In this document: positions 1 through 64,000 of the stretch, piece after piece | How positions within the stretch are numbered: the stretch's first letter is position 1 | Layout of the letters: every line of letters starts with the position of its first letter | Origin: Flavobacterium nackdongense | GTDB taxonomy: Bacteria; Bacteroidota; Bacteroidia; Flavobacteriales; Flavobacteriaceae | Direction: 5' to 3' | Assembly: GCF_004355225.1 (NCBI RefSeq) | Contig: NZ_CP037933.1 | Location: forward strand, 186,001 to 250,000 | DNA: 64,000 nucleotides | Notes under the pieces: generated by a model | The model's input: the letters and a program-made list of their open reading frames with translations, nothing else | Databases searched by the model: none | Told to the model about the DNA's origin: nothing | Program-made: the position numbers and the translations under genes

Positions 1-2673
1 ACCGGTGCGGTTGGAATGGTAAAAGGAGCCGATTTGAACAAACGTTCTGTAGTTTCGTTATCTACGGCTTTGCAAGGAACAATAGCGGGTGTTACCGTAC
101 AACAAGGTTCTGGTGAGCCTGGAGCTGATGGTTCGAGCATTCGAATTAGAGGATTAGGTTCTTATAAGGCCGGGCTTTCTCCATTGGTTTTGGTGGATGG
201 CATCGAAATGGATATCAACCAAGTCGATATGAATGCAGTAGAATCGGTTTCTGTATTGAAAGATGCTGCATCGGCATCTATCTATGGTTCTAGAGCTTCA
301 AACGGGGTGGTCTTGATTACGACCAAAAGAGGAAAAGAGGGTAAACTTAAGGTATCATTTGATATGTATTCTACTATCCAAACACCTACCAATATGCCAA
401 AGGTTCTGAGAGCTGCCGATTTTCTTCAGGCGGAGCTGAACTCTTTAGAAAATGCAGGAATTGTCATTCCAGCTGACCAAAGAGCTCAAAGAGAACAAAT
501 GATTTTTGATCAAAGAACCTACAAACCAGACAATTGGAATCGATACGATACCGATTGGAAAAATGCTACCATAAAAAACACTGCTTTACTAACGAATTAC
601 AGTTTTGCACTTTCAGGGGGTAATAAAGATTTTAAATATTCTGGGACTATTTCAGCCTTAGACCAAGGCGGGTTAATCGAAACCAATAACTTTAAACGTC
701 TTAACATCAGAGTAAATACAGATGCTTTTATTAGACCTTGGTTGAAATTCAGCAACGAAATTTCCTATAGAGTTTCAGATCAATTAACGCCGGGAATTTC
801 ATCACCAAAAGCAATTATCAATAAATCATTGTATATGCTACCCACCTTATCTGCCGTTACAGAACTGGATGGCTATTGGGGCTATGGTAAAAACGGAGAC
901 AATCCGGTAGCCAATGCAGCTGCTTCAGGTTCAAGAACTGTAAAACGACCTGAATTGTTGTTCAATGCAACGCTTACGGCTACTCCTATCAAAGATTTAG
1001 AAATATTGGGCCAATACAGTTATAGAAAAACGGAATCGAGAGGGACTTATATTACAACCCCTTATTTTACCTCTTTGAGAGGAGTGTACCTAGGGGCTTT
1101 TCCCGGCACAGATGGCGTAAGTGAAACTTGGGCGCAAACGGTTCGTAATTTTATTAGAGGTCAGGTTTCCTATGCAAAAGACTTTGGTTTGAGTAAAACA
1201 AAAATACTGGTAGGTACCCAAGTCGAAGACAATTTGAACACTGACTTTAGTGCTTCAAAAAACTTATTCGAATTGGATCGTTATTACTTAGATAATGGAG
1301 ATGCAAAAACAGCTACGGCTAGCGGAGGCGCTTCCAATTGGGCTATGGCATCTTTTTACGGAAGATTTAATTATGATTATGACGATAAATATCTTTTTGA
1401 AGCAACTGGTCGTTATGACGGTTCATCCCGATTTACGGAAGGAAATGTATGGGGATTTTTCCCATCAGTTTCGGCGGGATGGGTAGTGAGCAAAGAAAAA
1501 TTTATGGAATCGATAGAAAATTATGTGAGCTTTTTTAAATTGAGAGCTTCGTATGGTCTTCTTGGAAATCAAGAAATTGGGAATTATCCTTACGCTACAT
1601 CAATTGACCCCGGTTACAGTTACTGGATAGATAAACAAGTGGCTACAGGAGTAGCACAAACTACTTTGGCTAATCCAGATGTCACTTGGGAGAAATCGCA
1701 ACAAGTCAATTTTGGTTTGGATGCTTCGTTTTTTAATAGAAAATTAGCCGTTACTTTCGATTATTATATCAAAGATGTTTATGATATGTTAATAGATTAT
1801 CCTTTACCCTATTATGTTGGTTTAAATCCTGGAAACACTAATGGTGGTGATATGCAAAACAAAGGGTGGGAAACTAACTTGACTTATAAGGGGAAAATTG
1901 GCGAATTTAACTTTGGTATTACCGGAACCTTGAGTAACAATGAAAATGAAGTAACTAAACTTTACGGATTTTTCCCAAATAGAGCACTAACAGTAGGTTA
2001 TCCACAAAATGGAATTTGGGGCTATAAGACCGATGGATATTATGTTGATGCCAATGATGTGGCTAATTCACCAAGATTATCGAATTCAGCCAAACCAGGC
2101 TATGTGAAATATGTGAAAATGGATCCAAGTGGAGCAAATCCTACTATAATTGGAGAGAGTGATAAAGTGTACTTAGGGGATCCTTTCCCACATTTCGAGT
2201 ACGGATTGAATTTAACGGCGAATTATAGTAATTTTGACTTAACGGTGTTTTTTCAAGGAGTGGGAGAACGAAAAGTAATGATGAGCGGAATAGGTGTTAG
2301 ACCTTTCTTTAACGGTTCTAATCTTTTTACACATCAATTGGATTCTTGGACGCCAGAAAATCAAGATGCCGAATACCCAATATTAGTGCCAGAAGCCAAC
2401 TCAGCTGATAATTTTGTCACTTCCGACAAATGGGTGCAAGATGGAGCTTATTTGAGATTGAAAAACGTGGTTTTAGGCTATAGTATGCCAAAATCATTTT
2501 TAGATAAAACAAAATTAGACGGTGCTCGATTTTACCTGAGCGGACAAAATTTATTTACGATCAGTAAATTCTTTAGTGGGTATGATCCGGAAGTAAATTA
2601 TGGAGGTAGCCTTGGAGGTGAATTTTACCCTATAATGCAGACGTTTACATTTGGTGCTAACTTTAAATTTTAA
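1..2673 (+). CDS. SusC-like TonB-dependent outer-membrane receptor (5' partial)
   Basis: The reading frame is open from base 1, so the start codon, signal peptide and N-terminal carboxypeptidase-regulatory-like domain lie outside the window; the ATG at 16 is internal. About 890 residues are visible. The plug domain comes first, with the family hallmarks IRIRGLGS, LVLVDGIEM, ESVSVLKDAA and YGSRASNGVVLITTKRG within the first 120 residues. The rest is the beta-barrel, ending in a phenylalanine (GANFKF) as barrel proteins do. SusC proteins import oligosaccharides across the outer membrane using TonB energy and are capped by a SusD lipoprotein, whose gene starts 4 bases downstream. The following GH92 and GH20 genes suggest a mannose/GlcNAc-containing glycan. 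The family is certain; the substrate is inferred. Confidence 0.95.
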   Translation, partial: TGAVGMVKGADLNKRSVVSLSTALQGTIAGVTVQQGSGEPGADGSSIRIRGLGSYKAGLSPLVLVDGIEMDINQVDMNAVESVSVLKDAASASIYGSRASNGVVLITTKRGKEGKLKVSFDMYSTIQTPTNMPKVLRAADFLQAELNSLENAGIVIPADQRAQREQMIFDQRTYKPDNWNRYDTDWKNATIKNTALLTNYSFALSGGNKDFKYSGTISALDQGGLIETNNFKRLNIRVNTDAFIRPWLKFSNEISYRVSDQLTPGISSPKAIINKSLYMLPTLSAVTELDGYWGYGKNGDNPVANAAASGSRTVKRPELLFNATLTATPIKDLEILGQYSYRKTESRGTYITTPYFTSLRGVYLGAFPGTDGVSETWAQTVRNFIRGQVSYAKDFGLSKTKILVGTQVEDNLNTDFSASKNLFELDRYYLDNGDAKTATASGGASNWAMASFYGRFNYDYDDKYLFEATGRYDGSSRFTEGNVWGFFPSVSAGWVVSKEKFMESIENYVSFFKLRASYGLLGNQEIGNYPYATSIDPGYSYWIDKQVATGVAQTTLANPDVTWEKSQQVNFGLDASFFNRKLAVTFDYYIKDVYDMLIDYPLPYYVGLNPGNTNGGDMQNKGWETNLTYKGKIGEFNFGITGTLSNNENEVTKLYGFFPNRALTVGYPQNGIWGYKTDGYYVDANDVANSPRLSNSAKPGYVKYVKMDPSGANPTIIGESDKVYLGDPFPHFEYGLNLTANYSNFDLTVFFQGVGERKVMMSGIGVRPFFNGSNLFTHQLDSWTPENQDAEYPILVPEANSADNFVTSDKWVQDGAYLRLKNVVLGYSMPKSFLDKTKLDGARFYLSGQNLFTISKFFSGYDPEVNYGGSLGGEFYPIMQTFTFGANFKF

Positions 2674-2677
2674 GAAA

Positions 2678-4516
2678 ATGAAATTAATTAAAAAAACGAT
2701 AATAGGATTAAGCCTTTTAGCAGGCTTTGCATCTTGTGAGGATTATTTAGATAAAGAACCCTTAAGCGAATATTTGTCTTCTAATTTTTATAATAATGAA
2801 GCGGCAATCAAACAAGGTACAAATGGAGTCTATCAAGGAATGTATATGGAAAGCAGTCTTTTGCCTTTTTGTACACTGTATGATATGTACACTCCGATGG
2901 GTATCGAAAGATCAGACAATAGTAGTATTGGAGTAGGGAATATCCAATTGGAATCTAGTTTTGTGGTAGAAGGGCAATGGGCAAGATTTTACACAGGTGT
3001 TGCCCGATGTAATAACGTTTTAGAAGGTTCGGCTCCTTATCTTGGGGAATTGAGCGACAAGGCAAAACAGTATTTGGCCGAAGTAAAAGTAGTAAGAGCG
3101 ATGCATTATCATTATCTGATTTCGCTTTATGGTGATGTTCCTTACTTTACAAAATCAGTTACAGAGGAAGAACAAAAAAGCATTGCAAGAACACCTTGGA
3201 ATGAAATTGCTGATAATCTAATACAAGATTTGGATGATGCTAGTGCTTTTTTACCGTGGCAAACTAATGAATTAGGACGTGTTGATAAATCCTTTGCACT
3301 AGGTCTAAAAGCCAGAATCGCTCTTTATGCCGGTTCTTGGCACAAAGAAGGTTTTGGAAAATCAGGAATCAAAGATGCTGCCAAAGCCGCTGTTTATTTT
3401 GACATCGCTGCCAAAACTGCGCAAAAAATTATCGCGGAGTCTGGAAGATCATTAAATCCTAATTTTAATGACTTGTTTACAAGAGCAGGACAACTTACAG
3501 CTGCTTCTAAAAAAGAAAACATTTTAGGAATTGCCTATTCGGATCAAGCTTCAAGAAAATACCACTACCAATCTTTTGGGGAAATTGCTAGAACAGCCGG
3601 AGGACAATCAGGTCGTTTTCCAACCCAATTATTAGTAGATACCTACGAAATGGCTAACGGAAAAAGAATTGATGAACCCGGTTCAGGATACGATCCCAAG
3701 AATCCTTTTGCCAATAGAGATCCACGTTTGAAAATGTCTATTTATACCCATAAAGACAGGATTATTTCTAATAATGGTGGGGTGAAATTGAACATCGTAA
3801 TGGAATTGTATAACCCACAAACCTTATCCTACGATGCCTTAGGAAATTCAAAACTAATTTCCAACCTTGACTATACAGGTTCTGTAGCGCAGTTCGGTTA
3901 CATCCAGAGTGGAGTAGGCTATTTGTGGAAAAAATACAACTTTTTTGATGATGAAATTGTATCTGAGCCTACTTATAATATTTTGTTGATGCGTTATGCT
4001 GAAATCTTATTGATGTATGCTGAAGCCAAAATCGAATTGAATCAAATAGATGGTAGTGTAAGAAGTGCGATTAATGAAGTGCGAACCAGAGCAGGAATGC
4101 CTAGTACCACTTTAACAGACCCAATCAAATTAAGACAATTGGTGCGTAGAGAACGAAAAGTCGAATTGGCTAGAGAATCGGGTTTGCATTTCTTCGATAT
4201 GAGAAGATGGAGAACAGGAGCCTTAGAAAATGCCGAAAAAACCTATGGCTTCCCAATTGCTACTGGCGTTACTGCAACCAATTTCCCTGATGGCTACACC
4301 CAAGTTACTCCTGATATGGTGCCTAGTTATGGAGCAGCAGGTTCAGCAAGAGATTTGAATGATTTGGCTTTATATGCTGCTTATGGATCGAAATTGCGTC
4401 AAAGAGATGCCGACAGACCTAAAAACTGGGATGATAAATTCTATTTGTGGCCAATACCTCAAACCGAAAGAAACAAAGCGCCTTGGCTCACTCAAAACGA
4501 AGGCTACGGTCAATAA
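2678..4516 (+). CDS. SusD/RagB-family nutrient-binding lipoprotein
   Basis: This is a 612-residue cell-surface lipoprotein that forms the lid on the preceding SusC barrel. The ATG at 2678 is chosen over the upstream TTG at 2651 because it starts directly at the signal peptide (MKLIKKTIIGLSLLAG) with a lipobox FASC and the lipidated Cys at residue 20. The TTG start would overlap the susC end. SusD features are the early EDYLDKEPLSEY segment, a helical TPR-like core with RYAEILLMYAEAKIEL, and RRERKVELARESGLHFFDMRRW near the C-terminus. The 4-base gap to susC indicates tight co-transcription. The substrate is not readable from the sequence. Confidence 0.96.
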   Translation: MKLIKKTIIGLSLLAGFASCEDYLDKEPLSEYLSSNFYNNEAAIKQGTNGVYQGMYMESSLLPFCTLYDMYTPMGIERSDNSSIGVGNIQLESSFVVEGQWARFYTGVARCNNVLEGSAPYLGELSDKAKQYLAEVKVVRAMHYHYLISLYGDVPYFTKSVTEEEQKSIARTPWNEIADNLIQDLDDASAFLPWQTNELGRVDKSFALGLKARIALYAGSWHKEGFGKSGIKDAAKAAVYFDIAAKTAQKIIAESGRSLNPNFNDLFTRAGQLTAASKKENILGIAYSDQASRKYHYQSFGEIARTAGGQSGRFPTQLLVDTYEMANGKRIDEPGSGYDPKNPFANRDPRLKMSIYTHKDRIISNNGGVKLNIVMELYNPQTLSYDALGNSKLISNLDYTGSVAQFGYIQSGVGYLWKKYNFFDDEIVSEPTYNILLMRYAEILLMYAEAKIELNQIDGSVRSAINEVRTRAGMPSTTLTDPIKLRQLVRRERKVELARESGLHFFDMRRWRTGALENAEKTYGFPIATGVTATNFPDGYTQVTPDMVPSYGAAGSARDLNDLALYAAYGSKLRQRDADRPKNWDDKFYLWPIPQTERNKAPWLTQNEGYGQ

Positions 4517-4526
4517 AACAGTTGGT

Positions 4527-4558
4527 TTTTCAGGAGAAAATCGACGTTCTCCTGAAAA
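4527..4558 (+). terminator. Perfect hairpin after susD (attenuator or mRNA-stabilising stem)
   Basis: The arms TTTTCAGGAGAA and TTCTCCTGAAAA pair perfectly over 12 bp around an 8-base loop. It lies 10 bases after the susD stop and 44 bases before the next gene. The right arm is followed by AATTAATTGTTTTT rather than a clean U-tract, so it may attenuate transcription or stabilise the susCD transcript rather than fully terminate. Confidence 0.6.
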
Positions 4559-4602
4559 TTAATTGTTTTTGAAAACTTAAATAAAATATAAAAATTAAAA
4601 AT

Positions 4603-6423
4603 ATGAAAAAAGTATTTTACATCCTATTCAGTCTTTTTGTACTCTCTTCTTGCGAGGTGAGTTATCTGGACGACCGAGCCTACGAGCCTGCCAAAATTGT
4701 AGCAGTCAAAATCGATAATGCTCTTTATACTATTGCAAATACGGGTACTAAAGAAGCGAAAGTAGTTCTTAAACCTGGTGTTAATCTTACAGCCTTGAAA
4801 ACTGAGATTTTAGTAGCCAATGGCGAACTACTCAATTTTGAAAATGGAGTGCCTCATGATTTATCGAAACCTATTGATATTCAGATTAAAGGTAAAGATG
4901 GAGCTACAAGTACCTGGAAAATGATTGTTCAATCTCCGCCATTGTTAGTGAGTTTAGATGTGGTGGGATTACCGCTATCAAAAGATAAAATCAATTTTGG
5001 AAAAACGACCATTATCGTGCAGGTTCCTGTGGGAACTGATATTACAAATTTAGCTGTTTCCTACGGATTTTTGAATGGTACTATGACCAATTTTATCAAT
5101 GGAACACCAAAAGATTACACCGTTTCTCCATCAAAACCACCCTTCAAATTATTGGTTTTAGGTGCCGATGGAACTACTACTTATCCGTACGATGTGATCT
5201 TTACATCCGATGCCGTGGGACCAGCCCAAATTAAAGGAATGGTAATCAATGGAGACACTACTTCAGAGATGTTAATCATTGACGCTGCCAAAAATATCGT
5301 TCAACCGGTAGTTCCTTATTTGACTGCTTTTAATGATGCAACGATCCAATTGATAACCGGTTTCGGTAACGTAGTTGATCCAGGATTCAAAACGACCAAT
5401 GTCGATTTATTGAAAAGTATTAAAGTGAAAATTACCGGCACAAATGGTGTTGAAACAGAATTCACTATTATGAATCCTTTAATTAGCAATACGCCACTAT
5501 TAGAAAAATCGCACGCTTCCTTTAATTTTGCTGCCAATGCTGGTTCTTCTGCCGCTTGGAGTGGAAATAATATTGTGATTGCTACCAATGCGATGAATGC
5601 AGGAGCAACGCCAGTTTTGGGAATCAATGCCTATGACTTGGCTGGAAATTATTTGAATGGACTTGCTAAAACAGGTACTAATTTTGATGGTGGAGCCGTA
5701 ACAGGAATTCGTAAGTGTGCCACCGATAATGATGGTAAAATACTTGGCGTACAATTGGGCGCTGGGGCAGGATCAACAACGACGCTTTCTATCTTCAAAT
5801 GGAATTCCATTACCGATCCTGCACCAACGGCTTATATCACCTACACGCAAACCAGTCTTGGATTAGCGTATGCACCAAGAAGTGCGGGTATCAATATCTC
5901 GGGTTCCTTAGACGGAAACGCCACTATTACAGTTCCAATTTCGGGAAAAACAGACGTATTTGTTTGGACCGTGACCAATGGGGTTTTAAATCCAACGCCT
6001 GTAGCTAAGGCATTTCCTTATGCTGCAGCCGGTAACTATTATAGTGTGCAACCTACTGAAGACGGTTTTGTAGGAGCTGCAACTGGTGTCAATTTTAATG
6101 GTGTCAATTTGATGGGTACTTCTCTTACCGAAAGCGCTAAGATTTCGGGTGCTGCCACTTCCGATGCCAAAACCATTACCTATAAAGGAAGAAAATACAT
6201 TGCTTATGTCGCATTTGTAAATAGTAAACACGTGTTTAGAATTATAGATTATACAACACCGAATACGTATTCTTTAGAAAATCCAATTATGAACATAACG
6301 GGAGCTACGGTTGGAAATGGTAATATAACGGTAGATGCTGATTTTAAAGTGATCAACAACAAACTTCACGTCTTGTTTTATGGAACAAATGACAGATTAG
6401 CGGTTTATAAATTAGAACAATAA
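4603..6423 (+). CDS. Surface glycan-binding lipoprotein candidate, DUF5018-like domains
   Basis: A 606-residue lipoprotein: the signal peptide MKKVFYILFSLFVLSSC places the lipidated Cys at residue 17. Residues about 30-300 look like two or three Ig-like units of DUF5018 type, with repeated patterns such as LLNFENGVPHDLSKPI and MTNFINGTPKDYTVSPS. Residues about 300-606 are Gly/Asn/Thr-rich and beta-strand-like, possibly a propeller or lectin module. A gene directly after susCD that encodes a lipoprotein with no catalytic motif is the usual place for a surface glycan-binding protein (SusE/F or SGBP role), which would hold the polymer at the cell surface. The family assignment is from pattern recognition only; the binding role is inferred from context. 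Confidence 0.7.
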   Translation: MKKVFYILFSLFVLSSCEVSYLDDRAYEPAKIVAVKIDNALYTIANTGTKEAKVVLKPGVNLTALKTEILVANGELLNFENGVPHDLSKPIDIQIKGKDGATSTWKMIVQSPPLLVSLDVVGLPLSKDKINFGKTTIIVQVPVGTDITNLAVSYGFLNGTMTNFINGTPKDYTVSPSKPPFKLLVLGADGTTTYPYDVIFTSDAVGPAQIKGMVINGDTTSEMLIIDAAKNIVQPVVPYLTAFNDATIQLITGFGNVVDPGFKTTNVDLLKSIKVKITGTNGVETEFTIMNPLISNTPLLEKSHASFNFAANAGSSAAWSGNNIVIATNAMNAGATPVLGINAYDLAGNYLNGLAKTGTNFDGGAVTGIRKCATDNDGKILGVQLGAGAGSTTTLSIFKWNSITDPAPTAYITYTQTSLGLAYAPRSAGINISGSLDGNATITVPISGKTDVFVWTVTNGVLNPTPVAKAFPYAAAGNYYSVQPTEDGFVGAATGVNFNGVNLMGTSLTESAKISGAATSDAKTITYKGRKYIAYVAFVNSKHVFRIIDYTTPNTYSLENPIMNITGATVGNGNITVDADFKVINNKLHVLFYGTNDRLAVYKLEQ

Positions 6424-6432
6424 ATAACTTTC

Positions 6433-6466
6433 AGAGCGGCTTTGGCTGTTGTGGCAATGCCGCTCT
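6433..6466 (+). terminator. Hairpin terminator-like element
   Basis: The arms AGAGCGGC and GCCGCTCT form a perfect GC-rich 8-bp stem around an 18-base loop, followed by TTATTAAA. It sits between the surface-binding lipoprotein gene and the GHL10 gene. The U-tract is short, so termination is probably partial. Confidence 0.5.
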
Positions 6467-6485
6467 TTATTAAAAATTGATACTT

Positions 6486-7625
6486 ATGAAAAAGATTTTA
6501 ATGTTAGTTTCCGTACTGGTTATTTCTTGTACAACTTATGAAACACCACCAACTGTTAGTCCAAATCCAAAACCAGAAGTGGTAAAAGGAATCAAAGGAG
6601 TTTGGGTTACCAATGTGGCTTCAACAGCTTTGAACTCGCTTGCCAACATTAAAGAAACGGTGCAAACCTGCAAAAAGTCAGCAATGACCGATATTTATGT
6701 GGTGGTTTGGAATAAAGGTAGAACTTTGTATCCAAGTGAAATTATGAACAAAGAATTCGGAATTCCTATTATGGAAAGTTTCGCCGGAAGAGATCCTCTA
6801 CTCGAAATGATTACCGAAGCACACAAAGAAAAACTCAAAGTCCACGCTTGGTTTGAGTATGGTTTTTCTTCCTCCAATACCAATATTGCGGGTCCAGATG
6901 TTATTCTTGATAAATATCCAGCTTGGGCTGCCAGAGATGCCAGCAAAGCCATTTTGGTTTCGAGCGGTGGTTTCAAATGGATGAATGGAATCAATCCTGA
7001 CGTTCAAAATTTTATAAAATCATTGGTGCTAGAAGTGGTGAAAAAATATGAAGTCGATGGGGTTCAAGGAGATGATAGATTGCCTGCAATGCCAGTAAAA
7101 GGAGGCTATGACGATTACACAGTACAATTGTATAAAACCGAAAATGGTGGAGTTGCGCCTCCTGCAAACGAAAACACTACCGCTTGGATTGACTGGAGAA
7201 CCAATAAATTAACAGATTTTCTAGGGGTTTTATACAAAGCGGTAAAAGCCGTAAAACCTAATGTAATAGTTTCTTCTGCTCCAACAGTTTCACCTTGGGG
7301 AAAACAAAACTATTTGCAAGATTGGCCAACTTGGTTGGACAAAAAATATTGTGATTATGTGATTCCACAATTGTACCGTTATGATATTGCCGGTTATGAG
7401 GCTACTTTGAAATCTCAAATCGCAGCCATCAAAAACAGTGGGGATAAAAATAAATTTTACGCTGGTGTATTGATTCAATCCGGAACTTGGAATGCCTCAA
7501 ATGAGTATGTGAATCAAATGGTCAACCTGAACAGAGCCAACGGAGTAGGTGGGGATTGCTTTTTCTTTTTTGAAGGTTTGAAATACAATTCCGAATATTT
7601 TACAAAAATTTATCCTACGAAATAA
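6486..7625 (+). CDS. Family 10 glycosylhydrolase-like lipoprotein (GHL10)
   Basis: A 379-residue predicted TIM-barrel glycosidase lipoprotein. The ATG at 6486 gives a clean signal peptide with lipidated Cys15 (VLVISC); the TTG at 6477 would only add three residues. GHL10 (DUF187) features are the opening GVWVTNVAS, LKVHAWFEYGF, the strand end VDGVQGDDRLPA near residues 190-201 with paired acids, and VIPQLYRYD near the C-terminus. The family is largely uncharacterised; in Bacteroidota it occurs in PULs and is thought to attack glycans from the barrel's C-terminal face. It is one gene of the PUL 1 series and may make an endo-cut or debranch the target. The exact reaction is unknown. Confidence 0.8.
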   Translation: MKKILMLVSVLVISCTTYETPPTVSPNPKPEVVKGIKGVWVTNVASTALNSLANIKETVQTCKKSAMTDIYVVVWNKGRTLYPSEIMNKEFGIPIMESFAGRDPLLEMITEAHKEKLKVHAWFEYGFSSSNTNIAGPDVILDKYPAWAARDASKAILVSSGGFKWMNGINPDVQNFIKSLVLEVVKKYEVDGVQGDDRLPAMPVKGGYDDYTVQLYKTENGGVAPPANENTTAWIDWRTNKLTDFLGVLYKAVKAVKPNVIVSSAPTVSPWGKQNYLQDWPTWLDKKYCDYVIPQLYRYDIAGYEATLKSQIAAIKNSGDKNKFYAGVLIQSGTWNASNEYVNQMVNLNRANGVGGDCFFFFEGLKYNSEYFTKIYPTK

Positions 7626-7666
7626 GTAGTTTATGGTTTTGGTTTTTAATTATGTAGAGTAAATCA

Positions 7667-7698
7667 GATTAGACAACTCCTTAAAAGTTGTCTAATCT
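7667..7698 (+). terminator. Perfect 13-bp hairpin terminator
   Basis: The arms AGATTAGACAACT (7667-7679) and AGTTGTCTAATCT (7686-7698) pair perfectly around a 6-base loop, followed by ATTTCT. It lies between the GHL10 gene and the L,D-transpeptidase-like gene, so PUL 1 may be read as two or more transcripts. Confidence 0.65.
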
Positions 7699-7716
7699 AT
7701 TTCTAAAACAAGCTTA

Positions 7717-8934
7717 ATGCGAATGAGTAAATTGGTAATCATATTTCTTTTTTTCGGTTGTATTGGTATTGGGTTTTCGCAATCCAATCCATTTCCCTTT
7801 GCTTCAAAACAAGCAAGAGAAAAGCTTTTGATTAAATTAAACGATTCGATTATTAACCCATCGGCCAACGATTTTTTAGCCAATAAAAGAATTAATTGGG
7901 AAAGTTACGCTTGGGCAACCGCTTATATTATTGATGAATCCAAACAAAACTTTGCCGTTTTAGAAAAAGCATTAAAAGAGTACAATCAACTCTCGAAATC
8001 CGATTTGCAAAAAGTATTCGGATCCGTTTTTGCCTGTTTTCCAAATCAGTTTGTACCTGAAATCAGAATTATTGCCAATGGCGAATCGGAGAATGAAAAG
8101 ATTTTTGCCACAGCTGTAAATTATTTAGCCCAGAACAAAGTTGAGGTAAAACAGCTCTTGGAATCTAAATTCAAGAACAGCAATCATCCGATTATTCAAG
8201 CCTTACGAAATCAATTTCAGCCAAATTACAATCCAATTTCGATAGCGGATTTAGAAAGTATCATTCGTTTTAACAAAGATAAAAAAAGCAAATTTTTATA
8301 TTCCATTCAACACCAAGATCGCAACAAAGTAGGCAAGGTTTTTATTCAAACGGAAAGCGGATTGTTGGTAAAAGAAAACGGAAAAGTGATATTCATTGAC
8401 CAATTGGCTCGCAGCGCCACGAATTTACCAATGTACATTACCAATGGGAATACACCCGTCGGCCTTTATAAAATTAATTCTTTGCATAAATCCGAAAATG
8501 TTTTTATTGGACCCAGCTTGGCTTTTGTTACTTTTTTGCCTTTTGAATGTGATGCTGCTACTTTTTTTAATTCGCCAACAACCAAATTTACTTTAGAAAA
8601 TTACCTAAGTTTTTTTCCAGCAACCCTTCAGAAAAACACACTTTTACAACAAACTTTCTGGGCCGGAAAAGCGGGTCGAACTGAAATTCATTTTCACGGC
8701 ACTACGATAGATCCAAATTTGTATATTGGCAAAGAATTTTACCCACAAACGCCTTCAATGGGTTGTTTGTGTGTTAATGAAACTTGGGATAAGCAGGGAA
8801 ATTTAATAGAAAGCGGCCAACAAAAATTAGTCAATACGTGGTTGAAAACACCCAATGAAAAAGGCTACGCTTATGTGCTGGAACTCCAAGAATCCGATTG
8901 GAAAACATTCGAAGAAAAAATGAATACATTATAA
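7717..8934 (+). CDS. Secreted L,D-transpeptidase-like (YkuD-type) cysteine protein
   Basis: A 405-residue protein with an N-terminal signal peptide (cleavage near GFSQSN; an ATG at 7723 is an alternative start). Residues about 25-200 are helical and unrecognised. Residues about 200-390 match the YkuD fold pattern: GLLVKENGKVIFID, then TPVGLYKI, then IHFHG with His327, then TPSMGCLCV with the presumed catalytic Cys350. In classical L,D-transpeptidases the last motif is S-x-G-C-[IV]-R; here the arginine is replaced by cysteine. The family cross-links or trims peptidoglycan through a Cys-His pair. Its place inside a glycan-degradation operon, 7 bases before the GH92 gene, is unexpected and suggests an acyl-transfer or peptidase role on glycopeptides, but that is inference. 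Fold moderately sure; function open. Confidence 0.65.
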   Translation: MRMSKLVIIFLFFGCIGIGFSQSNPFPFASKQAREKLLIKLNDSIINPSANDFLANKRINWESYAWATAYIIDESKQNFAVLEKALKEYNQLSKSDLQKVFGSVFACFPNQFVPEIRIIANGESENEKIFATAVNYLAQNKVEVKQLLESKFKNSNHPIIQALRNQFQPNYNPISIADLESIIRFNKDKKSKFLYSIQHQDRNKVGKVFIQTESGLLVKENGKVIFIDQLARSATNLPMYITNGNTPVGLYKINSLHKSENVFIGPSLAFVTFLPFECDAATFFNSPTTKFTLENYLSFFPATLQKNTLLQQTFWAGKAGRTEIHFHGTTIDPNLYIGKEFYPQTPSMGCLCVNETWDKQGNLIESGQQKLVNTWLKTPNEKGYAYVLELQESDWKTFEEKMNTL

Positions 8935-8941
8935 TTATACG

Positions 8942-11182
8942 ATGAAGAAAATCATTCCTTTATTGCTTCTGGCGTTTTTGTTTACTTCTTCTTCAAAAGA
9001 GGGAAAACAAAGTGCTAACCAAGTCACGCAATTTGTCAATCCATTCATCGGAACGGGAGGACACGGTCATACTTTTCCTGGTGCAGTGGTGCCTTTTGGA
9101 ATGGTGCAACTCAGTCCCGATACACGAACTAACGGCTGGGATGCCTGCGGTGGTTATTATACAGATGATAAAAGTATTCTGGGTTTTTCGCACCGTCATT
9201 TGAGCGGAACGGGAATGACCGATTTTGCCGATGTACTCTTCACACCTTTCATTGGTAAATTGAAAATGCAGAACGACACGCTTCAAAAATATTATCCTTT
9301 GGCATTCTCGCATCAAAACGAAATCGCAAAAGCAGGGTATTACAAAGTTGCTTTCGATAATGGCATCCAAGTCGAACTCACAGCATCAACAAGAGCGGGT
9401 TTTCACAAATACCAATTTCCAGCGGGCGAGTCAGGAATTATTATCGATTTGCATCATAATTTACACAATCAAAAAGTACTGCAATCGAATATCGAAATTA
9501 TAAGCAATACCGAAATTCGAGGAATGCGTCTTACCGAAGGTTGGGCAAAAAGAGATTACGTTTATTTTTATGCCAAATTCGACAAGCCTTACACGGTTAA
9601 ATTATACAAGCAAAACAAAGAAGTTTCCGGAAACACGCTAAACGACGAAAATGTAAAAGCAGTTTTGACTTTCGATAATCCAAAAGAAGTCAACGTAAAA
9701 GTGGGCATTTCTCCGGTGGACGAAAAAGGTGCTTTGAATAATTTAGATACTGAAATACCCGATTGGGATTTTGAGAAAGTGCGAAGTTTAGCCAATGATT
9801 CTTGGGAACAACAATTGCGAAAAATAATAGTGGAAGGCGGTTCGAATGACGAAAAAATCATCTTTTATACCGGTCTGTACCACGCTTTTATTCATCCATC
9901 AACCTATTCAGATGTCGATAAAAGATACCGCGGTCAGGATTTGAAAATTCACACTTTAGAAAAAGGAACTTATTATACTGTTTTTTCATTATGGGACACT
10001 TTTCGCGCTCAAATGCCATTGGTGAGTTTAATTCAACCTTCAAAAACCAATGAATTTATTAATTCGATGTTGCTCAACTACCAGCAAGGTGGCTTGTTGC
10101 CAATGTGGGCACTTGCCTCTAATTATACCGGCACAATGATTGGAGCACACGCCACCTCAATAATTGCCGATGCGTACACCAAAGGAATTCTGGGTTACGA
10201 TACGGACTTGGCGTACAAAGCGATGAAGCGCTCTATTCCTTATGACACGACAGGAATCAAAGTAAATCATCCTGCCATTTGGGAATGGTTGATGACCAAA
10301 GGCAAAAAGTACAACGAAGAAATTGGTTTTATTCCCGCAGATAAGGACGTGATTTTCGCCACTTCAAGAGGATTAGAATATGCGTATTGTGATTGGGCTT
10401 TGGCACAAGTAGCCAAGGATATGAACAAAAACGAAGATTATAAATGGCTTTCGGAAAGAGGAACTCGTTACAAGAAATACTTTGATCCAACAACTGGTTT
10501 TATGCGTGCTCTAGACAGCAACGGAAAATTCATTGGGCCATTTAATCCTTCCTATTCCAATCATATGAACAGTCCCTATTGCGAAGGAAATGCTTGGCAA
10601 TGGACTTGGTTTGTTCCCCAAGATGTTCCGGGTTTGATCAATTTAATGGGAGGAAAAAATGCTTTCGAGAAAAATTTAGACGCACTTTTTAACACTAAAG
10701 CGGTTGTTGAAGGTGAAGAAGCATCAGCAGATATTTCAGGTTTAATCGGTCAATATGCCCACGGAAACGAACCAAGTCATCACATTATTTATTTTTACAA
10801 TTACATCAATAAAGCATTCAAAACTCAAGAATTGGCGGATAAAATTATGAAAGAGCAATACCGTAATGCTCCCGATGGTTTAACCGGAAATGAGGATTGT
10901 GGCCAAATGTCGTCTTGGTATATTTTTAATGCGTTAGGTTTTTACCAAGTGGCTCCGGGCGATCCAACCTACACGATTTCGAGACCTTTGTTTGATAAGG
11001 CCAATATTACACTTGAAAACGGAAAAACATTGATAATAAAAGCACAAAACAATAGCGCCCAAAACAAATATGTTGCTTCAGTAAGTTTAAATGGCAAACG
11101 ATTAAAAACGCCATTTTTCAGGCACGCCGATATTGTAAATGGGGGCGAAATGGTTTTTAAAATGACGGATAAAAAACAATAA
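8942..11182 (+). CDS. GH92 alpha-mannosidase (canonical subgroup)
   Basis: A 746-residue calcium-dependent exo-alpha-mannosidase of family GH92, which removes terminal mannose (often alpha-1,2) from N-glycans and mannans. Hallmarks are VNPFIGTGGHGHTFPGA and PFGMVQLSPDT at the N-terminus, SHRHLSGTG, YCEGNAWQWTWFVPQD, GNEPSHHIIYFYNY and GNEDCGQMSSWYIF, covering both domains at full family length. The signal peptide MKKIIPLLLLAFLFTSSSKEG looks like a lipoprotein signal in which the usual Cys has become Ser, so the protein may be periplasmic and soluble rather than lipidated. It follows the YkuD-like gene by 7 bases and precedes the GH20 gene by 10, so it is part of one operon. Substrate linkage cannot be read from the sequence. 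Confidence 0.95.
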   Translation: MKKIIPLLLLAFLFTSSSKEGKQSANQVTQFVNPFIGTGGHGHTFPGAVVPFGMVQLSPDTRTNGWDACGGYYTDDKSILGFSHRHLSGTGMTDFADVLFTPFIGKLKMQNDTLQKYYPLAFSHQNEIAKAGYYKVAFDNGIQVELTASTRAGFHKYQFPAGESGIIIDLHHNLHNQKVLQSNIEIISNTEIRGMRLTEGWAKRDYVYFYAKFDKPYTVKLYKQNKEVSGNTLNDENVKAVLTFDNPKEVNVKVGISPVDEKGALNNLDTEIPDWDFEKVRSLANDSWEQQLRKIIVEGGSNDEKIIFYTGLYHAFIHPSTYSDVDKRYRGQDLKIHTLEKGTYYTVFSLWDTFRAQMPLVSLIQPSKTNEFINSMLLNYQQGGLLPMWALASNYTGTMIGAHATSIIADAYTKGILGYDTDLAYKAMKRSIPYDTTGIKVNHPAIWEWLMTKGKKYNEEIGFIPADKDVIFATSRGLEYAYCDWALAQVAKDMNKNEDYKWLSERGTRYKKYFDPTTGFMRALDSNGKFIGPFNPSYSNHMNSPYCEGNAWQWTWFVPQDVPGLINLMGGKNAFEKNLDALFNTKAVVEGEEASADISGLIGQYAHGNEPSHHIIYFYNYINKAFKTQELADKIMKEQYRNAPDGLTGNEDCGQMSSWYIFNALGFYQVAPGDPTYTISRPLFDKANITLENGKTLIIKAQNNSAQNKYVASVSLNGKRLKTPFFRHADIVNGGEMVFKMTDKKQ

Positions 11183-11192
11183 ATAAATCGTG

Positions 11193-13514
11193 ATGAAAAA
11201 TTACATTCTTTGCTTTATCGTGATTTTTGGAATTTGTTCCGTAATGGCTCAAAACTCAAAATCGGTTGATTATAATATTATTCCGCTTCCTCAAAGTAGT
11301 GTTTTGGGAACAGGAAAACCCTTTATTCTTTCGGCAGCAACCCAGATTTCATATCCTAAAAACGAGAAAAATTTGGAGCAAATTGCCACTTTTCTATCCG
11401 AATACATTTTAAATGCAACTGGTATAAAAGTTTCAGTTACGAATTTGCCAATACTTAAAAATGGAATTATATTACAGTCAAATTTCAAAAACGAAAATAA
11501 GGAAGCTTACCAATTCGATGTTACTCAAAATAAGATTCTAATTAATGGTAGCACGGGAGCCGGAACCTTTTATGGCGTTCAGTTGCTTCGTAAAGTATTG
11601 ATGAGTTCCGATTCTAAAACTCAAATCGAATTGCCCAACGTAACTATTGTTGATTATCCACGTTTTGGCTATCGCGGAATGATGCTGGACGCTTCGAGAC
11701 ATTTTGCCCCAGTTGATTTTGTGAAAAAGTTCATCGATATTTTGGCGTTGCACAACATCAATACTTTTCATTGGCATTTGACAGACGATCAAGGTTGGCG
11801 TATTGAGATTAAAAAATATCCAAAATTGACCGAAATTGGGTCCAAAAGAGCCGAAACGCAGGTTGGAAAAAATAAAAACGAATACGATGGCAAGCCACAC
11901 GGCGGTTTTTATACCCAAAATGAAATTAAAGAAATCGTAGCCTACGCCCAAAAAAGATACATTACCATAATACCAGAAATAGATTTGCCAGGACATATGA
12001 TGGCGGCATTAGCCTCTTATCCTGAACTGGGATGCAAAGGAAAAGAGTATGAAGTAAGAAAAAATTGGGGTGTTTCTGAAGACGTTCTTTGTGTAGGAAA
12101 CGAAAAAACCTTTGCATTTCTAGCAGGTGTTTTTGAAGAAATGGTTCCTTTATTTCCTTCAAACTATTTTCATATTGGCGGCGACGAATGTCCCAAAACC
12201 AGTTGGAAAAATTGCCCAAAATGTCAAGCTAAAATCAACGAACTCGGTTTGATAAAAGACAGTAAACATTCTGCTGAGGAAAAATTGCAAAGTTATTGTA
12301 TCAGCAAAGTGGAGAAATTCTTGAACGCTAAAGGGAAAAAAATTATAGGTTGGGACGAAATCCTCGAAGGCGGAATTGCTCCAAACGCAACGATTATGTC
12401 CTGGCGCAGTTTTCAGGGCGGAATTGAAGCTGCACAACAGGGACACGATGCTATTATGACGCCAAGTTCCCACTGTTATTTTGACCATTATCAAGGCAAT
12501 GATACCAAATCCGAACCTTTGGCCATCGGTGGTTACACCAGTATCGAACGCGTATATTCTTTCGAGCCCGTTCCTGAAGTCTTAACTAGTGAGCAACGAA
12601 AACATATTATTGGTGCACAAGCCAATCTTTGGCGCGAATATATGCCCACTTCTGACTATGTTGAATATATGATTTTGCCCCGAATGGCTGCATTGAGCGA
12701 AGTATTGTGGACCAAACCAGAAAAGAAAAATTACTCTGATTTTTTAACTCGATTAATGAATCTTTTACCCATTTATGATGAATTGAAGTATAATTATGCT
12801 AAAAACATCCTGGAGGTTTCGCCGCAAATCACGATGGATACTCAGAATTCAAGTTTGATTTTGAGCTTGAAAACCACCAGCAAAGATCCAATTTATTACA
12901 CTTTGGATGGAGCTGATCCAACTGTTACTAGTGAAGTTTATAAAAAGGATATTAGCATAAAAAATTCGGTTACCGTTAAAGCGGCGGTTATTGGTTCAAC
13001 CCAAAAAAGTAAAATTTTCGAGCAAGCATTCGAATTTAATAAGGCAACATTGAAGCCAGTCATTTTGAAAAATCAACCTACAGAAAAATACCGATTTAAC
13101 GGTGCTCAAACATTGGTCGATGGAAAGAACGGCACAACGGTTTTCAGTACAGGCGATTGGATTGGTTTGTACAATCAAGATTTTGAAGCCGTAGTCGATT
13201 TAAAAAACATTCAAGAAGTGACTCAAGTGGAGATGAATACTTTTATTTCTGCTAATGATTGGATTTTTGGACCCAAACAATTCATAGTTTCTTTGTCTGA
13301 AGATGGAACAAATTTCAGTCCGATTTTTGGTCAGGAAATTGAAATAGCAACCCAAGGAGAGAATCCTAAAATTTTGAATTTGAAGGCCAGTTTTGGAAGT
13401 AAAAAAGCAAGGTACATCAAGATTGTAGCACCTATTTTCGAAAAAATTCCAGCTTGGCATTATGGCGCGGGCCAACCCACTTTTATATTCGTAGATGAAA
13501 TAACTATAAAATAA
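11193..13514 (+). CDS. GH20 beta-N-acetylhexosaminidase
   Basis: A 773-residue secreted enzyme that removes terminal beta-linked GlcNAc or GalNAc by substrate-assisted catalysis. The ATG at 11193 is preferred to the GTG at 11190. A signal peptide ends near VMAQN. The GH20 N-terminal domain occupies about 25-150; the catalytic barrel follows, with GYRGMMLDASRHF, HWHLTDDQGWRIEI, PEIDLPGHMMAAL and the catalytic Asp331-Glu332 pair in HIGGDECPK. Trp residues that line the sugar site appear in GWDEILEGG and SWRSFQGG. After the barrel come a chitobiase-like C-terminal segment (DPIYYTLDGADPT) and a discoidin/F5-8-type region from about residue 620. Together with GH92 it would strip GlcNAc and mannose from N-glycans and feed the NagB step downstream. 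Confidence 0.96.
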   Translation: MKNYILCFIVIFGICSVMAQNSKSVDYNIIPLPQSSVLGTGKPFILSAATQISYPKNEKNLEQIATFLSEYILNATGIKVSVTNLPILKNGIILQSNFKNENKEAYQFDVTQNKILINGSTGAGTFYGVQLLRKVLMSSDSKTQIELPNVTIVDYPRFGYRGMMLDASRHFAPVDFVKKFIDILALHNINTFHWHLTDDQGWRIEIKKYPKLTEIGSKRAETQVGKNKNEYDGKPHGGFYTQNEIKEIVAYAQKRYITIIPEIDLPGHMMAALASYPELGCKGKEYEVRKNWGVSEDVLCVGNEKTFAFLAGVFEEMVPLFPSNYFHIGGDECPKTSWKNCPKCQAKINELGLIKDSKHSAEEKLQSYCISKVEKFLNAKGKKIIGWDEILEGGIAPNATIMSWRSFQGGIEAAQQGHDAIMTPSSHCYFDHYQGNDTKSEPLAIGGYTSIERVYSFEPVPEVLTSEQRKHIIGAQANLWREYMPTSDYVEYMILPRMAALSEVLWTKPEKKNYSDFLTRLMNLLPIYDELKYNYAKNILEVSPQITMDTQNSSLILSLKTTSKDPIYYTLDGADPTVTSEVYKKDISIKNSVTVKAAVIGSTQKSKIFEQAFEFNKATLKPVILKNQPTEKYRFNGAQTLVDGKNGTTVFSTGDWIGLYNQDFEAVVDLKNIQEVTQVEMNTFISANDWIFGPKQFIVSLSEDGTNFSPIFGQEIEIATQGENPKILNLKASFGSKKARYIKIVAPIFEKIPAWHYGAGQPTFIFVDEITIK

Positions 13515-13524
13515 GATTTATATA

Positions 13525-14409
13525 ATGAAATGCTTTAATAATTCTGGTGGCGTAGTTGCCCTTTTTCTCCTAACTTTTTTTAGTAGTTGTTCCGAGAGTT
13601 CCTCTCAGGCTCAGCCCGTACCTTCTATTAGTTTGGAGGAACAAATTAAAACTAGATTTTATGGTGAAGTTTTGCCACCAAGTTCTTCTAGTTGTTTTGC
13701 AGGGGCTTATTATCGAAAAGCAGTTTCGAGTAGGGATTATTGGTTAGGAATAGGAGGAACGGTGGTTTTGCCCACTTTGACTTATGATTTAACACGCGAA
13801 AACCCAAACAAATTGGGAACCTATTTAGACAATGCTTCCATTTATCTCGGTGGAACCTCAGACGATCAAGAAACGGATATCGGGATGACTTGGGAAGTCA
13901 TTCGGGAAGCCGATGGCAGTGTGAGCAAGGAACGCAAGGCATTTCGACCTTTTATGCGTCGCACCAGTCACAAATCGGGACAAGCTGCAGTGTATCAAAA
14001 TGCGCCAGCTATCAGCAATTATTATTGGTATCCGGGCGAAACGATCGCGATGAGTATTGAGGTGATTGAAGCAAAAAAAATAAAATTTATTGTCGAAGGA
14101 GCCGGAAAAAGATACGAACAGATTTTTGAAGCAGATGGCTATCAAAAAGAAATTATGGCCAATTACAAAAGGGTAAATGCTATTGATCAAGTTGCGAATG
14201 AGGGAAAACCAGTTCAGCCGACGACAGCCAAAGTAACAGGCGCAAAATGGCTAGACGTATATTTGTTTCGTTCTGCCAATTCACAAGTGGTAAAAGCACC
14301 TATGCATTCCAAAAGATTTACCGATATGCAATGTCCTGCAAAAACTTATTTTACGTTAAGTACAAGTGGTGAAAGTGGAGAAAATATAGATATTTTTGGT
14401 TCGAAATAA
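13525..14409 (+). CDS. Uncharacterised PUL lipoprotein
   Basis: A 294-residue lipoprotein with signal peptide and lipobox FFSSC (lipidated Cys22). I do not recognise the family. After a Ser/Gln-rich linker the body alternates short aromatic strands (YWLGIGGTVVLPTL, ASIYLGGTSDD, NYYWYPGETIAMSIEVIE, IKFIVEGAGKRYEQIF), which suggests a beta-sandwich, possibly a carbohydrate-binding or concanavalin-like fold. No catalytic motif is evident. It lies 10 bases after the GH20 gene and before the DUF4434 gene, so it is co-transcribed with glycan-degrading enzymes. A glycan-binding or accessory role is the simplest guess; function unknown. Confidence 0.75.
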   Translation: MKCFNNSGGVVALFLLTFFSSCSESSSQAQPVPSISLEEQIKTRFYGEVLPPSSSSCFAGAYYRKAVSSRDYWLGIGGTVVLPTLTYDLTRENPNKLGTYLDNASIYLGGTSDDQETDIGMTWEVIREADGSVSKERKAFRPFMRRTSHKSGQAAVYQNAPAISNYYWYPGETIAMSIEVIEAKKIKFIVEGAGKRYEQIFEADGYQKEIMANYKRVNAIDQVANEGKPVQPTTAKVTGAKWLDVYLFRSANSQVVKAPMHSKRFTDMQCPAKTYFTLSTSGESGENIDIFGSK

Positions 14410-14461
14410 ATGGAAATCTTAACAACGAGTAAAAATGGAAAAACGATAATTCAATTTTCTA

Positions 14462-14494
14462 AAACCTATGAGGTTTCAAAAACCTCATAGGTTT
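14462..14494 (+). repeat. Perfect 15-bp palindrome, intergenic hairpin element
   Basis: The arms AAACCTATGAGGTTT and AAACCTCATAGGTTT are exact reverse complements separated by three bases. The element lies between the lipoprotein gene and the DUF4434 gene. Such short palindromes are often scattered between genes in flavobacterial genomes and can act as terminators or mRNA-end protectors; there is only a short T run after it. Copies elsewhere in the genome cannot be tested here. Confidence 0.65.
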
Positions 14495-14538
14495 GAATGA
14501 GAAAAAATATAAAATACTATCAAAAAATAACACCGATT

Positions 14539-15636
14539 ATGAAAACAAGAAGAGATTTTTTAAACAAATTAGGAGTAGGAGCAGCTTCGGCACTGAGTAT
14601 TCCGCTTTTGAGTTCTTTTGAAAGTGGTTCAAGCAATGAAATCATCGATACCCCTAATTCAATTATAGATACAAAACCTAAATTTATTGTCCCTGCTGGA
14701 AATGCTTTGAAAATCACCGGTACTTTTCTCGACGAAATTTCACACGACATACCACATCAAAACTGGGGTGAAAAAGAATGGGATCGCGATTTTGCCCATA
14801 TGAAAGCGATCGGTATCGATACGGTAATTATGATTCGTTCTGGTTATCGAAAATTTATTACCTACGACTCTGCTTATTTAGTAAAACAAGGCTGTTACAA
14901 ACCATCTGTCGATTTATTGGAAATGTATTTGCGTTTGGCCGACAAGCACAAACTGAAATTTTATTTTGGTCTGTATGATTCAGGCAAGTATTGGGACACG
15001 GGCGATATGACTTACGAAATTGAGTCCAATAAATTTGTAATCGAAGAAGTTTGGAAAAAATACGGGCATTTCAAAAGTTTCGGTGGTTGGTACTTGAGTG
15101 GCGAAATTAGCCGAAAAACCAAAGGTGCCATTGATTCATTCCGCACTTTGGGACAGCTTTGTAAAGATGTTTCAGGAGGTTTGCCCACGTTTATGTCTCC
15201 TTGGATTGATGGTAAAAAAGCAGTAATGGCCGCTTCGGGAACTTTATCTAAAACCGATGCCGTTTCAGTTCAGGAACACGAAAAAGAATGGGGTGAAATT
15301 TTCGACGGAATCAAAGGTGCTGTCGATGCTTGCGCTTTCCAAGACGGCCATATCGATTATGACGAATTGGATGCTTTTTTCTCGGTTAATAAAAAATTAG
15401 GTGACAAATACGGTTTAGAATGCTGGACCAATGCCGAAACTTTTGATCGCGATATGCCCATCAAATTCTTCCCAATCAAATTCGAGAAATTGCGCTTGAA
15501 ATTAGAAGCCGCCCAAAGAGCCGGTTTCCAAAAAGGAATTACTTTTGAGTTTTCCCACTTTATGAGCCCACAATCGAGTTATTTGCAAGCGGGACATTTG
15601 TATGATCGATACAAGGAATATTTTGGAATGAAATAA
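14539..15636 (+). CDS. DUF4434-type TIM-barrel protein with Tat-like signal
   Basis: A 365-residue protein. The ATG at 14539 is chosen because it begins a twin-arginine-like signal (MKTRRDFLNKLGVGAASALS); the upstream ATG at 14497 adds 14 residues before it. The body fits DUF4434, a glycosidase-like barrel family found in Bacteroidota PULs: GTFLDEISHDIPHQNWGEKE, DTVIMIRSGYRKF, KLKFYFGLYDSGKYW, FGGWYLSGEI with a Glu in the position of many barrel acid/bases, AFQDGHIDY, and LECWTNAETFDRD. Probably periplasmic. No activity is established for the family as far as I know; the conserved Glu and the operon context suggest a glycosidase. The call to DUF4434 is by motif recall. Confidence 0.75.
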   Translation: MKTRRDFLNKLGVGAASALSIPLLSSFESGSSNEIIDTPNSIIDTKPKFIVPAGNALKITGTFLDEISHDIPHQNWGEKEWDRDFAHMKAIGIDTVIMIRSGYRKFITYDSAYLVKQGCYKPSVDLLEMYLRLADKHKLKFYFGLYDSGKYWDTGDMTYEIESNKFVIEEVWKKYGHFKSFGGWYLSGEISRKTKGAIDSFRTLGQLCKDVSGGLPTFMSPWIDGKKAVMAASGTLSKTDAVSVQEHEKEWGEIFDGIKGAVDACAFQDGHIDYDELDAFFSVNKKLGDKYGLECWTNAETFDRDMPIKFFPIKFEKLRLKLEAAQRAGFQKGITFEFSHFMSPQSSYLQAGHLYDRYKEYFGMK

Positions 15637-15689
15637 AAAAGATAAATTATATTTTGAATTAAATAACCAATAATTAACCAACCAAAAAA

Positions 15690-17078
15690 ATGAATACAAA
15701 AAAAGAGAATATAGGCTATGTAATTTTCCTTTCGATAATAGGAGCAATAGGAGGATTCCTGTTTGGTTATGATGTAGCCGTGATTTCAGGAACCATCGAA
15801 CTAGTTACCCAACAATTCCAATTGGACACAGTCTCTGTGGGCTGGTATGTGGGTTGCGCCCTTATAGGGTCTATTATTGGCGTTGCTTTTGCAGGGAAAA
15901 TCGCTGATGTTTTGGGTAGAAAATGGACGATGTTATTGGCTGCTACTTTATTTACATTCTCAGCAGCGGGCTGTATGTTTGTTACCAGTTTCGAACCCCT
16001 GATTTGGTGTCGTATTCTCGGCGGTATGGGAATAGGAGTGGCCTCTATTGTTTCGCCCCTCTATATTTCCGAAGTAGCTCCGGCGCGATTCAGAGGTACT
16101 TTGGTAACTCTGTATCAATTAGCCATTACCGTCGGAATTGTGGCTTCTTATTTTGCCAATGCTGAGGTTTTGCAATGGGCTACTACCGGACAATTTGAAT
16201 CCGAAGCGATGAAAACTATTTTCCAAACCGAATATTGGAGAGGAATGTTGGGCTTGTGCGCCGTACCTTCATTACTTTTCTTTCTAATTATATTTTTTAT
16301 ACCTGAAAGTCCAAGATGGCAAATTGCTAAAAACAATAGTGTGGCTGCTTTAAAAACATTAACCCAACTTTTGGGTACTGAAGAAGCATTGGCTCAAGTG
16401 GAAATCACCAAAAAATCACTGTTGAAAAAGGAAAAATCAAACTGGAGAATTTTATTCCAACCAGGCTATCGCACAGCTTTATTTATTGGGATGAGTTTGG
16501 CTATTTTGGGTCAATTTATGGGGGTAAATGTGATTTTCTATTATGGCCCAATAATATTCAAAGAAGCGGGAATGGCAGCCCAAGGTTCTCTTGATTTTCA
16601 AATAGTGATTGGAGTAGTCAATGTGCTTTCGACCATTTTAGGTATGTACTTGATAGATAAAATAGGACGAAAAAAACTGGTTTATATAGGGGTTTCAGGA
16701 ATGTTTCTGATGCTCGTAGCTATCGGTTTTTATTTTAATATGAATATTGGCAATCCTACTATTTTATTGTATTTAATTATTGCTTATGTTTTCTTCTGTG
16801 CGATTTCAATTTGTGTGGTGATTTGGGTGTTAATATCCGAAATGTATCCTGTAAAAGTGCGTGGTTTGGCGATGTCTATGGCAGGTTTTTCTCTTTGGAT
16901 AGGAACTTATTTGATAGGTCAATTGACTCCTGTACTACTGGAATCATTGAGTCCAGCCATCTCTTTTTGGTTATTTGCTGTAATGTGTATCCCATATTTT
17001 CTGATTACCTATTTCTTCGTCCCAGAAACTACGGGCAAATCATTGGAAGAAATTGAAGACATCTGGATTGCACATTAA
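15690..17078 (+). CDS. MFS sugar:proton symporter (sugar porter / XylE-like)
   Basis: A 462-residue inner-membrane transporter with 12 predicted helices. Sugar-porter signatures are present: GGFLFGYDVAVISG in helix 1, DVLGRKW in loop 2-3, PLYISEVAPARFRGTLVTLYQL, PESPRW near residue 205 at the end of helix 6, DKIGRKKLVYIG in loop 8-9 and VPETTGKSLEEIEDIW at the C-terminus. The family imports hexoses or pentoses by proton symport. It lies 53 bases after the DUF4434 gene; mannose or another hexose released by the GH92 enzyme is the likely cargo (inference). Confidence 0.93.
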   Translation: MNTKKENIGYVIFLSIIGAIGGFLFGYDVAVISGTIELVTQQFQLDTVSVGWYVGCALIGSIIGVAFAGKIADVLGRKWTMLLAATLFTFSAAGCMFVTSFEPLIWCRILGGMGIGVASIVSPLYISEVAPARFRGTLVTLYQLAITVGIVASYFANAEVLQWATTGQFESEAMKTIFQTEYWRGMLGLCAVPSLLFFLIIFFIPESPRWQIAKNNSVAALKTLTQLLGTEEALAQVEITKKSLLKKEKSNWRILFQPGYRTALFIGMSLAILGQFMGVNVIFYYGPIIFKEAGMAAQGSLDFQIVIGVVNVLSTILGMYLIDKIGRKKLVYIGVSGMFLMLVAIGFYFNMNIGNPTILLYLIIAYVFFCAISICVVIWVLISEMYPVKVRGLAMSMAGFSLWIGTYLIGQLTPVLLESLSPAISFWLFAVMCIPYFLITYFFVPETTGKSLEEIEDIWIAH

Positions 17079-17142
17079 GAAAATGGTGCTACTGGATTTT
17101 GTGTGAAAATCAAAACATTTAAAAATAAATTACAACTATTTT

Positions 17143-17202
17143 AACCATTAAGAAAATTAAGATAGGCAGTATGCTTACTGATACTTAATGTCCTTAATGG
17201 TT
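17143..17202 (+). repeat. Nested palindrome between two transporter genes
   Basis: The outer arms AACCATTAAG and CTTAATGGTT (10 bp, perfect) enclose ATTAAG/CTTAAT (6 bp), which in turn encloses CAGTA/TACTG around a TGCT loop. The 60-base block can fold into one long three-step hairpin. It could separate transcription of the two MFS genes, or be a member of a dispersed repeat family; it resembles intergenic palindromes common in flavobacteria (from memory). Confidence 0.6.
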
Positions 17203-17298
17203 TGAGAAAAAGAAAAAGAAATGAATGTTCACAACATTTCCTGTAGAGCAAAAAAAGCACTAAAAATTAAACTTAAATTTTAAAACAAATCAATAAAT

Positions 17299-18561
17299 AT
17301 GAATAGCATTTCGTCGCAAGAACCCAAAAAACCAACATCCATTCTCAATGCAGCCGTAATTGTGGCAGCCTTAGGCTATTTCGTAGATATTTATGATTTA
17401 TTGCTTTTCGGGATTGTGCGTACCGATAGCTTAAAGGACCTCGGAATTACTGGCGATGCCATTCGGAATCAAGGGGAATATCTGATCAGTATGCAAATGT
17501 TCGGAATGCTATTTGGTGGTATTTTATGGGGAATTCTAGGTGATAAAAAAGGGAGAATATCAGTTTTATTTGGCTCAATTTTGATTTATTCGGTCGCCAA
17601 TATCGCTAACGGAATGGTGCACACGGTCGATGCTTATGCTTTTTGGAGATTAATCGCGGGTATCGGACTTGCTGGCGAATTGGGAGCCGGAATAACCTTG
17701 GTGGCCGAATCTTTACCCAAAGAAAAACGCGGTTACGGAACTATGATTGTAGCTTCGGTTGGGGTTTCTGGAGCTGTGGCTGCCTATTTGGTGTATCAAA
17801 TTTTTCAAGATTGGCGCCTATGTTATTATGCGGGAGGCGTTTTGGGAATTTTATTATTGTTTTTGAGAATAGGGGTTACCGAGTCGGGAATTTTCAAAAA
17901 AACGATGGAGAAAGAGGAATCTAAAGGAGATTTTTTGTCTTTGTTTACCCATAAAAAAAGATTTTTCAAATACCTGAATTGCATTCTTATCGGGATGCCG
18001 CTTTGGTTTTTGGTGGGAATATTAATTACTTTTTCTCCTGAATTTGCCAAAGCACTTGGAATTCAAAATGCGGACACCGTCGAAGCGGGAAAAGCTATTG
18101 CTTTTTGCTATTCGGGCTTAGTTTTTGGGGACATCCTTAGCGGTTTGTTAAGTCAATGGTTCAAAAGCCGTAAAAAGATTATGTATGTTTTTCTGGTTTT
18201 TAACCTGATTATGATTTTCGTTTATTTAAATGCATTCAATATATCTTCAAGTCTTTTTTACTTTCTATGCTTCTTGATGGGAACATCAGTAGGGTATTGG
18301 GTTTTATTCGTAACGATCGCAGCCGAGCAATTTGGAACGAACATTCGAGCGACGGTAACCACTACAGTTCCTAATTTTGTTCGAGGTGCTCTACCACTGA
18401 TTATTTTCGTTTATGCCTTTTTTAGAGATTCAATTTTCGATGGTAATATCCTGTTGTCGGGTATGGTCGTTGGCTCTGTAATAACAGTTATTTCCTTATT
18501 TTCTTTGTCGAAATTAAAAGAGACTTTTTCAGTCGATTTAGATTATTCCGAAACGGTATAG
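17299..18561 (+). CDS. MFS transporter, metabolite:proton symporter type
   Basis: A 420-residue inner-membrane protein with about 12 helices. It carries the general MFS loop signature GILGDKKGRISVLFGS between helices 2 and 3, and the helix 4-5 segment FWRLIAGIGLAGELGAGITLVAESLPKEKRGYG, typical of the metabolite:H+ symporter group rather than the sugar porters. It lacks PESPRW/PETKG. It sits 220 bases after the XylE-like gene, separated by a palindrome, and 274 bases before nagB. The neighbourhood makes an amino sugar such as GlcNAc a reasonable cargo, but the sequence does not decide this. Confidence 0.88.
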   Translation: MNSISSQEPKKPTSILNAAVIVAALGYFVDIYDLLLFGIVRTDSLKDLGITGDAIRNQGEYLISMQMFGMLFGGILWGILGDKKGRISVLFGSILIYSVANIANGMVHTVDAYAFWRLIAGIGLAGELGAGITLVAESLPKEKRGYGTMIVASVGVSGAVAAYLVYQIFQDWRLCYYAGGVLGILLLFLRIGVTESGIFKKTMEKEESKGDFLSLFTHKKRFFKYLNCILIGMPLWFLVGILITFSPEFAKALGIQNADTVEAGKAIAFCYSGLVFGDILSGLLSQWFKSRKKIMYVFLVFNLIMIFVYLNAFNISSSLFYFLCFLMGTSVGYWVLFVTIAAEQFGTNIRATVTTTVPNFVRGALPLIIFVYAFFRDSIFDGNILLSGMVVGSVITVISLFSLSKLKETFSVDLDYSETV

Positions 18562-18641
18562 ATGATATTCGAGCGATGGGCTGCAATGCCAGCTACTTAT
18601 TTTGCTCGGATTTAATTAATAAAATTATTTATTAATTAACA

Positions 18642-18669
18642 TTGAATTAGTAATAATTTTATATATTTG
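18642..18669 (+). promoter_or_regulatory. Bacteroidota-type promoter for nagB
   Basis: TTG (18642-18644), a 17-base spacer, then TATATTTG (18662-18669) fits the Bacteroidota sigma-ABfr consensus TTG-N17-23-TAnnTTTG. Transcription would start near 18675, leaving a 5' leader of about 160 bases before nagB. The preceding stretch (18569-18612) can form a weak imperfect hairpin with arms around CGAGC/GCTCG, a possible end for the MFS transcript. Confidence 0.65.
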
Positions 18670-18835
18670 TATCAATGGATTGGCAATGCTTGATTCTTTT
18701 GGAATCAGAACCTGTTTTTTGAATCCAAAAAACAAATCATTTTGTATTGATTTCCAATAGTATCCCGTTCTAATTTGTTGAATCCATTAGCATATTTAAA
18801 ATAATAGTGAAGTATTTAATCCAAATAAAATCCAA

Positions 18836-20773
18836 ATGAAAATTACTGTAGAAGTATCCCCAGACATCACTTACAAAAGTCCGGGAAAATTTGAAGAAAC
18901 AAGATTCGAGAAAATTCACAACGAAATTTTCAAAAACTCCGCCGAAGCCTCGGTTATCGTAGCGCGAGAAATAGCTCAATTGATCCAAGCCAAACAAGCC
19001 AAAAACAAACCTTGTGTTTTGGGTTTAGCAACGGGCTCTTCGCCAATCAAAGTGTATGAAGAATTGGTGAGAATGCACAAAGAAGAAGGATTGAGTTTTA
19101 GCAATGTGGTTACTTTCAATTTGGATGAATACTATCCAATGTCGAAGGAAAACAACCAAAGCTATTTCTATTTTATGCATCAGCATCTTTTCAATCATAT
19201 CGATATTGATCCTGAAAACGTGAACATTCCCGATGGAACCGTTCCTTTCGAAGATTTGAATCAATATTGCATTGATTATGAAATGAAAATAAAAAATGCC
19301 GGTGGACTCGATTTTCAATTGCTTGGAATCGGTCGAACAGGTCACGTAGGTTTCAACGAACCGGGTTCACACATCAACTCAGGAACTAGAATTATTACTT
19401 TGGACCACATTACCAGAGTCGATGCTTCCTTCGATTTCAATGGCATAGATTTCGTACCCAAACGAGCCGTAACAATGGGAGTTTCGACCATACTTCGCTC
19501 TAAAAGAATCGTTTTGATGGCTTGGGGACAAAACAAAGCCGAGATCATCAAAAGAACCATTCAAGGCGAAATCAGTTCCGAGATTCCAGCGACATTTTTG
19601 CAAAATCATAGCAATACTACTTTCGTTTTAGACCAATCGGCTGCTTCGGAATTGACCCGTAACAAAACCCCGTGGTTGGTAGGCGAATGCCTTTGGACAC
19701 CGGAATTGAAAAGCAAAGCCATCGTTTGGCTATGCCAAAAAACAAATCAGTCCATATTGAAATTGACCGACAGGGATTACAACAACAACGGAATGTCCGA
19801 CCTTTTGGCATCGGGTGGTTCGGCTTACGATTTGAACATCAATATGTTCAACGTTTTGCAACACACCATCACCGGTTGGCCCGGAGGAAAACCCAATACC
19901 GACGACAGCAACCGTCCCGAAAGAGCGAATCCAGCCAAAAAAAGAGTCATTCTATTCAGCCCTCATCCCGATGATGATGTGATTTCGATGGGTGGAACTT
20001 TCTCCAAATTAATCAAACAAGGTCACGAGGTGCACGTGGTGTATCAAACTTCCGGAAACATAGCCGTTACAGACGATGAAGCTTTGAAATTCGCCGAAGT
20101 ATGCAACGATTTTGTGGGCGAAGACGAGAGCAAAATCAATTTCCAAGCGGTTATCGATTTCTTGAAAAATAAATCGGAGGATCAAATAGATTCTGTCGAA
20201 GTGCGCAAACTAAAAGGACTCATCCGAAGAAGAGAATCGTATGCTGCCGTTCGTTACATTGGCTTGAAAGACGAAAACACCCATTTTCTAGATTTGCCTT
20301 TTTACGAAACAGGACAGGTTAAGAAAAACCCAATTGGCGAGGAAGACATTGCCATTGTAGCAGATATTATCGAAAAAATAAAACCACATCAAGTTTTTGC
20401 GGCAGGTGATCTTGCCGATCCACACGGAACCCACGAAGTATGTTTGAACGCTATTTTTGCTGCTTTGAAAAGGCTGAAATCAAAACCTTATATGCGTGAT
20501 TGTTGGTTGTGGTTGTACCGTGGCGCTTGGCACGAATGGGATTTGCACGAAATAGATATGGCTGTACCATTGAGCCCTGATGAAGTAATGCTCAAAAGAC
20601 ACGCTATTTTGTACCATCAATCGCAAAAAGACCGAGTGATGTTTCAAGGCAACGATTCCAGAGAATTCTGGGTTAGAGCAGAAGACCGAAACAAACACAC
20701 TGCAAAATTGTATGATGAATTAGGTCTTGCTGAATATGAAGCCATAGAAGCTTTTAAACGTTTTACCTATTAA
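18836..20773 (+). CDS. nagB: Glucosamine-6-phosphate deaminase fused to a PIG-L/LmbE-like deacetylase domain
   Basis: A 645-residue cytoplasmic two-domain protein, far longer than the 266-residue E. coli NagB. Residues about 1-290 are the deaminase, which turns GlcN-6-P into fructose-6-P and ammonia: LGLATGSSPIKVYEEL, the active-site loop TFNLDEYYPM, and GIGRTGHVGFNEPGS with His170 and Glu175. The residue matching E. coli catalytic Asp141 is Thr168. Residues about 370-640 are PIG-L/LmbE-like, with the metal motif SPHPDDDVISMGG (376-381) and DPHGTHEVC (His530, His533). That domain family removes N-acetyl groups from GlcNAc derivatives, so the fusion could couple deacetylation and deamination; no separate nagA is seen nearby. 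It has its own promoter and strong terminator. Domain identity sure; second activity inferred. Confidence 0.92.
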   Translation: MKITVEVSPDITYKSPGKFEETRFEKIHNEIFKNSAEASVIVAREIAQLIQAKQAKNKPCVLGLATGSSPIKVYEELVRMHKEEGLSFSNVVTFNLDEYYPMSKENNQSYFYFMHQHLFNHIDIDPENVNIPDGTVPFEDLNQYCIDYEMKIKNAGGLDFQLLGIGRTGHVGFNEPGSHINSGTRIITLDHITRVDASFDFNGIDFVPKRAVTMGVSTILRSKRIVLMAWGQNKAEIIKRTIQGEISSEIPATFLQNHSNTTFVLDQSAASELTRNKTPWLVGECLWTPELKSKAIVWLCQKTNQSILKLTDRDYNNNGMSDLLASGGSAYDLNINMFNVLQHTITGWPGGKPNTDDSNRPERANPAKKRVILFSPHPDDDVISMGGTFSKLIKQGHEVHVVYQTSGNIAVTDDEALKFAEVCNDFVGEDESKINFQAVIDFLKNKSEDQIDSVEVRKLKGLIRRRESYAAVRYIGLKDENTHFLDLPFYETGQVKKNPIGEEDIAIVADIIEKIKPHQVFAAGDLADPHGTHEVCLNAIFAALKRLKSKPYMRDCWLWLYRGAWHEWDLHEIDMAVPLSPDEVMLKRHAILYHQSQKDRVMFQGNDSREFWVRAEDRNKHTAKLYDELGLAEYEAIEAFKRFTY

Positions 20774-20808
20774 ATGGCAGTAGTTCTTTAATTGCTTTAA
20801 AATTAATT

Positions 20809-20858
20809 TTGTCCGATAAAAAACAACAGGTTTTGTTTTTTAGCGGACAATCTTTTTG
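20809..20858 (+). terminator. Strong terminator after nagB
   Basis: The arms TTGTCCGATAAAAAACAA and TTGTTTTTTAGCGGACAA pair over 18 positions with one mismatch around a 6-base loop and are followed by TCTTTTTG. It closes PUL 1. The rest of the roughly 300-base gap to the next gene (20774-21073) shows nothing else I can identify. Confidence 0.8.
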
Positions 20859-21073
20859 ATAGCGACTAGTTTTTAAGATGGCTTTGGATTCATTTTAAGC
20901 ATAAAATCCGTTTTTTAATGCAATTGTGGAGGTGTCCACTGATAGCTAATTTTCGGTCTCTTTGTGTTTCTTTTTGTACGGTATTTCAATTTGATAACGG
21001 GATAGCACTAAAGAAAACTATCTAAATTTCAAAAAGTTACAAGAAATTAGTATATTAGCTCAAACTTTTTATA

Positions 21074-22870
21074 ATGCCCCACACTATGAATCGAAGAAGC
21101 CTTTTGAAAATGCTCGTTTCCAGAAACGCGAACACCGTTGACCCTTTATTCGAAAAATACCGACGAAAAAAATTTTTTAACCGTAAATATTCGGCTGGTA
21201 TCAACGCCAGAACTAGTCCCGTTTCGAGCGGATTGGCAGCCTACACCGGCGCATGGACTATCAATGAAGCCGCTTATTTGTTGAGACATACCCAATTTGG
21301 ATTCAAAAAATCCGATGCTGATGCTTTTGTGAATCTTGGGATGAATGCGGCGGTCGATCTCCTTTTAAATTTTACCAATACGACCCCAAGTCCACCTGTA
21401 AATTATTACCAACCCGATGCTGCCGATGAAAATGGGTTAGCGTATGGGAGCGATTGGACCCAAAATGTTTTTACCTCAGGCGCTATTGGAGGTACGACCA
21501 ACACCAACAGAACCAGAGGACTGGCCGCTTGGTGTTTTGCACTCGGACTCAATCAGGATTTAAATATTCGCGAGAAAATGTCCTTGTTTTGGTATCATTT
21601 TATCCCCATTGATTTTACGGTCGTTCGAATTTCTCAAAACTCCTATTGTGGCAGCAATTCGGCAAGAATTTGCTACGATTATATGAAGTATTTTCGTGAA
21701 AATTGCTTGGGAAATTTCAAAAGTATTATTCGAAATATGGCCACGCAACCCGCTATGATGTACTACTTGAACAATCAAGCCAATTCTAAAAATGCTCCCG
21801 ACGAAAATTTTGCACGAGAAGTAATGGAATTGTTTACTTTAGGAAAAGATCCGCTCAGTGAGTACACTCAGGAAGATGTCGTGCAAGCAGCCAAAGTGCT
21901 GACCGGCTGGAGAGTTAAAAATTTGAATGCTTATCCCACGACCACTACCTATGACGACACCTTGCACGATAAAACCACCAAGACTTTCTCTTCGTTTTTC
22001 AATAATACGACCATAAATGGCACAGGGGCCAATGAGCTCGATGCATTTGTCGATATGATTTTTTCCAAATCGGTGGTGGTCTCCGAATACATCTGCCGAC
22101 GATTGTACCGTTTCTTCGTTTATTACGATATCGATGCCACAATTGAAGCGAATGTCATTACCCCATTGGCACAAGTTTTTGTAGCCAATAATTGGAATAT
22201 TCAACCTGTTTTGGATACTCTTTTCAAAAGTCAACATTTTTACGATATGGCCAATAGAGGTGCGTATATTAAATCGCCTTTAGATTTGGTCATTGGCTCG
22301 TTGCGAACGTTCAATATCAACACTACAATATCCGACGCCACGAATTACAACGCACAATATAAAATTTGGAACGATTTCAATTCCAATTTTCTATTGCCAA
22401 TCGAACAAGTCATGGGGACCATTCCGAATGTTTCGGGATGGAATGCCTTCTATCAAAAACCATCCTTTCACGAATATTGGATTAACTCGACCACCACTCA
22501 AAAGAGGTTTAGTTTTTTATCAAGCATTTTCAATGGTTATACTAAAACGTTTAATGGACTTAGCACCAGAATAGAAGTGGATGTCATTGCTTGGGTGAAG
22601 CAGTTTCCAAACGAAGTAGTCATAGATCCTGACCTATTAGTCGATCAATGTGTCAAATATTTGTTGCCGATTGATTTGAGTACCACGGTTAAAAACACCC
22701 TGAAAATGCAGAATTTACTATCCAATCAAACGGATAATAATTATTGGACAGTAGCTTGGAGTAACTATATTTCCAATCCCAGCAACACCACCTATACCAG
22801 CACGGTAAAAACCAGATTGAAGAGTTTGCTGCTCACCATTACCCAACTTGCCGAATATCAATTAATGTAA
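21074..22870 (+). CDS. DUF1800 family protein
   Basis: A 598-residue protein of the DUF1800 family, a group of large, mostly uncharacterised bacterial proteins nearly always encoded beside a DUF1501 gene, as here. Typical segments are WTINEAAYLLRHTQFGF, LNQDLNIREKMSLFWYHF, the central NFAREVMELFTLG, and YTQEDVVQAAKVLTGWRV. The ATG at 21086 (MNRRSLLKMLV) is an equally good start and would place a short twin-Arg-like motif at the very N-terminus. No enzymatic residues are established for the family. It probably acts in the envelope together with the DUF1501 partner; the pair may be one secreted complex (inference). Confidence 0.88.
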   Translation: MPHTMNRRSLLKMLVSRNANTVDPLFEKYRRKKFFNRKYSAGINARTSPVSSGLAAYTGAWTINEAAYLLRHTQFGFKKSDADAFVNLGMNAAVDLLLNFTNTTPSPPVNYYQPDAADENGLAYGSDWTQNVFTSGAIGGTTNTNRTRGLAAWCFALGLNQDLNIREKMSLFWYHFIPIDFTVVRISQNSYCGSNSARICYDYMKYFRENCLGNFKSIIRNMATQPAMMYYLNNQANSKNAPDENFAREVMELFTLGKDPLSEYTQEDVVQAAKVLTGWRVKNLNAYPTTTTYDDTLHDKTTKTFSSFFNNTTINGTGANELDAFVDMIFSKSVVVSEYICRRLYRFFVYYDIDATIEANVITPLAQVFVANNWNIQPVLDTLFKSQHFYDMANRGAYIKSPLDLVIGSLRTFNINTTISDATNYNAQYKIWNDFNSNFLLPIEQVMGTIPNVSGWNAFYQKPSFHEYWINSTTTQKRFSFLSSIFNGYTKTFNGLSTRIEVDVIAWVKQFPNEVVIDPDLLVDQCVKYLLPIDLSTTVKNTLKMQNLLSNQTDNNYWTVAWSNYISNPSNTTYTSTVKTRLKSLLLTITQLAEYQLM

Positions 22871-22946
22871 ATCGAGAACTTTTTTTTTTGCTTCGATGGT
22901 GAGGCAGGAAAGACGAAGCCACCCCCAAATCTAGACAACCAAAGAC

Positions 22947-24563
22947 ATGAAAAGAAGAGAATTTATAAAAACCACAGCTGCGGCCTCTGTACCACTGCTT
23001 TTCGGCGGTGTGCCGGTAATGGCATCTTCGCAAATCGAAAATACTTCTTTAGAAAAAATGGCGCTTGCCGCGGCCAATTGTGGGCGAATACTAGTGATTG
23101 TGCAACAAAACGGCGGGAACGACGGCTTAAATACGGTATTTGCTTTAGACAAATGGACTAATTTGGTCAATGCAAGAAGCAATATTTTAATGAATAATTC
23201 CCAAGTACTTCCCTTAAATAATAACCTGAGTACCGGTTTGCATCCCGCAATGGCTGAAATGCAAGGACTGTACAACAATGGAAAACTGATGATTGTCCAA
23301 GGTGTTTCCTATCCGAATCCTAATTTCAGTCATTTCAGAGCCACCGATATTTGGTTTACCGGTTCGGGTAGCAATACCACCTTAGATAGCGGATGGTTGG
23401 GGAGAGCCTTGGATATAAAATATCCTAATTTTCCAGCCGACTATCCAACGGCCGAAATGCCTGATCCTTTGGCTATTCAAATTGGTTCAACGCTACCTTT
23501 TATCTTGCAGGGTCAGAATATCAATATGGGGTACAGTGTCACCGATCCTAACAGTTTGTTGAATGTTATCAATGCCAATACCGACCCGGCACCCGACAAT
23601 GATTATGGTCATGAATTGACTTTTCTACGACTGATGAAAGACCAAAGTAATGTGTACCGACAAACCATTCAAACGGCTTATGGTGTGCCTTTGAGCAATA
23701 CCGTAACCTACCCGTCGAGTAACAAACTAGCCGATCAATTAAAGATTGTAGCCAAATTGATCAATGGCGGTTTGAAAACCCCGGTGTACATTGTCAATCA
23801 TCCCAATACGCACGACACCCACGAGAATCAAGTGGGCACTACCGATAAGACCACGGGTTCACAAGCGACCAATTTAACCTTGCTTTCCCAAGCTATTGGC
23901 GCATTTCAGCAGGATTTGGAGCTTATGGGCAAAGCCGATCAAGTGGCCGGGATGACCTTTAGTGAGTTTGGCCGACGCATCAAAAGCAATGCCAGTTTGG
24001 GCACCGATCACGGCTCAGCAGCTCCTGTAATGTTTTTTGGTACCGCTCTGAATACAAGTCCCACCCAAGTAGCCGGAACGCAATATCCGGTGCCGGGTAT
24101 GATTGGTACTTCGCCAGACATCCCCTTAAATGCCACAGTCAGCAACCAAGTACCGATGCAATTCGATTACCGTCAATTGTACGCTTCCTTAATGCAAGAT
24201 TGGCTTTGTATGACCGAAGCCGAAGTGACCCAAGTATTCGGAAGTAATTTTGCAAAACTGCCCATTTTCAGCGCTGTACTTTTGAGTTCAGTGGATTTCG
24301 ATAAGGAACAATACCAAGATATCTCCGTCTATCCCAATCCCTGTTCCGATGGAAATATAACCCTTCGTTTGCCTCAGATTAGCAACGATTACATCCAAGT
24401 TTCCTTGCTTTCCATCAATGGCACTTTACTCCAAAGCGCGAGTTATAAAATGCAAGGACAAGAATTGCAATTGCATTATAATCAGCTAGTTTCCGACGCT
24501 ATATACATTCTTCATTTGGATTGGAATGGCAGGACTTTTTATAAAAAAATTATCACTAGATAA
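22947..24563 (+). CDS. DUF1501 family protein with Tat-like signal and T9SS sorting domain
   Basis: A 538-residue exported protein. The N-terminus MKRREFIKTTAAASVPLLFGG is a twin-arginine-like signal. The body (about 40-440) is DUF1501, related to the alkaline phosphatase/sulfatase fold: VIVQQNGGNDGLNTV, PNFSHFRATDIWFTG, HDTHENQVG, MTFSEFGRRIKSNASLGTDHG, with Asp and His residues that could bind metal. The last 80 residues start with ISVYPNPCSDGNITL and end GRTFYKKIITR, a type A type IX secretion sorting domain, so the protein should be released or attached at the cell surface. It follows the DUF1800 gene by 76 bases. The combination of Tat-like signal and T9SS tail is notable; the substrate is unknown. 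Confidence 0.9.
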   Translation: MKRREFIKTTAAASVPLLFGGVPVMASSQIENTSLEKMALAAANCGRILVIVQQNGGNDGLNTVFALDKWTNLVNARSNILMNNSQVLPLNNNLSTGLHPAMAEMQGLYNNGKLMIVQGVSYPNPNFSHFRATDIWFTGSGSNTTLDSGWLGRALDIKYPNFPADYPTAEMPDPLAIQIGSTLPFILQGQNINMGYSVTDPNSLLNVINANTDPAPDNDYGHELTFLRLMKDQSNVYRQTIQTAYGVPLSNTVTYPSSNKLADQLKIVAKLINGGLKTPVYIVNHPNTHDTHENQVGTTDKTTGSQATNLTLLSQAIGAFQQDLELMGKADQVAGMTFSEFGRRIKSNASLGTDHGSAAPVMFFGTALNTSPTQVAGTQYPVPGMIGTSPDIPLNATVSNQVPMQFDYRQLYASLMQDWLCMTEAEVTQVFGSNFAKLPIFSAVLLSSVDFDKEQYQDISVYPNPCSDGNITLRLPQISNDYIQVSLLSINGTLLQSASYKMQGQELQLHYNQLVSDAIYILHLDWNGRTFYKKIITR

Positions 24564-24725
24564 TCAAGAAATCTACTTTTAAAAAAAAGTACACTAATTG
24601 TAAGAATGAATGGAATTTGTGATGATTGGTGTAATTTGTGGTTAAAAGTCTTGAAAGCGAATGCCATGGCTTTAAAATAAATCCTTTCAATCTTCGTACC
24701 TTTGCACTTTACAAATGACAAGAAA

Positions 24726-25580
24726 ATGATTGAAATAGGAAAATACAACACGCTCACCATCTTACGCGATACCAAAGTAGGTCTGTTTTTGGGAAATCCC
24801 GAAAAAGACCCCGAAGGAATCCACGACATACTTTTACCCAATAAATACGTGCCCAACGAATGGGAAATAGGCGAGGAGATCATCGTTTTTGTCTACTTAG
24901 ACCACGAAGAACGACCGGTCGCCACTACACTTGAACCGTATATTTTATTAAATGAATTTGCGCTTTTGCGCGTGAACTACGTCAACCAAGTGGGCGCTTT
25001 TATGGATTGGGGAATGGAAAAAGACATTCTCGTACCCTTCAAAGAACAAGCACGCCCGATGGAAAAAGGAAAACGCTATTTGGTGTATCTTTATATGGAC
25101 GAAAAAACCAAACGTTTGGTAGCGTCGAGCAAAACCAATCAGTTTTTGAACAACAATAACCTCACGGTCGAAAAAGGGGAAGAAGTCGATTTAATCGTTT
25201 CCCACATCACCGAATTGGGCATCAACGTCATCATCAACGAGCAGCACAAAGGACTTTTGTACAAAGACGAAGTGTATGACGATGCCATTCGAACAGGAGA
25301 CAGAATGCGAGGCTACATTAAAACCATTCGTCCTGACAACAAAATCGATGTGTCACTACAAATCCAAGGCTATCAAAACATCGAACCCAATGCCGAGAAA
25401 ATCCTAGACGAATTGCGTGCCAGTCGTGGCTTCTTGCGCCTGACCGACAATTCCCATCCCGAAGACATCAAAACGGTCTTGAAAATGAGCAAGAAAACCT
25501 TCAAGAAAGCCATCGGCGCTTTGTATAAAGAGAAACTCATCGAGATCAAGGAAGACGGTATATATTTGGTGAAGGAGTAA
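24726..25580 (+). CDS. CvfB-like S1-domain RNA-binding protein
   Basis: A 284-residue cytoplasmic protein. The ATG at 24726 is chosen over the in-frame ATG at 24702, which would add an unconserved octapeptide. The CvfB/YitL pattern is clear: MIEIGKYNTLTILRDTKVG starts the first S1-like beta-barrel, further S1-type segments are LRVNYVNQVGAFMDWGMEKDILVP and VDLIVSHITELGINVIINEQHKGL, and a C-terminal winged helix ends with TVLKMSKKTFKKAIGALYKEKLI. CvfB proteins bind RNA; the name comes from a conserved virulence factor in Staphylococcus, but the role in Bacteroidota is not established. The last 170 bases are duplicated downstream of the next gene. Confidence 0.92.
   Translation: MIEIGKYNTLTILRDTKVGLFLGNPEKDPEGIHDILLPNKYVPNEWEIGEEIIVFVYLDHEERPVATTLEPYILLNEFALLRVNYVNQVGAFMDWGMEKDILVPFKEQARPMEKGKRYLVYLYMDEKTKRLVASSKTNQFLNNNNLTVEKGEEVDLIVSHITELGINVIINEQHKGLLYKDEVYDDAIRTGDRMRGYIKTIRPDNKIDVSLQIQGYQNIEPNAEKILDELRASRGFLRLTDNSHPEDIKTVLKMSKKTFKKAIGALYKEKLIEIKEDGIYLVKE
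25411..25580 (+). repeat. Copy 1 of a 170-bp direct repeat (cvfB 3' end)
   Basis: Bases 25411-25580 reappear at 27719-27888 in the same orientation with about eight mismatches over 170 positions, six within the first 35 bases and two near the end. The stop codon is the last shared codon. The 2.1-kb interval between the copies holds only the minus-strand Kelch gene. Confidence 0.95.
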
Positions 25581-25808
25581 GCTAATAGTATCGTTTTATA
25601 GAATAGTAAGATAGCAATGCAATAAACGACCCCGAGGGATTTGCTACCCAAAGTTCAGCTGGTCATACATCAGTTTTATTGCCGTGGCGAAGGGTTATAG
25701 CTAAGATTTATCAGGCTAAGATTTTATAAAAACTGCTCGTAACGCAAAACCTAGTCATTACTATGCGGACTTTGTAAGAGTGTTTTTAATAGATTATTTG
25801 AATATAAT

Positions 25809-25847
25809 ACAAAACCCTTTAAGCTATTGTAGTTTAAAGGGTTTTGT
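25809..25847 (-). terminator. Terminator for the Kelch gene
   Basis: The arms ACAAAACCCTTTAA and TTAAAGGGTTTTGT pair perfectly over 14 bp, 8 bases beyond the stop of the minus-strand gene. T-rich tails lie on both sides, so it may work in both directions. The stretch between cvfB and this hairpin (25581-25808) has no gene I can support. Confidence 0.75.
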
Positions 25848-25854
25848 CTTCTTT

Positions 25855-27510
25855 TTATTTCAAAATCATTTTTATTGTTTTTAATTCGTCATCAGCCCAA
25901 ATTTTGGCAATATAAACTCCTTTTTTAATAAATAAGTTGTTTTTAGTTTTGGCATCCCATTCAATTTCATATTGGCCAATAGTTTTGTTCTCATTGATTA
26001 CATTTTTTACCAATTCGCCATTCATATCATAAATGTTAATTTTAACTAATGCACTTCTTGTAAGTTTAAAAGATAGTACGGTCTTATCGACAAATGGATT
26101 GGGATAGTTTTGCAGTAAAACTATTTTTTCAATTGGGTATTCAGCGCTTTCATTAGTACTATTTCCATCTTGATACTGTTTAGGAAGCGAAAATCGCCAA
26201 ACATCGTTATCTACATTGAGATAATTGGTAAAATCAAGGAAATCGAAAGTTTCTCTATCTCCTCCAAAGGTATATATCGCATCTTTCATATGTTCACGAT
26301 TACCTTTTACAACTACAACATCAAAATCATATTTAATATCTGCAGGGGATTCGGCATTCCAAGGTTTGTCTTTTAACATTTCCCAATCTTTCCCATCTTT
26401 ACTTACCCATACATCGACGGGATTTGAGGCTACATACTTGCTTTGAGAATTATTTGTAGGGTTAAAATTAGGATCTAAGCCAAAACCGCCAAAAAGAACA
26501 AAATGATTATCAGCTACCACCACCTGATGTCCGGGTCTTGAGCTCCATTGAGCCGCTGCTGTTACAATTTCCCATGTTTTACCATCTTTTGTACGCCATA
26601 CATCATTGTAATACGGAGGACATCTTGGAGTGAATGGATTACAAATAAATCCGTCTTCACCACCGATCATATACAAATAGCCACTTTTGACAACAGCAAC
26701 GCCCCCAGCTCTTGGCGCCCAGGGTGCATTTTTTGTCATACATTCCCAATTTTTTCCATCTTTTGATTTCCAAACATCATTGTAATATATTCTTGCCGGT
26801 CCCCCCGGTGTTATGGATGAATCATCATTTACTGAACCACCCATTACATAAATTTCATTATTAAATAATACTGCGCTTAAGCCGGCTCTTGGAGACCATC
26901 TTTTTATCGATGGCATATCTTTAGTCATATTAGTCCATTTTATGCCATCTTCACTCCGCCAAACATCATTAAAAAACTCAGATTTTGATATTTTAGCTGG
27001 ACATGGACCACAAAATGGATAGCCAGGGTTATCAATAATAGTGAAGTTTTGCCCACCAATAATATACATGTATTTTCCGTTGTTGATTGCTTGAAAATAA
27101 GCTCTTGCAGGCCAATGAGTTTCATCGTTAGTTTCTAGAATTCTAGTCCACGATTTTCCGTAATCTTTACTTTTCCATACATCGCCCCATATTTTACTAG
27201 CGCCAATAACATCGGTTACAAACGGATTAATAGGGGTTCTACCGCCAAAAATGTAAAAATCCCCCTTTAGGTTTAAAGCTTGTAATCCTGCTCTAGCTTC
27301 CCATTCTGAATTTTTATTAATTTCCGTCCATTCCCAAAACTGAAACTTTTTCATAATTGAATCCATCCAATTCATTGAATTATTGGATGTAAGTGTGAAA
27401 AATAAAATAATCAGGAAAGCAGGATAAAAAGCCTTTTTCAAGTATGCAGCTTTTTTTAATTTATTTGAAAAAGCAATACTAAATTTTGAAGTTGTGTTTG
27501 AATTTCTCAT
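25855..27510 (-). CDS. Kelch-type beta-propeller protein with T9SS sorting domain
   Basis: A 551-residue exported protein. After a basic N-terminus and a hydrophobic segment (AFYPAFLIILFFTL, about 30-43), residues about 60-430 hold repeated Kelch-like blades: FYIFGGR, YMYIIGGQN, IYVMGGS, YLYMIGGED, FVLFGGF, IYTFGGD, alternating with NDVWKSKDGKNWE-type segments. The last 85 residues, from LLQNYPNPFVDKTVLSFKL to IKMILK, are a type A T9SS sorting domain. It is probably a surface or secreted adhesin or binding protein; no catalytic residues are recognisable. The gene looks AT-richer than its neighbours, runs opposite to cvfB, and lies between two copies of the cvfB 3' end, which suggests it arrived by transfer. 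Confidence 0.85.
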   Translation of the reverse strand: MRNSNTTSKFSIAFSNKLKKAAYLKKAFYPAFLIILFFTLTSNNSMNWMDSIMKKFQFWEWTEINKNSEWEARAGLQALNLKGDFYIFGGRTPINPFVTDVIGASKIWGDVWKSKDYGKSWTRILETNDETHWPARAYFQAINNGKYMYIIGGQNFTIIDNPGYPFCGPCPAKISKSEFFNDVWRSEDGIKWTNMTKDMPSIKRWSPRAGLSAVLFNNEIYVMGGSVNDDSSITPGGPARIYYNDVWKSKDGKNWECMTKNAPWAPRAGGVAVVKSGYLYMIGGEDGFICNPFTPRCPPYYNDVWRTKDGKTWEIVTAAAQWSSRPGHQVVVADNHFVLFGGFGLDPNFNPTNNSQSKYVASNPVDVWVSKDGKDWEMLKDKPWNAESPADIKYDFDVVVVKGNREHMKDAIYTFGGDRETFDFLDFTNYLNVDNDVWRFSLPKQYQDGNSTNESAEYPIEKIVLLQNYPNPFVDKTVLSFKLTRSALVKINIYDMNGELVKNVINENKTIGQYEIEWDAKTKNNLFIKKGVYIAKIWADDELKTIKMILK

Positions 27511-27717
27511 AGCTCTATATTTAATTGATTTGTAAGAATCTAAATTAGAGTAGGTTGAAAAAAAACTATAAAATTCAGGGTGAAAATAATTATACTCAAA
27601 TTTATGATATTTTTTTTAATAGAGTATTGTAAATAATGAATAAATTCAATACTGCTTTATGTTTTAATAAAAAAGCAGAACAAGTTAATCTAATTTTCAA
27701 TCATTTTTTATTTAAGG

Positions 27718-27888
27718 CAATTGCTCGCCAGCAGTGGCTTTTTGCGCCTAACCGACAATTCCCATCCCGAAGACATCAAAACGGTCTTGAAAATGAGCAA
27801 GAAAACCTTCAAGAAAGCCATCGGCGCTTTGTATAAAGAGAAAGGCATCGAGATCAAGGAAGACGGTATATATTTGGTGAAGGAGTAA
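27718..27888 (+). pseudogene. Duplicated 3' fragment of cvfB (copy 2)
   Basis: In the cvfB reading frame this encodes 56 residues matching the CvfB C-terminal winged helix (SGFLRLTDNSHPEDIKTVL through EDGIYLVKE). There is no start codon: the frame is closed by a TAA at 27691. Differences from copy 1 include Arg to Leu, Arg to Ser and Leu to Gly. It is therefore a non-functional fragment left by duplication or recombination. Confidence 0.9.
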
Positions 27889-27913
27889 ACTTTTATTTTT
27901 TTTATAAAGCAAA

Positions 27914-27952
27914 AATCCCAAACATCATCTATTAAAAGTGGTGTCTGGGATT
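27914..27952 (-). terminator. Terminator for the alcohol dehydrogenase gene
   Basis: A 15-bp stem with G-U wobbles (AATCCCAAACATCAT / GTGGTGTCTGGGATT on the + strand) around a 9-base loop, 21 bases past the stop of the minus-strand gene. Read on the minus strand it is followed by five Ts. Confidence 0.75.
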
Positions 27953-27973
27953 CTAATTTTTAAGGACTATTTC

Positions 27974-29029
27974 CTATTTCAATGAAGCCATATCGATTAC
28001 AAAACGATATCGTACATCACTTTTGAGCATTCTTTCATAGGCTTCGTTAATATCCTGCATTTTGATGATTTCAATTTCTGAAACTATTTGGTGTTCGCCG
28101 CAAAAATCTAACATTTCTTGTGTTTCGGCTATCCCACCAATAAGTGAGCCTGCAATTGATTTTCGTCCTAAAATCATCGGCACGGTATTCAAGAAAGGGT
28201 CAATAGGTCCCAAATAGCCTACCAAAACCAAAGTACCACTGATGTTTAGCGTAGCCACATACGGATTGATGTCGTGAACGTAGGGAACGGTATCAATAAT
28301 CAAATCAAATTTACCCATCACGGAGGCCATTTGCGTTTCATCGGTCGAAATCAGTACAGCATCCGCTCCTAAGTCCAATGCATCTTTTTCTTTACCGGGA
28401 CTTCTTGAAAAAAGAGTGACTTCAGCGCCTAAGCCTTTAGCCAATTTAATAGCCATATGACCTAATCCGCCCAAACCGACTACGGCTACTTTACTGCCTT
28501 GAGTTACCTTCCAATGCCGAAGGGGCGACCAAGTAGTGATACCGGCACAAAGTAGAGGAGCTACAGCAGCTAAATCCAAATGAGCTGGCACTTTCAATAC
28601 AAAATGTTCATCTACGACCACTTTTTCAGAGTAACCACCGTATGTATGGCCACCCAGATGCTTGTCGGCGCCACCATAGGTTCCAACCCATCCATTTAAG
28701 CAGTATTGTTCCAAGTCTTGTTCACAGCTACTACAAGTCTGGCAAGAATCGACCAAACAGCCTACTGCAGCGATATCGCCTACTTTAAGTTTGGTAACCT
28801 CGTTGCCTATTTTGGTTACTCGCCCCACAATTTCGTGACCTGGGACAGTAGGATATACTGTAAATCCCCAATCGTTTCTCGCAGTGTGCAAATCCGAATG
28901 GCAAACACCACAATATAAAATGTCAATTTCAATGTCTTTGGCCGTTACTTCCCTACGATCAATATGCATCTCGTTTAGAGGAGCATCGGCTGCATTGGTG
29001 CCAAAAGCTTTTACGTTTGTTGTTTTCAT
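27974..29029 (-). CDS. Zinc-dependent NAD(P) alcohol dehydrogenase (YahK/CAD-like)
   Basis: A 351-residue cytoplasmic medium-chain dehydrogenase that interconverts aldehydes and alcohols with NADPH or NADH. Catalytic-zinc ligands are seen in YCGVCHSDLH and PGHEIVG; the four-cysteine structural-zinc lobe is DSCQTCSSCEQDLEQYC; the Rossmann motif is VAVVGLGGLGHMAIKLA. The segment GGHTYGGYSEKVVVDEHF and overall length match the cinnamyl-alcohol/aldehyde reductase subgroup (YahK, AdhA). It lies downstream of the molybdenum hydroxylase genes on the same strand but 312 bases away, with its own candidate promoter, so a shared pathway is possible but not shown. Start ATG at 29029 is the natural one. 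Confidence 0.93.
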   Translation of the reverse strand: MKTTNVKAFGTNAADAPLNEMHIDRREVTAKDIEIDILYCGVCHSDLHTARNDWGFTVYPTVPGHEIVGRVTKIGNEVTKLKVGDIAAVGCLVDSCQTCSSCEQDLEQYCLNGWVGTYGGADKHLGGHTYGGYSEKVVVDEHFVLKVPAHLDLAAVAPLLCAGITTWSPLRHWKVTQGSKVAVVGLGGLGHMAIKLAKGLGAEVTLFSRSPGKEKDALDLGADAVLISTDETQMASVMGKFDLIIDTVPYVHDINPYVATLNISGTLVLVGYLGPIDPFLNTVPMILGRKSIAGSLIGGIAETQEMLDFCGEHQIVSEIEIIKMQDINEAYERMLKSDVRYRFVIDMASLK

Positions 29030-29073
29030 AACTGTTTTTTTTATTACTGTTAATTACTAATCTATTAAAAGAA

Positions 29074-29100
29074 GAAATATAATTTTTGCCTTAATTTCAA
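29074..29100 (-). promoter_or_regulatory. Candidate promoter of the alcohol dehydrogenase gene
   Basis: On the minus strand, TTG (29098-29100), a 16-base spacer and TATATTTC (29074-29081) match the Bacteroidota TTG-N-TAnnTTTG pattern at 7 of 8 positions of the second box, about 45 bases before the start codon. AT-rich DNA makes chance matches fairly common. Confidence 0.4.
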
Positions 29101-29280
29101 AGTAGGATAATGAGTCGCCTCCAACTGCGGGGATTTATATCATTGCAATTTACCAAATTATTGCGATTGAGGGGATTTTCTTCAGTGAATAAATTATTAA
29201 GAATACTTAACCGAGCCTAAATAAATTACAAATTCAAAAAATCGTAAATTGTATATTGTAGCCTGCAACTTTCAACTTTA

Positions 29281-29315
29281 AACTCCAAACTCCAAACTCC
29301 AAACTCCAAACTCCA
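29281..29315. repeat. Five tandem copies of the heptamer AACTCCA
   Basis: Five exact 7-base units follow one another just before the 3' end of the molybdenum hydroxylase gene, inside the 312-base gap 29030-29341. Degenerate relatives (AACTTTA, AACCCCA-like) flank both sides. Apart from this and the candidate promoter the gap holds nothing I can identify. Confidence 0.85.
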
Positions 29316-29341
29316 AACCATAAACTTTAAACCCCAAACCT

Positions 29342-31459
29342 CTACCGCATTGCGGCTAAAATTCGTTCCGGACTAATTGGCATTTGGTTCACTCGGGCAC
29401 CGCAGGCGTCGAATACTGCATTGGCAATAGCACCTCCTACACAAATGATCGCGGGTTCACCTCCGCCTTCAGGTTTGGCCTCTTTTTTATCAACGAAAAC
29501 ACAAGTAATAGGTGGGGTTTTCGAAAAACGGGTAATTTCATAATTGCCGAAACCAGTAGTTTTTAAGTCCCCACCTTCAAAGGCAATATCCTCATAGAGG
29601 GCATACCCTAAGCCCATCGTAAGCCCGCCTTCGGTTTGAATTGTTGCGCCATGCGGATTGATCACTTGTCCCATATCTTGAGCACAGACCATTCGAATCG
29701 GCTGCACAACCCCTGTCGCTTTATCGACAAAAACTTCGGCAATTAAGGCCACGCAAGTACCGGCATCTTCCCCGAGAGCTATCCCATATCCATGGCTTGG
29801 TTTTTTAGGTTTATCCCAGCCAAAAGTTTTGGCAGCCAAGGTTAAAGTTGCCGACATTCTTTCATTATTCAAATTGTTCAAGCGAAATTGCAAAGGATCA
29901 ACACCTATTTTATGCGCAGTCACATCAATATGCGATTCTCTAGCAAAAGTGGTGGAATTATTTCCTGGTGCCCTCCAAGCCCCCACATCGAAAGGATGCG
30001 CCTTTTTATCATCGAACATGCGCGTGCGATTGTGCTCCACCTCATAAAACAATGAAGTACCTCTTGTACCAGCGCAATAAATATCAAAATTCCATAATTT
30101 CAATTTACCATTACGGTCCACGCCCGAACGGACTTTCATCAAAGCGGCGGGGCGAAAGCCTACCAGCATAAATTCTTCGCGTCTTGACCAAATCAATTGT
30201 ACCGGTTTTCCGCAAATCTTGGCGATTCTAGCAGCTTCTACGGCTTGATTGTCACTAATTTTACCACCAAAACCACCCCCCAAAAGGATTTGTTTGACGT
30301 GCACTTTTTCTAATTCTACATTCAAGGCTTTGGCGATATGTTTGCGCGTACCAAAAGGAGTCTGAGTAGAAGCCCAAATCGTCAGTTTGTCTCCTTCAAA
30401 ATAGCAGGTAGCGCAATGGGTTTCCATCGAAGCATGGGCTTTATAGCCATCATAATAATCGGCTTCGATAACCGTCTCCGACAGCGTTTTGCCGGTGGCC
30501 AAGTCGCCTCCTTCTTGATGAATCTTAGATGTTTGGATGGTATTCTCTAAATGTTTAAAAATAGTATCCTGATTGACATTGATTTTTGGAGATTCCCATT
30601 TGACTTTTACGGTCTGCGCGGCAGCGTAAGCCATTTCAGAATTAGAATGAATCACAGCCACCAGATTGCCATCCTCAAGTAACTGTGCTCCCTCAAAATC
30701 GGCAAGTTTAGAAGCATCTAAACTGATTTTTTTAGAACGAAAAACAGCAGGTCGAACGATGCGTGCATAAACCATCCCGGGTAATTTGATGTCACCACTG
30801 TATTTTGCTTTTCCACTAACCTTCGACTCCGCGTCCAACCGGACAATCGAAGTTCCGATAACTTTAAAATCCTTAGCTTTTTTGAGAACCGGTTTGTCGC
30901 TAAGTTTTTCAATAATCTTTTGACCTTTGGTGAGTGCTGCATAAGATATTTTTTTCGAAGGCTCATTTTTAACATAAACAATGCCTTCTTTTACCTCAAG
31001 CAATTCAGGAGCCACCTTCAACTGTGCCGCAGCAAGACCGATCAAGACGATTCTCGCTTCGGCAGCGGCAGCTCGCAAAACAGGATCGACAAAACGAGTG
31101 GTCATCGAACCCCAAGTACCTTCATCGTAAGGACACAACTCGGTATCGCCCATAACCATATCAATTGAATAAACAGACACTTCCAATTCTTCGGCTACGG
31201 CTTGCGCTAAAGAGGTGCCAACGCCTTGTCCCATTTCAATTTTTCCGGTATAACAATCCACACGACCATCTTCTTTAACTCTCAAATAAGCATTAAAATT
31301 CAACACTTCTGCCGCTGGATTGTTCGCCCAACCGTCGAGGATAGACCATTGACCAATAGTAAAAGTTACAATGATGCCGCCACCCAATTTTTTCAAAAAA
31401 CCACGTCGGCTTTCGAGTAGTGCTGTAGCCATTTCACTTGTAATAACATCGTTTTTCAT
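29342..31459 (-). CDS. Molybdenum hydroxylase large subunit (xanthine dehydrogenase / isoquinoline 1-oxidoreductase beta type)
   Basis: A 705-residue molybdopterin-binding subunit that hydroxylates aldehydes or N-heterocycles using water. A twin-Arg-like signal (SRRGFLKKLGGGIIVTFTIG, near 18-37) indicates folded export to the periplasm. Mo-cofactor motifs follow: GKIEMGQGVGTSLAQAVAEEL, GTWGSMTTRFVDP, LGGGFGGKISDN, WRAPGNNSTTFARE, and KPEGGGEPAIICVGGAIANA, whose Glu is the catalytic base position. The order and Tat-like signal match the IorB-type family rather than cytosolic XdhB. It overlaps the small-subunit gene by 4 bases (ATGA), so they are translationally coupled. No FAD subunit and no cofactor-maturation gene is nearby; electrons would leave through the small subunit to a carrier encoded elsewhere. 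Substrate unknown. Confidence 0.93.
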   Translation of the reverse strand: MKNDVITSEMATALLESRRGFLKKLGGGIIVTFTIGQWSILDGWANNPAAEVLNFNAYLRVKEDGRVDCYTGKIEMGQGVGTSLAQAVAEELEVSVYSIDMVMGDTELCPYDEGTWGSMTTRFVDPVLRAAAAEARIVLIGLAAAQLKVAPELLEVKEGIVYVKNEPSKKISYAALTKGQKIIEKLSDKPVLKKAKDFKVIGTSIVRLDAESKVSGKAKYSGDIKLPGMVYARIVRPAVFRSKKISLDASKLADFEGAQLLEDGNLVAVIHSNSEMAYAAAQTVKVKWESPKINVNQDTIFKHLENTIQTSKIHQEGGDLATGKTLSETVIEADYYDGYKAHASMETHCATCYFEGDKLTIWASTQTPFGTRKHIAKALNVELEKVHVKQILLGGGFGGKISDNQAVEAARIAKICGKPVQLIWSRREEFMLVGFRPAALMKVRSGVDRNGKLKLWNFDIYCAGTRGTSLFYEVEHNRTRMFDDKKAHPFDVGAWRAPGNNSTTFARESHIDVTAHKIGVDPLQFRLNNLNNERMSATLTLAAKTFGWDKPKKPSHGYGIALGEDAGTCVALIAEVFVDKATGVVQPIRMVCAQDMGQVINPHGATIQTEGGLTMGLGYALYEDIAFEGGDLKTTGFGNYEITRFSKTPPITCVFVDKKEAKPEGGGEPAIICVGGAIANAVFDACGARVNQMPISPERILAAMR

Positions 31460-31938
31460 AGCTTCGGTTTTTTAGACATTTCTTGGGCTGCAGTGGCAAT
31501 AGCATCTAAAATGCGATTGTAGGAACCGCATCGGCATAAATTTTCTTCCATACCGTTGATGATTTCGGTGCGACTCGGTTTTGGATTTCGCAATAATAAG
31601 CCGTAAGCATTCATAATCATCCCCGGCGTACAGAAACCACATTGCATCGAATCGTGCGTGATAAAGGCTTTTTGAATAGGGTGTAGGCTGCCATTTTCAC
31701 TCATCCCTTCAATCGAGATAATCGCTGCTCCAGCCACATCTTCCACAGCAACCATGCACGACCGTATCGCTTTGTTATCAATCAAAACGGTACAGGCACC
31801 GCATTCTCCCTGCCCACATCCGAATTTAGTACCTGTTAAATCCAAATATTCTCTGAGTACGGTCAATAGCGAATCCGTTCCGTTTGCCGTCACGGTGACC
31901 GTTTCTCGGTTTAGCGTAAAACTTATTTTTTGTTTCAT
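31456..31938 (-). CDS. [2Fe-2S] small subunit of the molybdenum hydroxylase
   Basis: A 160-residue iron-sulfur subunit that carries electrons away from the molybdenum site. The N-terminal plant-type ferredoxin cluster motif is GCGQGECGACTVLIDN followed by Cys in IRSC; the C-terminal all-helical cluster is QCGFCTPGMIM and CRCGSY. Both clusters are complete, and length and order match CoxS/IorA proteins. It is the first gene of the two-gene operon and overlaps the large-subunit start by four bases. It lacks a signal of its own and would be carried out with the Tat-like large subunit, as proposed for this family. Confidence 0.94.
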   Translation of the reverse strand: MKQKISFTLNRETVTVTANGTDSLLTVLREYLDLTGTKFGCGQGECGACTVLIDNKAIRSCMVAVEDVAGAAIISIEGMSENGSLHPIQKAFITHDSMQCGFCTPGMIMNAYGLLLRNPKPSRTEIINGMEENLCRCGSYNRILDAIATAAQEMSKKPKL

Positions 31939-32585
31939 TTTTTATGTTTTTTACCCTTGGGTGAAATTCATTTTTTACAATGCCATTAAAAAAAGTAAAA
32001 CCAATTGACGTTTTTTTTGAATAGTAGCACAGTTAATGACCTACTTTAAATATTGATGTAGTTATTTTAGAAAAAGTAGTATCTATTTTGTCTTCCTAAT
32101 TTTTGCAAACCAGTGAAGTACTTTTGATTTTTTGTATGTATTCTTCAACCTAAGAAAGATAAAATCGAAATTTTGTCGGTGGTCAAAAAGACGGTTCTTT
32201 ATGCTGGTTCCTTTTGCTATCTGCTGTTGTATTTGCGATGCTGCTGAGGCAGAAAGACCTGTTGTAACTTGTATAGCTAATAGTCGATTTTTTCTGTTTA
32301 GTTTATTTTGACTACTAAACAAATATATGAAAAAAAGTGAAAATTATAAACGAATCTTTTATTCAAAAATAATTTTTGATGAAGTGATAAGAAGTAGGGA
32401 ACACATTGAGAGGTTCCCTGATTTTTCGCAGGATCTTTAGAGTTCATTAGCTAAAATTCTAATGAAAGTTTATAAAGGATGATGAAATTGCAAATCAACG
32501 ACGGAAAGTATTTAAAATACAGACAGACTCCATTGCAAAATCGCTAGAGTTTTGATCAGAAAATAAATGCAATCGCTCGAGTATT
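31939..32585. other. Intergenic stretch, no gene supported
   Basis: This 647-base gap lies between the start of the molybdenum hydroxylase operon and the 3' end of the PUL 2 regulator, both on the minus strand. It contains a 79-codon open frame (32083-32322, minus) rich in Lys/Arg/Gln that I do not recognise and do not trust. It also holds a 7-bp hairpin, AGGGAAC/GTTCCCT (32396-32419), which could end the regulator transcript. Confidence 0.6.
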
Positions 32586-35102
32586 TTATTCAATAATATC
32601 CTTGAAGGCGACATTGAATTTGGCGTCTAACAAAGTCAAATACTCTTTGCAAAAATCGTCATACGATTGTTTTGCCAAACCTTTTTTGCCCAAAGCATAT
32701 AAGGATTTACACTTGATGATTATCGCTTCTTCGTTGAGCGGATCGTATTTAAGGATGGTATTGGCAATCAACTCTAGTAAGCTTAAGTTTTTATGATTGG
32801 TCGACAAAAAGTCCAAGCCGTCAATAATACGATTGGATACTTCAACTTTGAAAGGTTCAATCCACTCGTTTTGGACATCAGGACAAATTTCACCTGCCGA
32901 AATAATATTCAAAAATTCAACAATTTTATCTTCTTCGTTGCCTTCTTTTTTGATGTGTGCCAACATTTTGTTCACATACTGATAATCGCAGAATGTATTT
33001 TCGCCAAATTGGATGTTCCAATAGGTGTTTTCGTGATTCAATTCGACATCGCCAATTTTTTCGAGCAATAATTTAAGTTTGCTGATGTTCACGTTTTTAT
33101 TGTTACGTGCGCTATTCTCGGATTTATCGTACCATAAATTTTCGATTACTTTGTGCGAAGTGATGCCTTTTTCGTTTTTGGATTTAGACATCAGAATCAA
33201 TAAGAAAAGCTGTTTTAGGGTAGGGGTAAACTGAGAAGTAATGTCCTTGCCTTCTTTATCAAAAACTTCAAAACCTCCGAACAAATAGATGGCTGATTTT
33301 TTAATTTTGTTGTAAGCTGCGGGTTCATAATGTTCGTCGAATGCGGTTGATGCAGCCAGAGGTTCACGGCTAACGGTGGTTGTGGATTCTTTTTTGGGTT
33401 TTCTTTGCAGAAATAATACAATCAAAGCCAGAATAATCAGCACCAAAAGAATGGCGTAAAGGTAGGTTGTCCAAGGGGTTGCTTCTTTTTGAAACACGTC
33501 GGATTCAAGCATCGGCGGATACACCAAGGAATACATATTGACCGTCCCTTCATTGGCAGTAATGGCGCAAAGTTTGCTGCTATTAGCATCCAAAAATAAG
33601 TTGCCATTCGATTTAATATCGAGAAATTTATACGGAATCACATCAGGAAATACCGTGATGTCAAATTTATTAATACCAATTCGTGCCAGTTTTAAAGTGG
33701 TATTGAAGGTATTGTTGTCGTAAAGTAAAGAATAGAAATGATTGGATTGGGCATCGATAACCATTGAACCGACGGGTACAAATGGCGCTTGATCTAAATT
33801 GGCTCTTTCCCAGAGTTTACGGGTTTTGAAACCGTTAAAATCAACAGTATAAAGGTCATAATAGCAGTGGCTATTGACCGCCTGACTTCCTGATTTGCTG
33901 CCGTAGCCACCAAATATTAAGAATTTATCTTTGTTTAGGATTCCTGCCGAGCTTAAATACCTGGGATTGATAGTAGAATTGCCCTCAACTGACTGCCAAA
34001 CTTCATTTTTGGGATGAATTTTTTTGAAACTGTTTTTGTATTTGTAATGGCCATAACCGCCAAAGGTAATCAGGCTGCCGTCTTGCGGAGAAATCAACTT
34101 ATTGTGGTGCCAAAAATTAGGTTCGACACAATAGTTTTCGTTGCTTGACCAACTAAGGCTGTTGAAACTAAATTTGGAAATTAAATTTTTATCAAAGGAA
34201 TACGACCAGATTTCGTTGGTTTTTTCGTTATAAATAAAATTATTTCCCTGACACGGAAAAGGCTTGTTTTTGTACCGTAGCGTGTCTAACTGTTGCGTTT
34301 TCAGATCGTAGGTATACACTGCTTTTTGGTCTATGAAGTAGACGAGACCTCGTTTTTCATTTGGAGCAATTCCCAGTAAGTTACTGAATCGCAATTGCTT
34401 AGCATTTTTCCAATACAAATGTTGATCTAAATGCCAAATTGGATTTAGAGTGGTGGCGAGGTCATTTTTAATTTCGTCATATACGCTGTTGTTTTTCAGG
34501 TGTTTGCCTAAAATCCAATTTCGAACAAGGGATTCCTCTTCGTATAAGCGGATGTGTTTGATACTCATTGGACTCACATCGGTGGTCACAAAATTTTTCA
34601 AATTGCTTTTACCGAAAACGATTTCGTAATCTTTCACTTCAGTCAAATCTTTGACTTTTTTTGTGATAATATGCCCATTTATCGACAAGGATATCGAGGA
34701 ATTGAGGGCATCCACCTCGATTTTGAATTTCATCCATTTTTCGATACCGCCTTGAGGAATTTCTTTCCATTGAAAGGTAGATAAAATAGCGTTGTTGACC
34801 ACCAATGTAAATACCGGATTCGATCCGCCTTCAAAATTGGAAATCAGGTCGATGTTATAGTTTTTGTTGCCTAAAATTTTAAAGATATTACCATAGTAAC
34901 CGTCTGTGGGATGAAAGCTAGCTTCAAATTCCATCGCAAATCCATTGCTGAATCCAAAGGGTGTGGTAGGTGTTAGGTTAAGTGAGGTTCGCTTATCTTT
35001 ATTTACTTTGTTTGATGAAAAAAGCAAGCCATTGTATGGGTTATCTTGAGCATAACCTAAACAAATCAAAAATGTAAAGAGGACAAGTAAAATTTTTTTC
35101 AT
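32586..35102 (-). CDS. Transmembrane one-component regulator: LamG/Kelch-like sensor, one TM helix, winged-helix plus BTAD-like domain
   Basis: An 838-residue protein with an unusual layout. A signal peptide ends near GYAQDN. Residues about 25-195 resemble a laminin-G/concanavalin-like sandwich (GFAMEFEASFHPTDG, WMKFKIEVDALNSSISLSINGH). Residues about 235-540 contain Kelch-like repeats (LITFGGYGHY, FLIFGGYGSKS). One membrane helix lies at about 547-567, followed by RKPKK as the cytoplasmic anchor. Residues about 600-700 look like an OmpR/SARP-type winged helix (YLFGGFEVFDKEGKDITSQF, then NNKNVNISKLKLLLEKIG), and 705-838 is helical like a bacterial transcriptional activation domain. There is no kinase or receiver. 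It is divergent from susC of PUL 2 across 1.2 kb, so it probably senses glycan in the periplasm and directly controls that locus. The architecture is seen; the role is inferred. Confidence 0.8.
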   Translation of the reverse strand: MKKILLVLFTFLICLGYAQDNPYNGLLFSSNKVNKDKRTSLNLTPTTPFGFSNGFAMEFEASFHPTDGYYGNIFKILGNKNYNIDLISNFEGGSNPVFTLVVNNAILSTFQWKEIPQGGIEKWMKFKIEVDALNSSISLSINGHIITKKVKDLTEVKDYEIVFGKSNLKNFVTTDVSPMSIKHIRLYEEESLVRNWILGKHLKNNSVYDEIKNDLATTLNPIWHLDQHLYWKNAKQLRFSNLLGIAPNEKRGLVYFIDQKAVYTYDLKTQQLDTLRYKNKPFPCQGNNFIYNEKTNEIWSYSFDKNLISKFSFNSLSWSSNENYCVEPNFWHHNKLISPQDGSLITFGGYGHYKYKNSFKKIHPKNEVWQSVEGNSTINPRYLSSAGILNKDKFLIFGGYGSKSGSQAVNSHCYYDLYTVDFNGFKTRKLWERANLDQAPFVPVGSMVIDAQSNHFYSLLYDNNTFNTTLKLARIGINKFDITVFPDVIPYKFLDIKSNGNLFLDANSSKLCAITANEGTVNMYSLVYPPMLESDVFQKEATPWTTYLYAILLVLIILALIVLFLQRKPKKESTTTVSREPLAASTAFDEHYEPAAYNKIKKSAIYLFGGFEVFDKEGKDITSQFTPTLKQLFLLILMSKSKNEKGITSHKVIENLWYDKSENSARNNKNVNISKLKLLLEKIGDVELNHENTYWNIQFGENTFCDYQYVNKMLAHIKKEGNEEDKIVEFLNIISAGEICPDVQNEWIEPFKVEVSNRIIDGLDFLSTNHKNLSLLELIANTILKYDPLNEEAIIIKCKSLYALGKKGLAKQSYDDFCKEYLTLLDAKFNVAFKDIIE

Positions 35103-35442
35103 TTAGTCGATTTGGATTGTGCTGTACTGCCTTCTATAAAATAACGTAATTATTTAAAAAACTTGAAAATGTATAAAAAAAAAGAGTGTTATCAATTAGC
35201 GCTGTTTTTTTTGCGAATATAATTCATTTTTTAAATTATATCGATATATTAAAATATTTTTCAATCAAATGTTGGTGCATTTGCCTTTAAATTTCACCTT
35301 GTATTTAACTCTAAATCAATAGATTTCAAAATCACCAAAATAAATATAGATATACCTATATATTACACTTCATTTTTTCGTTTTTTTTCGTGTAGTTTAC
35401 GCTTTTAAATGGGCTTATTTTGTTTTTATTTAGCTGCCATAA

Positions 35443-35610
35443 TTAGAGTTTTCCGAACCTGAGCAGGCGAAAATGCAAAATACTCTGCCATAGGTCTTTG
35501 CTGATTTTTGCAAGTTTAGGCTCGCGCGGAATTCTAGTAGAATAGATTGGTTTGGGATCGAAATGGAAGTTCAAAAATAGTGCTAATTCAGATTTTGGTA
35601 CTAAAATCAT
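35443..35610 (-). CDS. Possible 55-residue protein or gene remnant
   Basis: An ATG-to-TAA frame of 55 codons on the minus strand. Its composition looks coding: PKSELALFLNFHFDPKPIY, then STRIPREPKLAKISKDLWQ and SILHFRLLRFGKL, with balanced charged, aromatic and proline residues and less A/T-driven Lys/Asn/Ile bias than random AT-rich DNA. I do not recognise the sequence and see no clear ribosome-binding site. It could be a small gene, or the surviving 3' end of a decayed gene. Its local G+C looks higher than the flanks. Confidence 0.35.
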   Translation of the reverse strand: MILVPKSELALFLNFHFDPKPIYSTRIPREPKLAKISKDLWQSILHFRLLRFGKL

Positions 35611-36098
35611 AAGGTTTTAAAAATTAGTAGTACGATTATTTATAAATATTCAGTTCTGAACTATTGGATTAAGAAAAATGAGTCTGAAAAAAGGTGAATT
35701 TTCACAGGAGCTCAAGAAACTCTTAAAAAAGTGTTCTACTGGGTGTGTGGTGATAATAAATTTGAAATTAATGTAAACCACATAGAAAAGTAGTCGAAAT
35801 TGTTAAAAAAGATTGACATAGAAAATTCTTTTTACACATAATAATATGAATACTATGCAAAAGCGAAGCTTTCTACAAATAGAATCTATATTCTAATAGC
35901 TATGGAAGCATAATATATACTATAGGGTAAAAAAAACTCCGCAACGTTTCCGCTTAAACCTATAAAAGTAATGTTTTGTGTTTCGTACAGATTTTACGAT
36001 AGTAGAAAAACGTTATTTTTTTGAAATGTAAAAATAGGGGTAGTTTCAAGTGTTAAAATTGATTAAATAATGTTTTTTTTGGTGTTTTTTTTAGAAAA

Positions 36099-36177
36099 GA
36101 TACAAATTAATAAAATATTAATAGATTTTTTATTGATTATTATTCCAATATTAAGCTAGCAGATTGAAATTTGTATC
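36099..36177. promoter_or_regulatory. Inverted repeat upstream of susC, candidate operator
   Basis: GATACAAATT (36099-36108) and AATTTGTATC (36168-36177) are exact reverse complements 59 bases apart, 145-223 bases before the PUL 2 susC start. Between them lies the smaller TTAATA-AAA-TATTAA palindrome. The position suits a regulator site for the divergent membrane regulator, but the assignment is inference. Confidence 0.4.
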
Positions 36178-36321
36178 ATTAATAATTGAAATCACGTATT
36201 GCAAAGAAAATCCTTTTAACAAAATTAACATTAATAATATGAACTAAAAAATAGCAAAGAGGGGCTGCCTCAAGAACAACAAATCCAAATTATAAACTAA
36301 TCACATTTTGAATTTAAATTT

Positions 36322-39300
36322 ATGAAAAAGACAATCAACCAAAACCAAGAGTTTGCAACGATAAAATGGTTAGCCACCGTCTTTAGTTTGCTACTCTTAC
36401 TTAGTTTAACCAATTTATCGGCACAGACTAAAGGCGCAACCAGCCGCAAAATAGTAGGAACTGTGCTCGACGAGGCCAATGTACCTATACCAGGGGTTTC
36501 TGTTTTGGTAAAAAACACCACCAAAGCCACTACTACAGATTTTGACGGTAAATATGAAATCACCGTTCCTACAAATGTAAGCATCTTGCAATTTAGTAGT
36601 ATTGGTTTTTTGAAACAGGAAAAAGACATTTCAGGAAAGTCAGTGGTCAATGTAACCTTAACACTCGAAACGAAGAGTTTGTCTGAAGTAGTGGTTGTTG
36701 GGTATGGAAAGCAAAAGAAAGAAACCTTGACGGGGGCCGTTTCGAATATTACAACAGCTGCAATTCAAACCACAACGAGTGCGAGTATGGCTCAGAAATT
36801 ACAAGGAAAAGTAGCGGGACTTAACATTCGTCAAAATTCTGGGCAACCGGGGGTATTTGACAATTCGATCAATATTAGAGGATTTGGTTCTCCAATGTAT
36901 ATTATTGACGGGGTCCGCAGAGGGGATGGTAGCGAATTTCAACGTTTGAATGCAAACGATATCGAAAGTATTTCGGTCCTGAAAGATGCTTCGGCTGCGA
37001 TTTATGGTTTAGGTGCTGCCAATGGAGTTATTTTGGTAACTACCAAAAAAGGAAAAAAAGGAAAACCAGTTTTCGAATACAGTTCGGTTACAGGATTTAT
37101 TTCACCAACCGACATTCCTAGAATGGCCAATGCGGGCCAATATGCTGAATTGTTCAATGACACTCAAATCAACAGAGTAATTGGTGGTGTCCCTTTCTAC
37201 ACCCAAGAGCAAATTGATAAATATGTAAATGAGGTTCCAGGTTTTGAAAGTACCGATTGGTATGATGTTGCCATCAAGAAAACCGCTATGCAAACACAAC
37301 ATAATCTTTCGGCTTCAGGAGCGTCAGACGATGTGAGTTATTTTATAGGTCTTGGTTATGTAAATGAGGAAGGATTGCTTAAAAGCAATGACATGGGGTA
37401 TCAACGTTATAACCTACGATCAAATTTAACCGCCAAACTGACTAAAAATGTTGAGGCTCAACTTTTAATCGGAGGACGCTATGATAATAGAACCCAACCA
37501 GGAGATAGTTTTTTCAATATTTTCAAAGGTACTCGTTCCAGTGTTCCAACCGATAGACCTTACGCAAACAATAATCCACTTTATCCAAGCATTGTTTTGC
37601 CTGGTAATCAAAATCCAATGGTGTTAGCCGATAGAGATATTACAGGATATGTAGATGAGGTAACTAGAAACTTACAAACCTCACTTTCTTTGGACTACCA
37701 TTTTCCTTTCCTGAAAGGAATGTCTTTGAAAGGGATGGCTTCATATGATGCCAATAATTTTGAATCCAATAATTTATCAAAGTCTTACACTTTATATAGT
37801 TATGATCAAGTTTTAGGTATTTATAAACCGGTAATTATGCGTAATGGTACTGGTAATATTTCCTACAGAACCACTAATAGTAACAGTCTTAGTTTACAAG
37901 GCTTTTTGACTTATAAGCCTGATTTAGGCGAGAATCACAATCTAAGTGCTGTAGGTGTCATTGAATCAAATCAAGGCAATGGGCAATTTGTATCCATCAA
38001 AAAATTATATGCAACGGTTTATACCAAAGATGAAATTCGTTACGGAGATGCACTCAATCAGGAAACTGATGGACTTCGCTCTGAATCTGCCGATTTGTCT
38101 TATCTTGGTCGTGTAAATTATGATTTTAAAGGGAAGTATTTATTAGAATTGGCCGGACGCTACATGGGCTCTTACCGATATTCACCAGAAAACAGATGGG
38201 GTTTTTATCCTATGGGATCTGTGGGCTGGATAGTTTCAAAAGAAAATTTCCTAAAAAATAATGTAAGTGTAATGTCTAATTTGAAATTACGTGCTTCTTA
38301 TGGTACCACGGCGCAACCTGCCGGAAATGCCTTTCAGTACATAGATGGGTACACCATTGGATCTGGAGGTTCTTGGGAGTTTTCTAATGATTTGATTACC
38401 AATGGGGTTTCGACTCCAGTGCCTGCCAATCCAAACCTGACTTGGCAAACTGCCACCACTACCGATTTTGGTATCGATTTGGGATTCTGGCAAAACAAGT
38501 TCACTTTTACAGCGGATGTCTTTGATCGTTTGGTCGAAGGTATTCCAGCCAACTTAAGTGTGGGTCTTCCTAATACTTACGGTGGAACATTGCCGCAAGA
38601 AAACTTAAATAGCAATCGTACCCAGGGTTTTGAGTTCGAAATTGGTTACAAAAACCATGGTCGAGCTTTCAAATATGATGTTTCGGGCAATTTTACCTAT
38701 TCTCGTACCAAAAATTTACACCGCGAAGGAGAAGCATTCAACAACAGTATGCAACGCTACACCAATCAAAAAGGATACAGATGGAATGACCTTCAATGGG
38801 CCTACACTTACGATGGCTATTATCAAAATGAGCAAGAAATTCTGAATGGTGCCTTGCAAAACGGTGCTACTGGAAATATCAACCGTGAACTTCCTGGTGA
38901 TTTTAAATACGAAGATATCAACAACGACGGTATCATCGATGGGCAAGATCAAAAACCTCTTTTTTATAATTCAGCGCCAAAAATGTTTTTTGGTATGACC
39001 ATGAATGCTGCTTTCAAAGGTTTTGATATTAATGTTTTATTCCAAGGTGCGGCTCAATACACCGTACGATATACAGGCGTTTATGGCCAAGTGATGGCAT
39101 TCAATGGTAATTTACCTGATTATTTCTATGACAGATGGCATAAAGCTGATCAATTTGATCCTACTAGCGAATGGATTCCAGGGAAATGGCCTGCTACAAG
39201 ACTTATTGCCGATGTAGGAGGAATGTACAAAGAAAGTTCTGTTTGGAGAAAAGATGCAAGTTATGTAAGGCTAAAAAATATCGAAATTGGGTATACTTTC

Positions 39301-39510
39301 GAGGGTGATCAACCCTTCATGAAACAAATTGGTATCAAATCTTTACGATTTTATGCTAGTGGTTTTAACTTATATACTTTTTGTGATCCTTTCGTAAAAG
39401 CTTTTGATCCTGAAAAAACAGTAACTACAGATGATGGAGATCAAGAAGGAGAAGGCTTTACCTATCCGCTGACTACCACTTACAATTTCGGACTTAATAT
39501 TAGTTTCTAA
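36322..39510 (+). CDS. SusC-like TonB-dependent outer-membrane receptor
   Basis: A complete 1062-residue SusC. A long N-terminus with signal peptide ends near NLSAQTKG. The carboxypeptidase-regulatory-like domain follows (KIVGTVLDEANVPIPGVSV ... TDFDGKYEITV, about 45-120), then the TonB-box-like linker SEVVVVGYGKQKKETLTGAV, the plug with IRGFGSPMYIIDGVRRGD and ESISVLKDASAAIYGLGAANGVILVTTKKGK, and the beta-barrel ending in LNISF. It imports oligosaccharides with the SusD encoded 16 bases downstream. The linked GH71/99-like and GH92 genes suggest alpha-mannosides as cargo. It is the first gene of PUL 2, divergent from the membrane regulator. Confidence 0.97.
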   Translation: MKKTINQNQEFATIKWLATVFSLLLLLSLTNLSAQTKGATSRKIVGTVLDEANVPIPGVSVLVKNTTKATTTDFDGKYEITVPTNVSILQFSSIGFLKQEKDISGKSVVNVTLTLETKSLSEVVVVGYGKQKKETLTGAVSNITTAAIQTTTSASMAQKLQGKVAGLNIRQNSGQPGVFDNSINIRGFGSPMYIIDGVRRGDGSEFQRLNANDIESISVLKDASAAIYGLGAANGVILVTTKKGKKGKPVFEYSSVTGFISPTDIPRMANAGQYAELFNDTQINRVIGGVPFYTQEQIDKYVNEVPGFESTDWYDVAIKKTAMQTQHNLSASGASDDVSYFIGLGYVNEEGLLKSNDMGYQRYNLRSNLTAKLTKNVEAQLLIGGRYDNRTQPGDSFFNIFKGTRSSVPTDRPYANNNPLYPSIVLPGNQNPMVLADRDITGYVDEVTRNLQTSLSLDYHFPFLKGMSLKGMASYDANNFESNNLSKSYTLYSYDQVLGIYKPVIMRNGTGNISYRTTNSNSLSLQGFLTYKPDLGENHNLSAVGVIESNQGNGQFVSIKKLYATVYTKDEIRYGDALNQETDGLRSESADLSYLGRVNYDFKGKYLLELAGRYMGSYRYSPENRWGFYPMGSVGWIVSKENFLKNNVSVMSNLKLRASYGTTAQPAGNAFQYIDGYTIGSGGSWEFSNDLITNGVSTPVPANPNLTWQTATTTDFGIDLGFWQNKFTFTADVFDRLVEGIPANLSVGLPNTYGGTLPQENLNSNRTQGFEFEIGYKNHGRAFKYDVSGNFTYSRTKNLHREGEAFNNSMQRYTNQKGYRWNDLQWAYTYDGYYQNEQEILNGALQNGATGNINRELPGDFKYEDINNDGIIDGQDQKPLFYNSAPKMFFGMTMNAAFKGFDINVLFQGAAQYTVRYTGVYGQVMAFNGNLPDYFYDRWHKADQFDPTSEWIPGKWPATRLIADVGGMYKESSVWRKDASYVRLKNIEIGYTFEGDQPFMKQIGIKSLRFYASGFNLYTFCDPFVKAFDPEKTVTTDDGDQEGEGFTYPLTTTYNFGLNISF

Positions 39511-39526
39511 TTTAAATTAAAAGAAA

Positions 39527-41419
39527 ATGAAAACATTTAAAAAAACATACTTCCTGCTGCTTTTTGCCTTAGTTTTTGTAGGATGCGAGAATTCACTTGA
39601 TTTGGAACCAAGAGATAAGTTGACTGCAGAAGAAATATTTGCAACGCCAGCCAGCACCAATCTTTATTTGGCCGATCTCTATAATCGCCTTCCTATCGAA
39701 GACTTGACTTTTTTTCCAAACCAAGGATTCAATTACAATGGCTCTAATCCAAATAATAATGGGATTTGTGAAGAGATGTTTACTGGTATTGCCTCACATT
39801 CCAACGTGAATGCCCCTGGCTTTATCAATGGTGATAAATTCAAATGGTGGTCAGAAGCGTATACCTTGATTCGAGATATCAATTTGTTTATGGAAATTGT
39901 ACCAACCCTAAATATTTCTCAGCAACAAAAAGACCTTTATTTAGGTGAGGCTTCCTTTCTTAGGGCTTTTGCTTATTATGGATTGGTGATACGCCACGGC
40001 GGTGTTCCAATCATCAAAACGCCGCAAGTGTATAACGGCGATTCGGAAGCACTAAAAGTACCAAGAAATACAGAGAAAGAAACTTGGGATTTTGTACTTT
40101 CAGAATGTGATGCCGCTATCAAAGTGTTGGATATTGACCCAAATAAAAGAAAAGCCTCTAAATGGGCAGCTTATGCCTTAAAATCAAGAGCGGCTCTTTT
40201 CGCTGCTTCTATTGCAAAGTTTGGTCCTAAAAATCCGATGTCAGGTCCTGCTTATGATGCCAAATTAGTAGGTTTAGATCCTGCCGATGCAGCGGGCTAC
40301 TATCAAATATGTATTGATGCATCTAATGCCATTATGGATTCTAACAAATTTTCGTTGTACAAACCATTGCCAGCCACTCCAGAAGAAGCAACCGAAAATT
40401 ATAGGTCGATGTTCGAAAACCCAAACCTTGCGTTAAATACTGAAGCAATATTGGTAAAAGGACGTACTCTTATCGGAAATAATTATGGTAATAACTATGA
40501 TATTTGGTATAGCCCAAATCAATTGAAAAACGGTTGGCCAAGTCCAGGAAGGATGAATCCCACCCTAGAATTTATTGATTTGTACGAAAGCTATGCCAAT
40601 CCAGGTGTAAGTTCACCGATTCTAACCGCTACTGGAGATGACATCAATAATTATAATGGTTTTAATAAATTGAAACCCTACTTCAAGTATTCAAATCCAC
40701 AAGATATTTTTGCAGGAAAAGATGCTCGTATGTTTGCCACAGTTATTGTACCAGGTTCTAAATTTAAAGATGTTACCATCAATATTCAGGGTGGTTTGGT
40801 AAATCCGGCAGGTTCATTAGTACTAACCGGAAGTGCAAAAGTAGGTACTACTGAGTATTTTGTGTTCGGTGATTCAAATGCATTGAATTACTCTGGATTT
40901 GCGCCAATTGCATCCGATCATACTAAGACTGGATTCTCATTCAAAAAGTTTTTGAAGACTACACCTACCATCAATGGTTGGAATTCAAGTACTACCGATT
41001 ATATGGATATGAGATACGCCGAAGTGCTGTTGAATTATGCCGAAGCCGTCGTCGAAAGTGGTTTAGGTGATGTTACCAAAGCGACAGCCGCACTAAATGC
41101 GACTAGAAGAAGAGCCGCTTTTATGACTGCCATTCCATTGACTGTTACCAATGTGCAAAGAGAAAGAACTGTGGAAATGGCTTTCGAACACAAAAAATAC
41201 TGGGACTTGATTCGTAGAAGAGAATACCACGAAAAGTTTAATAACGTGAAACAAAAAGCTTTAAGACCTTTGCTTGATTTAAGAGGAACTGCTCCGTATA
41301 AATATATTTTTGTAAGAGAGAATCTGAATATGAATCCACAATTGTTCTTGACCAAATATTACTATAAAGATATTCCAGGAACGGCGCTTAACGGATTAAT
41401 TCAAAATCCACAATACTAA
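39527..41419 (+). CDS. SusD/RagB-family nutrient-binding lipoprotein
   Basis: A 630-residue surface lipoprotein partnering the preceding SusC. The signal peptide MKTFKKTYFLLLFALVFVGC puts the lipidated Cys at residue 20. Family features are SLDLEPRDKLTAEEIF, LGEASFLRAFAYYGLVIRHGGVP, MRYAEVLLNYAEAVVESG and RERTVEMAFEHKKYWDLIRRREY. The 16-base gap from susC indicates co-transcription. The sequence does not show the exact ligand; PUL context suggests a mannose-rich glycan. Confidence 0.96.
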   Translation: MKTFKKTYFLLLFALVFVGCENSLDLEPRDKLTAEEIFATPASTNLYLADLYNRLPIEDLTFFPNQGFNYNGSNPNNNGICEEMFTGIASHSNVNAPGFINGDKFKWWSEAYTLIRDINLFMEIVPTLNISQQQKDLYLGEASFLRAFAYYGLVIRHGGVPIIKTPQVYNGDSEALKVPRNTEKETWDFVLSECDAAIKVLDIDPNKRKASKWAAYALKSRAALFAASIAKFGPKNPMSGPAYDAKLVGLDPADAAGYYQICIDASNAIMDSNKFSLYKPLPATPEEATENYRSMFENPNLALNTEAILVKGRTLIGNNYGNNYDIWYSPNQLKNGWPSPGRMNPTLEFIDLYESYANPGVSSPILTATGDDINNYNGFNKLKPYFKYSNPQDIFAGKDARMFATVIVPGSKFKDVTINIQGGLVNPAGSLVLTGSAKVGTTEYFVFGDSNALNYSGFAPIASDHTKTGFSFKKFLKTTPTINGWNSSTTDYMDMRYAEVLLNYAEAVVESGLGDVTKATAALNATRRRAAFMTAIPLTVTNVQRERTVEMAFEHKKYWDLIRRREYHEKFNNVKQKALRPLLDLRGTAPYKYIFVRENLNMNPQLFLTKYYYKDIPGTALNGLIQNPQY

Positions 41420-41457
41420 ACCAATAAAAAGATTAACCCAATAAAGAATTTAATATT

Positions 41458-42147
41458 ATGGATAAATATATAAGAATTTTTATATTAACAATTTTCGTAG
41501 GCGTTTTGAGTTCTTGCGAAATGGATAATTTAGACGAACCAACTGCTGGTTTATATGGTAAAATTATCGACGAGAAAGATGGGACACTAGTACCTCAAGA
41601 TATTATTCAAGGTTCGGTTATAGAACTTCGGGAAGCAGGTTATGCCAATGTAGCTCCGCAGAACTTGGTTATCAAAAATAATGGCACATACGAAAATAGC
41701 CGTCTTTTTGAAAACATGTACACTGTTCAACCAGTGCGAACTAATTTTCAGTTAGTTGCTCCACAAGAAGTAAAGATTGCAGGTAGAACGATGCTTGATT
41801 TTACAGTAAAACCATACATACGAATTTTGGAGCCAAAAATAGAAAAAGTGGGAACTAAGATTGTGGCAACATTCAAGTTAGAACAAACGACAGCTGATTT
41901 GGTCAAGAAAATAGGGCTGTATTCGCACAGAGATCCCAACGTAGGCGAATTTATGCAAACCTCTAGAACCGAAGTTACTTTGAATGCTTTGGCTGTTCCT
42001 GACCAAATTTATACCGTCGAACTAGAAACCGCCGGTAATGCTAATATTATTGTTGGTAGGACGTATTATTTCAGAATAGGTGCTTTGACAGCTGCTCCTG
42101 AAACAAAGTCCAACTACGCACCGCAAGTAGTTTCGTTTACTTTCTAA
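41458..42147 (+). CDS. DUF3823 lipoprotein, likely surface glycan-binding accessory
   Basis: A 229-residue lipoprotein with lipobox LSSC (lipidated Cys20) and the DUF3823 pattern: ENPT-like start DEPTAGLYGKIIDEKDGTLVP, GSVIELREAGYA, IKNNGTYENSRLFENMYTV, and a second beta-domain from about residue 120 (IEKVGTKIVATFKL). DUF3823 proteins are almost always encoded right after susCD in Bacteroidota and are taken as surface-binding accessories. The gap to susD is 38 bases. No enzymatic residues are visible. Confidence 0.88.
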   Translation: MDKYIRIFILTIFVGVLSSCEMDNLDEPTAGLYGKIIDEKDGTLVPQDIIQGSVIELREAGYANVAPQNLVIKNNGTYENSRLFENMYTVQPVRTNFQLVAPQEVKIAGRTMLDFTVKPYIRILEPKIEKVGTKIVATFKLEQTTADLVKKIGLYSHRDPNVGEFMQTSRTEVTLNALAVPDQIYTVELETAGNANIIVGRTYYFRIGALTAAPETKSNYAPQVVSFTF

Positions 42148-42181
42148 GTTCTTTTGTTCCTTTCTTTTTTTCTAAAAAGCC

Positions 42182-42213
42182 TAATCCGCTTCAGGGATTA
42201 AAGAAAGGATTTT
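42182..42213 (+). terminator. Weak terminator after the DUF3823 gene
   Basis: The arms TAATCC and GGATTA form a 6-bp stem, and a run of eight Ts follows about 9 bases later (AAGAAAGGATTTTTTTTAC). It could partly separate the susCD-DUF3823 transcript from the enzyme genes. Confidence 0.4.
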
Positions 42214-42375
42214 TTTTACTTTATTTTGATTACAGACGATATGAAACCTTTATAATTTATAGAGGATGGTCTTTTTGTTGGAATATTTTAGGGCTTTTAA
42301 ATCCATCCTAAAGTTTTTTTGAGACAATAATTCGACAATAGAAATTTCCTTTTTTAAAGTGATAAATACCTTTCA

Positions 42376-43689
42376 ATGAGACTAAATCGGCTTTCTATAG
42401 TGGTGATGCTTCCCTTGTTTGCTTTTTCCATACTAAAGGATCATGTTTCAGTACCAGCAATACTTGATAATTCGTCGAAAGATACCATTTATGACGAATC
42501 GGGTTGCCTGTACAAATCCTACGATAGGCTCGTGATGGCGGGCTACCAAGGATGGTTTGCCGCCCAGAGCGATGCCTCTCAAAGAGGCTGGTATCATTAC
42601 AAAGGCAGTTGTGGTTTTGGTCCCGGCTGTTCTTGTATTGATTTTTGGCCCGATATGAGGGAATATATCCAACAGTACGAAACACCTTTTTCTTTTGCCA
42701 ACGGTGACAAAGCTTCGCTATATAGTCCTTATGATGCCTCGACGGTCGATTTGCATTTCAAATGGATGAAGGATTACGGCATCGATGGCGTGCACATGCA
42801 ACGATTTGTTGTTGAAATCAACGGATCGAAGTTGAATGGGAAAAGACATTTTAATAAAGTGCTCGAAAATGCGCTTAAAGCTGCTGCAAAATATGACAGA
42901 GCGATTAGTATAATGTACGATTTAAGCGGCTGCAAAAAAGAAGATATCGCCTTTGTGGCTGAAGATTTTAAAGAATTGCAAAAGCAGTTTGATTTATTTA
43001 ACAATAGTAAAAATCCAACCTATTTGCGACACAACGGAAAGCCGATGGTCAGTATTTGGGGGGTGGGTTTCAATGACAAACGAAAATACAGCATTGCCGA
43101 CATCGATGCTTTAGTGACTAAGTTGAAAGGTCCTAACAATAGAGTATCCGTATTATTGGGTGTTCCTTATTATTGGAGAACATTGGTAAAAGACACTCAA
43201 ACTAATCCGGAATTGCACACACTCATAAAAAAATGTGATATGATAATGCCTTGGGCTGTGGGCAGGTATAAAATAGACAGTTATAATCCCGCTGTCCTTG
43301 CAGAGGATATCCAATGGACCAAGGCCAATGGGGTCGATTATGTTCCTTTAGTTTTTCCGGGATTTTCTTGGGGAAATTTAAAAAAAGATGTTTCACAATA
43401 CAATTCGACTCCTAGGTTAAAAGGGGATTTTTTATGGAAACAAATTGCGGGAGCAAAGCAAGGCGGAGCGCAAGCATTGTATGTGGCAATGTTTGATGAA
43501 GTAGATGAAGGCACTGCGATATTCAAAGTGTTGAATCAGAAAAATGTCCCATTAAACGGGACTCAAGAAAAAAAATTCGTAGGTATCGAAGACGATTTAC
43601 CAACCGATTATTATTTATGGCTCACAGGACAAGGGGCAAAATGGTTTCATAACGAAGGAAATTATAGTGCAACCAAACCCGAGCGATAG
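42376..43689 (+). CDS. GH71/99-like glycosidase (endo-alpha-mannosidase-like)
   Basis: A 437-residue predicted exported barrel enzyme with an N-terminal hydrophobic segment (LSIVVMLPLFAFSIL). GH99-type features are LVMAGYQGWFAAQSDASQRGWYHY, the aromatic-rich FWPDMREY, FKWMKDYGIDGVHMQRF, YDLSGCKKEDI and the C-terminal MFDEVDEGTAIFK. The two Glu in the last segment (375 and 378) have the same three-residue spacing as the catalytic pair in characterised GH99 endomannosidases. GH99 enzymes cut inside alpha-mannosyl chains at alpha-1,2 linkages. Between a SusCD system and two GH92 exo-mannosidases it would make the first internal cut. The broad family is clear; exact specificity is not. Confidence 0.82.
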   Translation: MRLNRLSIVVMLPLFAFSILKDHVSVPAILDNSSKDTIYDESGCLYKSYDRLVMAGYQGWFAAQSDASQRGWYHYKGSCGFGPGCSCIDFWPDMREYIQQYETPFSFANGDKASLYSPYDASTVDLHFKWMKDYGIDGVHMQRFVVEINGSKLNGKRHFNKVLENALKAAAKYDRAISIMYDLSGCKKEDIAFVAEDFKELQKQFDLFNNSKNPTYLRHNGKPMVSIWGVGFNDKRKYSIADIDALVTKLKGPNNRVSVLLGVPYYWRTLVKDTQTNPELHTLIKKCDMIMPWAVGRYKIDSYNPAVLAEDIQWTKANGVDYVPLVFPGFSWGNLKKDVSQYNSTPRLKGDFLWKQIAGAKQGGAQALYVAMFDEVDEGTAIFKVLNQKNVPLNGTQEKKFVGIEDDLPTDYYLWLTGQGAKWFHNEGNYSATKPER

Positions 43690-43962
43690 CTATAATAGAC
43701 GGCGTTTTCCGTTATACAAGTTTGCAATATAAAAATAATAATATTGAGTTAGTTTAGTAGTGAATGAATCCCTCTGCGAGGCTTTGAATGTAGATTTACA
43801 TCTCAAAGAGGGAACTTTCAAAAGCGGAAAGTTAACCGAAATGGTTCCATTTTTGGAGGATCGATTTTAATGAAAAGAAAAATAACATACCTTGATAAAA
43901 GGCCGTTCTCTACCTGGAATTTTACACAAAATAAATGAAATACTATATTTAAAATAGAATTA

Positions 43963-46254
43963 ATGAAAATCAATTTCAAGAAAAATGTATTAGCGGCGAC
44001 CTTTGCAGTTTTTTCAATTTGCAACGCGCAGCAAAATCCCAAAGCATCAGAAGTGCAAAATCCTGTAGACTATGTAAATCCGTACATGGGAAACATCAGC
44101 CATCTTTTGGTGCCGACCTATCCCACCATTCATTTGCCCAATAGTTTTTTGCGCGTTTATCCAGAGCGTCGCGATTATACCAGTGTTAAGTTGAATGGTC
44201 TTCCTATGGTGGTAACGAGTCATCGCGGGAGTTCAGCTTTTAATCTGAGTCCTTTTCAAGGAAATGAAAAAAACATAAAACCTGTAATTGATTACTGTTA
44301 TGATCAGGAAAAATTGACGCCTTATTCCTATGGCGTTTATTTAGACGAGCAGCAAATTATGGTCAATTTTGGTTTGTCCCACCAATCGGCTTGCTATGAT
44401 TTGCAATTTTCAAAAGAAGAAGCGGTTTACTTAATTCTCAATTCTAAAAATGGAGAAATGAATTGGAACGGTACAGCGATTAGTGGTTTTCAACTATTGG
44501 AAAATGACACAAAGGTATATTTGTATTTAATTCCTGAAAAACTGCCGCAGACTGTTTTAAATGCAGCCGCAGGCCTCTTGAAAGAAGCAAAAACTGCTCA
44601 GGGTGCCAATGCCAATTTAGTGCTGAAATATGCTACTGGCTTGAAAAAATTGAATGTAAAATATGGAATTTCTTTTATCGATGTCAATCAAGCAAAACGC
44701 AATTTGGAGCGTGAAATAAATTCTAAAACTGTTGCTCAATTGCAACAAGAGGGACGTAAAATCTGGAACGAATCTTTGGGGAAAATAAAAATTTCGGGTG
44801 GAGACTATAACGAAAAGACCGTGTTCTACACCTCGCTTTACCGCTGCTTCGAGCGATCGGTTTGCGTTTCTGAAGACGGACGTTACTATAGTGCTTTCGA
44901 TAAAAAAATTCACCAAGACAAAGGTCGAAATTTTTACACCGACGATTGGATTTGGGATTCCTACCGTGCACATCATCCACTACGCGCTTTGATAGAGCCC
45001 AAAAAAGAAGAAGATGTTCTGAATTCTTTTGTGCTAATGGCGGAACAGATGGATCGTTTATGGATGCCCACCTTTCCCGAAATTACAGGTGACAGCCGCA
45101 GGATGAATTCCAATCACGGAGTAGCCTCGATTATTGACGCGTACCGAAAAGGACTTCGAAATTTTGATTTTGCCAAAGCGTATCAAGCGTGCAAAGGCGG
45201 AATAGAAGAAAAAACATTGGCACCTTGGTCGGGAAAACCTGCTGGAGAATTAGAAGTATTTTATAAAAACAAGGGATATTACCCTGCCTTAGAAGTGGGG
45301 CTAGAGGAAACCGTTCCCGAAGTACATCCTTTTGAAAGCCGTCAGCCTGTGGCAGTTACCTTGGGAACCTCTTATGATGAGTGGTGTTTGTCCCAAATAG
45401 CCGAGGAATTAGGCAAGAAAGAGGAAGCGGATTATTTCAGAAAAGCTTCTTTTAATTACCGTAATTTATTCAATTCCGAAACCAAATTCTTTCACCCCAA
45501 AGACAAAAATGGAAAATTCATAGAACCGTTTGATTATATTTCTTCGGGCGGAATGGGAGCAAGAAAATATTTTGGCGAAAATAATGGCTGGATTTATCGT
45601 TGGGACGTGCAACACAACATTCCTGATTTGATCAATTTGATGGGAGGCAATGAGGAGTTTGTCAAAAATCTAGACGAGATGTTTACCAAATCATTAGGAA
45701 AAAGCAAATTCGAATTCTATGCGCAATTACCTGATCACACCGGAAATGTAGGGCAATTTTCTATGGCAAATGAACCTTCTCTTCATATTCCTTATTTGTA
45801 TAATTATGCCGGTCAGCCTTGGAAAACACAAAAATACATCCGCAAACTTTTGAGCGAATGGTTCCGTAATGATTTGATGGGTGTACCGGGCGATGAAGAC
45901 GGCGGCGGATTATCGGCCTTTGTAGTATTTTCTCAACTCGGATTTTATCCAGTGACACCGGGCGTTCCTGTATATTCTATAGGTAGCCCCGTCTTTGAAT
46001 CTTCTAGTGTGCAATTCGAAAATGGAAAAGCCTTCAAAGTAGTGGCTAAAAATTATGCGCCGGAAAACAAATACATTCAATCGGCGACATTAAATGGTCA
46101 GGAATGGAATAATCCTTGGTTTTCGCACGAAGCTATCAAAGACGGAGGTGTTTTAGAATTAACAATGGGAAATCTCCCCAATACACTGTGGGGAAACACA
46201 CCGCTTTTTTATAACCAATATGCAATAAGTTCAGTAGTACCTTCAAAACAATAA
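43963..46254 (+). CDS. GH92-family glycosidase, divergent subgroup (first of tandem pair)
   Basis: A 763-residue exported enzyme with a signal peptide ending near CNAQQN. Overall GH92 architecture is retained: VNPYMGN at the start, NNGWIYRWDVQHNIPDLINLMGG, MANEPSLHIPYLYNYAGQPWKT and GDEDGGGLSAFVVFSQLGFYPVTPG near the C-terminus. The canonical N-terminal motif GTGGHGHTFPGA is replaced by HLLVPTYPTIHLPNSFLRVYP, and the Cys-Gln of the usual E-D-C-G-Q motif by Gly-Gly, so the sugar-binding end is remodelled. The Glu before NNGW, the presumed acid position, is kept. It probably acts on alpha-mannosides, but linkage or decoration may differ from classical GH92. It is 46 bases from its paralogue downstream. 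Confidence 0.88.
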   Translation: MKINFKKNVLAATFAVFSICNAQQNPKASEVQNPVDYVNPYMGNISHLLVPTYPTIHLPNSFLRVYPERRDYTSVKLNGLPMVVTSHRGSSAFNLSPFQGNEKNIKPVIDYCYDQEKLTPYSYGVYLDEQQIMVNFGLSHQSACYDLQFSKEEAVYLILNSKNGEMNWNGTAISGFQLLENDTKVYLYLIPEKLPQTVLNAAAGLLKEAKTAQGANANLVLKYATGLKKLNVKYGISFIDVNQAKRNLEREINSKTVAQLQQEGRKIWNESLGKIKISGGDYNEKTVFYTSLYRCFERSVCVSEDGRYYSAFDKKIHQDKGRNFYTDDWIWDSYRAHHPLRALIEPKKEEDVLNSFVLMAEQMDRLWMPTFPEITGDSRRMNSNHGVASIIDAYRKGLRNFDFAKAYQACKGGIEEKTLAPWSGKPAGELEVFYKNKGYYPALEVGLEETVPEVHPFESRQPVAVTLGTSYDEWCLSQIAEELGKKEEADYFRKASFNYRNLFNSETKFFHPKDKNGKFIEPFDYISSGGMGARKYFGENNGWIYRWDVQHNIPDLINLMGGNEEFVKNLDEMFTKSLGKSKFEFYAQLPDHTGNVGQFSMANEPSLHIPYLYNYAGQPWKTQKYIRKLLSEWFRNDLMGVPGDEDGGGLSAFVVFSQLGFYPVTPGVPVYSIGSPVFESSSVQFENGKAFKVVAKNYAPENKYIQSATLNGQEWNNPWFSHEAIKDGGVLELTMGNLPNTLWGNTPLFYNQYAISSVVPSKQ

Positions 46255-46300
46255 TTGAAAAAGCCCCTTTTCTATCTATTAATATAAATCATATAAAAAA

Positions 46301-48514
46301 TTGAAATACAAGATTCTATTTGTTTTTTTTGTATTCTTCGGTCTATTCAATTCTTGTAAATCGGAATACCAGTACGACGATGCGCTACGGTTTATCGATC
46401 CGCAAATTGGCGGGGTGGCGCCGCTATTGAAGCCCACCAAAACAAGAATGCATATTCCCAATGCGATGGTGAGAGTCAATCCGGAACGAAAGGATTATCG
46501 CGACGATCAAATCCGGTCTTTTCCGCTTACGGCCTACAATCATCGAGGTGACGGTATTTTTAATTTTTTACCTGTTTCGGGCAATTTACCTCTTAACAAA
46601 GAGCCCATTTCGGCTTGGGATCAGGAATTAGAGCAAGCTTCACCGTTTTATTACTCCACTTGGCTCGAAGATTTTGATATTACACTAGAATATGCTCCCG
46701 GAGAAAAAGCAGGTTTTTATCGATTCAATTATAAAAATGCAAAAGACAAAAAAGTATTCCTCAAAGATTTGAACGGTACCGATTGGCAGTTGAATGCCGA
46801 AGGGGATTTGGTTGGCGACTTGGTGTTCAAAGAAATGAAAGCTTACGCCTACGTTAAATTAGATGTACCTGCCACCTTAAGTCAAGTAAAAGTTAGTCCA
46901 CAGGGGGTTAATACTTGGCTAACTTGGGCAGATGCTTCACCGCAACAAATTAATATGAAATACGGAATTTCTTATATTAGTTTGGAGCAAGCCAAGCGAA
47001 ATTTATCAAATGAAATTCCCGATTGGGATTTCGAAAAAGTTAAAGCGAATGCCCGTAAGCAATGGCAAAATTTGACCAATTTGATTCAGGTCGAAGGAGG
47101 AACGGAGGCTAATAAACGTTCCTTTTACACCGCTTTATATCGTAGTTCCGAACGAATGGTCAACATCAGCGAAGAACAAAAATATTATAGCAGTTATGAT
47201 AAAAAAGTGCATACAGATTCCAAGAATTTTTATGTAGATGATGCTATTTGGGACACCTTTTTGGCGGTGCATCCACTTCGAACTATTTTTAATCCACAAA
47301 TGGAATCGGATATGATTTCGTCCTACGTTCGAATGTTCGAACAATGGGGCTGGATGCCGCAATTTCCGCAAGTGCACGGCGAGACCGTCCCGATGAATGG
47401 ATTCCATTCGACCATTATGGTATTGGATGCTTACCGAAAAGGGCTGAAAAACATAGATTACGAAAAGGCCTATGAGGGTATGAAAAAGAATGCTTTACAG
47501 CAAACAATGGTGCCTTGGCGTTCGGATGTCGCTTGCGAATTAGATCAGTTTTATGCCGAGAAAGGGTACTTTCCCGCCTTGCGTCCGGGCGAAGTTGAAA
47601 CGGTTCCATTGGTACATCCTTTCGAGAAAAGACAAGCTGTCGCGGTAACCTTGGCGCACAGTTATGATGATTGGGCTTTGGCTCAGATGGCATTAGAATT
47701 AGGCAAAAAAGAAGATTATCAGTATTTCTTGGCAAGAGCTACAAATTACAAAAACTTGTATTGGAAAGAAAAAGGATTCTTTATGCCAAAAGATAAAGAT
47801 GGAAACTGGATCGATATCGACCCTAAATTCGACGGTGGAATGGGAGGTCGTGATTATTACGATGAAAATAACGGTTGGACTTATTTGTGGAACGTACAAC
47901 AAGACATTCCTGGTCTTCAAAAATTAATGGGAGGTAAAACGGTGTTCAAAGATAGATTGGATCAGCTTTTTAGAGAAGATTTAGGAAGAAGTAATTATGA
48001 ATTGTATGCCAAATTTCCTGATTTTACAGGCATTGTAGGGCAATTTTCTATGGGAAACCAACCGAGCTTTCATATTCCTTATTTGTACAATTTTACAGAC
48101 TCCCCTTGGAAAACCCAAAAAAAAATTAGGATGCTTTTAAACACTTGGTTCAAAGACAATATTTTTGGAATGCCTGGTGATGAAGATGGTGGCGCTACAT
48201 CCGCTTTTGTGGTTTTCTCAGCTATGGGTTTTTATCCTATTACCCCCGGACTGCCTATTTACACTATCGGTAGCCCTTGGTTCACCAAATCAACCTTGCA
48301 ACTTCCTGAGGGTAAAAAATTCATTATTTCGGCTCCAAAGTGCTCCGAAACCAACAAATACATTCAAAGCGCCAAATTGAACGGAAAAACTTTAGATGGA
48401 CCTTGGTTTACCCATAATGATATTGTCAAGGGTGGAATTTTAGAACTAGAAATGGGAGCGTATCCCAATAAAGAATGGGGGAGCGATCCGAAAAGTATTC
48501 CAGCAATTTTTTGA
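46301..48514 (+). CDS. GH92-family glycosidase lipoprotein, divergent subgroup (second of tandem pair), TTG start
   Basis: A 737-residue lipoprotein. No ATG fits: the signal peptide (KYKILFVFFVFFGLFNSC, lipidated Cys19) is only complete from the TTG at 46301, so a TTG start is likely. It shares the subgroup features of the preceding gene: FIDPQIGGVAPLLKPTKTRM and IPNAMVRVNPERKDYRDD at the N-terminus, DENNGWTYLWNVQQDIPGLQ, MGNQPSFHIPYLYNFTDSPWKT and GDEDGGATSAFVVFSAMGFYPITPG. The two genes thus look like a tandem duplication with split localisation: one soluble, one lipid-anchored. Expected substrate is an alpha-mannoside trimmed from the non-reducing end. A strong terminator follows. Confidence 0.88.
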   Translation: MKYKILFVFFVFFGLFNSCKSEYQYDDALRFIDPQIGGVAPLLKPTKTRMHIPNAMVRVNPERKDYRDDQIRSFPLTAYNHRGDGIFNFLPVSGNLPLNKEPISAWDQELEQASPFYYSTWLEDFDITLEYAPGEKAGFYRFNYKNAKDKKVFLKDLNGTDWQLNAEGDLVGDLVFKEMKAYAYVKLDVPATLSQVKVSPQGVNTWLTWADASPQQINMKYGISYISLEQAKRNLSNEIPDWDFEKVKANARKQWQNLTNLIQVEGGTEANKRSFYTALYRSSERMVNISEEQKYYSSYDKKVHTDSKNFYVDDAIWDTFLAVHPLRTIFNPQMESDMISSYVRMFEQWGWMPQFPQVHGETVPMNGFHSTIMVLDAYRKGLKNIDYEKAYEGMKKNALQQTMVPWRSDVACELDQFYAEKGYFPALRPGEVETVPLVHPFEKRQAVAVTLAHSYDDWALAQMALELGKKEDYQYFLARATNYKNLYWKEKGFFMPKDKDGNWIDIDPKFDGGMGGRDYYDENNGWTYLWNVQQDIPGLQKLMGGKTVFKDRLDQLFREDLGRSNYELYAKFPDFTGIVGQFSMGNQPSFHIPYLYNFTDSPWKTQKKIRMLLNTWFKDNIFGMPGDEDGGATSAFVVFSAMGFYPITPGLPIYTIGSPWFTKSTLQLPEGKKFIISAPKCSETNKYIQSAKLNGKTLDGPWFTHNDIVKGGILELEMGAYPNKEWGSDPKSIPAIF

Positions 48515-48642
48515 CTGGAGCAAGGCAGTGAAATAAGTACTATTGTGGATGGGAGCGCAAAGAGTGAAGTAGGGTGTGATATTCGAGTTGCGCTGTTTGC
48601 AGTACTAAACTAGAAGTTAGGTGTTTGTATTTATAATAGGTG

Positions 48643-48688
48643 AAAATCTGTAACGATCTGAGGTAAAGATTGTTGCAGATTTTTTTTG
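48643..48688 (+). terminator. Strong terminator closing PUL 2
   Basis: The arms AAAATCTGTAACGATCT and AGATTGTTGCAGATTTT form a 17-bp stem with two G-U pairs and a 7-base loop, followed by Ts to 48687. It lies about 130 bases after the GH92 stop. With the nirB promoter it accounts for the 352-base gap 48515-48866; I see no gene in the rest. Confidence 0.85.
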
Positions 48689-48804
48689 TTTATATCGTAT
48701 TGTAATACGTTGTTACTAAGTTTTCCATTGAATTACCGCTTAAATTTCTGTCATCACAGCGGATGGACTGATCTATTTAAAAATAAATCCTGTTTTTTTT
48801 CTAA

Positions 48805-48857
48805 ATTAAGTATCAATATTAAGTATTTATACGTATGTTTGCGTAATAATACTTAAT
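48805..48857 (+). promoter_or_regulatory. nirB promoter with three ATTAAGTAT sites
   Basis: TATGTTTG (48834-48841) fits the TAnnTTTG box, but no TTG box sits at the right distance, as expected for an activator-dependent promoter. ATTAAGTAT occurs directly at 48805-48813 and 48818-48826 (13 bases apart), and inverted as ATACTTAAT at 48849-48857. The same motif flanks the promoters of the response regulator and the NarK-type gene, so it is a candidate binding site of that regulator. Confidence 0.55.
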
Positions 48858-48866
48858 TTTTATATT

Positions 48867-51374
48867 ATGATTAAAGTTATAGTAGTCGGAAACGGCATGG
48901 TAGGCTATAAGTTTTGCGAAAAATTTATCGCAAAATCAGGTCAAGAAAAATTTCAAATCACAGTATTTGGCGAAGAGCCAAGACGCGCTTACGACCGAGT
49001 TCATTTGAGCGAATACTTCGCCGGCAAGAGCGCCGACGATTTGTCTATGTCAACTTCTGCTTGGTATGAAGAAAATAATATAATTTTAAACACATCAGAA
49101 TTAGTACTCAAGATCGATAGGGTCAACAAAACGATTGTCACACATTTAGAAAAATCGTACAAGTACGACTACTTAGTTTTGGCCACGGGTTCTTCCGCTT
49201 TTGTTCCGCCAATTCCTGGAGTAGAAAAAGAAGGTGTTTTTGTGTACCGAACCATCGAGGATTTGGACGCTATTATGGCCTACGCCAAAAAAATAAAACA
49301 AAATGGAGCAACCGAAGCTGCGGTATTGGGTGGCGGTTTACTTGGTCTTGAAGCTGCAAAAGCAGTTCGTGACTTGGGGTTGAATCCGCACGTTGTGGAA
49401 TTCGCTCCACGATTGATGCCAAGACAATTAGACAAAGGCGCTAGCGATATGCTTCAATCTAAAATTGAGGAACTCCATATTGGGATTCACCTCAACAAAG
49501 CAACCCAATATATCGATGGTGAAAATAGTATCAAAGGGATGATGTTTGCCAATGATGAATTACTAAAAGTAGATATGTTGGTAATTTCGGCAGGAATAAA
49601 ACCGCGTGACGAACTCGCAAGAGTTTCTGGATTAGTGGTCGGAGAACGCGGCGGTGTTCTGGTCAATAATACCATGCAAACATCAGATCCTTTTATTTAC
49701 GCTATTGGTGAAGTGGCGTTGTATAACCAAATGATTTATGGTCTTGTAGCTCCGGGTTACGAAATGGCCGATGTAGCTGCCGAGCAAATTCTGGGTGGCG
49801 ATAAAGCAATGAGAGAAACCATCGATATGTCTACTCAATTGAAATTAATTGGAGTAGAAGTAGCCAGTTTTGGTGATCCTTTTATTGAAAATGACGATGT
49901 GGTTGCCATCGTTTTCGAAAATAAATTCAGTGGTATTTACAAAAGAATCAATGTAACCAAAGATGGTAAAACGCTTCTTGGCGGCATTCTGGTAGGAGAT
50001 TCATCCGATTATAATGGATTGTTTCAAATTTATAGCAATGCGATGGCCTTACCTCCAAATCCTGAAGATTTAATTTTAGGTTCAAGAGGTGGTGAAGGTT
50101 CTACTATGGGAAGCGCGATGGATTTGCCTGATACCGCCGTAATTTGTTCTTGTGAGAATGTAACTAAAGGAAGTATTTGCTGCGCGATTACCGATGGTAG
50201 TTGCGAAACTTTATCTGATGTAGTCAAATTGACCAAAGCAACATCAGGTTGCGGAGGTTGCAAACCAATGGTGGTCGACTTGGTCAAGGCAGCTCAAAAA
50301 TCAATTGGGAAAGAAATAAAAGAGAGTATTTGCGAGCATTTTCATTTTACCCGACAAGAATTATTCGATATTGTAAAAATCAATAAATACACTAATTATT
50401 ACGAGGTAATCGATCATCACGGAAGTGGCGATGGTTGCGAGGTGTGTAAACCCGTTGTAGCCTCTATTTTCTCCAGTATTTATAACGATACGGCCAATAA
50501 ACACGTGACAACTCAAGATACTAATGATAGATTTTTGGCCAATATTCAGCGAAACGGAACTTATTCTGTCGTTCCAAGAGTAGCTGCTGGCGAGATTACA
50601 CCTGAGAAATTGATCGTTATTGGTCAAGTAGCCCAACAATTTAATTTATATACCAAAATTACAGGAGCACAACGTGTCGATTTATTTGGCGCACACGTTA
50701 GTGATTTGCCCGAAATTTGGCGAATTCTTATCGAAAATGGTTTCGAAAGTGGTCACGCTTACGGAAAATCGTTACGAGCGGTCAAAAGTTGCGTCGGAAA
50801 TGCTTGGTGTCGCTATGGTATGGATGACAGCACCACTTTTGCAATCGAATTGGAAAATAGATACAAGGGCATTCGTTCACCGCACAAGTTAAAAGGCGGG
50901 GTTTCGGCTTGTATTCGCGAATGTGCCGAGGCGAGAGGAAAAGATTTTGGAGTGATTGCTGTCGAAGGCGGTTGGAATTTGTACATCTGCGGAAACGGTG
51001 GTGCCAATCCGAAACACGCAGTTTTATTAGCAGAACAAATTGACAAAGAAACCGTTTTTAAGTATATGGATCGTTTTCTGATGTACTATATCCGTACTGC
51101 CGGGCCTTTGGTAAGAACATCAACTTGGTTAGAAAAGCTCGACGGAGGTTTAGATTATTTGAAAGAAGTGATTATTCATGACCGCATCGGCATCTGCGAA
51201 GCTTTAGAAGCGGAAATGGCATCCTTGATTGGAACCTTCGAATGCGAATGGAAACAAGTGCTCGAAAAACCAAGATTGATGAAACGATTCAGCCATTTTG
51301 TGAATTCTGACGACAAAGACGATAACATCGAATACGTTCCGTTACGAGATCAAAAAATGCCAAAACCTTGGTAA
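48867..51374 (+). CDS. nirB: Assimilatory NADH-dependent nitrite reductase large subunit
   Basis: An 835-residue cytoplasmic enzyme that reduces nitrite to ammonium with NADH. The N-terminal FAD/NAD domain (about 1-400) has VVGNGMVGYKF, LATGSSAFVPPIPG, AAVLGGGLLGLEAAKA and IYAIGEVALYNQ. The bacterioferritin-associated-ferredoxin-like [2Fe-2S] module has CSCENVT and CGGCKP (about 428-465). A second BFD-like segment contains CEVCKP. The sulfite/nitrite reductase half holds the siroheme/[4Fe-4S] cysteines in KSCVGNAWCRYG and SACIRECAEA. Length and order match NirB. It heads the cluster nirB-nirD-DUF4202-sensor kinase, with the NarK-type transporter further on; no nitrate reductase gene is in the window. 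Confidence 0.97.
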   Translation: MIKVIVVGNGMVGYKFCEKFIAKSGQEKFQITVFGEEPRRAYDRVHLSEYFAGKSADDLSMSTSAWYEENNIILNTSELVLKIDRVNKTIVTHLEKSYKYDYLVLATGSSAFVPPIPGVEKEGVFVYRTIEDLDAIMAYAKKIKQNGATEAAVLGGGLLGLEAAKAVRDLGLNPHVVEFAPRLMPRQLDKGASDMLQSKIEELHIGIHLNKATQYIDGENSIKGMMFANDELLKVDMLVISAGIKPRDELARVSGLVVGERGGVLVNNTMQTSDPFIYAIGEVALYNQMIYGLVAPGYEMADVAAEQILGGDKAMRETIDMSTQLKLIGVEVASFGDPFIENDDVVAIVFENKFSGIYKRINVTKDGKTLLGGILVGDSSDYNGLFQIYSNAMALPPNPEDLILGSRGGEGSTMGSAMDLPDTAVICSCENVTKGSICCAITDGSCETLSDVVKLTKATSGCGGCKPMVVDLVKAAQKSIGKEIKESICEHFHFTRQELFDIVKINKYTNYYEVIDHHGSGDGCEVCKPVVASIFSSIYNDTANKHVTTQDTNDRFLANIQRNGTYSVVPRVAAGEITPEKLIVIGQVAQQFNLYTKITGAQRVDLFGAHVSDLPEIWRILIENGFESGHAYGKSLRAVKSCVGNAWCRYGMDDSTTFAIELENRYKGIRSPHKLKGGVSACIRECAEARGKDFGVIAVEGGWNLYICGNGGANPKHAVLLAEQIDKETVFKYMDRFLMYYIRTAGPLVRTSTWLEKLDGGLDYLKEVIIHDRIGICEALEAEMASLIGTFECEWKQVLEKPRLMKRFSHFVNSDDKDDNIEYVPLRDQKMPKPW

Positions 51375-51516
51375 ATATCCACTTGACTTGCTACAAAAAA
51401 GCAGTGATAACTACTTAAATTCAATCAAATTCTTTCCAAAACTACTTCAACGGCTTGATAGTCTTTCGCAATTAAATAAGAAGTTGGAGTATTGGAAAGA
51501 TAAAATATATTAAAAA

Positions 51517-51894
51517 ATGGAAAACCTAATAAACGAATACCAATCAGTTGCAATTGAAGATGTTAAAGTCTGGTTCAAAGCCGGCACATTAAAAGATTTT
51601 CCAAGCAATAGAGGAGGGTGTATCAAATATAAAAACAAACAAATTGCCGTTTTTAACTTCGAAAGAAGAAACGAATGGTATGCGTGTCAAAACGCTTGCC
51701 CACATAAAATGGAAATGGTTTTGTCCAGAGGAATGACCGGATCTGCTGATGGTGTACCCAAAATAGCTTGCCCTATGCACAAAAAAACTTTTTCACTTGT
51801 GGATGGTTCCAACCTGAATGGCGAAGAATATTCAATTGCCACTTATCCTGTAAAAGTAGTCGATGAAGAAGTATTCGTTGGCTTTTTGGAATAA
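51517..51894 (+). CDS. nirD: Nitrite reductase small subunit with intact Rieske motif
   Basis: A 125-residue partner of NirB with a Rieske-like fold. Many NirD proteins, such as that of E. coli, have lost the cluster ligands. Here they are present: CPH (C-x-H) in QNACPHKMEMVLSRG and CPMH (C-x-x-H) in KIACPMHKKTFSL, so a [2Fe-2S] cluster can bind. The protein therefore probably moves electrons rather than only stabilising NirB. It lies 142 bases after nirB and 35 bases before the DUF4202 gene. Confidence 0.93.
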   Translation: MENLINEYQSVAIEDVKVWFKAGTLKDFPSNRGGCIKYKNKQIAVFNFERRNEWYACQNACPHKMEMVLSRGMTGSADGVPKIACPMHKKTFSLVDGSNLNGEEYSIATYPVKVVDEEVFVGFLE

Positions 51895-51929
51895 TTGTGT
51901 ATCTTTGAATTTAAACAATTCAAATCCTA

Positions 51930-52511
51930 ATGACACAATTTCAGAACGCCAGTGCGTGGATTGATGCCGAAAATGCTCAAGATCCGAACAGCGAAATATA
52001 CCAATCTAAAGCACATCCAAAAGAGCTTTTATATTCGAATAGAATGTATGAACGGTTGATGGATTTTTGTCCAAACGCTTCAGAACAAGTTCAAATAGCA
52101 TCCAAAGCGCAACACATTTGCCGCTGGAAAATGCCTCGCGAATCTTATCCGATGGATCGTGTGGGTTATTTGAAATGGCGGGAAGAATTGAAAAAATTTC
52201 ACGCACAAACTACAGCCCAAATTTTGGCGAAAGCCGGATATTCTGACGAATTTATTGACAGAGTTTCATTTCTTATCGAAAAAAAATTACTCAAAAAAGA
52301 CACCGAAACCCAACTCCTCGAAGACGTTATTTGTCTCGTTTTTTTGGAATTCTATTTTGACCCTTTTGTACAAAAACACAACAGAGAAAAAATGAAAAAT
52401 ATTATTCTAAAAACTTGGAATAAAATGTCCGAATTGGGTCAGCAAGAAGCCTTAAAAATCAATTTCAGCCAAGACAATTTGCAGTTGATAAAGGAAGCGC
52501 TAGGGCTATAA
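51930..52511 (+). CDS. DUF4202 protein of the nitrite cluster
   Basis: A 193-residue cytoplasmic protein. Typical DUF4202 segments are SAWIDAENAQDPN, KELLYSNRMYERLMDFCPNASE, QHICRWKMPRESYPMDRVGYLKWREELKKFHA and LEDVICLVFLEFYFDPF. The family has no established function that I know; it is mostly helical and is often found near nitrite or nitrate genes. His, Arg and Asp residues in the central part recall an HD-type metal site, which is only a guess. It starts 35 bases after nirD, ends 12 bases before the kinase start, and is surely co-transcribed. Confidence 0.85.
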   Translation: MTQFQNASAWIDAENAQDPNSEIYQSKAHPKELLYSNRMYERLMDFCPNASEQVQIASKAQHICRWKMPRESYPMDRVGYLKWREELKKFHAQTTAQILAKAGYSDEFIDRVSFLIEKKLLKKDTETQLLEDVICLVFLEFYFDPFVQKHNREKMKNIILKTWNKMSELGQQEALKINFSQDNLQLIKEALGL

Positions 52512-52523
52512 ATCCAGTTGGTA

Positions 52524-54332
52524 ATGGAAAACGAAAGCAAAGAGATTGTCGATATTGTAAAATTCAAAAAGTTGAGGCGATTGTATATTTTCGCTTTGCT
52601 AACGATTGCTATAACGGTAATTTTGAGCCAAATCCTTATTCAATACAATCTGTACAATCAATTAAGTGATTCTAGAATTATCAATATTTCAGGTAAGCAG
52701 CGAATGCTCAGTCAAAAATTGACCAAAGAAATTTTAATATTAAATTTCGTTCCTAAAGTTCAAAGGGATGCCAAAGAAATCGAACGTGTCAATGACATTC
52801 TTGCCTTATGGCAATTCAATCAAAACGCTTTAGAAAAAGGCAATGACAGCTTGCGGTTTCCAAAGGAAAAAAGCGCGGAACTTTCCAATTTGTTTGAAGG
52901 AATTCAGCCCAATTTTAATGCTATAGCTAAGGCTGCCGAAGCATTTCTCCAAAATAAAAAACTTGGACTTGGGGAGAAAAAAAACCAACAGTTGCTTCAA
53001 ACAATACTCCAAAACGAGCCTATTTTTCTCGAAAAAATGAACCAAATTGTCGGGCAATACGACCAAGAAGCGCTCGAGAAAGTTACCTTACAAAGTAAAA
53101 CCGAGTACGGAATTTTAGTTTTCACACTGCTGGTCTTGCTTTTGGAATTTCTTTTTATTTTCAGACCAACGAATAATAAAGTAGAAATGCTCATTTCTAA
53201 ACTTTTATTTTCAGAAAAGAAAGCGTTAAAACTGGCACACGATACCGAGGTCATCAGTGAAGCAAAGGAAAATTCGGTAAAAGAATTGAAATCGCTAAAT
53301 TATGCGATGGAAAACACCTTGCTCTATTGCCGAGTTGCTCCTAATGGTGCTATTATTCATATTGGAGAAAAATTCTCCAAACTGTTACAATACAATCCGT
53401 TTATTTCTGACAAAACTTTTGCTGAGGCATTAACTTCGGTTGAAAAAGAGCAAAACTATATCAATCAAATTATTCTCGAAAAACAGCGAACCGGCTGGCA
53501 GGGCGAGATTAATATTACGACCAAAAACGAGCAATCTATTTGGCTCGACCTATCGATGGTTCCAGTGACCATCAAGAACGATGAATCGGAATTGTTGGTG
53601 ATTTGCTTTGACATCACCGAACGAAAAAAAGCAGAACAAGAAGTCGATCGATTGAATAAACAAAATACAGACGATAAACTCAATCAGCAAAAAATTATTT
53701 CAAGTAAGATTGTCGAAAACCAAGAAAACGAACAAAATCGAATTGCCAAAGAAATACACGATGGCATCGGACAAATGCTTACAGGTTTGAAATTTAGCCT
53801 TGAAAGCATTAATTTAGAAGACAAAGACAAGGCAGAACAAAAAATAGAATACCTCAAAAAATTGTCCCTAGACATCATCAAAGGAGTTCGAACCGCCACC
53901 TTCAACTTGATGCCACCTGAATTGAGCGATCACGGAATTGTTCCCTCGCTGCTCAAACTGACGCAAGAATTATCGAAGCTAACAGGAAAGGAAATTCTGT
54001 TCTACAACAAAACTGATTTTGACCAACGATTGGACTCCTTAGTCGAAATCAATATGTATCGATTGACGCAGGAAGCGATTAATAATGCCTTGAAATATGC
54101 CGATTCTTCGCATATTATTGTGCAACTCTCGCACAGTCCCACACTTTTGAGCATCATCATCGATGATAACGGCAAAGGATTTGATGTTACTTCAGTGGAT
54201 AAAAAGAGAAACAGTGAATCCGGAATGGGCTTGCTGTTTATGAAGGAAAGAATTCAATACATCAATGGTCGGGTGTTTTTTAATTCCATCCCGGGCGAAG
54301 GCACCCGAATTACGTTTAATATTCCGATTTAA
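52524..54332 (+). CDS. NarX-like membrane sensor histidine kinase (HisKA_3 type)
   Basis: A 602-residue inner-membrane kinase. The ATG at 52524 is preferred over the TTG at 52518. Two membrane helices lie at about 20-41 and 197-215, enclosing a periplasmic PilJ-type helical domain. Directly after the first helix, RIINISGKQRMLSQKL (51-66) matches the P-box pattern I-N-x-[AS]-G-x-x-R-M-x-S through which NarX/NarQ bind nitrate. A PAS-like domain (about 265-375), a HisKA_3 dimerisation helix with phospho-His412 in AKEIHDGIGQ, and an HATPase domain ending EGTRITFNIPI follow. It belongs to the nirB operon and is followed by a NarL-family regulator, so it most likely senses nitrate or nitrite to control this cluster (inference). 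Confidence 0.92.
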   Translation: MENESKEIVDIVKFKKLRRLYIFALLTIAITVILSQILIQYNLYNQLSDSRIINISGKQRMLSQKLTKEILILNFVPKVQRDAKEIERVNDILALWQFNQNALEKGNDSLRFPKEKSAELSNLFEGIQPNFNAIAKAAEAFLQNKKLGLGEKKNQQLLQTILQNEPIFLEKMNQIVGQYDQEALEKVTLQSKTEYGILVFTLLVLLLEFLFIFRPTNNKVEMLISKLLFSEKKALKLAHDTEVISEAKENSVKELKSLNYAMENTLLYCRVAPNGAIIHIGEKFSKLLQYNPFISDKTFAEALTSVEKEQNYINQIILEKQRTGWQGEINITTKNEQSIWLDLSMVPVTIKNDESELLVICFDITERKKAEQEVDRLNKQNTDDKLNQQKIISSKIVENQENEQNRIAKEIHDGIGQMLTGLKFSLESINLEDKDKAEQKIEYLKKLSLDIIKGVRTATFNLMPPELSDHGIVPSLLKLTQELSKLTGKEILFYNKTDFDQRLDSLVEINMYRLTQEAINNALKYADSSHIIVQLSHSPTLLSIIIDDNGKGFDVTSVDKKRNSESGMGLLFMKERIQYINGRVFFNSIPGEGTRITFNIPI

Positions 54333-54376
54333 GGGTTTATAGTTTGTTGTTTATTGTTTATTGTTGTTTTTGTAAA

Positions 54377-54531
54377 CTCCCATCTCCCATCATCCATCAT
54401 CCATCTCCCATCTCCCATCTTCCATCTCCCATCATCCATCTCCCATCTCCCATCTCCCATCATCCATCTCCCATCATCCATCTCCCATCTTCCATCTCCC
54501 ATCTCCCATCTCCCATCTCCATCATCCATCA
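54377..54531. repeat. Heptamer tandem repeat, about 22 units
   Basis: Between the sensor kinase and regulator genes, 7-base units of the form C[TA][CT]CCAT repeat about 22 times. Only three variants occur: CTCCCAT, CATCCAT and CTTCCAT; one unit is shortened to CTCCAT. Open frames across it on both strands are repeat artefacts. Because seven is not a multiple of three it cannot be a coding repeat. Copy-number change by strand slippage would alter the distance between the kinase end and the regulator promoter. Confidence 0.95.
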
Positions 54532-54551
54532 CCCCACTTAATATCTACAAT

Positions 54552-54633
54552 TTGTTTTATTAATAAAAAATTACGTATATTAGCGTCAGTTATTAGGTTT
54601 TAATACTTAAAAACGAAATCATAAATTAAGTAC
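54552..54633 (+). promoter_or_regulatory. Promoter of the response regulator with TTAAGTA-type sites
   Basis: TTG (54552-54554), a 21-base spacer and TATATTAG (54576-54583) match the Bacteroidota promoter at 7 of 8 positions of the second box. Downstream, AATACTTAA (54602-54610) and ATTAAGTAC (54625-54633) form an outward-facing inverted repeat of the motif also seen at nirB and the NarK-type gene. This suggests the regulator controls its own gene. Confidence 0.5.
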
Positions 54634-54636
54634 ATT

Positions 54637-55296
54637 ATGAGTAATTCAATTAAAGTGGTTTTGGCAGATGATCACGTTTTTGTTAGAGATGGCATCAAAT
54701 CATTATTAGAAAACGAAGCCAATATTGAAGTTGTTGGCGAAGCGACAGATGGTTTAGAGGCATTAATTGCAGTCGAAAACAATCAGCCCGATTTGTTAAT
54801 TCTTGATATTCGTATGCCCAATATGACAGGAATTGAAGTAGTTGAAAAACTCAGAAGCCAAAACAATTTGGTGAAAATTGTAATGCTTTCGATGCACGAA
54901 TCAGAAGAATACGTTTTGAAATCCATCAAAGCAGGTGCCGACGGGTATTTGTTGAAAGGGTCGAGTAAGGAAGAATTTCTGAAAGCCGTCCATACTGTTG
55001 CGGAAGGTGGAAAATATTTTAGCGGTGATATTTCCTCAATTTTGATAGGTCAATTGACTCATCCTACTAGTTTTTCCGATACGAAACAGCCTATTAGTGA
55101 GGAAATGATGATTACCAAAAGAGAAAAAGAAATACTTAGTTTGTTATTGTCTGGTAAAGGAAATAAAGAAATTGCGGAAGCCTTAGACATCAGCAAACGA
55201 ACCGCCGAAGTGCATCGTTTTAATTTGATGAAGAAATTAAAAGTCAAAAACCTTATCGAACTTTCAAATAAGGCATCGGAGTATTCTTTACTATAG
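54637..55296 (+). CDS. NarL/FixJ-family response regulator
   Basis: A 219-residue cytoplasmic DNA-binding regulator. The receiver domain (about 5-120) has the acidic pair in VVLADDHVFVRDG, the phosphoacceptor Asp57 in LLILDIRMPNMTG, and the conserved Lys in LLKGSSKEEF. The C-terminal LuxR-type helix-turn-helix (about 150-215) has TKREKEILSLLLSGKGNKEIAEAL and SKRTAEVHRFNLMKKL. It follows the P-box kinase gene after a heptamer repeat, with its own promoter, and is the likely partner of that kinase. Probable targets are nirB, its own gene and the NarK-type gene (shared ATTAAGTAT sites). Confidence 0.95.
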   Translation: MSNSIKVVLADDHVFVRDGIKSLLENEANIEVVGEATDGLEALIAVENNQPDLLILDIRMPNMTGIEVVEKLRSQNNLVKIVMLSMHESEEYVLKSIKAGADGYLLKGSSKEEFLKAVHTVAEGGKYFSGDISSILIGQLTHPTSFSDTKQPISEEMMITKREKEILSLLLSGKGNKEIAEALDISKRTAEVHRFNLMKKLKVKNLIELSNKASEYSLL

Positions 55297-55400
55297 GGAG
55301 GAACTGAACGCAGTCCAAAAGTGTAGGTAGTATAGAGCAGCTAAATTAAGTGTTGAGTCTTTTCTTATTATCGAAATTGCAATCTCTGTATGTTTTCGAA

Positions 55401-55449
55401 AGCACAAACGACTTCACCAAAGGTGAAAGTTGTTTGTGCTATTTTTTTT
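55401..55449 (+). terminator. Strong terminator after the response regulator gene
   Basis: The arms AGCACAAACGACTTCACC and GGTGAAAGTTGTTTGTGCT form a long stem with one bulged base and a 3-base loop, followed by ATTTTTTTT. It is the clearest intrinsic terminator in the nitrite region. Confidence 0.9.
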
Positions 55450-55538
55450 GGCAATTCATTAATGGAATGATCTGTCGAACGAGGCTCTATGCGGTAAATA
55501 TGGGTAATTAGGTATCTTTCATTTCCCCCTGTTTGTTG

Positions 55539-55601
55539 TTGGGATGTTTTATGGTTAAATTAAGTATATTTGACTAAATAATTACGTAAATATACTTAAT
55601 T
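55539..55601 (+). promoter_or_regulatory. Promoter and 14-bp inverted repeat upstream of the NarK-type gene
   Basis: TTG (55539-55541), a 23-base spacer and TATATTTG (55565-55572) fit the Bacteroidota promoter consensus. The second box lies inside a perfect inverted repeat: AATTAAGTATATTT (55558-55571) and AAATATACTTAATT (55588-55601), which contains the ATTAAGTAT motif of the nirB promoter. An overlapping box and site would suit repression or tight control. Confidence 0.6.
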
Positions 55602-55608
55602 ATTTTTA

Positions 55609-55635
55609 AAAACCTGCGAAAACGCAGGTTTTATT
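55609..55635 (+). terminator. Hairpin terminator in the NarK-type gene leader
   Basis: The arms AAAACCTGCG and CGCAGGTTTT pair perfectly over 10 bp around an AAAA loop and are followed by ATTC. It lies about 35 bases downstream of the promoter and about 105 bases before the gene, so it could stop most transcripts early or define a very short RNA. A second TAnnTTTG box (TATTTTTG, 55650-55657) follows it without a clear TTG partner. Confidence 0.7.
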
Positions 55636-55740
55636 CAATTATTTGTCGTTATTTTTGCAGTGAAACTAAGTGAAATACGTATTTAATCCAGTTATTTTAC
55701 TTATACGAAAATAAAGTGTATACTAATTAAATTATCAAAA

Positions 55741-57078
55741 ATGAGTTCAATTTCAACCAATCAACCGCTTTCTAGTTTAAATATTTTTAGTTTTAAAGGC
55801 GTTCAAATGCGCACTTTTCATATTACTTGGTTAACTTTTTTCTTTTGTTTTTTCGCTTGGTTCGGAATGGCATCGCTGATGCCCCTGGCAAAAGAGCAGT
55901 TGCATTTAACTAAAGATCAACTTGGAAATATTCAAATCGCATCTGTTTCTGCAACCATCATTGCAAGGTTATTGATAGGTCGGTTGGTCGATGCATTTGG
56001 ACCGCGATTAGTATATACTTGGCTTTTAATAATTTGTGCAGTACCAGTTTTATTGATAGGAACTTCGCAGTCGTATGAAAGTTTTTTGCTCTTTAGATTG
56101 GCCATTGGTGTAATCGGGGCTTCATTTGTAATTACACAATTTCATACTTCAGTAATGTTTGCACCAGTTATAAAGGGGACTGCAAATGCTACGGCAGGTG
56201 GATTCGGTAATGCAGGCGCAGGGTTGGCAAATATTACTATGCCTCTGATTGCAGCGGGATTTGTTGGGTTAGGTGTTTGTACTCACGAAGATAGTTGGCG
56301 TTATGCTATGATTGTGCCAGGAGTATTATTGTTGGTTTTTGCTTATTTGTATTTGAGATATACCAAAGACTTGCCTAATGGGAATTATAAAGAACTTGGC
56401 ATCGCAAATCAGAAAAAAGAAAATACCTTTATGTTGGCTGTTAAAGATTATCGCACTTGGGTTTTAACGGTAGCTTATGCGGCCTGTTTTGGTGTTGAAA
56501 TTACGATTGATAATTTTGCTCCCATTTACTTCACCGATACCTTCGGAGCTAGTCTAAAAACAGCTGGAGTTTGCGCAGGTATTTTCGGTATGATCAATAT
56601 TTTCGCAAGACCTTTGGGCGGTATAATTGCGGATAAAGTGGGTAAAATTTATGGGTTTTCTGGTAAAAATTTATTGCTCGCATTGTTATTAATCGTAGAA
56701 GGAATAGGTATTATTTTCTTTGGGTTGACCAATGAACTAGGTTTTGCTATATTTTTAATGTTTTTGTTCGGTATGAGTTTGAAAATGGCCAATGGAGCTA
56801 CCTACAGCCTTGTGCCTTTTATAAATCCAAAAGCAGTAGGTAGTGTGGCAGGAATAGTAGGAGCAGGTGGCAATATTGGGGCAATGCTGATTGCCTTTTT
56901 ATTCAAAGCCAAAGCAGTCAAATTTACCAAAGACCTAATCGATGCCGATGGTGTAACAAAAACAAAAGAGTTAATTGATTACACCAATGCTTTTTATACT
57001 TTGGGAATAATCATTTTGATTACGGGACTAATTGTCCTAGTAGTGAAGTATGCTGTAAAAAATTCGAATGAAGATTAG
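55741..57078 (+). CDS. narK: NarK-type nitrate/nitrite MFS transporter
   Basis: A 445-residue inner-membrane protein with about 12 helices. Nitrate-family signatures are present: the substrate-binding Arg in ATIIARLLIGRLVDAFGPR, the first nitrate signature AGGFGNAGAGLANITMPL, and the second signature VGAGGNIGAMLIAF. It exchanges or symports nitrate and nitrite and would bring the substrate to NirBD. It is separated from the regulator gene by a terminator and has its own palindrome-bearing promoter. The family call is secure; uptake versus export cannot be decided from sequence. Confidence 0.93.
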   Translation: MSSISTNQPLSSLNIFSFKGVQMRTFHITWLTFFFCFFAWFGMASLMPLAKEQLHLTKDQLGNIQIASVSATIIARLLIGRLVDAFGPRLVYTWLLIICAVPVLLIGTSQSYESFLLFRLAIGVIGASFVITQFHTSVMFAPVIKGTANATAGGFGNAGAGLANITMPLIAAGFVGLGVCTHEDSWRYAMIVPGVLLLVFAYLYLRYTKDLPNGNYKELGIANQKKENTFMLAVKDYRTWVLTVAYAACFGVEITIDNFAPIYFTDTFGASLKTAGVCAGIFGMINIFARPLGGIIADKVGKIYGFSGKNLLLALLLIVEGIGIIFFGLTNELGFAIFLMFLFGMSLKMANGATYSLVPFINPKAVGSVAGIVGAGGNIGAMLIAFLFKAKAVKFTKDLIDADGVTKTKELIDYTNAFYTLGIIILITGLIVLVVKYAVKNSNED

Positions 57079-57223
57079 TGGTGAACGAACGTTTAAATGT
57101 TTAATTATTCGGCTTAGCATAACAGCCAACAAAAGAACTAAAAAAAAGAGTTTTATTAAAACATCAAATCGATAAATCTTATCAGTACTAGTTTTATTTT
57201 TTAGAATAATTTTTTCCCAAAAG

Positions 57224-57251
57224 ACCTTTGATTGACTTCAAAGGTTTTTTT
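57224..57251 (+). terminator. Terminator after the NarK-type gene
   Basis: The arms ACCTTTGA and TCAAAGGT (8 bp) enclose a 6-base loop and are followed by seven Ts. It closes the nitrite/nitrate island. The 677-base gap 57079-57755 otherwise holds the gene remnant at 57257-57376 and a lone TAnnTTTG box (TACATTTG, 57596-57603) upstream of the hybrid regulator; nothing else is evident. Confidence 0.85.
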
Positions 57252-57256
57252 GGTTC

Positions 57257-57376
57257 CTACTCAAAGTCAATTGCAATGGTACCATTGTCACCACGTTTTA
57301 ATTCAAATGTATCATTGGTATTAAATTGAAAATAGCCATCGATTGTTTCCAATACTGTATCGTAACAAAATTGGGT
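57257..57376 (-). pseudogene. Possible 3' gene remnant
   Basis: A 39-codon open frame without a start codon, running from a stop at 57377-57379 to a TAG at 57257. The translation (YDTVLETIDGYFQFNTNDTF, then ELKRGDNGTIAIDFE) looks like the end of a beta-rich protein rather than random AT-rich translation. I do not recognise it. It may be the tail of a gene otherwise deleted. Confidence 0.3.
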
Positions 57377-57755
57377 TCACAGCAATATAGTGTATAACTA
57401 ATTTTCAATTAAGTAGATTTTTTGTAGAAAGGATTATTGGGTGCTAAGCGGGTATTTCTCTTAAAGTGAATTCAAATAGATTTTGGTATCCTTGGTAAAA
57501 TTCTTCGTTTGAATTTTTAAAAATGGAGAAAAAAAATACAGAATTGGGGTGCAAATTGTTCGAACTCTATTATGTAAGTGAAATTAAAATATATTTACAT
57601 TTGAAATCAGTAGTACAACTTTCAAATTGAATTTTTCGAATATCTTTTGAAGTGAAAAAAGGTAGATTTCGATAGGACTATTTTTTCTAAAATTAGCATA
57701 TAAATATGAGATCTATTCGTAGATTTAACTATTTTTATTTTCGATAGCATTCCAT

Positions 57756-60700
57756 ATGAAAACTAAACTGCATACCTTTTTTTTACTCATTGCTAGCTTT
57801 GTAATTTTTGCTCAAACTGGTTCCTATCGATTGAATAATTTGTCGACAGTTCAGGGACTTTCCCAGAGCTCTATAATAGCTATTCATCAGGATGACATTG
57901 GTCAAATGTGGTTCGGCACTAGAGATGGTTTAAATAAATACGACGGGAGCAAATTCACCATTTTTCGCAACAATCCTAAGGACTCCACGTCGATAAGCAA
58001 TAATGATATTCTTTCTATCCAAAAAGACAAATCTGGAAATATATGGGTAGGAACTTACAACGGGCTGAATTGTTATAATCCTAAAAAAAATACTTTTAAG
58101 CAATATTTTCATTCGAATAGCGATCAATCGTTGTGTAATAGTACGGTTTATGAAATCAAAGAAATTAAAAATGAAATCTGGATCGGTACCTCGAGTGGTT
58201 TGAGTATTTATAATAAAAATACAAGAAAATTTATTTCACTTTTTCAGAACGTAAACAATTCATCAAGTTTGCCTAATAATTTTGTTCTTAGCATTTTAGA
58301 AACCAAAAATGGAGCAATATGGGTTGGTACTGCAAAGGGATTATGCCGACTCAAGAGTAGAAAAAATAATATTTTTACTTTTCAACAGATTAAAGCAGCA
58401 GGAGATAATGAGGCGCTTTTTATACAAAAAATCAAAGAAGATGCTGCTGGCAATTTGTGGATTGGAACCAAAACCAAAGGGGTTTATAAATTTGACAATC
58501 GTTCTCAAAAACTAATATCCCTTCAAGCCAACGGACTGCAGAACGGAATTGGTCTTGATATAAGAGCAATCGATATCGATAAAAACGGTGCGCTGTGGAT
58601 AGGGACTTATAGTGGTGTGAGCGTGCTGAATTCCGAGGGTAACATCCAAAAAGTAGAGAATTCTTCGGCTAAAAACACCAGTTTAAAAAAAGTTAAAGCA
58701 ATTTTTACGGATAAAAAAGGTACTGTTTGGATTGGGACGTACTATAATGGGTTATATAATTGGGATGTTTCGAATGTCAATTTCACAAACTTAAATCAAA
58801 ATTCAGGAAAACAGGCACTTAGTTTCGATGTCATTAGTTCCATAATAGCCGACAAAAATCAGAATGTATATTTTGGTACAGAAGGTGGTGGTATCACTAT
58901 TTTGGACAAAAAAACAGAAAGAACTCGATTTTTATCTGCTGGTAAAAGCTTGGAATGGCCTGGAAATAGTATCAAATCGATGCTTTTGACCGATAATGGG
59001 ATTTTATGGATCGGCACTTTTTCAGATGGCTTATCGGCTTACGATATCAAGACACAACAATTTTTGCCTTCTTTAATTTCGCCCGATTTGAAAAACTTAT
59101 TGAAAGAAACTGGAGTTTATGTCATCAAAAAGGGTAGGGATAAAGATGTAATTTGGCTTGGAAGCTTTGGAAAGGGACTGATACGATATGCTATGACTAC
59201 CAAAACCTATCAAATCATCGGGAATGATAATTATTCCGATAATTTTTTGACCAATAACCGTATTCGTACCTTGCTGATTGATTCCAAAGACAACATTTGG
59301 ATCGGTACTCAAAGTGGATTAAATTGTATTAATTTGAATGATATTGAAAATAATAAATATAAAATCAAACATTTTTTCTTTGACAATAGTACTCTTTCTG
59401 GTGATGATATTCTGAGCTTATTTCAGGATCACAAAGACAGAATTTGGGTTGGTACCAAAGCCAAAGGTTTGTATATGTTGAATGGGTCTGCCATTAAAAG
59501 TATCAAATTTAAACCAGGAAATGAAACAGTAACCGCCATACATGCTATATTAGAAGATGCCAAAAGTAATTTGTGGTTGAGTTCCAATTTTGGTATCATC
59601 AAATACAATACAACTAAAAATGCTCTGATTGTTTACAATCAAAAGCAGGGTTTGGTAAGTAATGAATTTAATGATAATGCTTGTTTGAAGCTGGCTCCAA
59701 ATCAATTTTATTTTGGCGGACCGCTAGGGGTTTCCTATTTTAATTCCGATAGAATTGCAATTAATTCCTATTCACCTCAAGTTATATTGACTGGATTAAA
59801 CATCAAAAATGAATTGGTTGATGTAAATACCAATCAGGAAATTTTGGAAAATAGTATTACTTATACCAAAACATTGACATTAAGTTATGATAAGGCCAAT
59901 TTTTCGATCAATTTTGCTATTCCTAATTTTATCAATTCAACCAATAATCGGTATTCCTATCGATTAGTTGGATTGGAAAACAATTGGACAACTACGGATA
60001 AAAACGAAGCAGTTTATACCATACAAACACCGGGTACCTATGTTTTTGAGGTACGAGGTGCCAACAATGATGGAGTTTGGAATACGGTACCCACCACGCT
60101 CGAAATCATAGTAGAGCCCGCTCCTTGGCGCAGTGTTTGGGCGTTTTTGCTTTATTTTATCATAATTGGAGCCGCTTTGTATGGATTGGCCTGGATTATA
60201 AAGTCCAAAGAAATTCTCAAAAAAGAATTAGAATTAGAACATTTGGAAACCCAAATTAATAAAGAAAATACTTCGGCTAAATTGCAATTTTTTACCAATA
60301 TTTCACACGAATTTAGAACGCCGCTTACCCTGATTTTAGGGCCTTTGCAGCAAATTCTTTCGAATTATAACGGAAGCAATGAGATGTATAAAAAATTGAT
60401 GGTTATCGAAAGTAGTGCTAACCATCTTTTAGGTTTGATCAATCGATTAATGGATTTTAGAAAGTTCGAAAACAAACAATTTATACTAGAATCTGCTCAA
60501 GGAAATATTGTCAAATTCTTAAATGAAATCTTTTTATCTTTCTCAGAATACGCCAAAGACGGCAATTATACCTATACTTTTAGCACTTCGGACGAAGAAA
60601 TTCTGGTATACTATGATCGCTATAAATTAGAACGAGTTTTTTATAATTTGATTTCAAATGCTTTTAGATATACACCAAAGGCAGGTGTTATTTCGATGAC

Positions 60701-61862
60701 TATTACTAAAGAGGATCAGGATATTATTATAGCCATCACAGATTCTGGGGTGGGAATTGCTGAAGAATATATCGATAAGATTTTTGATTTATTTTTTGAG
60801 GTTCCAGGTCATAAAAAAGTTGAAAATGATTATAATAAGGGAACGGGAATCGGTTTGTCAATTGTAAAAAACATTGTCGATCTCCACAAGGGAATTATCA
60901 AGGTGGAAAATAAAAGTACTGGAGGTGCGATTTTTGCCGTTCGGCTGCCGCTCGGAAAAGCACATCTTTCCGAAAGTGAAATCAGTAAAGATTTTAAAGT
61001 AAGCGACGATGTATCGCTGTATACTTCGCAATTGACTCAACTAAATGATCCGGAAGACGAAGAATATTTGGAGTTAGATTCCAATACTGAAAAACTTAGT
61101 ATCCTGATTGTTGAGGATCATAAAGTCTTACGAAATTTTATCAAAAATTTCCTTAAATCGGAGTATAATGTTTTGGTAGCCGAAAATGGGGTCAAAGGAC
61201 TGAAAAAAGCCTTGAAATATGTTCCAGATTTGGTCATTAGTGATGTTATAATGCCTGAAATGGTAGGTACCGAGCTTTGTGCTAAAATTAAAGAAAATAT
61301 CAAAACCAGTCATATCCCTGTTATTTTATTGACCTCAAGAACCTCGTTTGTCTATAAAATTGAAGGTCTGGAAAGTGGGGCCGATGATTATATCAGTAAA
61401 CCTTTTAATTTGGTTGAATTCAAACTGAGGATCAAAAATGTATTGAATTCTGCCCAGCGATTGAAAGAAAAATTCTCGAGCGACACCAATTATATTGCCA
61501 GCGAAATCACCACTTCGTCATTAGATGAACAATTGTTCAAAAAAGCGATAAAAGTAGTCGAAGAGAATATTTCGAATGAGCAATTTGATGTGCAAAGTTT
61601 TTGTTCGGAACTGGGTGTAAGCAGAACGATGTTGTTTACAAAAGTCAAAGCTTGGACCAATTTTACTCCCAACGAATTTATTCAGGAAATTAGAATGAAG
61701 CGCGCCGCAAATTTATTAGAACAAACCAGTCTCAATATATCGCAAGTAGCTTACAAAGTTGGTTTTACTAATCCAAAGTATTTCAGCAAGTGTTTCCAGA
61801 AGCGATTTAGAGAAACCCCTTCGCAATACGCCAATCGATTTTCGGATGATGCTAAAAACTAG
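57756..61862 (+). CDS. Hybrid two-component system regulator (HTCS)
   Basis: A 1368-residue inner-membrane sensor-regulator that switches on polysaccharide loci in Bacteroidota. In order: signal peptide ending near IFAQTG; two seven-bladed-propeller-type Reg_prop arrays with many [IL]W[IVF]GT repeats (about 25-680); a Y_Y_Y domain (about 690-785); one membrane helix (about 790-815); histidine kinase with phospho-His851 in NISHEFRTPLTLILG and the ATPase motifs; a receiver with Asp1163 in DLVISDVIMPEM; and an AraC-type DNA-binding domain (about 1265-1360) with SQVAYKVGFTNPKYFSKCF. It binds an oligosaccharide breakdown product in the periplasm. The GH88 and GH2 genes right after it are its most probable targets. 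Confidence 0.96.
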   Translation: MKTKLHTFFLLIASFVIFAQTGSYRLNNLSTVQGLSQSSIIAIHQDDIGQMWFGTRDGLNKYDGSKFTIFRNNPKDSTSISNNDILSIQKDKSGNIWVGTYNGLNCYNPKKNTFKQYFHSNSDQSLCNSTVYEIKEIKNEIWIGTSSGLSIYNKNTRKFISLFQNVNNSSSLPNNFVLSILETKNGAIWVGTAKGLCRLKSRKNNIFTFQQIKAAGDNEALFIQKIKEDAAGNLWIGTKTKGVYKFDNRSQKLISLQANGLQNGIGLDIRAIDIDKNGALWIGTYSGVSVLNSEGNIQKVENSSAKNTSLKKVKAIFTDKKGTVWIGTYYNGLYNWDVSNVNFTNLNQNSGKQALSFDVISSIIADKNQNVYFGTEGGGITILDKKTERTRFLSAGKSLEWPGNSIKSMLLTDNGILWIGTFSDGLSAYDIKTQQFLPSLISPDLKNLLKETGVYVIKKGRDKDVIWLGSFGKGLIRYAMTTKTYQIIGNDNYSDNFLTNNRIRTLLIDSKDNIWIGTQSGLNCINLNDIENNKYKIKHFFFDNSTLSGDDILSLFQDHKDRIWVGTKAKGLYMLNGSAIKSIKFKPGNETVTAIHAILEDAKSNLWLSSNFGIIKYNTTKNALIVYNQKQGLVSNEFNDNACLKLAPNQFYFGGPLGVSYFNSDRIAINSYSPQVILTGLNIKNELVDVNTNQEILENSITYTKTLTLSYDKANFSINFAIPNFINSTNNRYSYRLVGLENNWTTTDKNEAVYTIQTPGTYVFEVRGANNDGVWNTVPTTLEIIVEPAPWRSVWAFLLYFIIIGAALYGLAWIIKSKEILKKELELEHLETQINKENTSAKLQFFTNISHEFRTPLTLILGPLQQILSNYNGSNEMYKKLMVIESSANHLLGLINRLMDFRKFENKQFILESAQGNIVKFLNEIFLSFSEYAKDGNYTYTFSTSDEEILVYYDRYKLERVFYNLISNAFRYTPKAGVISMTITKEDQDIIIAITDSGVGIAEEYIDKIFDLFFEVPGHKKVENDYNKGTGIGLSIVKNIVDLHKGIIKVENKSTGGAIFAVRLPLGKAHLSESEISKDFKVSDDVSLYTSQLTQLNDPEDEEYLELDSNTEKLSILIVEDHKVLRNFIKNFLKSEYNVLVAENGVKGLKKALKYVPDLVISDVIMPEMVGTELCAKIKENIKTSHIPVILLTSRTSFVYKIEGLESGADDYISKPFNLVEFKLRIKNVLNSAQRLKEKFSSDTNYIASEITTSSLDEQLFKKAIKVVEENISNEQFDVQSFCSELGVSRTMLFTKVKAWTNFTPNEFIQEIRMKRAANLLEQTSLNISQVAYKVGFTNPKYFSKCFQKRFRETPSQYANRFSDDAKN

Positions 61863-62065
61863 TTTTCCCCTTTGAATACTTACTAATTTGTATCATTGAT
61901 TACCCTTTTTTGGATTTTTAGATCCTGCTACATTTTTAAATTTGTACAACGAAAACCCAGAAGCATTCAAAAGTACATTGGGTTCAATTGTGTAAAATGA
62001 ACAATCCGATGAAGAAAATCGTTTCTTTAGATGTAGAATCGAACCGCAAACATTATAATTCAATT

Positions 62066-63238
62066 ATGAGAAGATTTTATATTATCCTTTTTTATGGGCT
62101 GCTACTTTTTTTCCATCCTAATGCCTTTGCACAGCAGCGGCTTGATGAGGCAACGATTCAAAAAAGACTCAATACCCGATTTGAAAAGCTTTTAGAATAT
62201 CCTATTGACTCCCTTGGATTTCCAAGAAGTATGTCCGTCAAAACTGGGCTAATTAAAAAAGTGCCGTCAAAGGATTGGACCAGTGGTTTTTATGTGGGCA
62301 ATTTGTGGCAATTGTACATCATTACTGGCGATACGAGATATAAAGAATATGCTAGCCAATGGAATCCCTATTTGGAAAAAGAAAAATTTAACGGAAAAAC
62401 TCACGATATGGGTTTTAAGATTTATTGCAGCTACGGAAAAGGATATGAAATCACCCAATCCGAGGCCTATAAAAAAATAATCATAAAAAGTGCCCAGACG
62501 CTCAGCACTAGATTCAGTAATAAAGTAGGTTCCTTAAAATCTTGGGACAATAGAGACCGATGGGAATTTCCGGTGATCATCGATAATATGATGAATTTGG
62601 AATTGCTTTTTGAAGCTTCAAAGCTGACAGGGGATGATTCCTATAGAAAAATTGCCATTCAACACGCCAATACAACACTAAAAAATCATTTCCGAAAAGA
62701 CAATAGTTGCTATCACGTACTAGGTTACGATTCTATTTCGGGTAAAGTGATTAGTAAAAACACGCATCAAGGGTATAGTGATGCATCTTCATGGGCTAGA
62801 GGACAGGCTTGGGCAGTTTACGGATTTACAATGGCTTATCGCTATACAATGGATAAATCTTACTTAAAACAAGCCGAAGCCACGGCTCAGTTTTTTATCA
62901 ATCATAAAAATTTGCCCGTAGATGGAATTCCCTACTGGGATTTTGATGTGCCCAATATTCCGAATACCTACAGAGATGCTTCTGCGGCAGCGATAATGGC
63001 TTCGGCGCTTATAGAACTTTATTCGGTTACCAAAAATGAAATGTATTTGAATTACTCCAACAAAGTAATTCAATCGTTAAGTTCAGATAAATATCTTTTA
63101 CATAAATCTGTAAAAGGACCATTTATTTTGGATCATTGCACAGGCGATTGGTCCAAAAAACTAGAGTTAGATGAGCCTATTGTTTACGGGGATTATTATT
63201 TTTTGGAAACATTAATTAGAAAAAAAGCGCTTAAATAA
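62066..63238 (+). CDS. GH88 unsaturated glucuronyl hydrolase
   Basis: A 390-residue exported enzyme. The ATG at 62066 gives a clean signal peptide (MRRFYIILFYGLLLFFHPNA, cut near FAQQ); the upstream ATG at 61988 would bury it. GH88 features are PSKDWTSGFYVGNLWQLY, THDMGFKIYCSYGKGYE with Asp114, WEFPVIIDNMMNLELLFEAS with Asp173, HQGYSDASSWARGQAWAVYGF and TYRDASAAAIMASALIELY. The two Asp are 59 residues apart, matching the catalytic pair of characterised unsaturated glucuronyl hydrolases, which remove the unsaturated uronate left by a polysaccharide lyase. It follows the HTCS gene by 203 bases and overlaps no neighbour; the GH2 gene starts one base after its stop region. Confidence 0.93.
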   Translation: MRRFYIILFYGLLLFFHPNAFAQQRLDEATIQKRLNTRFEKLLEYPIDSLGFPRSMSVKTGLIKKVPSKDWTSGFYVGNLWQLYIITGDTRYKEYASQWNPYLEKEKFNGKTHDMGFKIYCSYGKGYEITQSEAYKKIIIKSAQTLSTRFSNKVGSLKSWDNRDRWEFPVIIDNMMNLELLFEASKLTGDDSYRKIAIQHANTTLKNHFRKDNSCYHVLGYDSISGKVISKNTHQGYSDASSWARGQAWAVYGFTMAYRYTMDKSYLKQAEATAQFFINHKNLPVDGIPYWDFDVPNIPNTYRDASAAAIMASALIELYSVTKNEMYLNYSNKVIQSLSSDKYLLHKSVKGPFILDHCTGDWSKKLELDEPIVYGDYYFLETLIRKKALK

Positions 63239-63239
63239 A

Positions 63240-64000
63240 ATGAAGAAAATAAATTTCAAGAACAGATGTGCACTATTTGTTGTGTATAGTTTATTTGGTT
63301 TTGGCGTCCTTCAAGCACAAAATACAACGGATTTAGTCCGAACCAAAACCAATCTCAATGCCGATTGGCAATATGTGGCAAACGATACAAAAAAAATTAC
63401 TGATATCGCTCAGATAGCCAATTGGACGCAACTCAATTTGCCTCATACTTGGAACAGTGAGGATGCAACAGATGCTGAGCCGGGCTATCGCAGAAGCGCG
63501 AGTTGGTATAAAAAAAACCTTGCTATTCCTACTATCGATAAGAATAAAGTCTATCAATTGTATTTTGAAGGTGCTAATATTACCACCAAAGTATATGTAA
63601 ACGGCAGCGAAGTAGGCGAGCACGTTGGCGGATATATAGGTTTTACTTTCGACATTACAAAATTTATCAAAGCTGGAAACAATGAAATTTTAGTTCGTGT
63701 TGACAATAGTTACAACATCGAAATCATTCCCTCCCAAAAAAGCGATTTCTTTATTTATGGTGGTATTACCAGAGATGTTTGGTTATTATCTATGGCAAAG
63801 AACCATATTGAAAAAATCAAAATTACCACTCCAAAAGTTGCCGCAAAATCAGCTGCATTGGTTGTAAAAACATTTGTTGAAAATCCGCAAGGAAATACCT
63901 ATTCTGCTCAATTGAAAAATCCAGAAGGAAAAGTGGTTGCCACCCAAAAAGGGATGCTATCAGGTTCAGAAACAGCAATAAAATTCAATGATATCAAGAA
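63240..64000 (+). CDS. GH2-family glycosidase (3' partial)
   Basis: The ATG at 63240 starts one base after the GH88 stop, and the frame stays open to the window end (253 codons visible). A signal peptide runs to about residue 26 (LQAQN). The visible part is the GH2 sugar-binding jelly roll: NADWQYVANDTKK, LNLPHTWNSEDA, PGYRRSASWYKKNL, YQLYFEGANITTKVYVNGSEVGEHVGGYIGF and IYGGITRDVWL, then the start of the immunoglobulin-like domain. The catalytic barrel lies beyond the window. GH2 enzymes are beta-galactosidases, glucuronidases or mannosidases; which one cannot be told. Coupling with GH88 suggests a uronate-bearing polymer. Confidence 0.92.
   Translation, partial: MKKINFKNRCALFVVYSLFGFGVLQAQNTTDLVRTKTNLNADWQYVANDTKKITDIAQIANWTQLNLPHTWNSEDATDAEPGYRRSASWYKKNLAIPTIDKNKVYQLYFEGANITTKVYVNGSEVGEHVGGYIGFTFDITKFIKAGNNEILVRVDNSYNIEIIPSQKSDFFIYGGITRDVWLLSMAKNHIEKIKITTPKVAAKSAALVVKTFVENPQGNTYSAQLKNPEGKVVATQKGMLSGSETAIKFNDIK

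Follow-up and report, generated by a model that had tools for sequence, protein, structure and literature searches.

In the account of Bacteroides given in PMC3878776, PULs are usually controlled by SusR-like proteins, hybrid two-component systems or ECF sigma/anti-sigma pairs, and SusR-like regulators are described as PUL-controlling membrane proteins in which an outer sensor is combined with a DNA-binding domain on the inner side, the predicted SusR operators consisting of two direct sites separated by 67 or 77 bp. The regulator described here has the same topology, i.e., it is a membrane protein with an outer sensor and a predicted inner DNA-binding domain, linked to a PUL, but its output is of the wHTH-BTAD type and the associated repeats are 11–12 bp apart, and on account of this spacing we do not class it with SusR. 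Its proposed role, glycan-responsive PUL control, is like that of the hybrid two-component and ECF systems, but its domains place it in neither, as kinase, receiver and sigma domains are absent. ToxR and CadC are membrane-bound winged-helix regulators with one membrane helix, an outer sensor and an N-terminal DNA-binding part that lacks a BTAD domain. The present protein resembles them in its one-helix tether and outer sensor, whereas its predicted DNA-binding part is C-terminal and includes a BTAD-like domain. The SARPs AfsR and PimR, described as soluble actinomycete antibiotic regulators, combine a winged helix and a seven-helix BTA domain with operators made of 11-bp-period direct repeats near the −10 element (PMC10936776, PMC5930380). 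The inner module found here resembles theirs, as do the candidate repeats in part of the family; in the present protein, however, the module occupies the C-terminus, separated from an outer sensor by a membrane helix, and its gene lies beside PULs. Annotation sources already label some relatives as SARP activators, and the SARP label is therefore not new. In the limited literature collection searched, no paper tied SARP/BTAD regulators to PULs or Bacteroidetes, a review on hemicellulases matching solely through its reference list, and the alpha-mannan link, the operator and the membrane wiring of SARPs were not found in print.

The window, i.e., the whole stretch of 64,000 nucleotides analyzed from Flavobacterium nackdongense (contig NZ_CP037933.1), contains the regulator gene and its parts as follows:

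32586..35102, minus strand: regulator gene, 838 aa (ORF, family alignment A1, structure model)
35049..35102, minus strand: signal-peptide-like N-terminus, residues 1–18 (sequence; model helix 2–16)
34473..35027, minus strand: all-beta outer domain, possibly LamG-like, residues 26–210 (model, strands only)
33513..34460, minus strand: Kelch beta-propeller, residues 215–530
33405..33473, minus strand: single membrane helix, residues 544–566, followed by basic residues (sequence and model helix)
33294..33404, minus strand: linker, residues 567–603, mostly of low confidence (model pLDDT)
33003..33293, minus strand: predicted winged helix of the OmpR/SARP type, residues 604–700 (model, profile match, Trans_reg_C in relatives)
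32592..32987, minus strand: predicted seven-helix BTAD-like domain, residues 706–837 (model, profile match, BTAD in relatives)

The initial annotation of a membrane-bound SARP-type regulator gene divergent from a PUL was confirmed, including its description of a Kelch-like outer module, one membrane helix and no kinase or receiver. Residues 215–530 adopt a Kelch propeller fold, the helix at 544–566 was recognized by both sequence and model, and Pfam and NCBIfam scans of the regulator found no kinase, receiver, sigma or anti-sigma domain. PDB searches gave Kelch chains, both with the regulator sequence (plus one weak unrelated chain) and with alignment A1. Residues 26–210, modeled as strands only, gave no Pfam match, LamG included. 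The Foldseek/VIA lists obtained with the full model are taken up by the propeller, so that neither the beta domain nor the SARP part has a structural match in them. Linker residues 568–596 have pLDDT values below 50 in the full model and are predicted to be disordered. The outer domains may bind a glycan. Several relatives carry the database name "Galactose oxidase".

In its DNA-binding part, the window protein alone gave no match to Pfam or NCBIfam. The inner module was tested on 63 aligned C-termini of relatives, with Pfam at E up to 1, and the two commonest C-terminal matches were BTAD (PF03704; 16 of 63, best E 2.4e-4) and Trans_reg_C (PF00486; 14 of 63, best E 5.5e-4), the next family reaching four. 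Profile comparison with one canonical SARP gave a probability of 96 (E 4e-9), and hhalign against 16 SARPs gave 96.9 (E 1.3e-10), spanning both domains. In the model, a winged helix of the OmpR type (wHTH) is followed by an all-helical, seven-helix domain of the BTA type, which is the order described for AfsR (PMC10936776). The module is also well conserved in alignment A1. A PDB search with alignment A3 returned mostly TPR-type designs, with the SaeR DNA-binding domain at E 0.39, and the C-terminal part folded alone with two sequences reached a pLDDT of only 47. Homology of the inner module to SARPs is well supported by the sequence comparisons, and the module is likely to bind DNA. A DNA-binding module after the helix had been anticipated, with fold prediction named beforehand as the test, and the model, the profile match and the Pfam matches of relatives bear this out.

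The regulator is a member of a Bacteroidota family, for which 423 relatives were found among 5.8 billion proteins. Matches (E 0.001 or better, partial and Kelch-only matches included, with only two candidates per genome scored in the larger samples) were obtained in three of 199 genomes of the genus (two full length, window included), 24 of 259 Flavobacteriaceae genomes (six full length or nearly so, window included), and two, seven and 20 of 395 genomes in the order, class and phylum samples, respectively. The highest frequencies were observed in the families f78 (41 of 101 genomes, up to seven copies) and f41 (19 of 111). Within the genus the gene is rare, the one full-length match outside the window genome being 29% identical. 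Members were also found in four Persicobacter plasmid records, with at least 98% of the query matched. The window genome (4.2 Mb, one contig) has one regulator match and 18 SusD matches. A scan of genome contigs led to a single locus.

At this locus, the regulator gene is divergent from a SusC gene across 1219 bp, with five further genes following SusC:

35103..36321: intergenic region between regulator and SusC, 1219 bp
36322..39510, plus strand: SusC-like TonB-dependent receptor (Pfam)
39527..41419, plus strand: SusD-like lipoprotein (Pfam)
41458..42147, plus strand: DUF3823 protein (Pfam)
42376..43689, plus strand: GH99-like protein, below the Pfam cut-off (PF16317, 19.4 bits; cut-off 33)
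43963..46254, plus strand: GH92 enzyme, alpha-mannosidase family (Pfam, NCBIfam TIGR01180)
46301..48514, plus strand: GH92 enzyme, alpha-mannosidase family (Pfam, NCBIfam TIGR01180)

The GH99-like protein has no PDB relative at E <0.1, and no Rfam match was obtained at 31000–42500. Gene neighborhoods were compared for 90 members, defined as fetched loci with a regulator-profile score of at least 600 and at least 750 aa. The fetched loci covered 48 of 67 places in f78, 24 of 31 in f41 and, from Flavobacteriaceae, five full-length relatives besides the window and seven C-terminal-only relatives; shorter, split and C-terminal-only relatives (e.g., L044, L047, L050–L055, L089 and L163–L169) were dropped from the 90. 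Neighbors were annotated by profiles grown from window proteins, including those for GH92 and GH99-like, and GH76 (PF03663) and GH125 (PF06824) were recognized in recurrent neighbor clusters of the regulators. As controls, 33 random 20-kb regions from the same contigs or genomes were used (19 from f41, seven from f78, six from Flavobacteriaceae and one from G485).

SusC/SusD genes were found within 8.5 kb of 72 of the 90 regulators and in 13 of the 33 controls (Fisher 4e-5). An alpha-mannan enzyme (GH92, GH76, GH125 or GH99-like) lies within the same distance of 55 of 90 regulators and in two of 33 controls, a comparison favoring the regulator side in that neighbors of the regulators themselves supplied the profiles for GH76 and GH125. 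Individually, DUF3823 (27 of 90 vs. none of 33), GH92 (28 vs. one) and GH99-like proteins (13 vs. one) follow the same direction. As 47 of the 90 regulators but only seven of the 33 controls are from f78, genome-wide counts were added for 14 f78 genomes with 25 regulators, where SusD was found at 17 (5.0 expected from genome counts) and GH92 at 12 (1.6 expected). The gene starting beside the regulator is of the locus type in 50 of 90 cases. Some flanks end at contig ends; of the 73 members with 8 kb on both sides, 63 have SusC/SusD and 49 an alpha-mannan enzyme. Members are related; clustering at 40% gave 23 clusters, of which 11 consist mostly of alpha-mannan loci (p 7e-4). At no less than 41% identity, the members with readable context are the window regulator, Mariniphaga L001 and L090, which have SusC-SusD-DUF3823-GH99-like in common. 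All eight members of the window's 40% cluster have SusC-SusD-DUF3823, accompanied by the GH99-like gene in four and by GH3 instead in the other four. These counts agree with the association of homologues with susCD and glycosidase genes that the initial annotation had expected.

The family shares neither one ligand nor the PUL link throughout, since 35 of the 90 members have no alpha-mannan enzyme and 18 no SusC/SusD in reach. Both are missing in 12 members, five of which (L039, L042, L046, L048 and L049) belong to genomes in which no SusD was found, while three (L045, L127 and L137) lie near contig ends. The regulator locus L038 has an ECF sigma/anti-sigma-like pair of its own, recognized by size and order, beside SusCD.

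By k-mer counts in 40 representative regulator-locus promoters, TTAACC and its complement were singled out. The commonest spacing of direct copies is 12 bp, and direct repeats at 11–12 bp sit between the regulator and the locus. The 2.02 Mb of regulator loci contain 30 copies of exact TTAACC-N6-TTAACC, all of them at most 700 bp from a regulator and 29 of them intergenic, and none was found in 660 kb of control regions. In 42 genomes (188 Mb) the exact pair was counted 95 times; 28 of these copies are no more than 1 kb away from a regulator, where 0.14 would be expected, and six of seven triple arrays are at a regulator. Genome-wide there is no enrichment of the pattern as such, its reversed form being more frequent (173 occurrences in the same genomes); it is the place of the repeat, not its frequency, that stands out. 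Eight genomes in which no regulator was found contain 19 exact pairs, none in a triple array. One triple array, in G837, lies far from any known regulator; it was predicted to lie at another one, but no regulator gene was found within 7.5 kb of it (L203) and the prediction failed.

The repeat was discovered on the same loci as most of these counts, and the transfer from f78 to other families provides a cleaner test. Discovery repeated on f78 alone yielded the same motif, and among 19 promoters from other families six have it exactly (shuffles: 0.005 expected), the six coming from two groups of similar loci, and 10 have it with at most one mismatch (0.1 expected). In 14 of 30 arrays the last repeat is followed after 9–10 bp by a WAnnTTTG box (shuffles: mean 0.24, maximum 2), and after 21 bp in two more, with near variants in several others, the box pattern and mismatch limits having been chosen after inspection of the sequences. 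TAnnTTTG is presumably the Bacteroidota −7 element. When array and box were searched together under looser limits, likewise set after inspection, regulator loci had 28 matches, 27 of them intergenic beside a regulator, and controls had two. Allowing at most one mismatch, an array lies beside 39 of 90 regulators and is missing beside 51, and none of 29 SusC genes without a regulator within two genes has one. By eye, a 12-bp series of three TTAA-type units is visible in L130, L132, L134 and L135, and TTTG follows at much the same distance. Known SARP operators are described as direct repeats with a spacing of 11 or 22 bp that end 8 bp from the −10 element (PMC10936776), and the PimR operator as three heptamers with 4-nt spacers (PMC5930380); the layout of the TTAACC array and box appears to match these. 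We regard the array as a candidate operator to which the regulator protein may bind, and it adds support to the regulator-locus link at the family level. The interpretation given in the initial annotation is supported by the inner module, the neighborhood and this family-level candidate operator.

The window itself provides a weaker candidate:

36106..36127, plus strand: candidate diverged operator, 22-bp block, identical in Mariniphaga L001

The block, ATTAATAAAATATTAATAGATT, is shared exactly by the window and Mariniphaga, 216 and 230 bp before SusC, respectively, and contains an 11-bp direct repeat of ATTAATA. As the longest common substring of the two regions its length of 22 compares with a mean of 10.8 and a maximum of 14 in 60 shuffled pairs. 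No TTAACC half-site was found in the last 350 bp before the window SusC, no exact TTAACC-N6-TTAACC pair in the window genome, and no −7 box at the expected distance in the window; the three-unit score of the window intergenic region equals, but does not exceed, that of its shuffles. L090 has TTAACC/TTAAGT/TTAAGT at 11 bp. With modest confidence, the window block may represent a diverged operator.

Considering all of this, the gene product is probably a one-component activator that spans the membrane and acts on the divergent PUL. The explanation starts from what was computed, i.e., the architecture, the SARP homology, the linkage to SusCD and alpha-mannan genes and, in part of the family, the repeat array with its fixed box distance, and from these we infer a ligand, transmembrane signaling, binding of the protein to this DNA and activation. 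The secreted N-terminal half (beta domain and Kelch propeller) would sense, in the periplasm, a product of the locus glycan, for which an oligosaccharide containing alpha-mannose is the most likely candidate, and ligand binding would alter how the protomers are arranged with respect to each other across the membrane helix. On the cytoplasmic side, the SARP module (winged helix and BTAD) would then bind tandem TTAA-type half-sites immediately before the promoter −7 box, each repeat of 11–12 bp taking up one protomer, and recruit RNA polymerase, as SARPs do. Activation by SARPs involves contacts with sigma region 4 and the alpha C-terminal domain.

The same protein and operator could instead respond to a proteolytic signal, cleavage in or beside the helix freeing a soluble SARP activator via the linker. 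Other regulators tethered to membranes are known to be controlled by proteolysis, and this precedent and the predicted disorder of residues 568–596 are consistent with such a route; no protease gene stood out in the neighbor clusters, however, and we consider it unlikely. Alternatively, the array could belong to another regulator or be a local promoter feature, the membrane SARP modulating the locus without binding it. Such an arrangement would fit the 51 of 90 regulators without a good array alongside and the solitary L203 triple array, but it is quite unlikely given the 28 of 95 exact pairs found within 1 kb of a regulator, the lack of arrays at all 29 SusC genes without one, and the likeness of the layout to SARP operators. 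The protein could also be a Kelch enzyme or binding protein of the cell surface or periplasm whose inner domain no longer binds DNA. This would be in line with the "Galactose oxidase" names, yet the inner module is well conserved in alignment A1 and keeps its SARP profile match, and together with the candidate operator this makes it very improbable.

As a membrane-spanning activator, the protein probably represents an additional class of PUL regulator, combining a SusR-like topology with a SARP output. The wider proposal, for which we see an even prospect, is that transmembrane-SARP PUL regulators form a class over several Bacteroidota families, sensing alpha-mannosidic (in some clades other) oligosaccharides and assembling two to three membrane-held modules on TTAACC-type repeats 9–10 bp before a −7 box. 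Such a one-component membrane SARP family, together with its predicted operator, would offer an explanation for the possible control of many alpha-mannan loci, give ligand predictions for proteins now labeled galactose oxidase or two-component regulators, extend the SARPs beyond actinomycete antibiotic clusters into membrane sensing, and supply a compact sensor-to-promoter module. If true, a SARP would be wired to the outside by a membrane helix, with the same output module also placed on LamG-type sensors. In Flavobacteriaceae, one output module is found with several sensors: many matches span only the membrane helix and SARP part, and the paralogous membrane SARPs L052, L053, L055 and L089 have the same C-terminal module but differ from the window regulator in that their outer part contains LamG (PF13385). 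Genes for Gfo/Idh/MocA and sugar isomerase proteins lie next to L089, and the part of that locus displayed contains no SusCD.

At the loci encoding the membrane SARP regulator, we identified a family of secreted proteins of 711-758 aa, present at 11 of the 90 places surveyed versus none of the 33 random control regions. Searches gave no match in Pfam and no relative in PDB at E < 0.1, and the family may represent an unrecognised enzyme. Paralogues of the membrane SARP with a LamG domain (PF13385) in the outer part were also found, one of which, from Parabacteroides distasonis (L089), adjoins genes of the Gfo/Idh/MocA oxidoreductase and sugar isomerase types.

L043:14498-16684, example member of the secreted protein family; members also at ten more regulator loci
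L089:7192-9870, membrane SARP paralogue with LamG outer part; others at L052, L053 and L055

The direct TTAACC repeats, the candidate operator, are preceded by inverted GGTTAA copies in the promoters of several regulator loci (L040, L095-L099, L114 and others), most commonly at distances of 34 and 48 bp. These inverted copies could serve at the regulator's own promoter or for a second dimer. Two regulator genes lie near each other at four loci (L046, L048, L051 and L154), with a triple repeat array between them at L051. At L047 the regulator appears as two separate ORFs.

A triple array also occurs within a 1.3-kb intergenic gap at L203 (~3909-3940; G837:C1:2068909), where no regulator gene was found in the 7.5 kb read. 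In another genome (G1372:C1:267473-269164), the repeat pair is present in three identical copies spaced exactly 837 bp apart, apparently as part of a long tandem repeat without relation to the regulator.

Upstream in the window (1-20773), a further SusC/SusD locus encodes GH92, GH20, GHL10 and DUF4434 proteins along with two MFS transporters. It also carries a gene in which glucosamine-6-phosphate isomerase is fused to a PIG-L deacetylase, and the set as a whole looks suited to N-glycans. A classical hybrid two-component regulator is encoded at window 57756-61862, with Reg_prop, YYY, HisKA, HATPase, receiver and HTH_18 domains.
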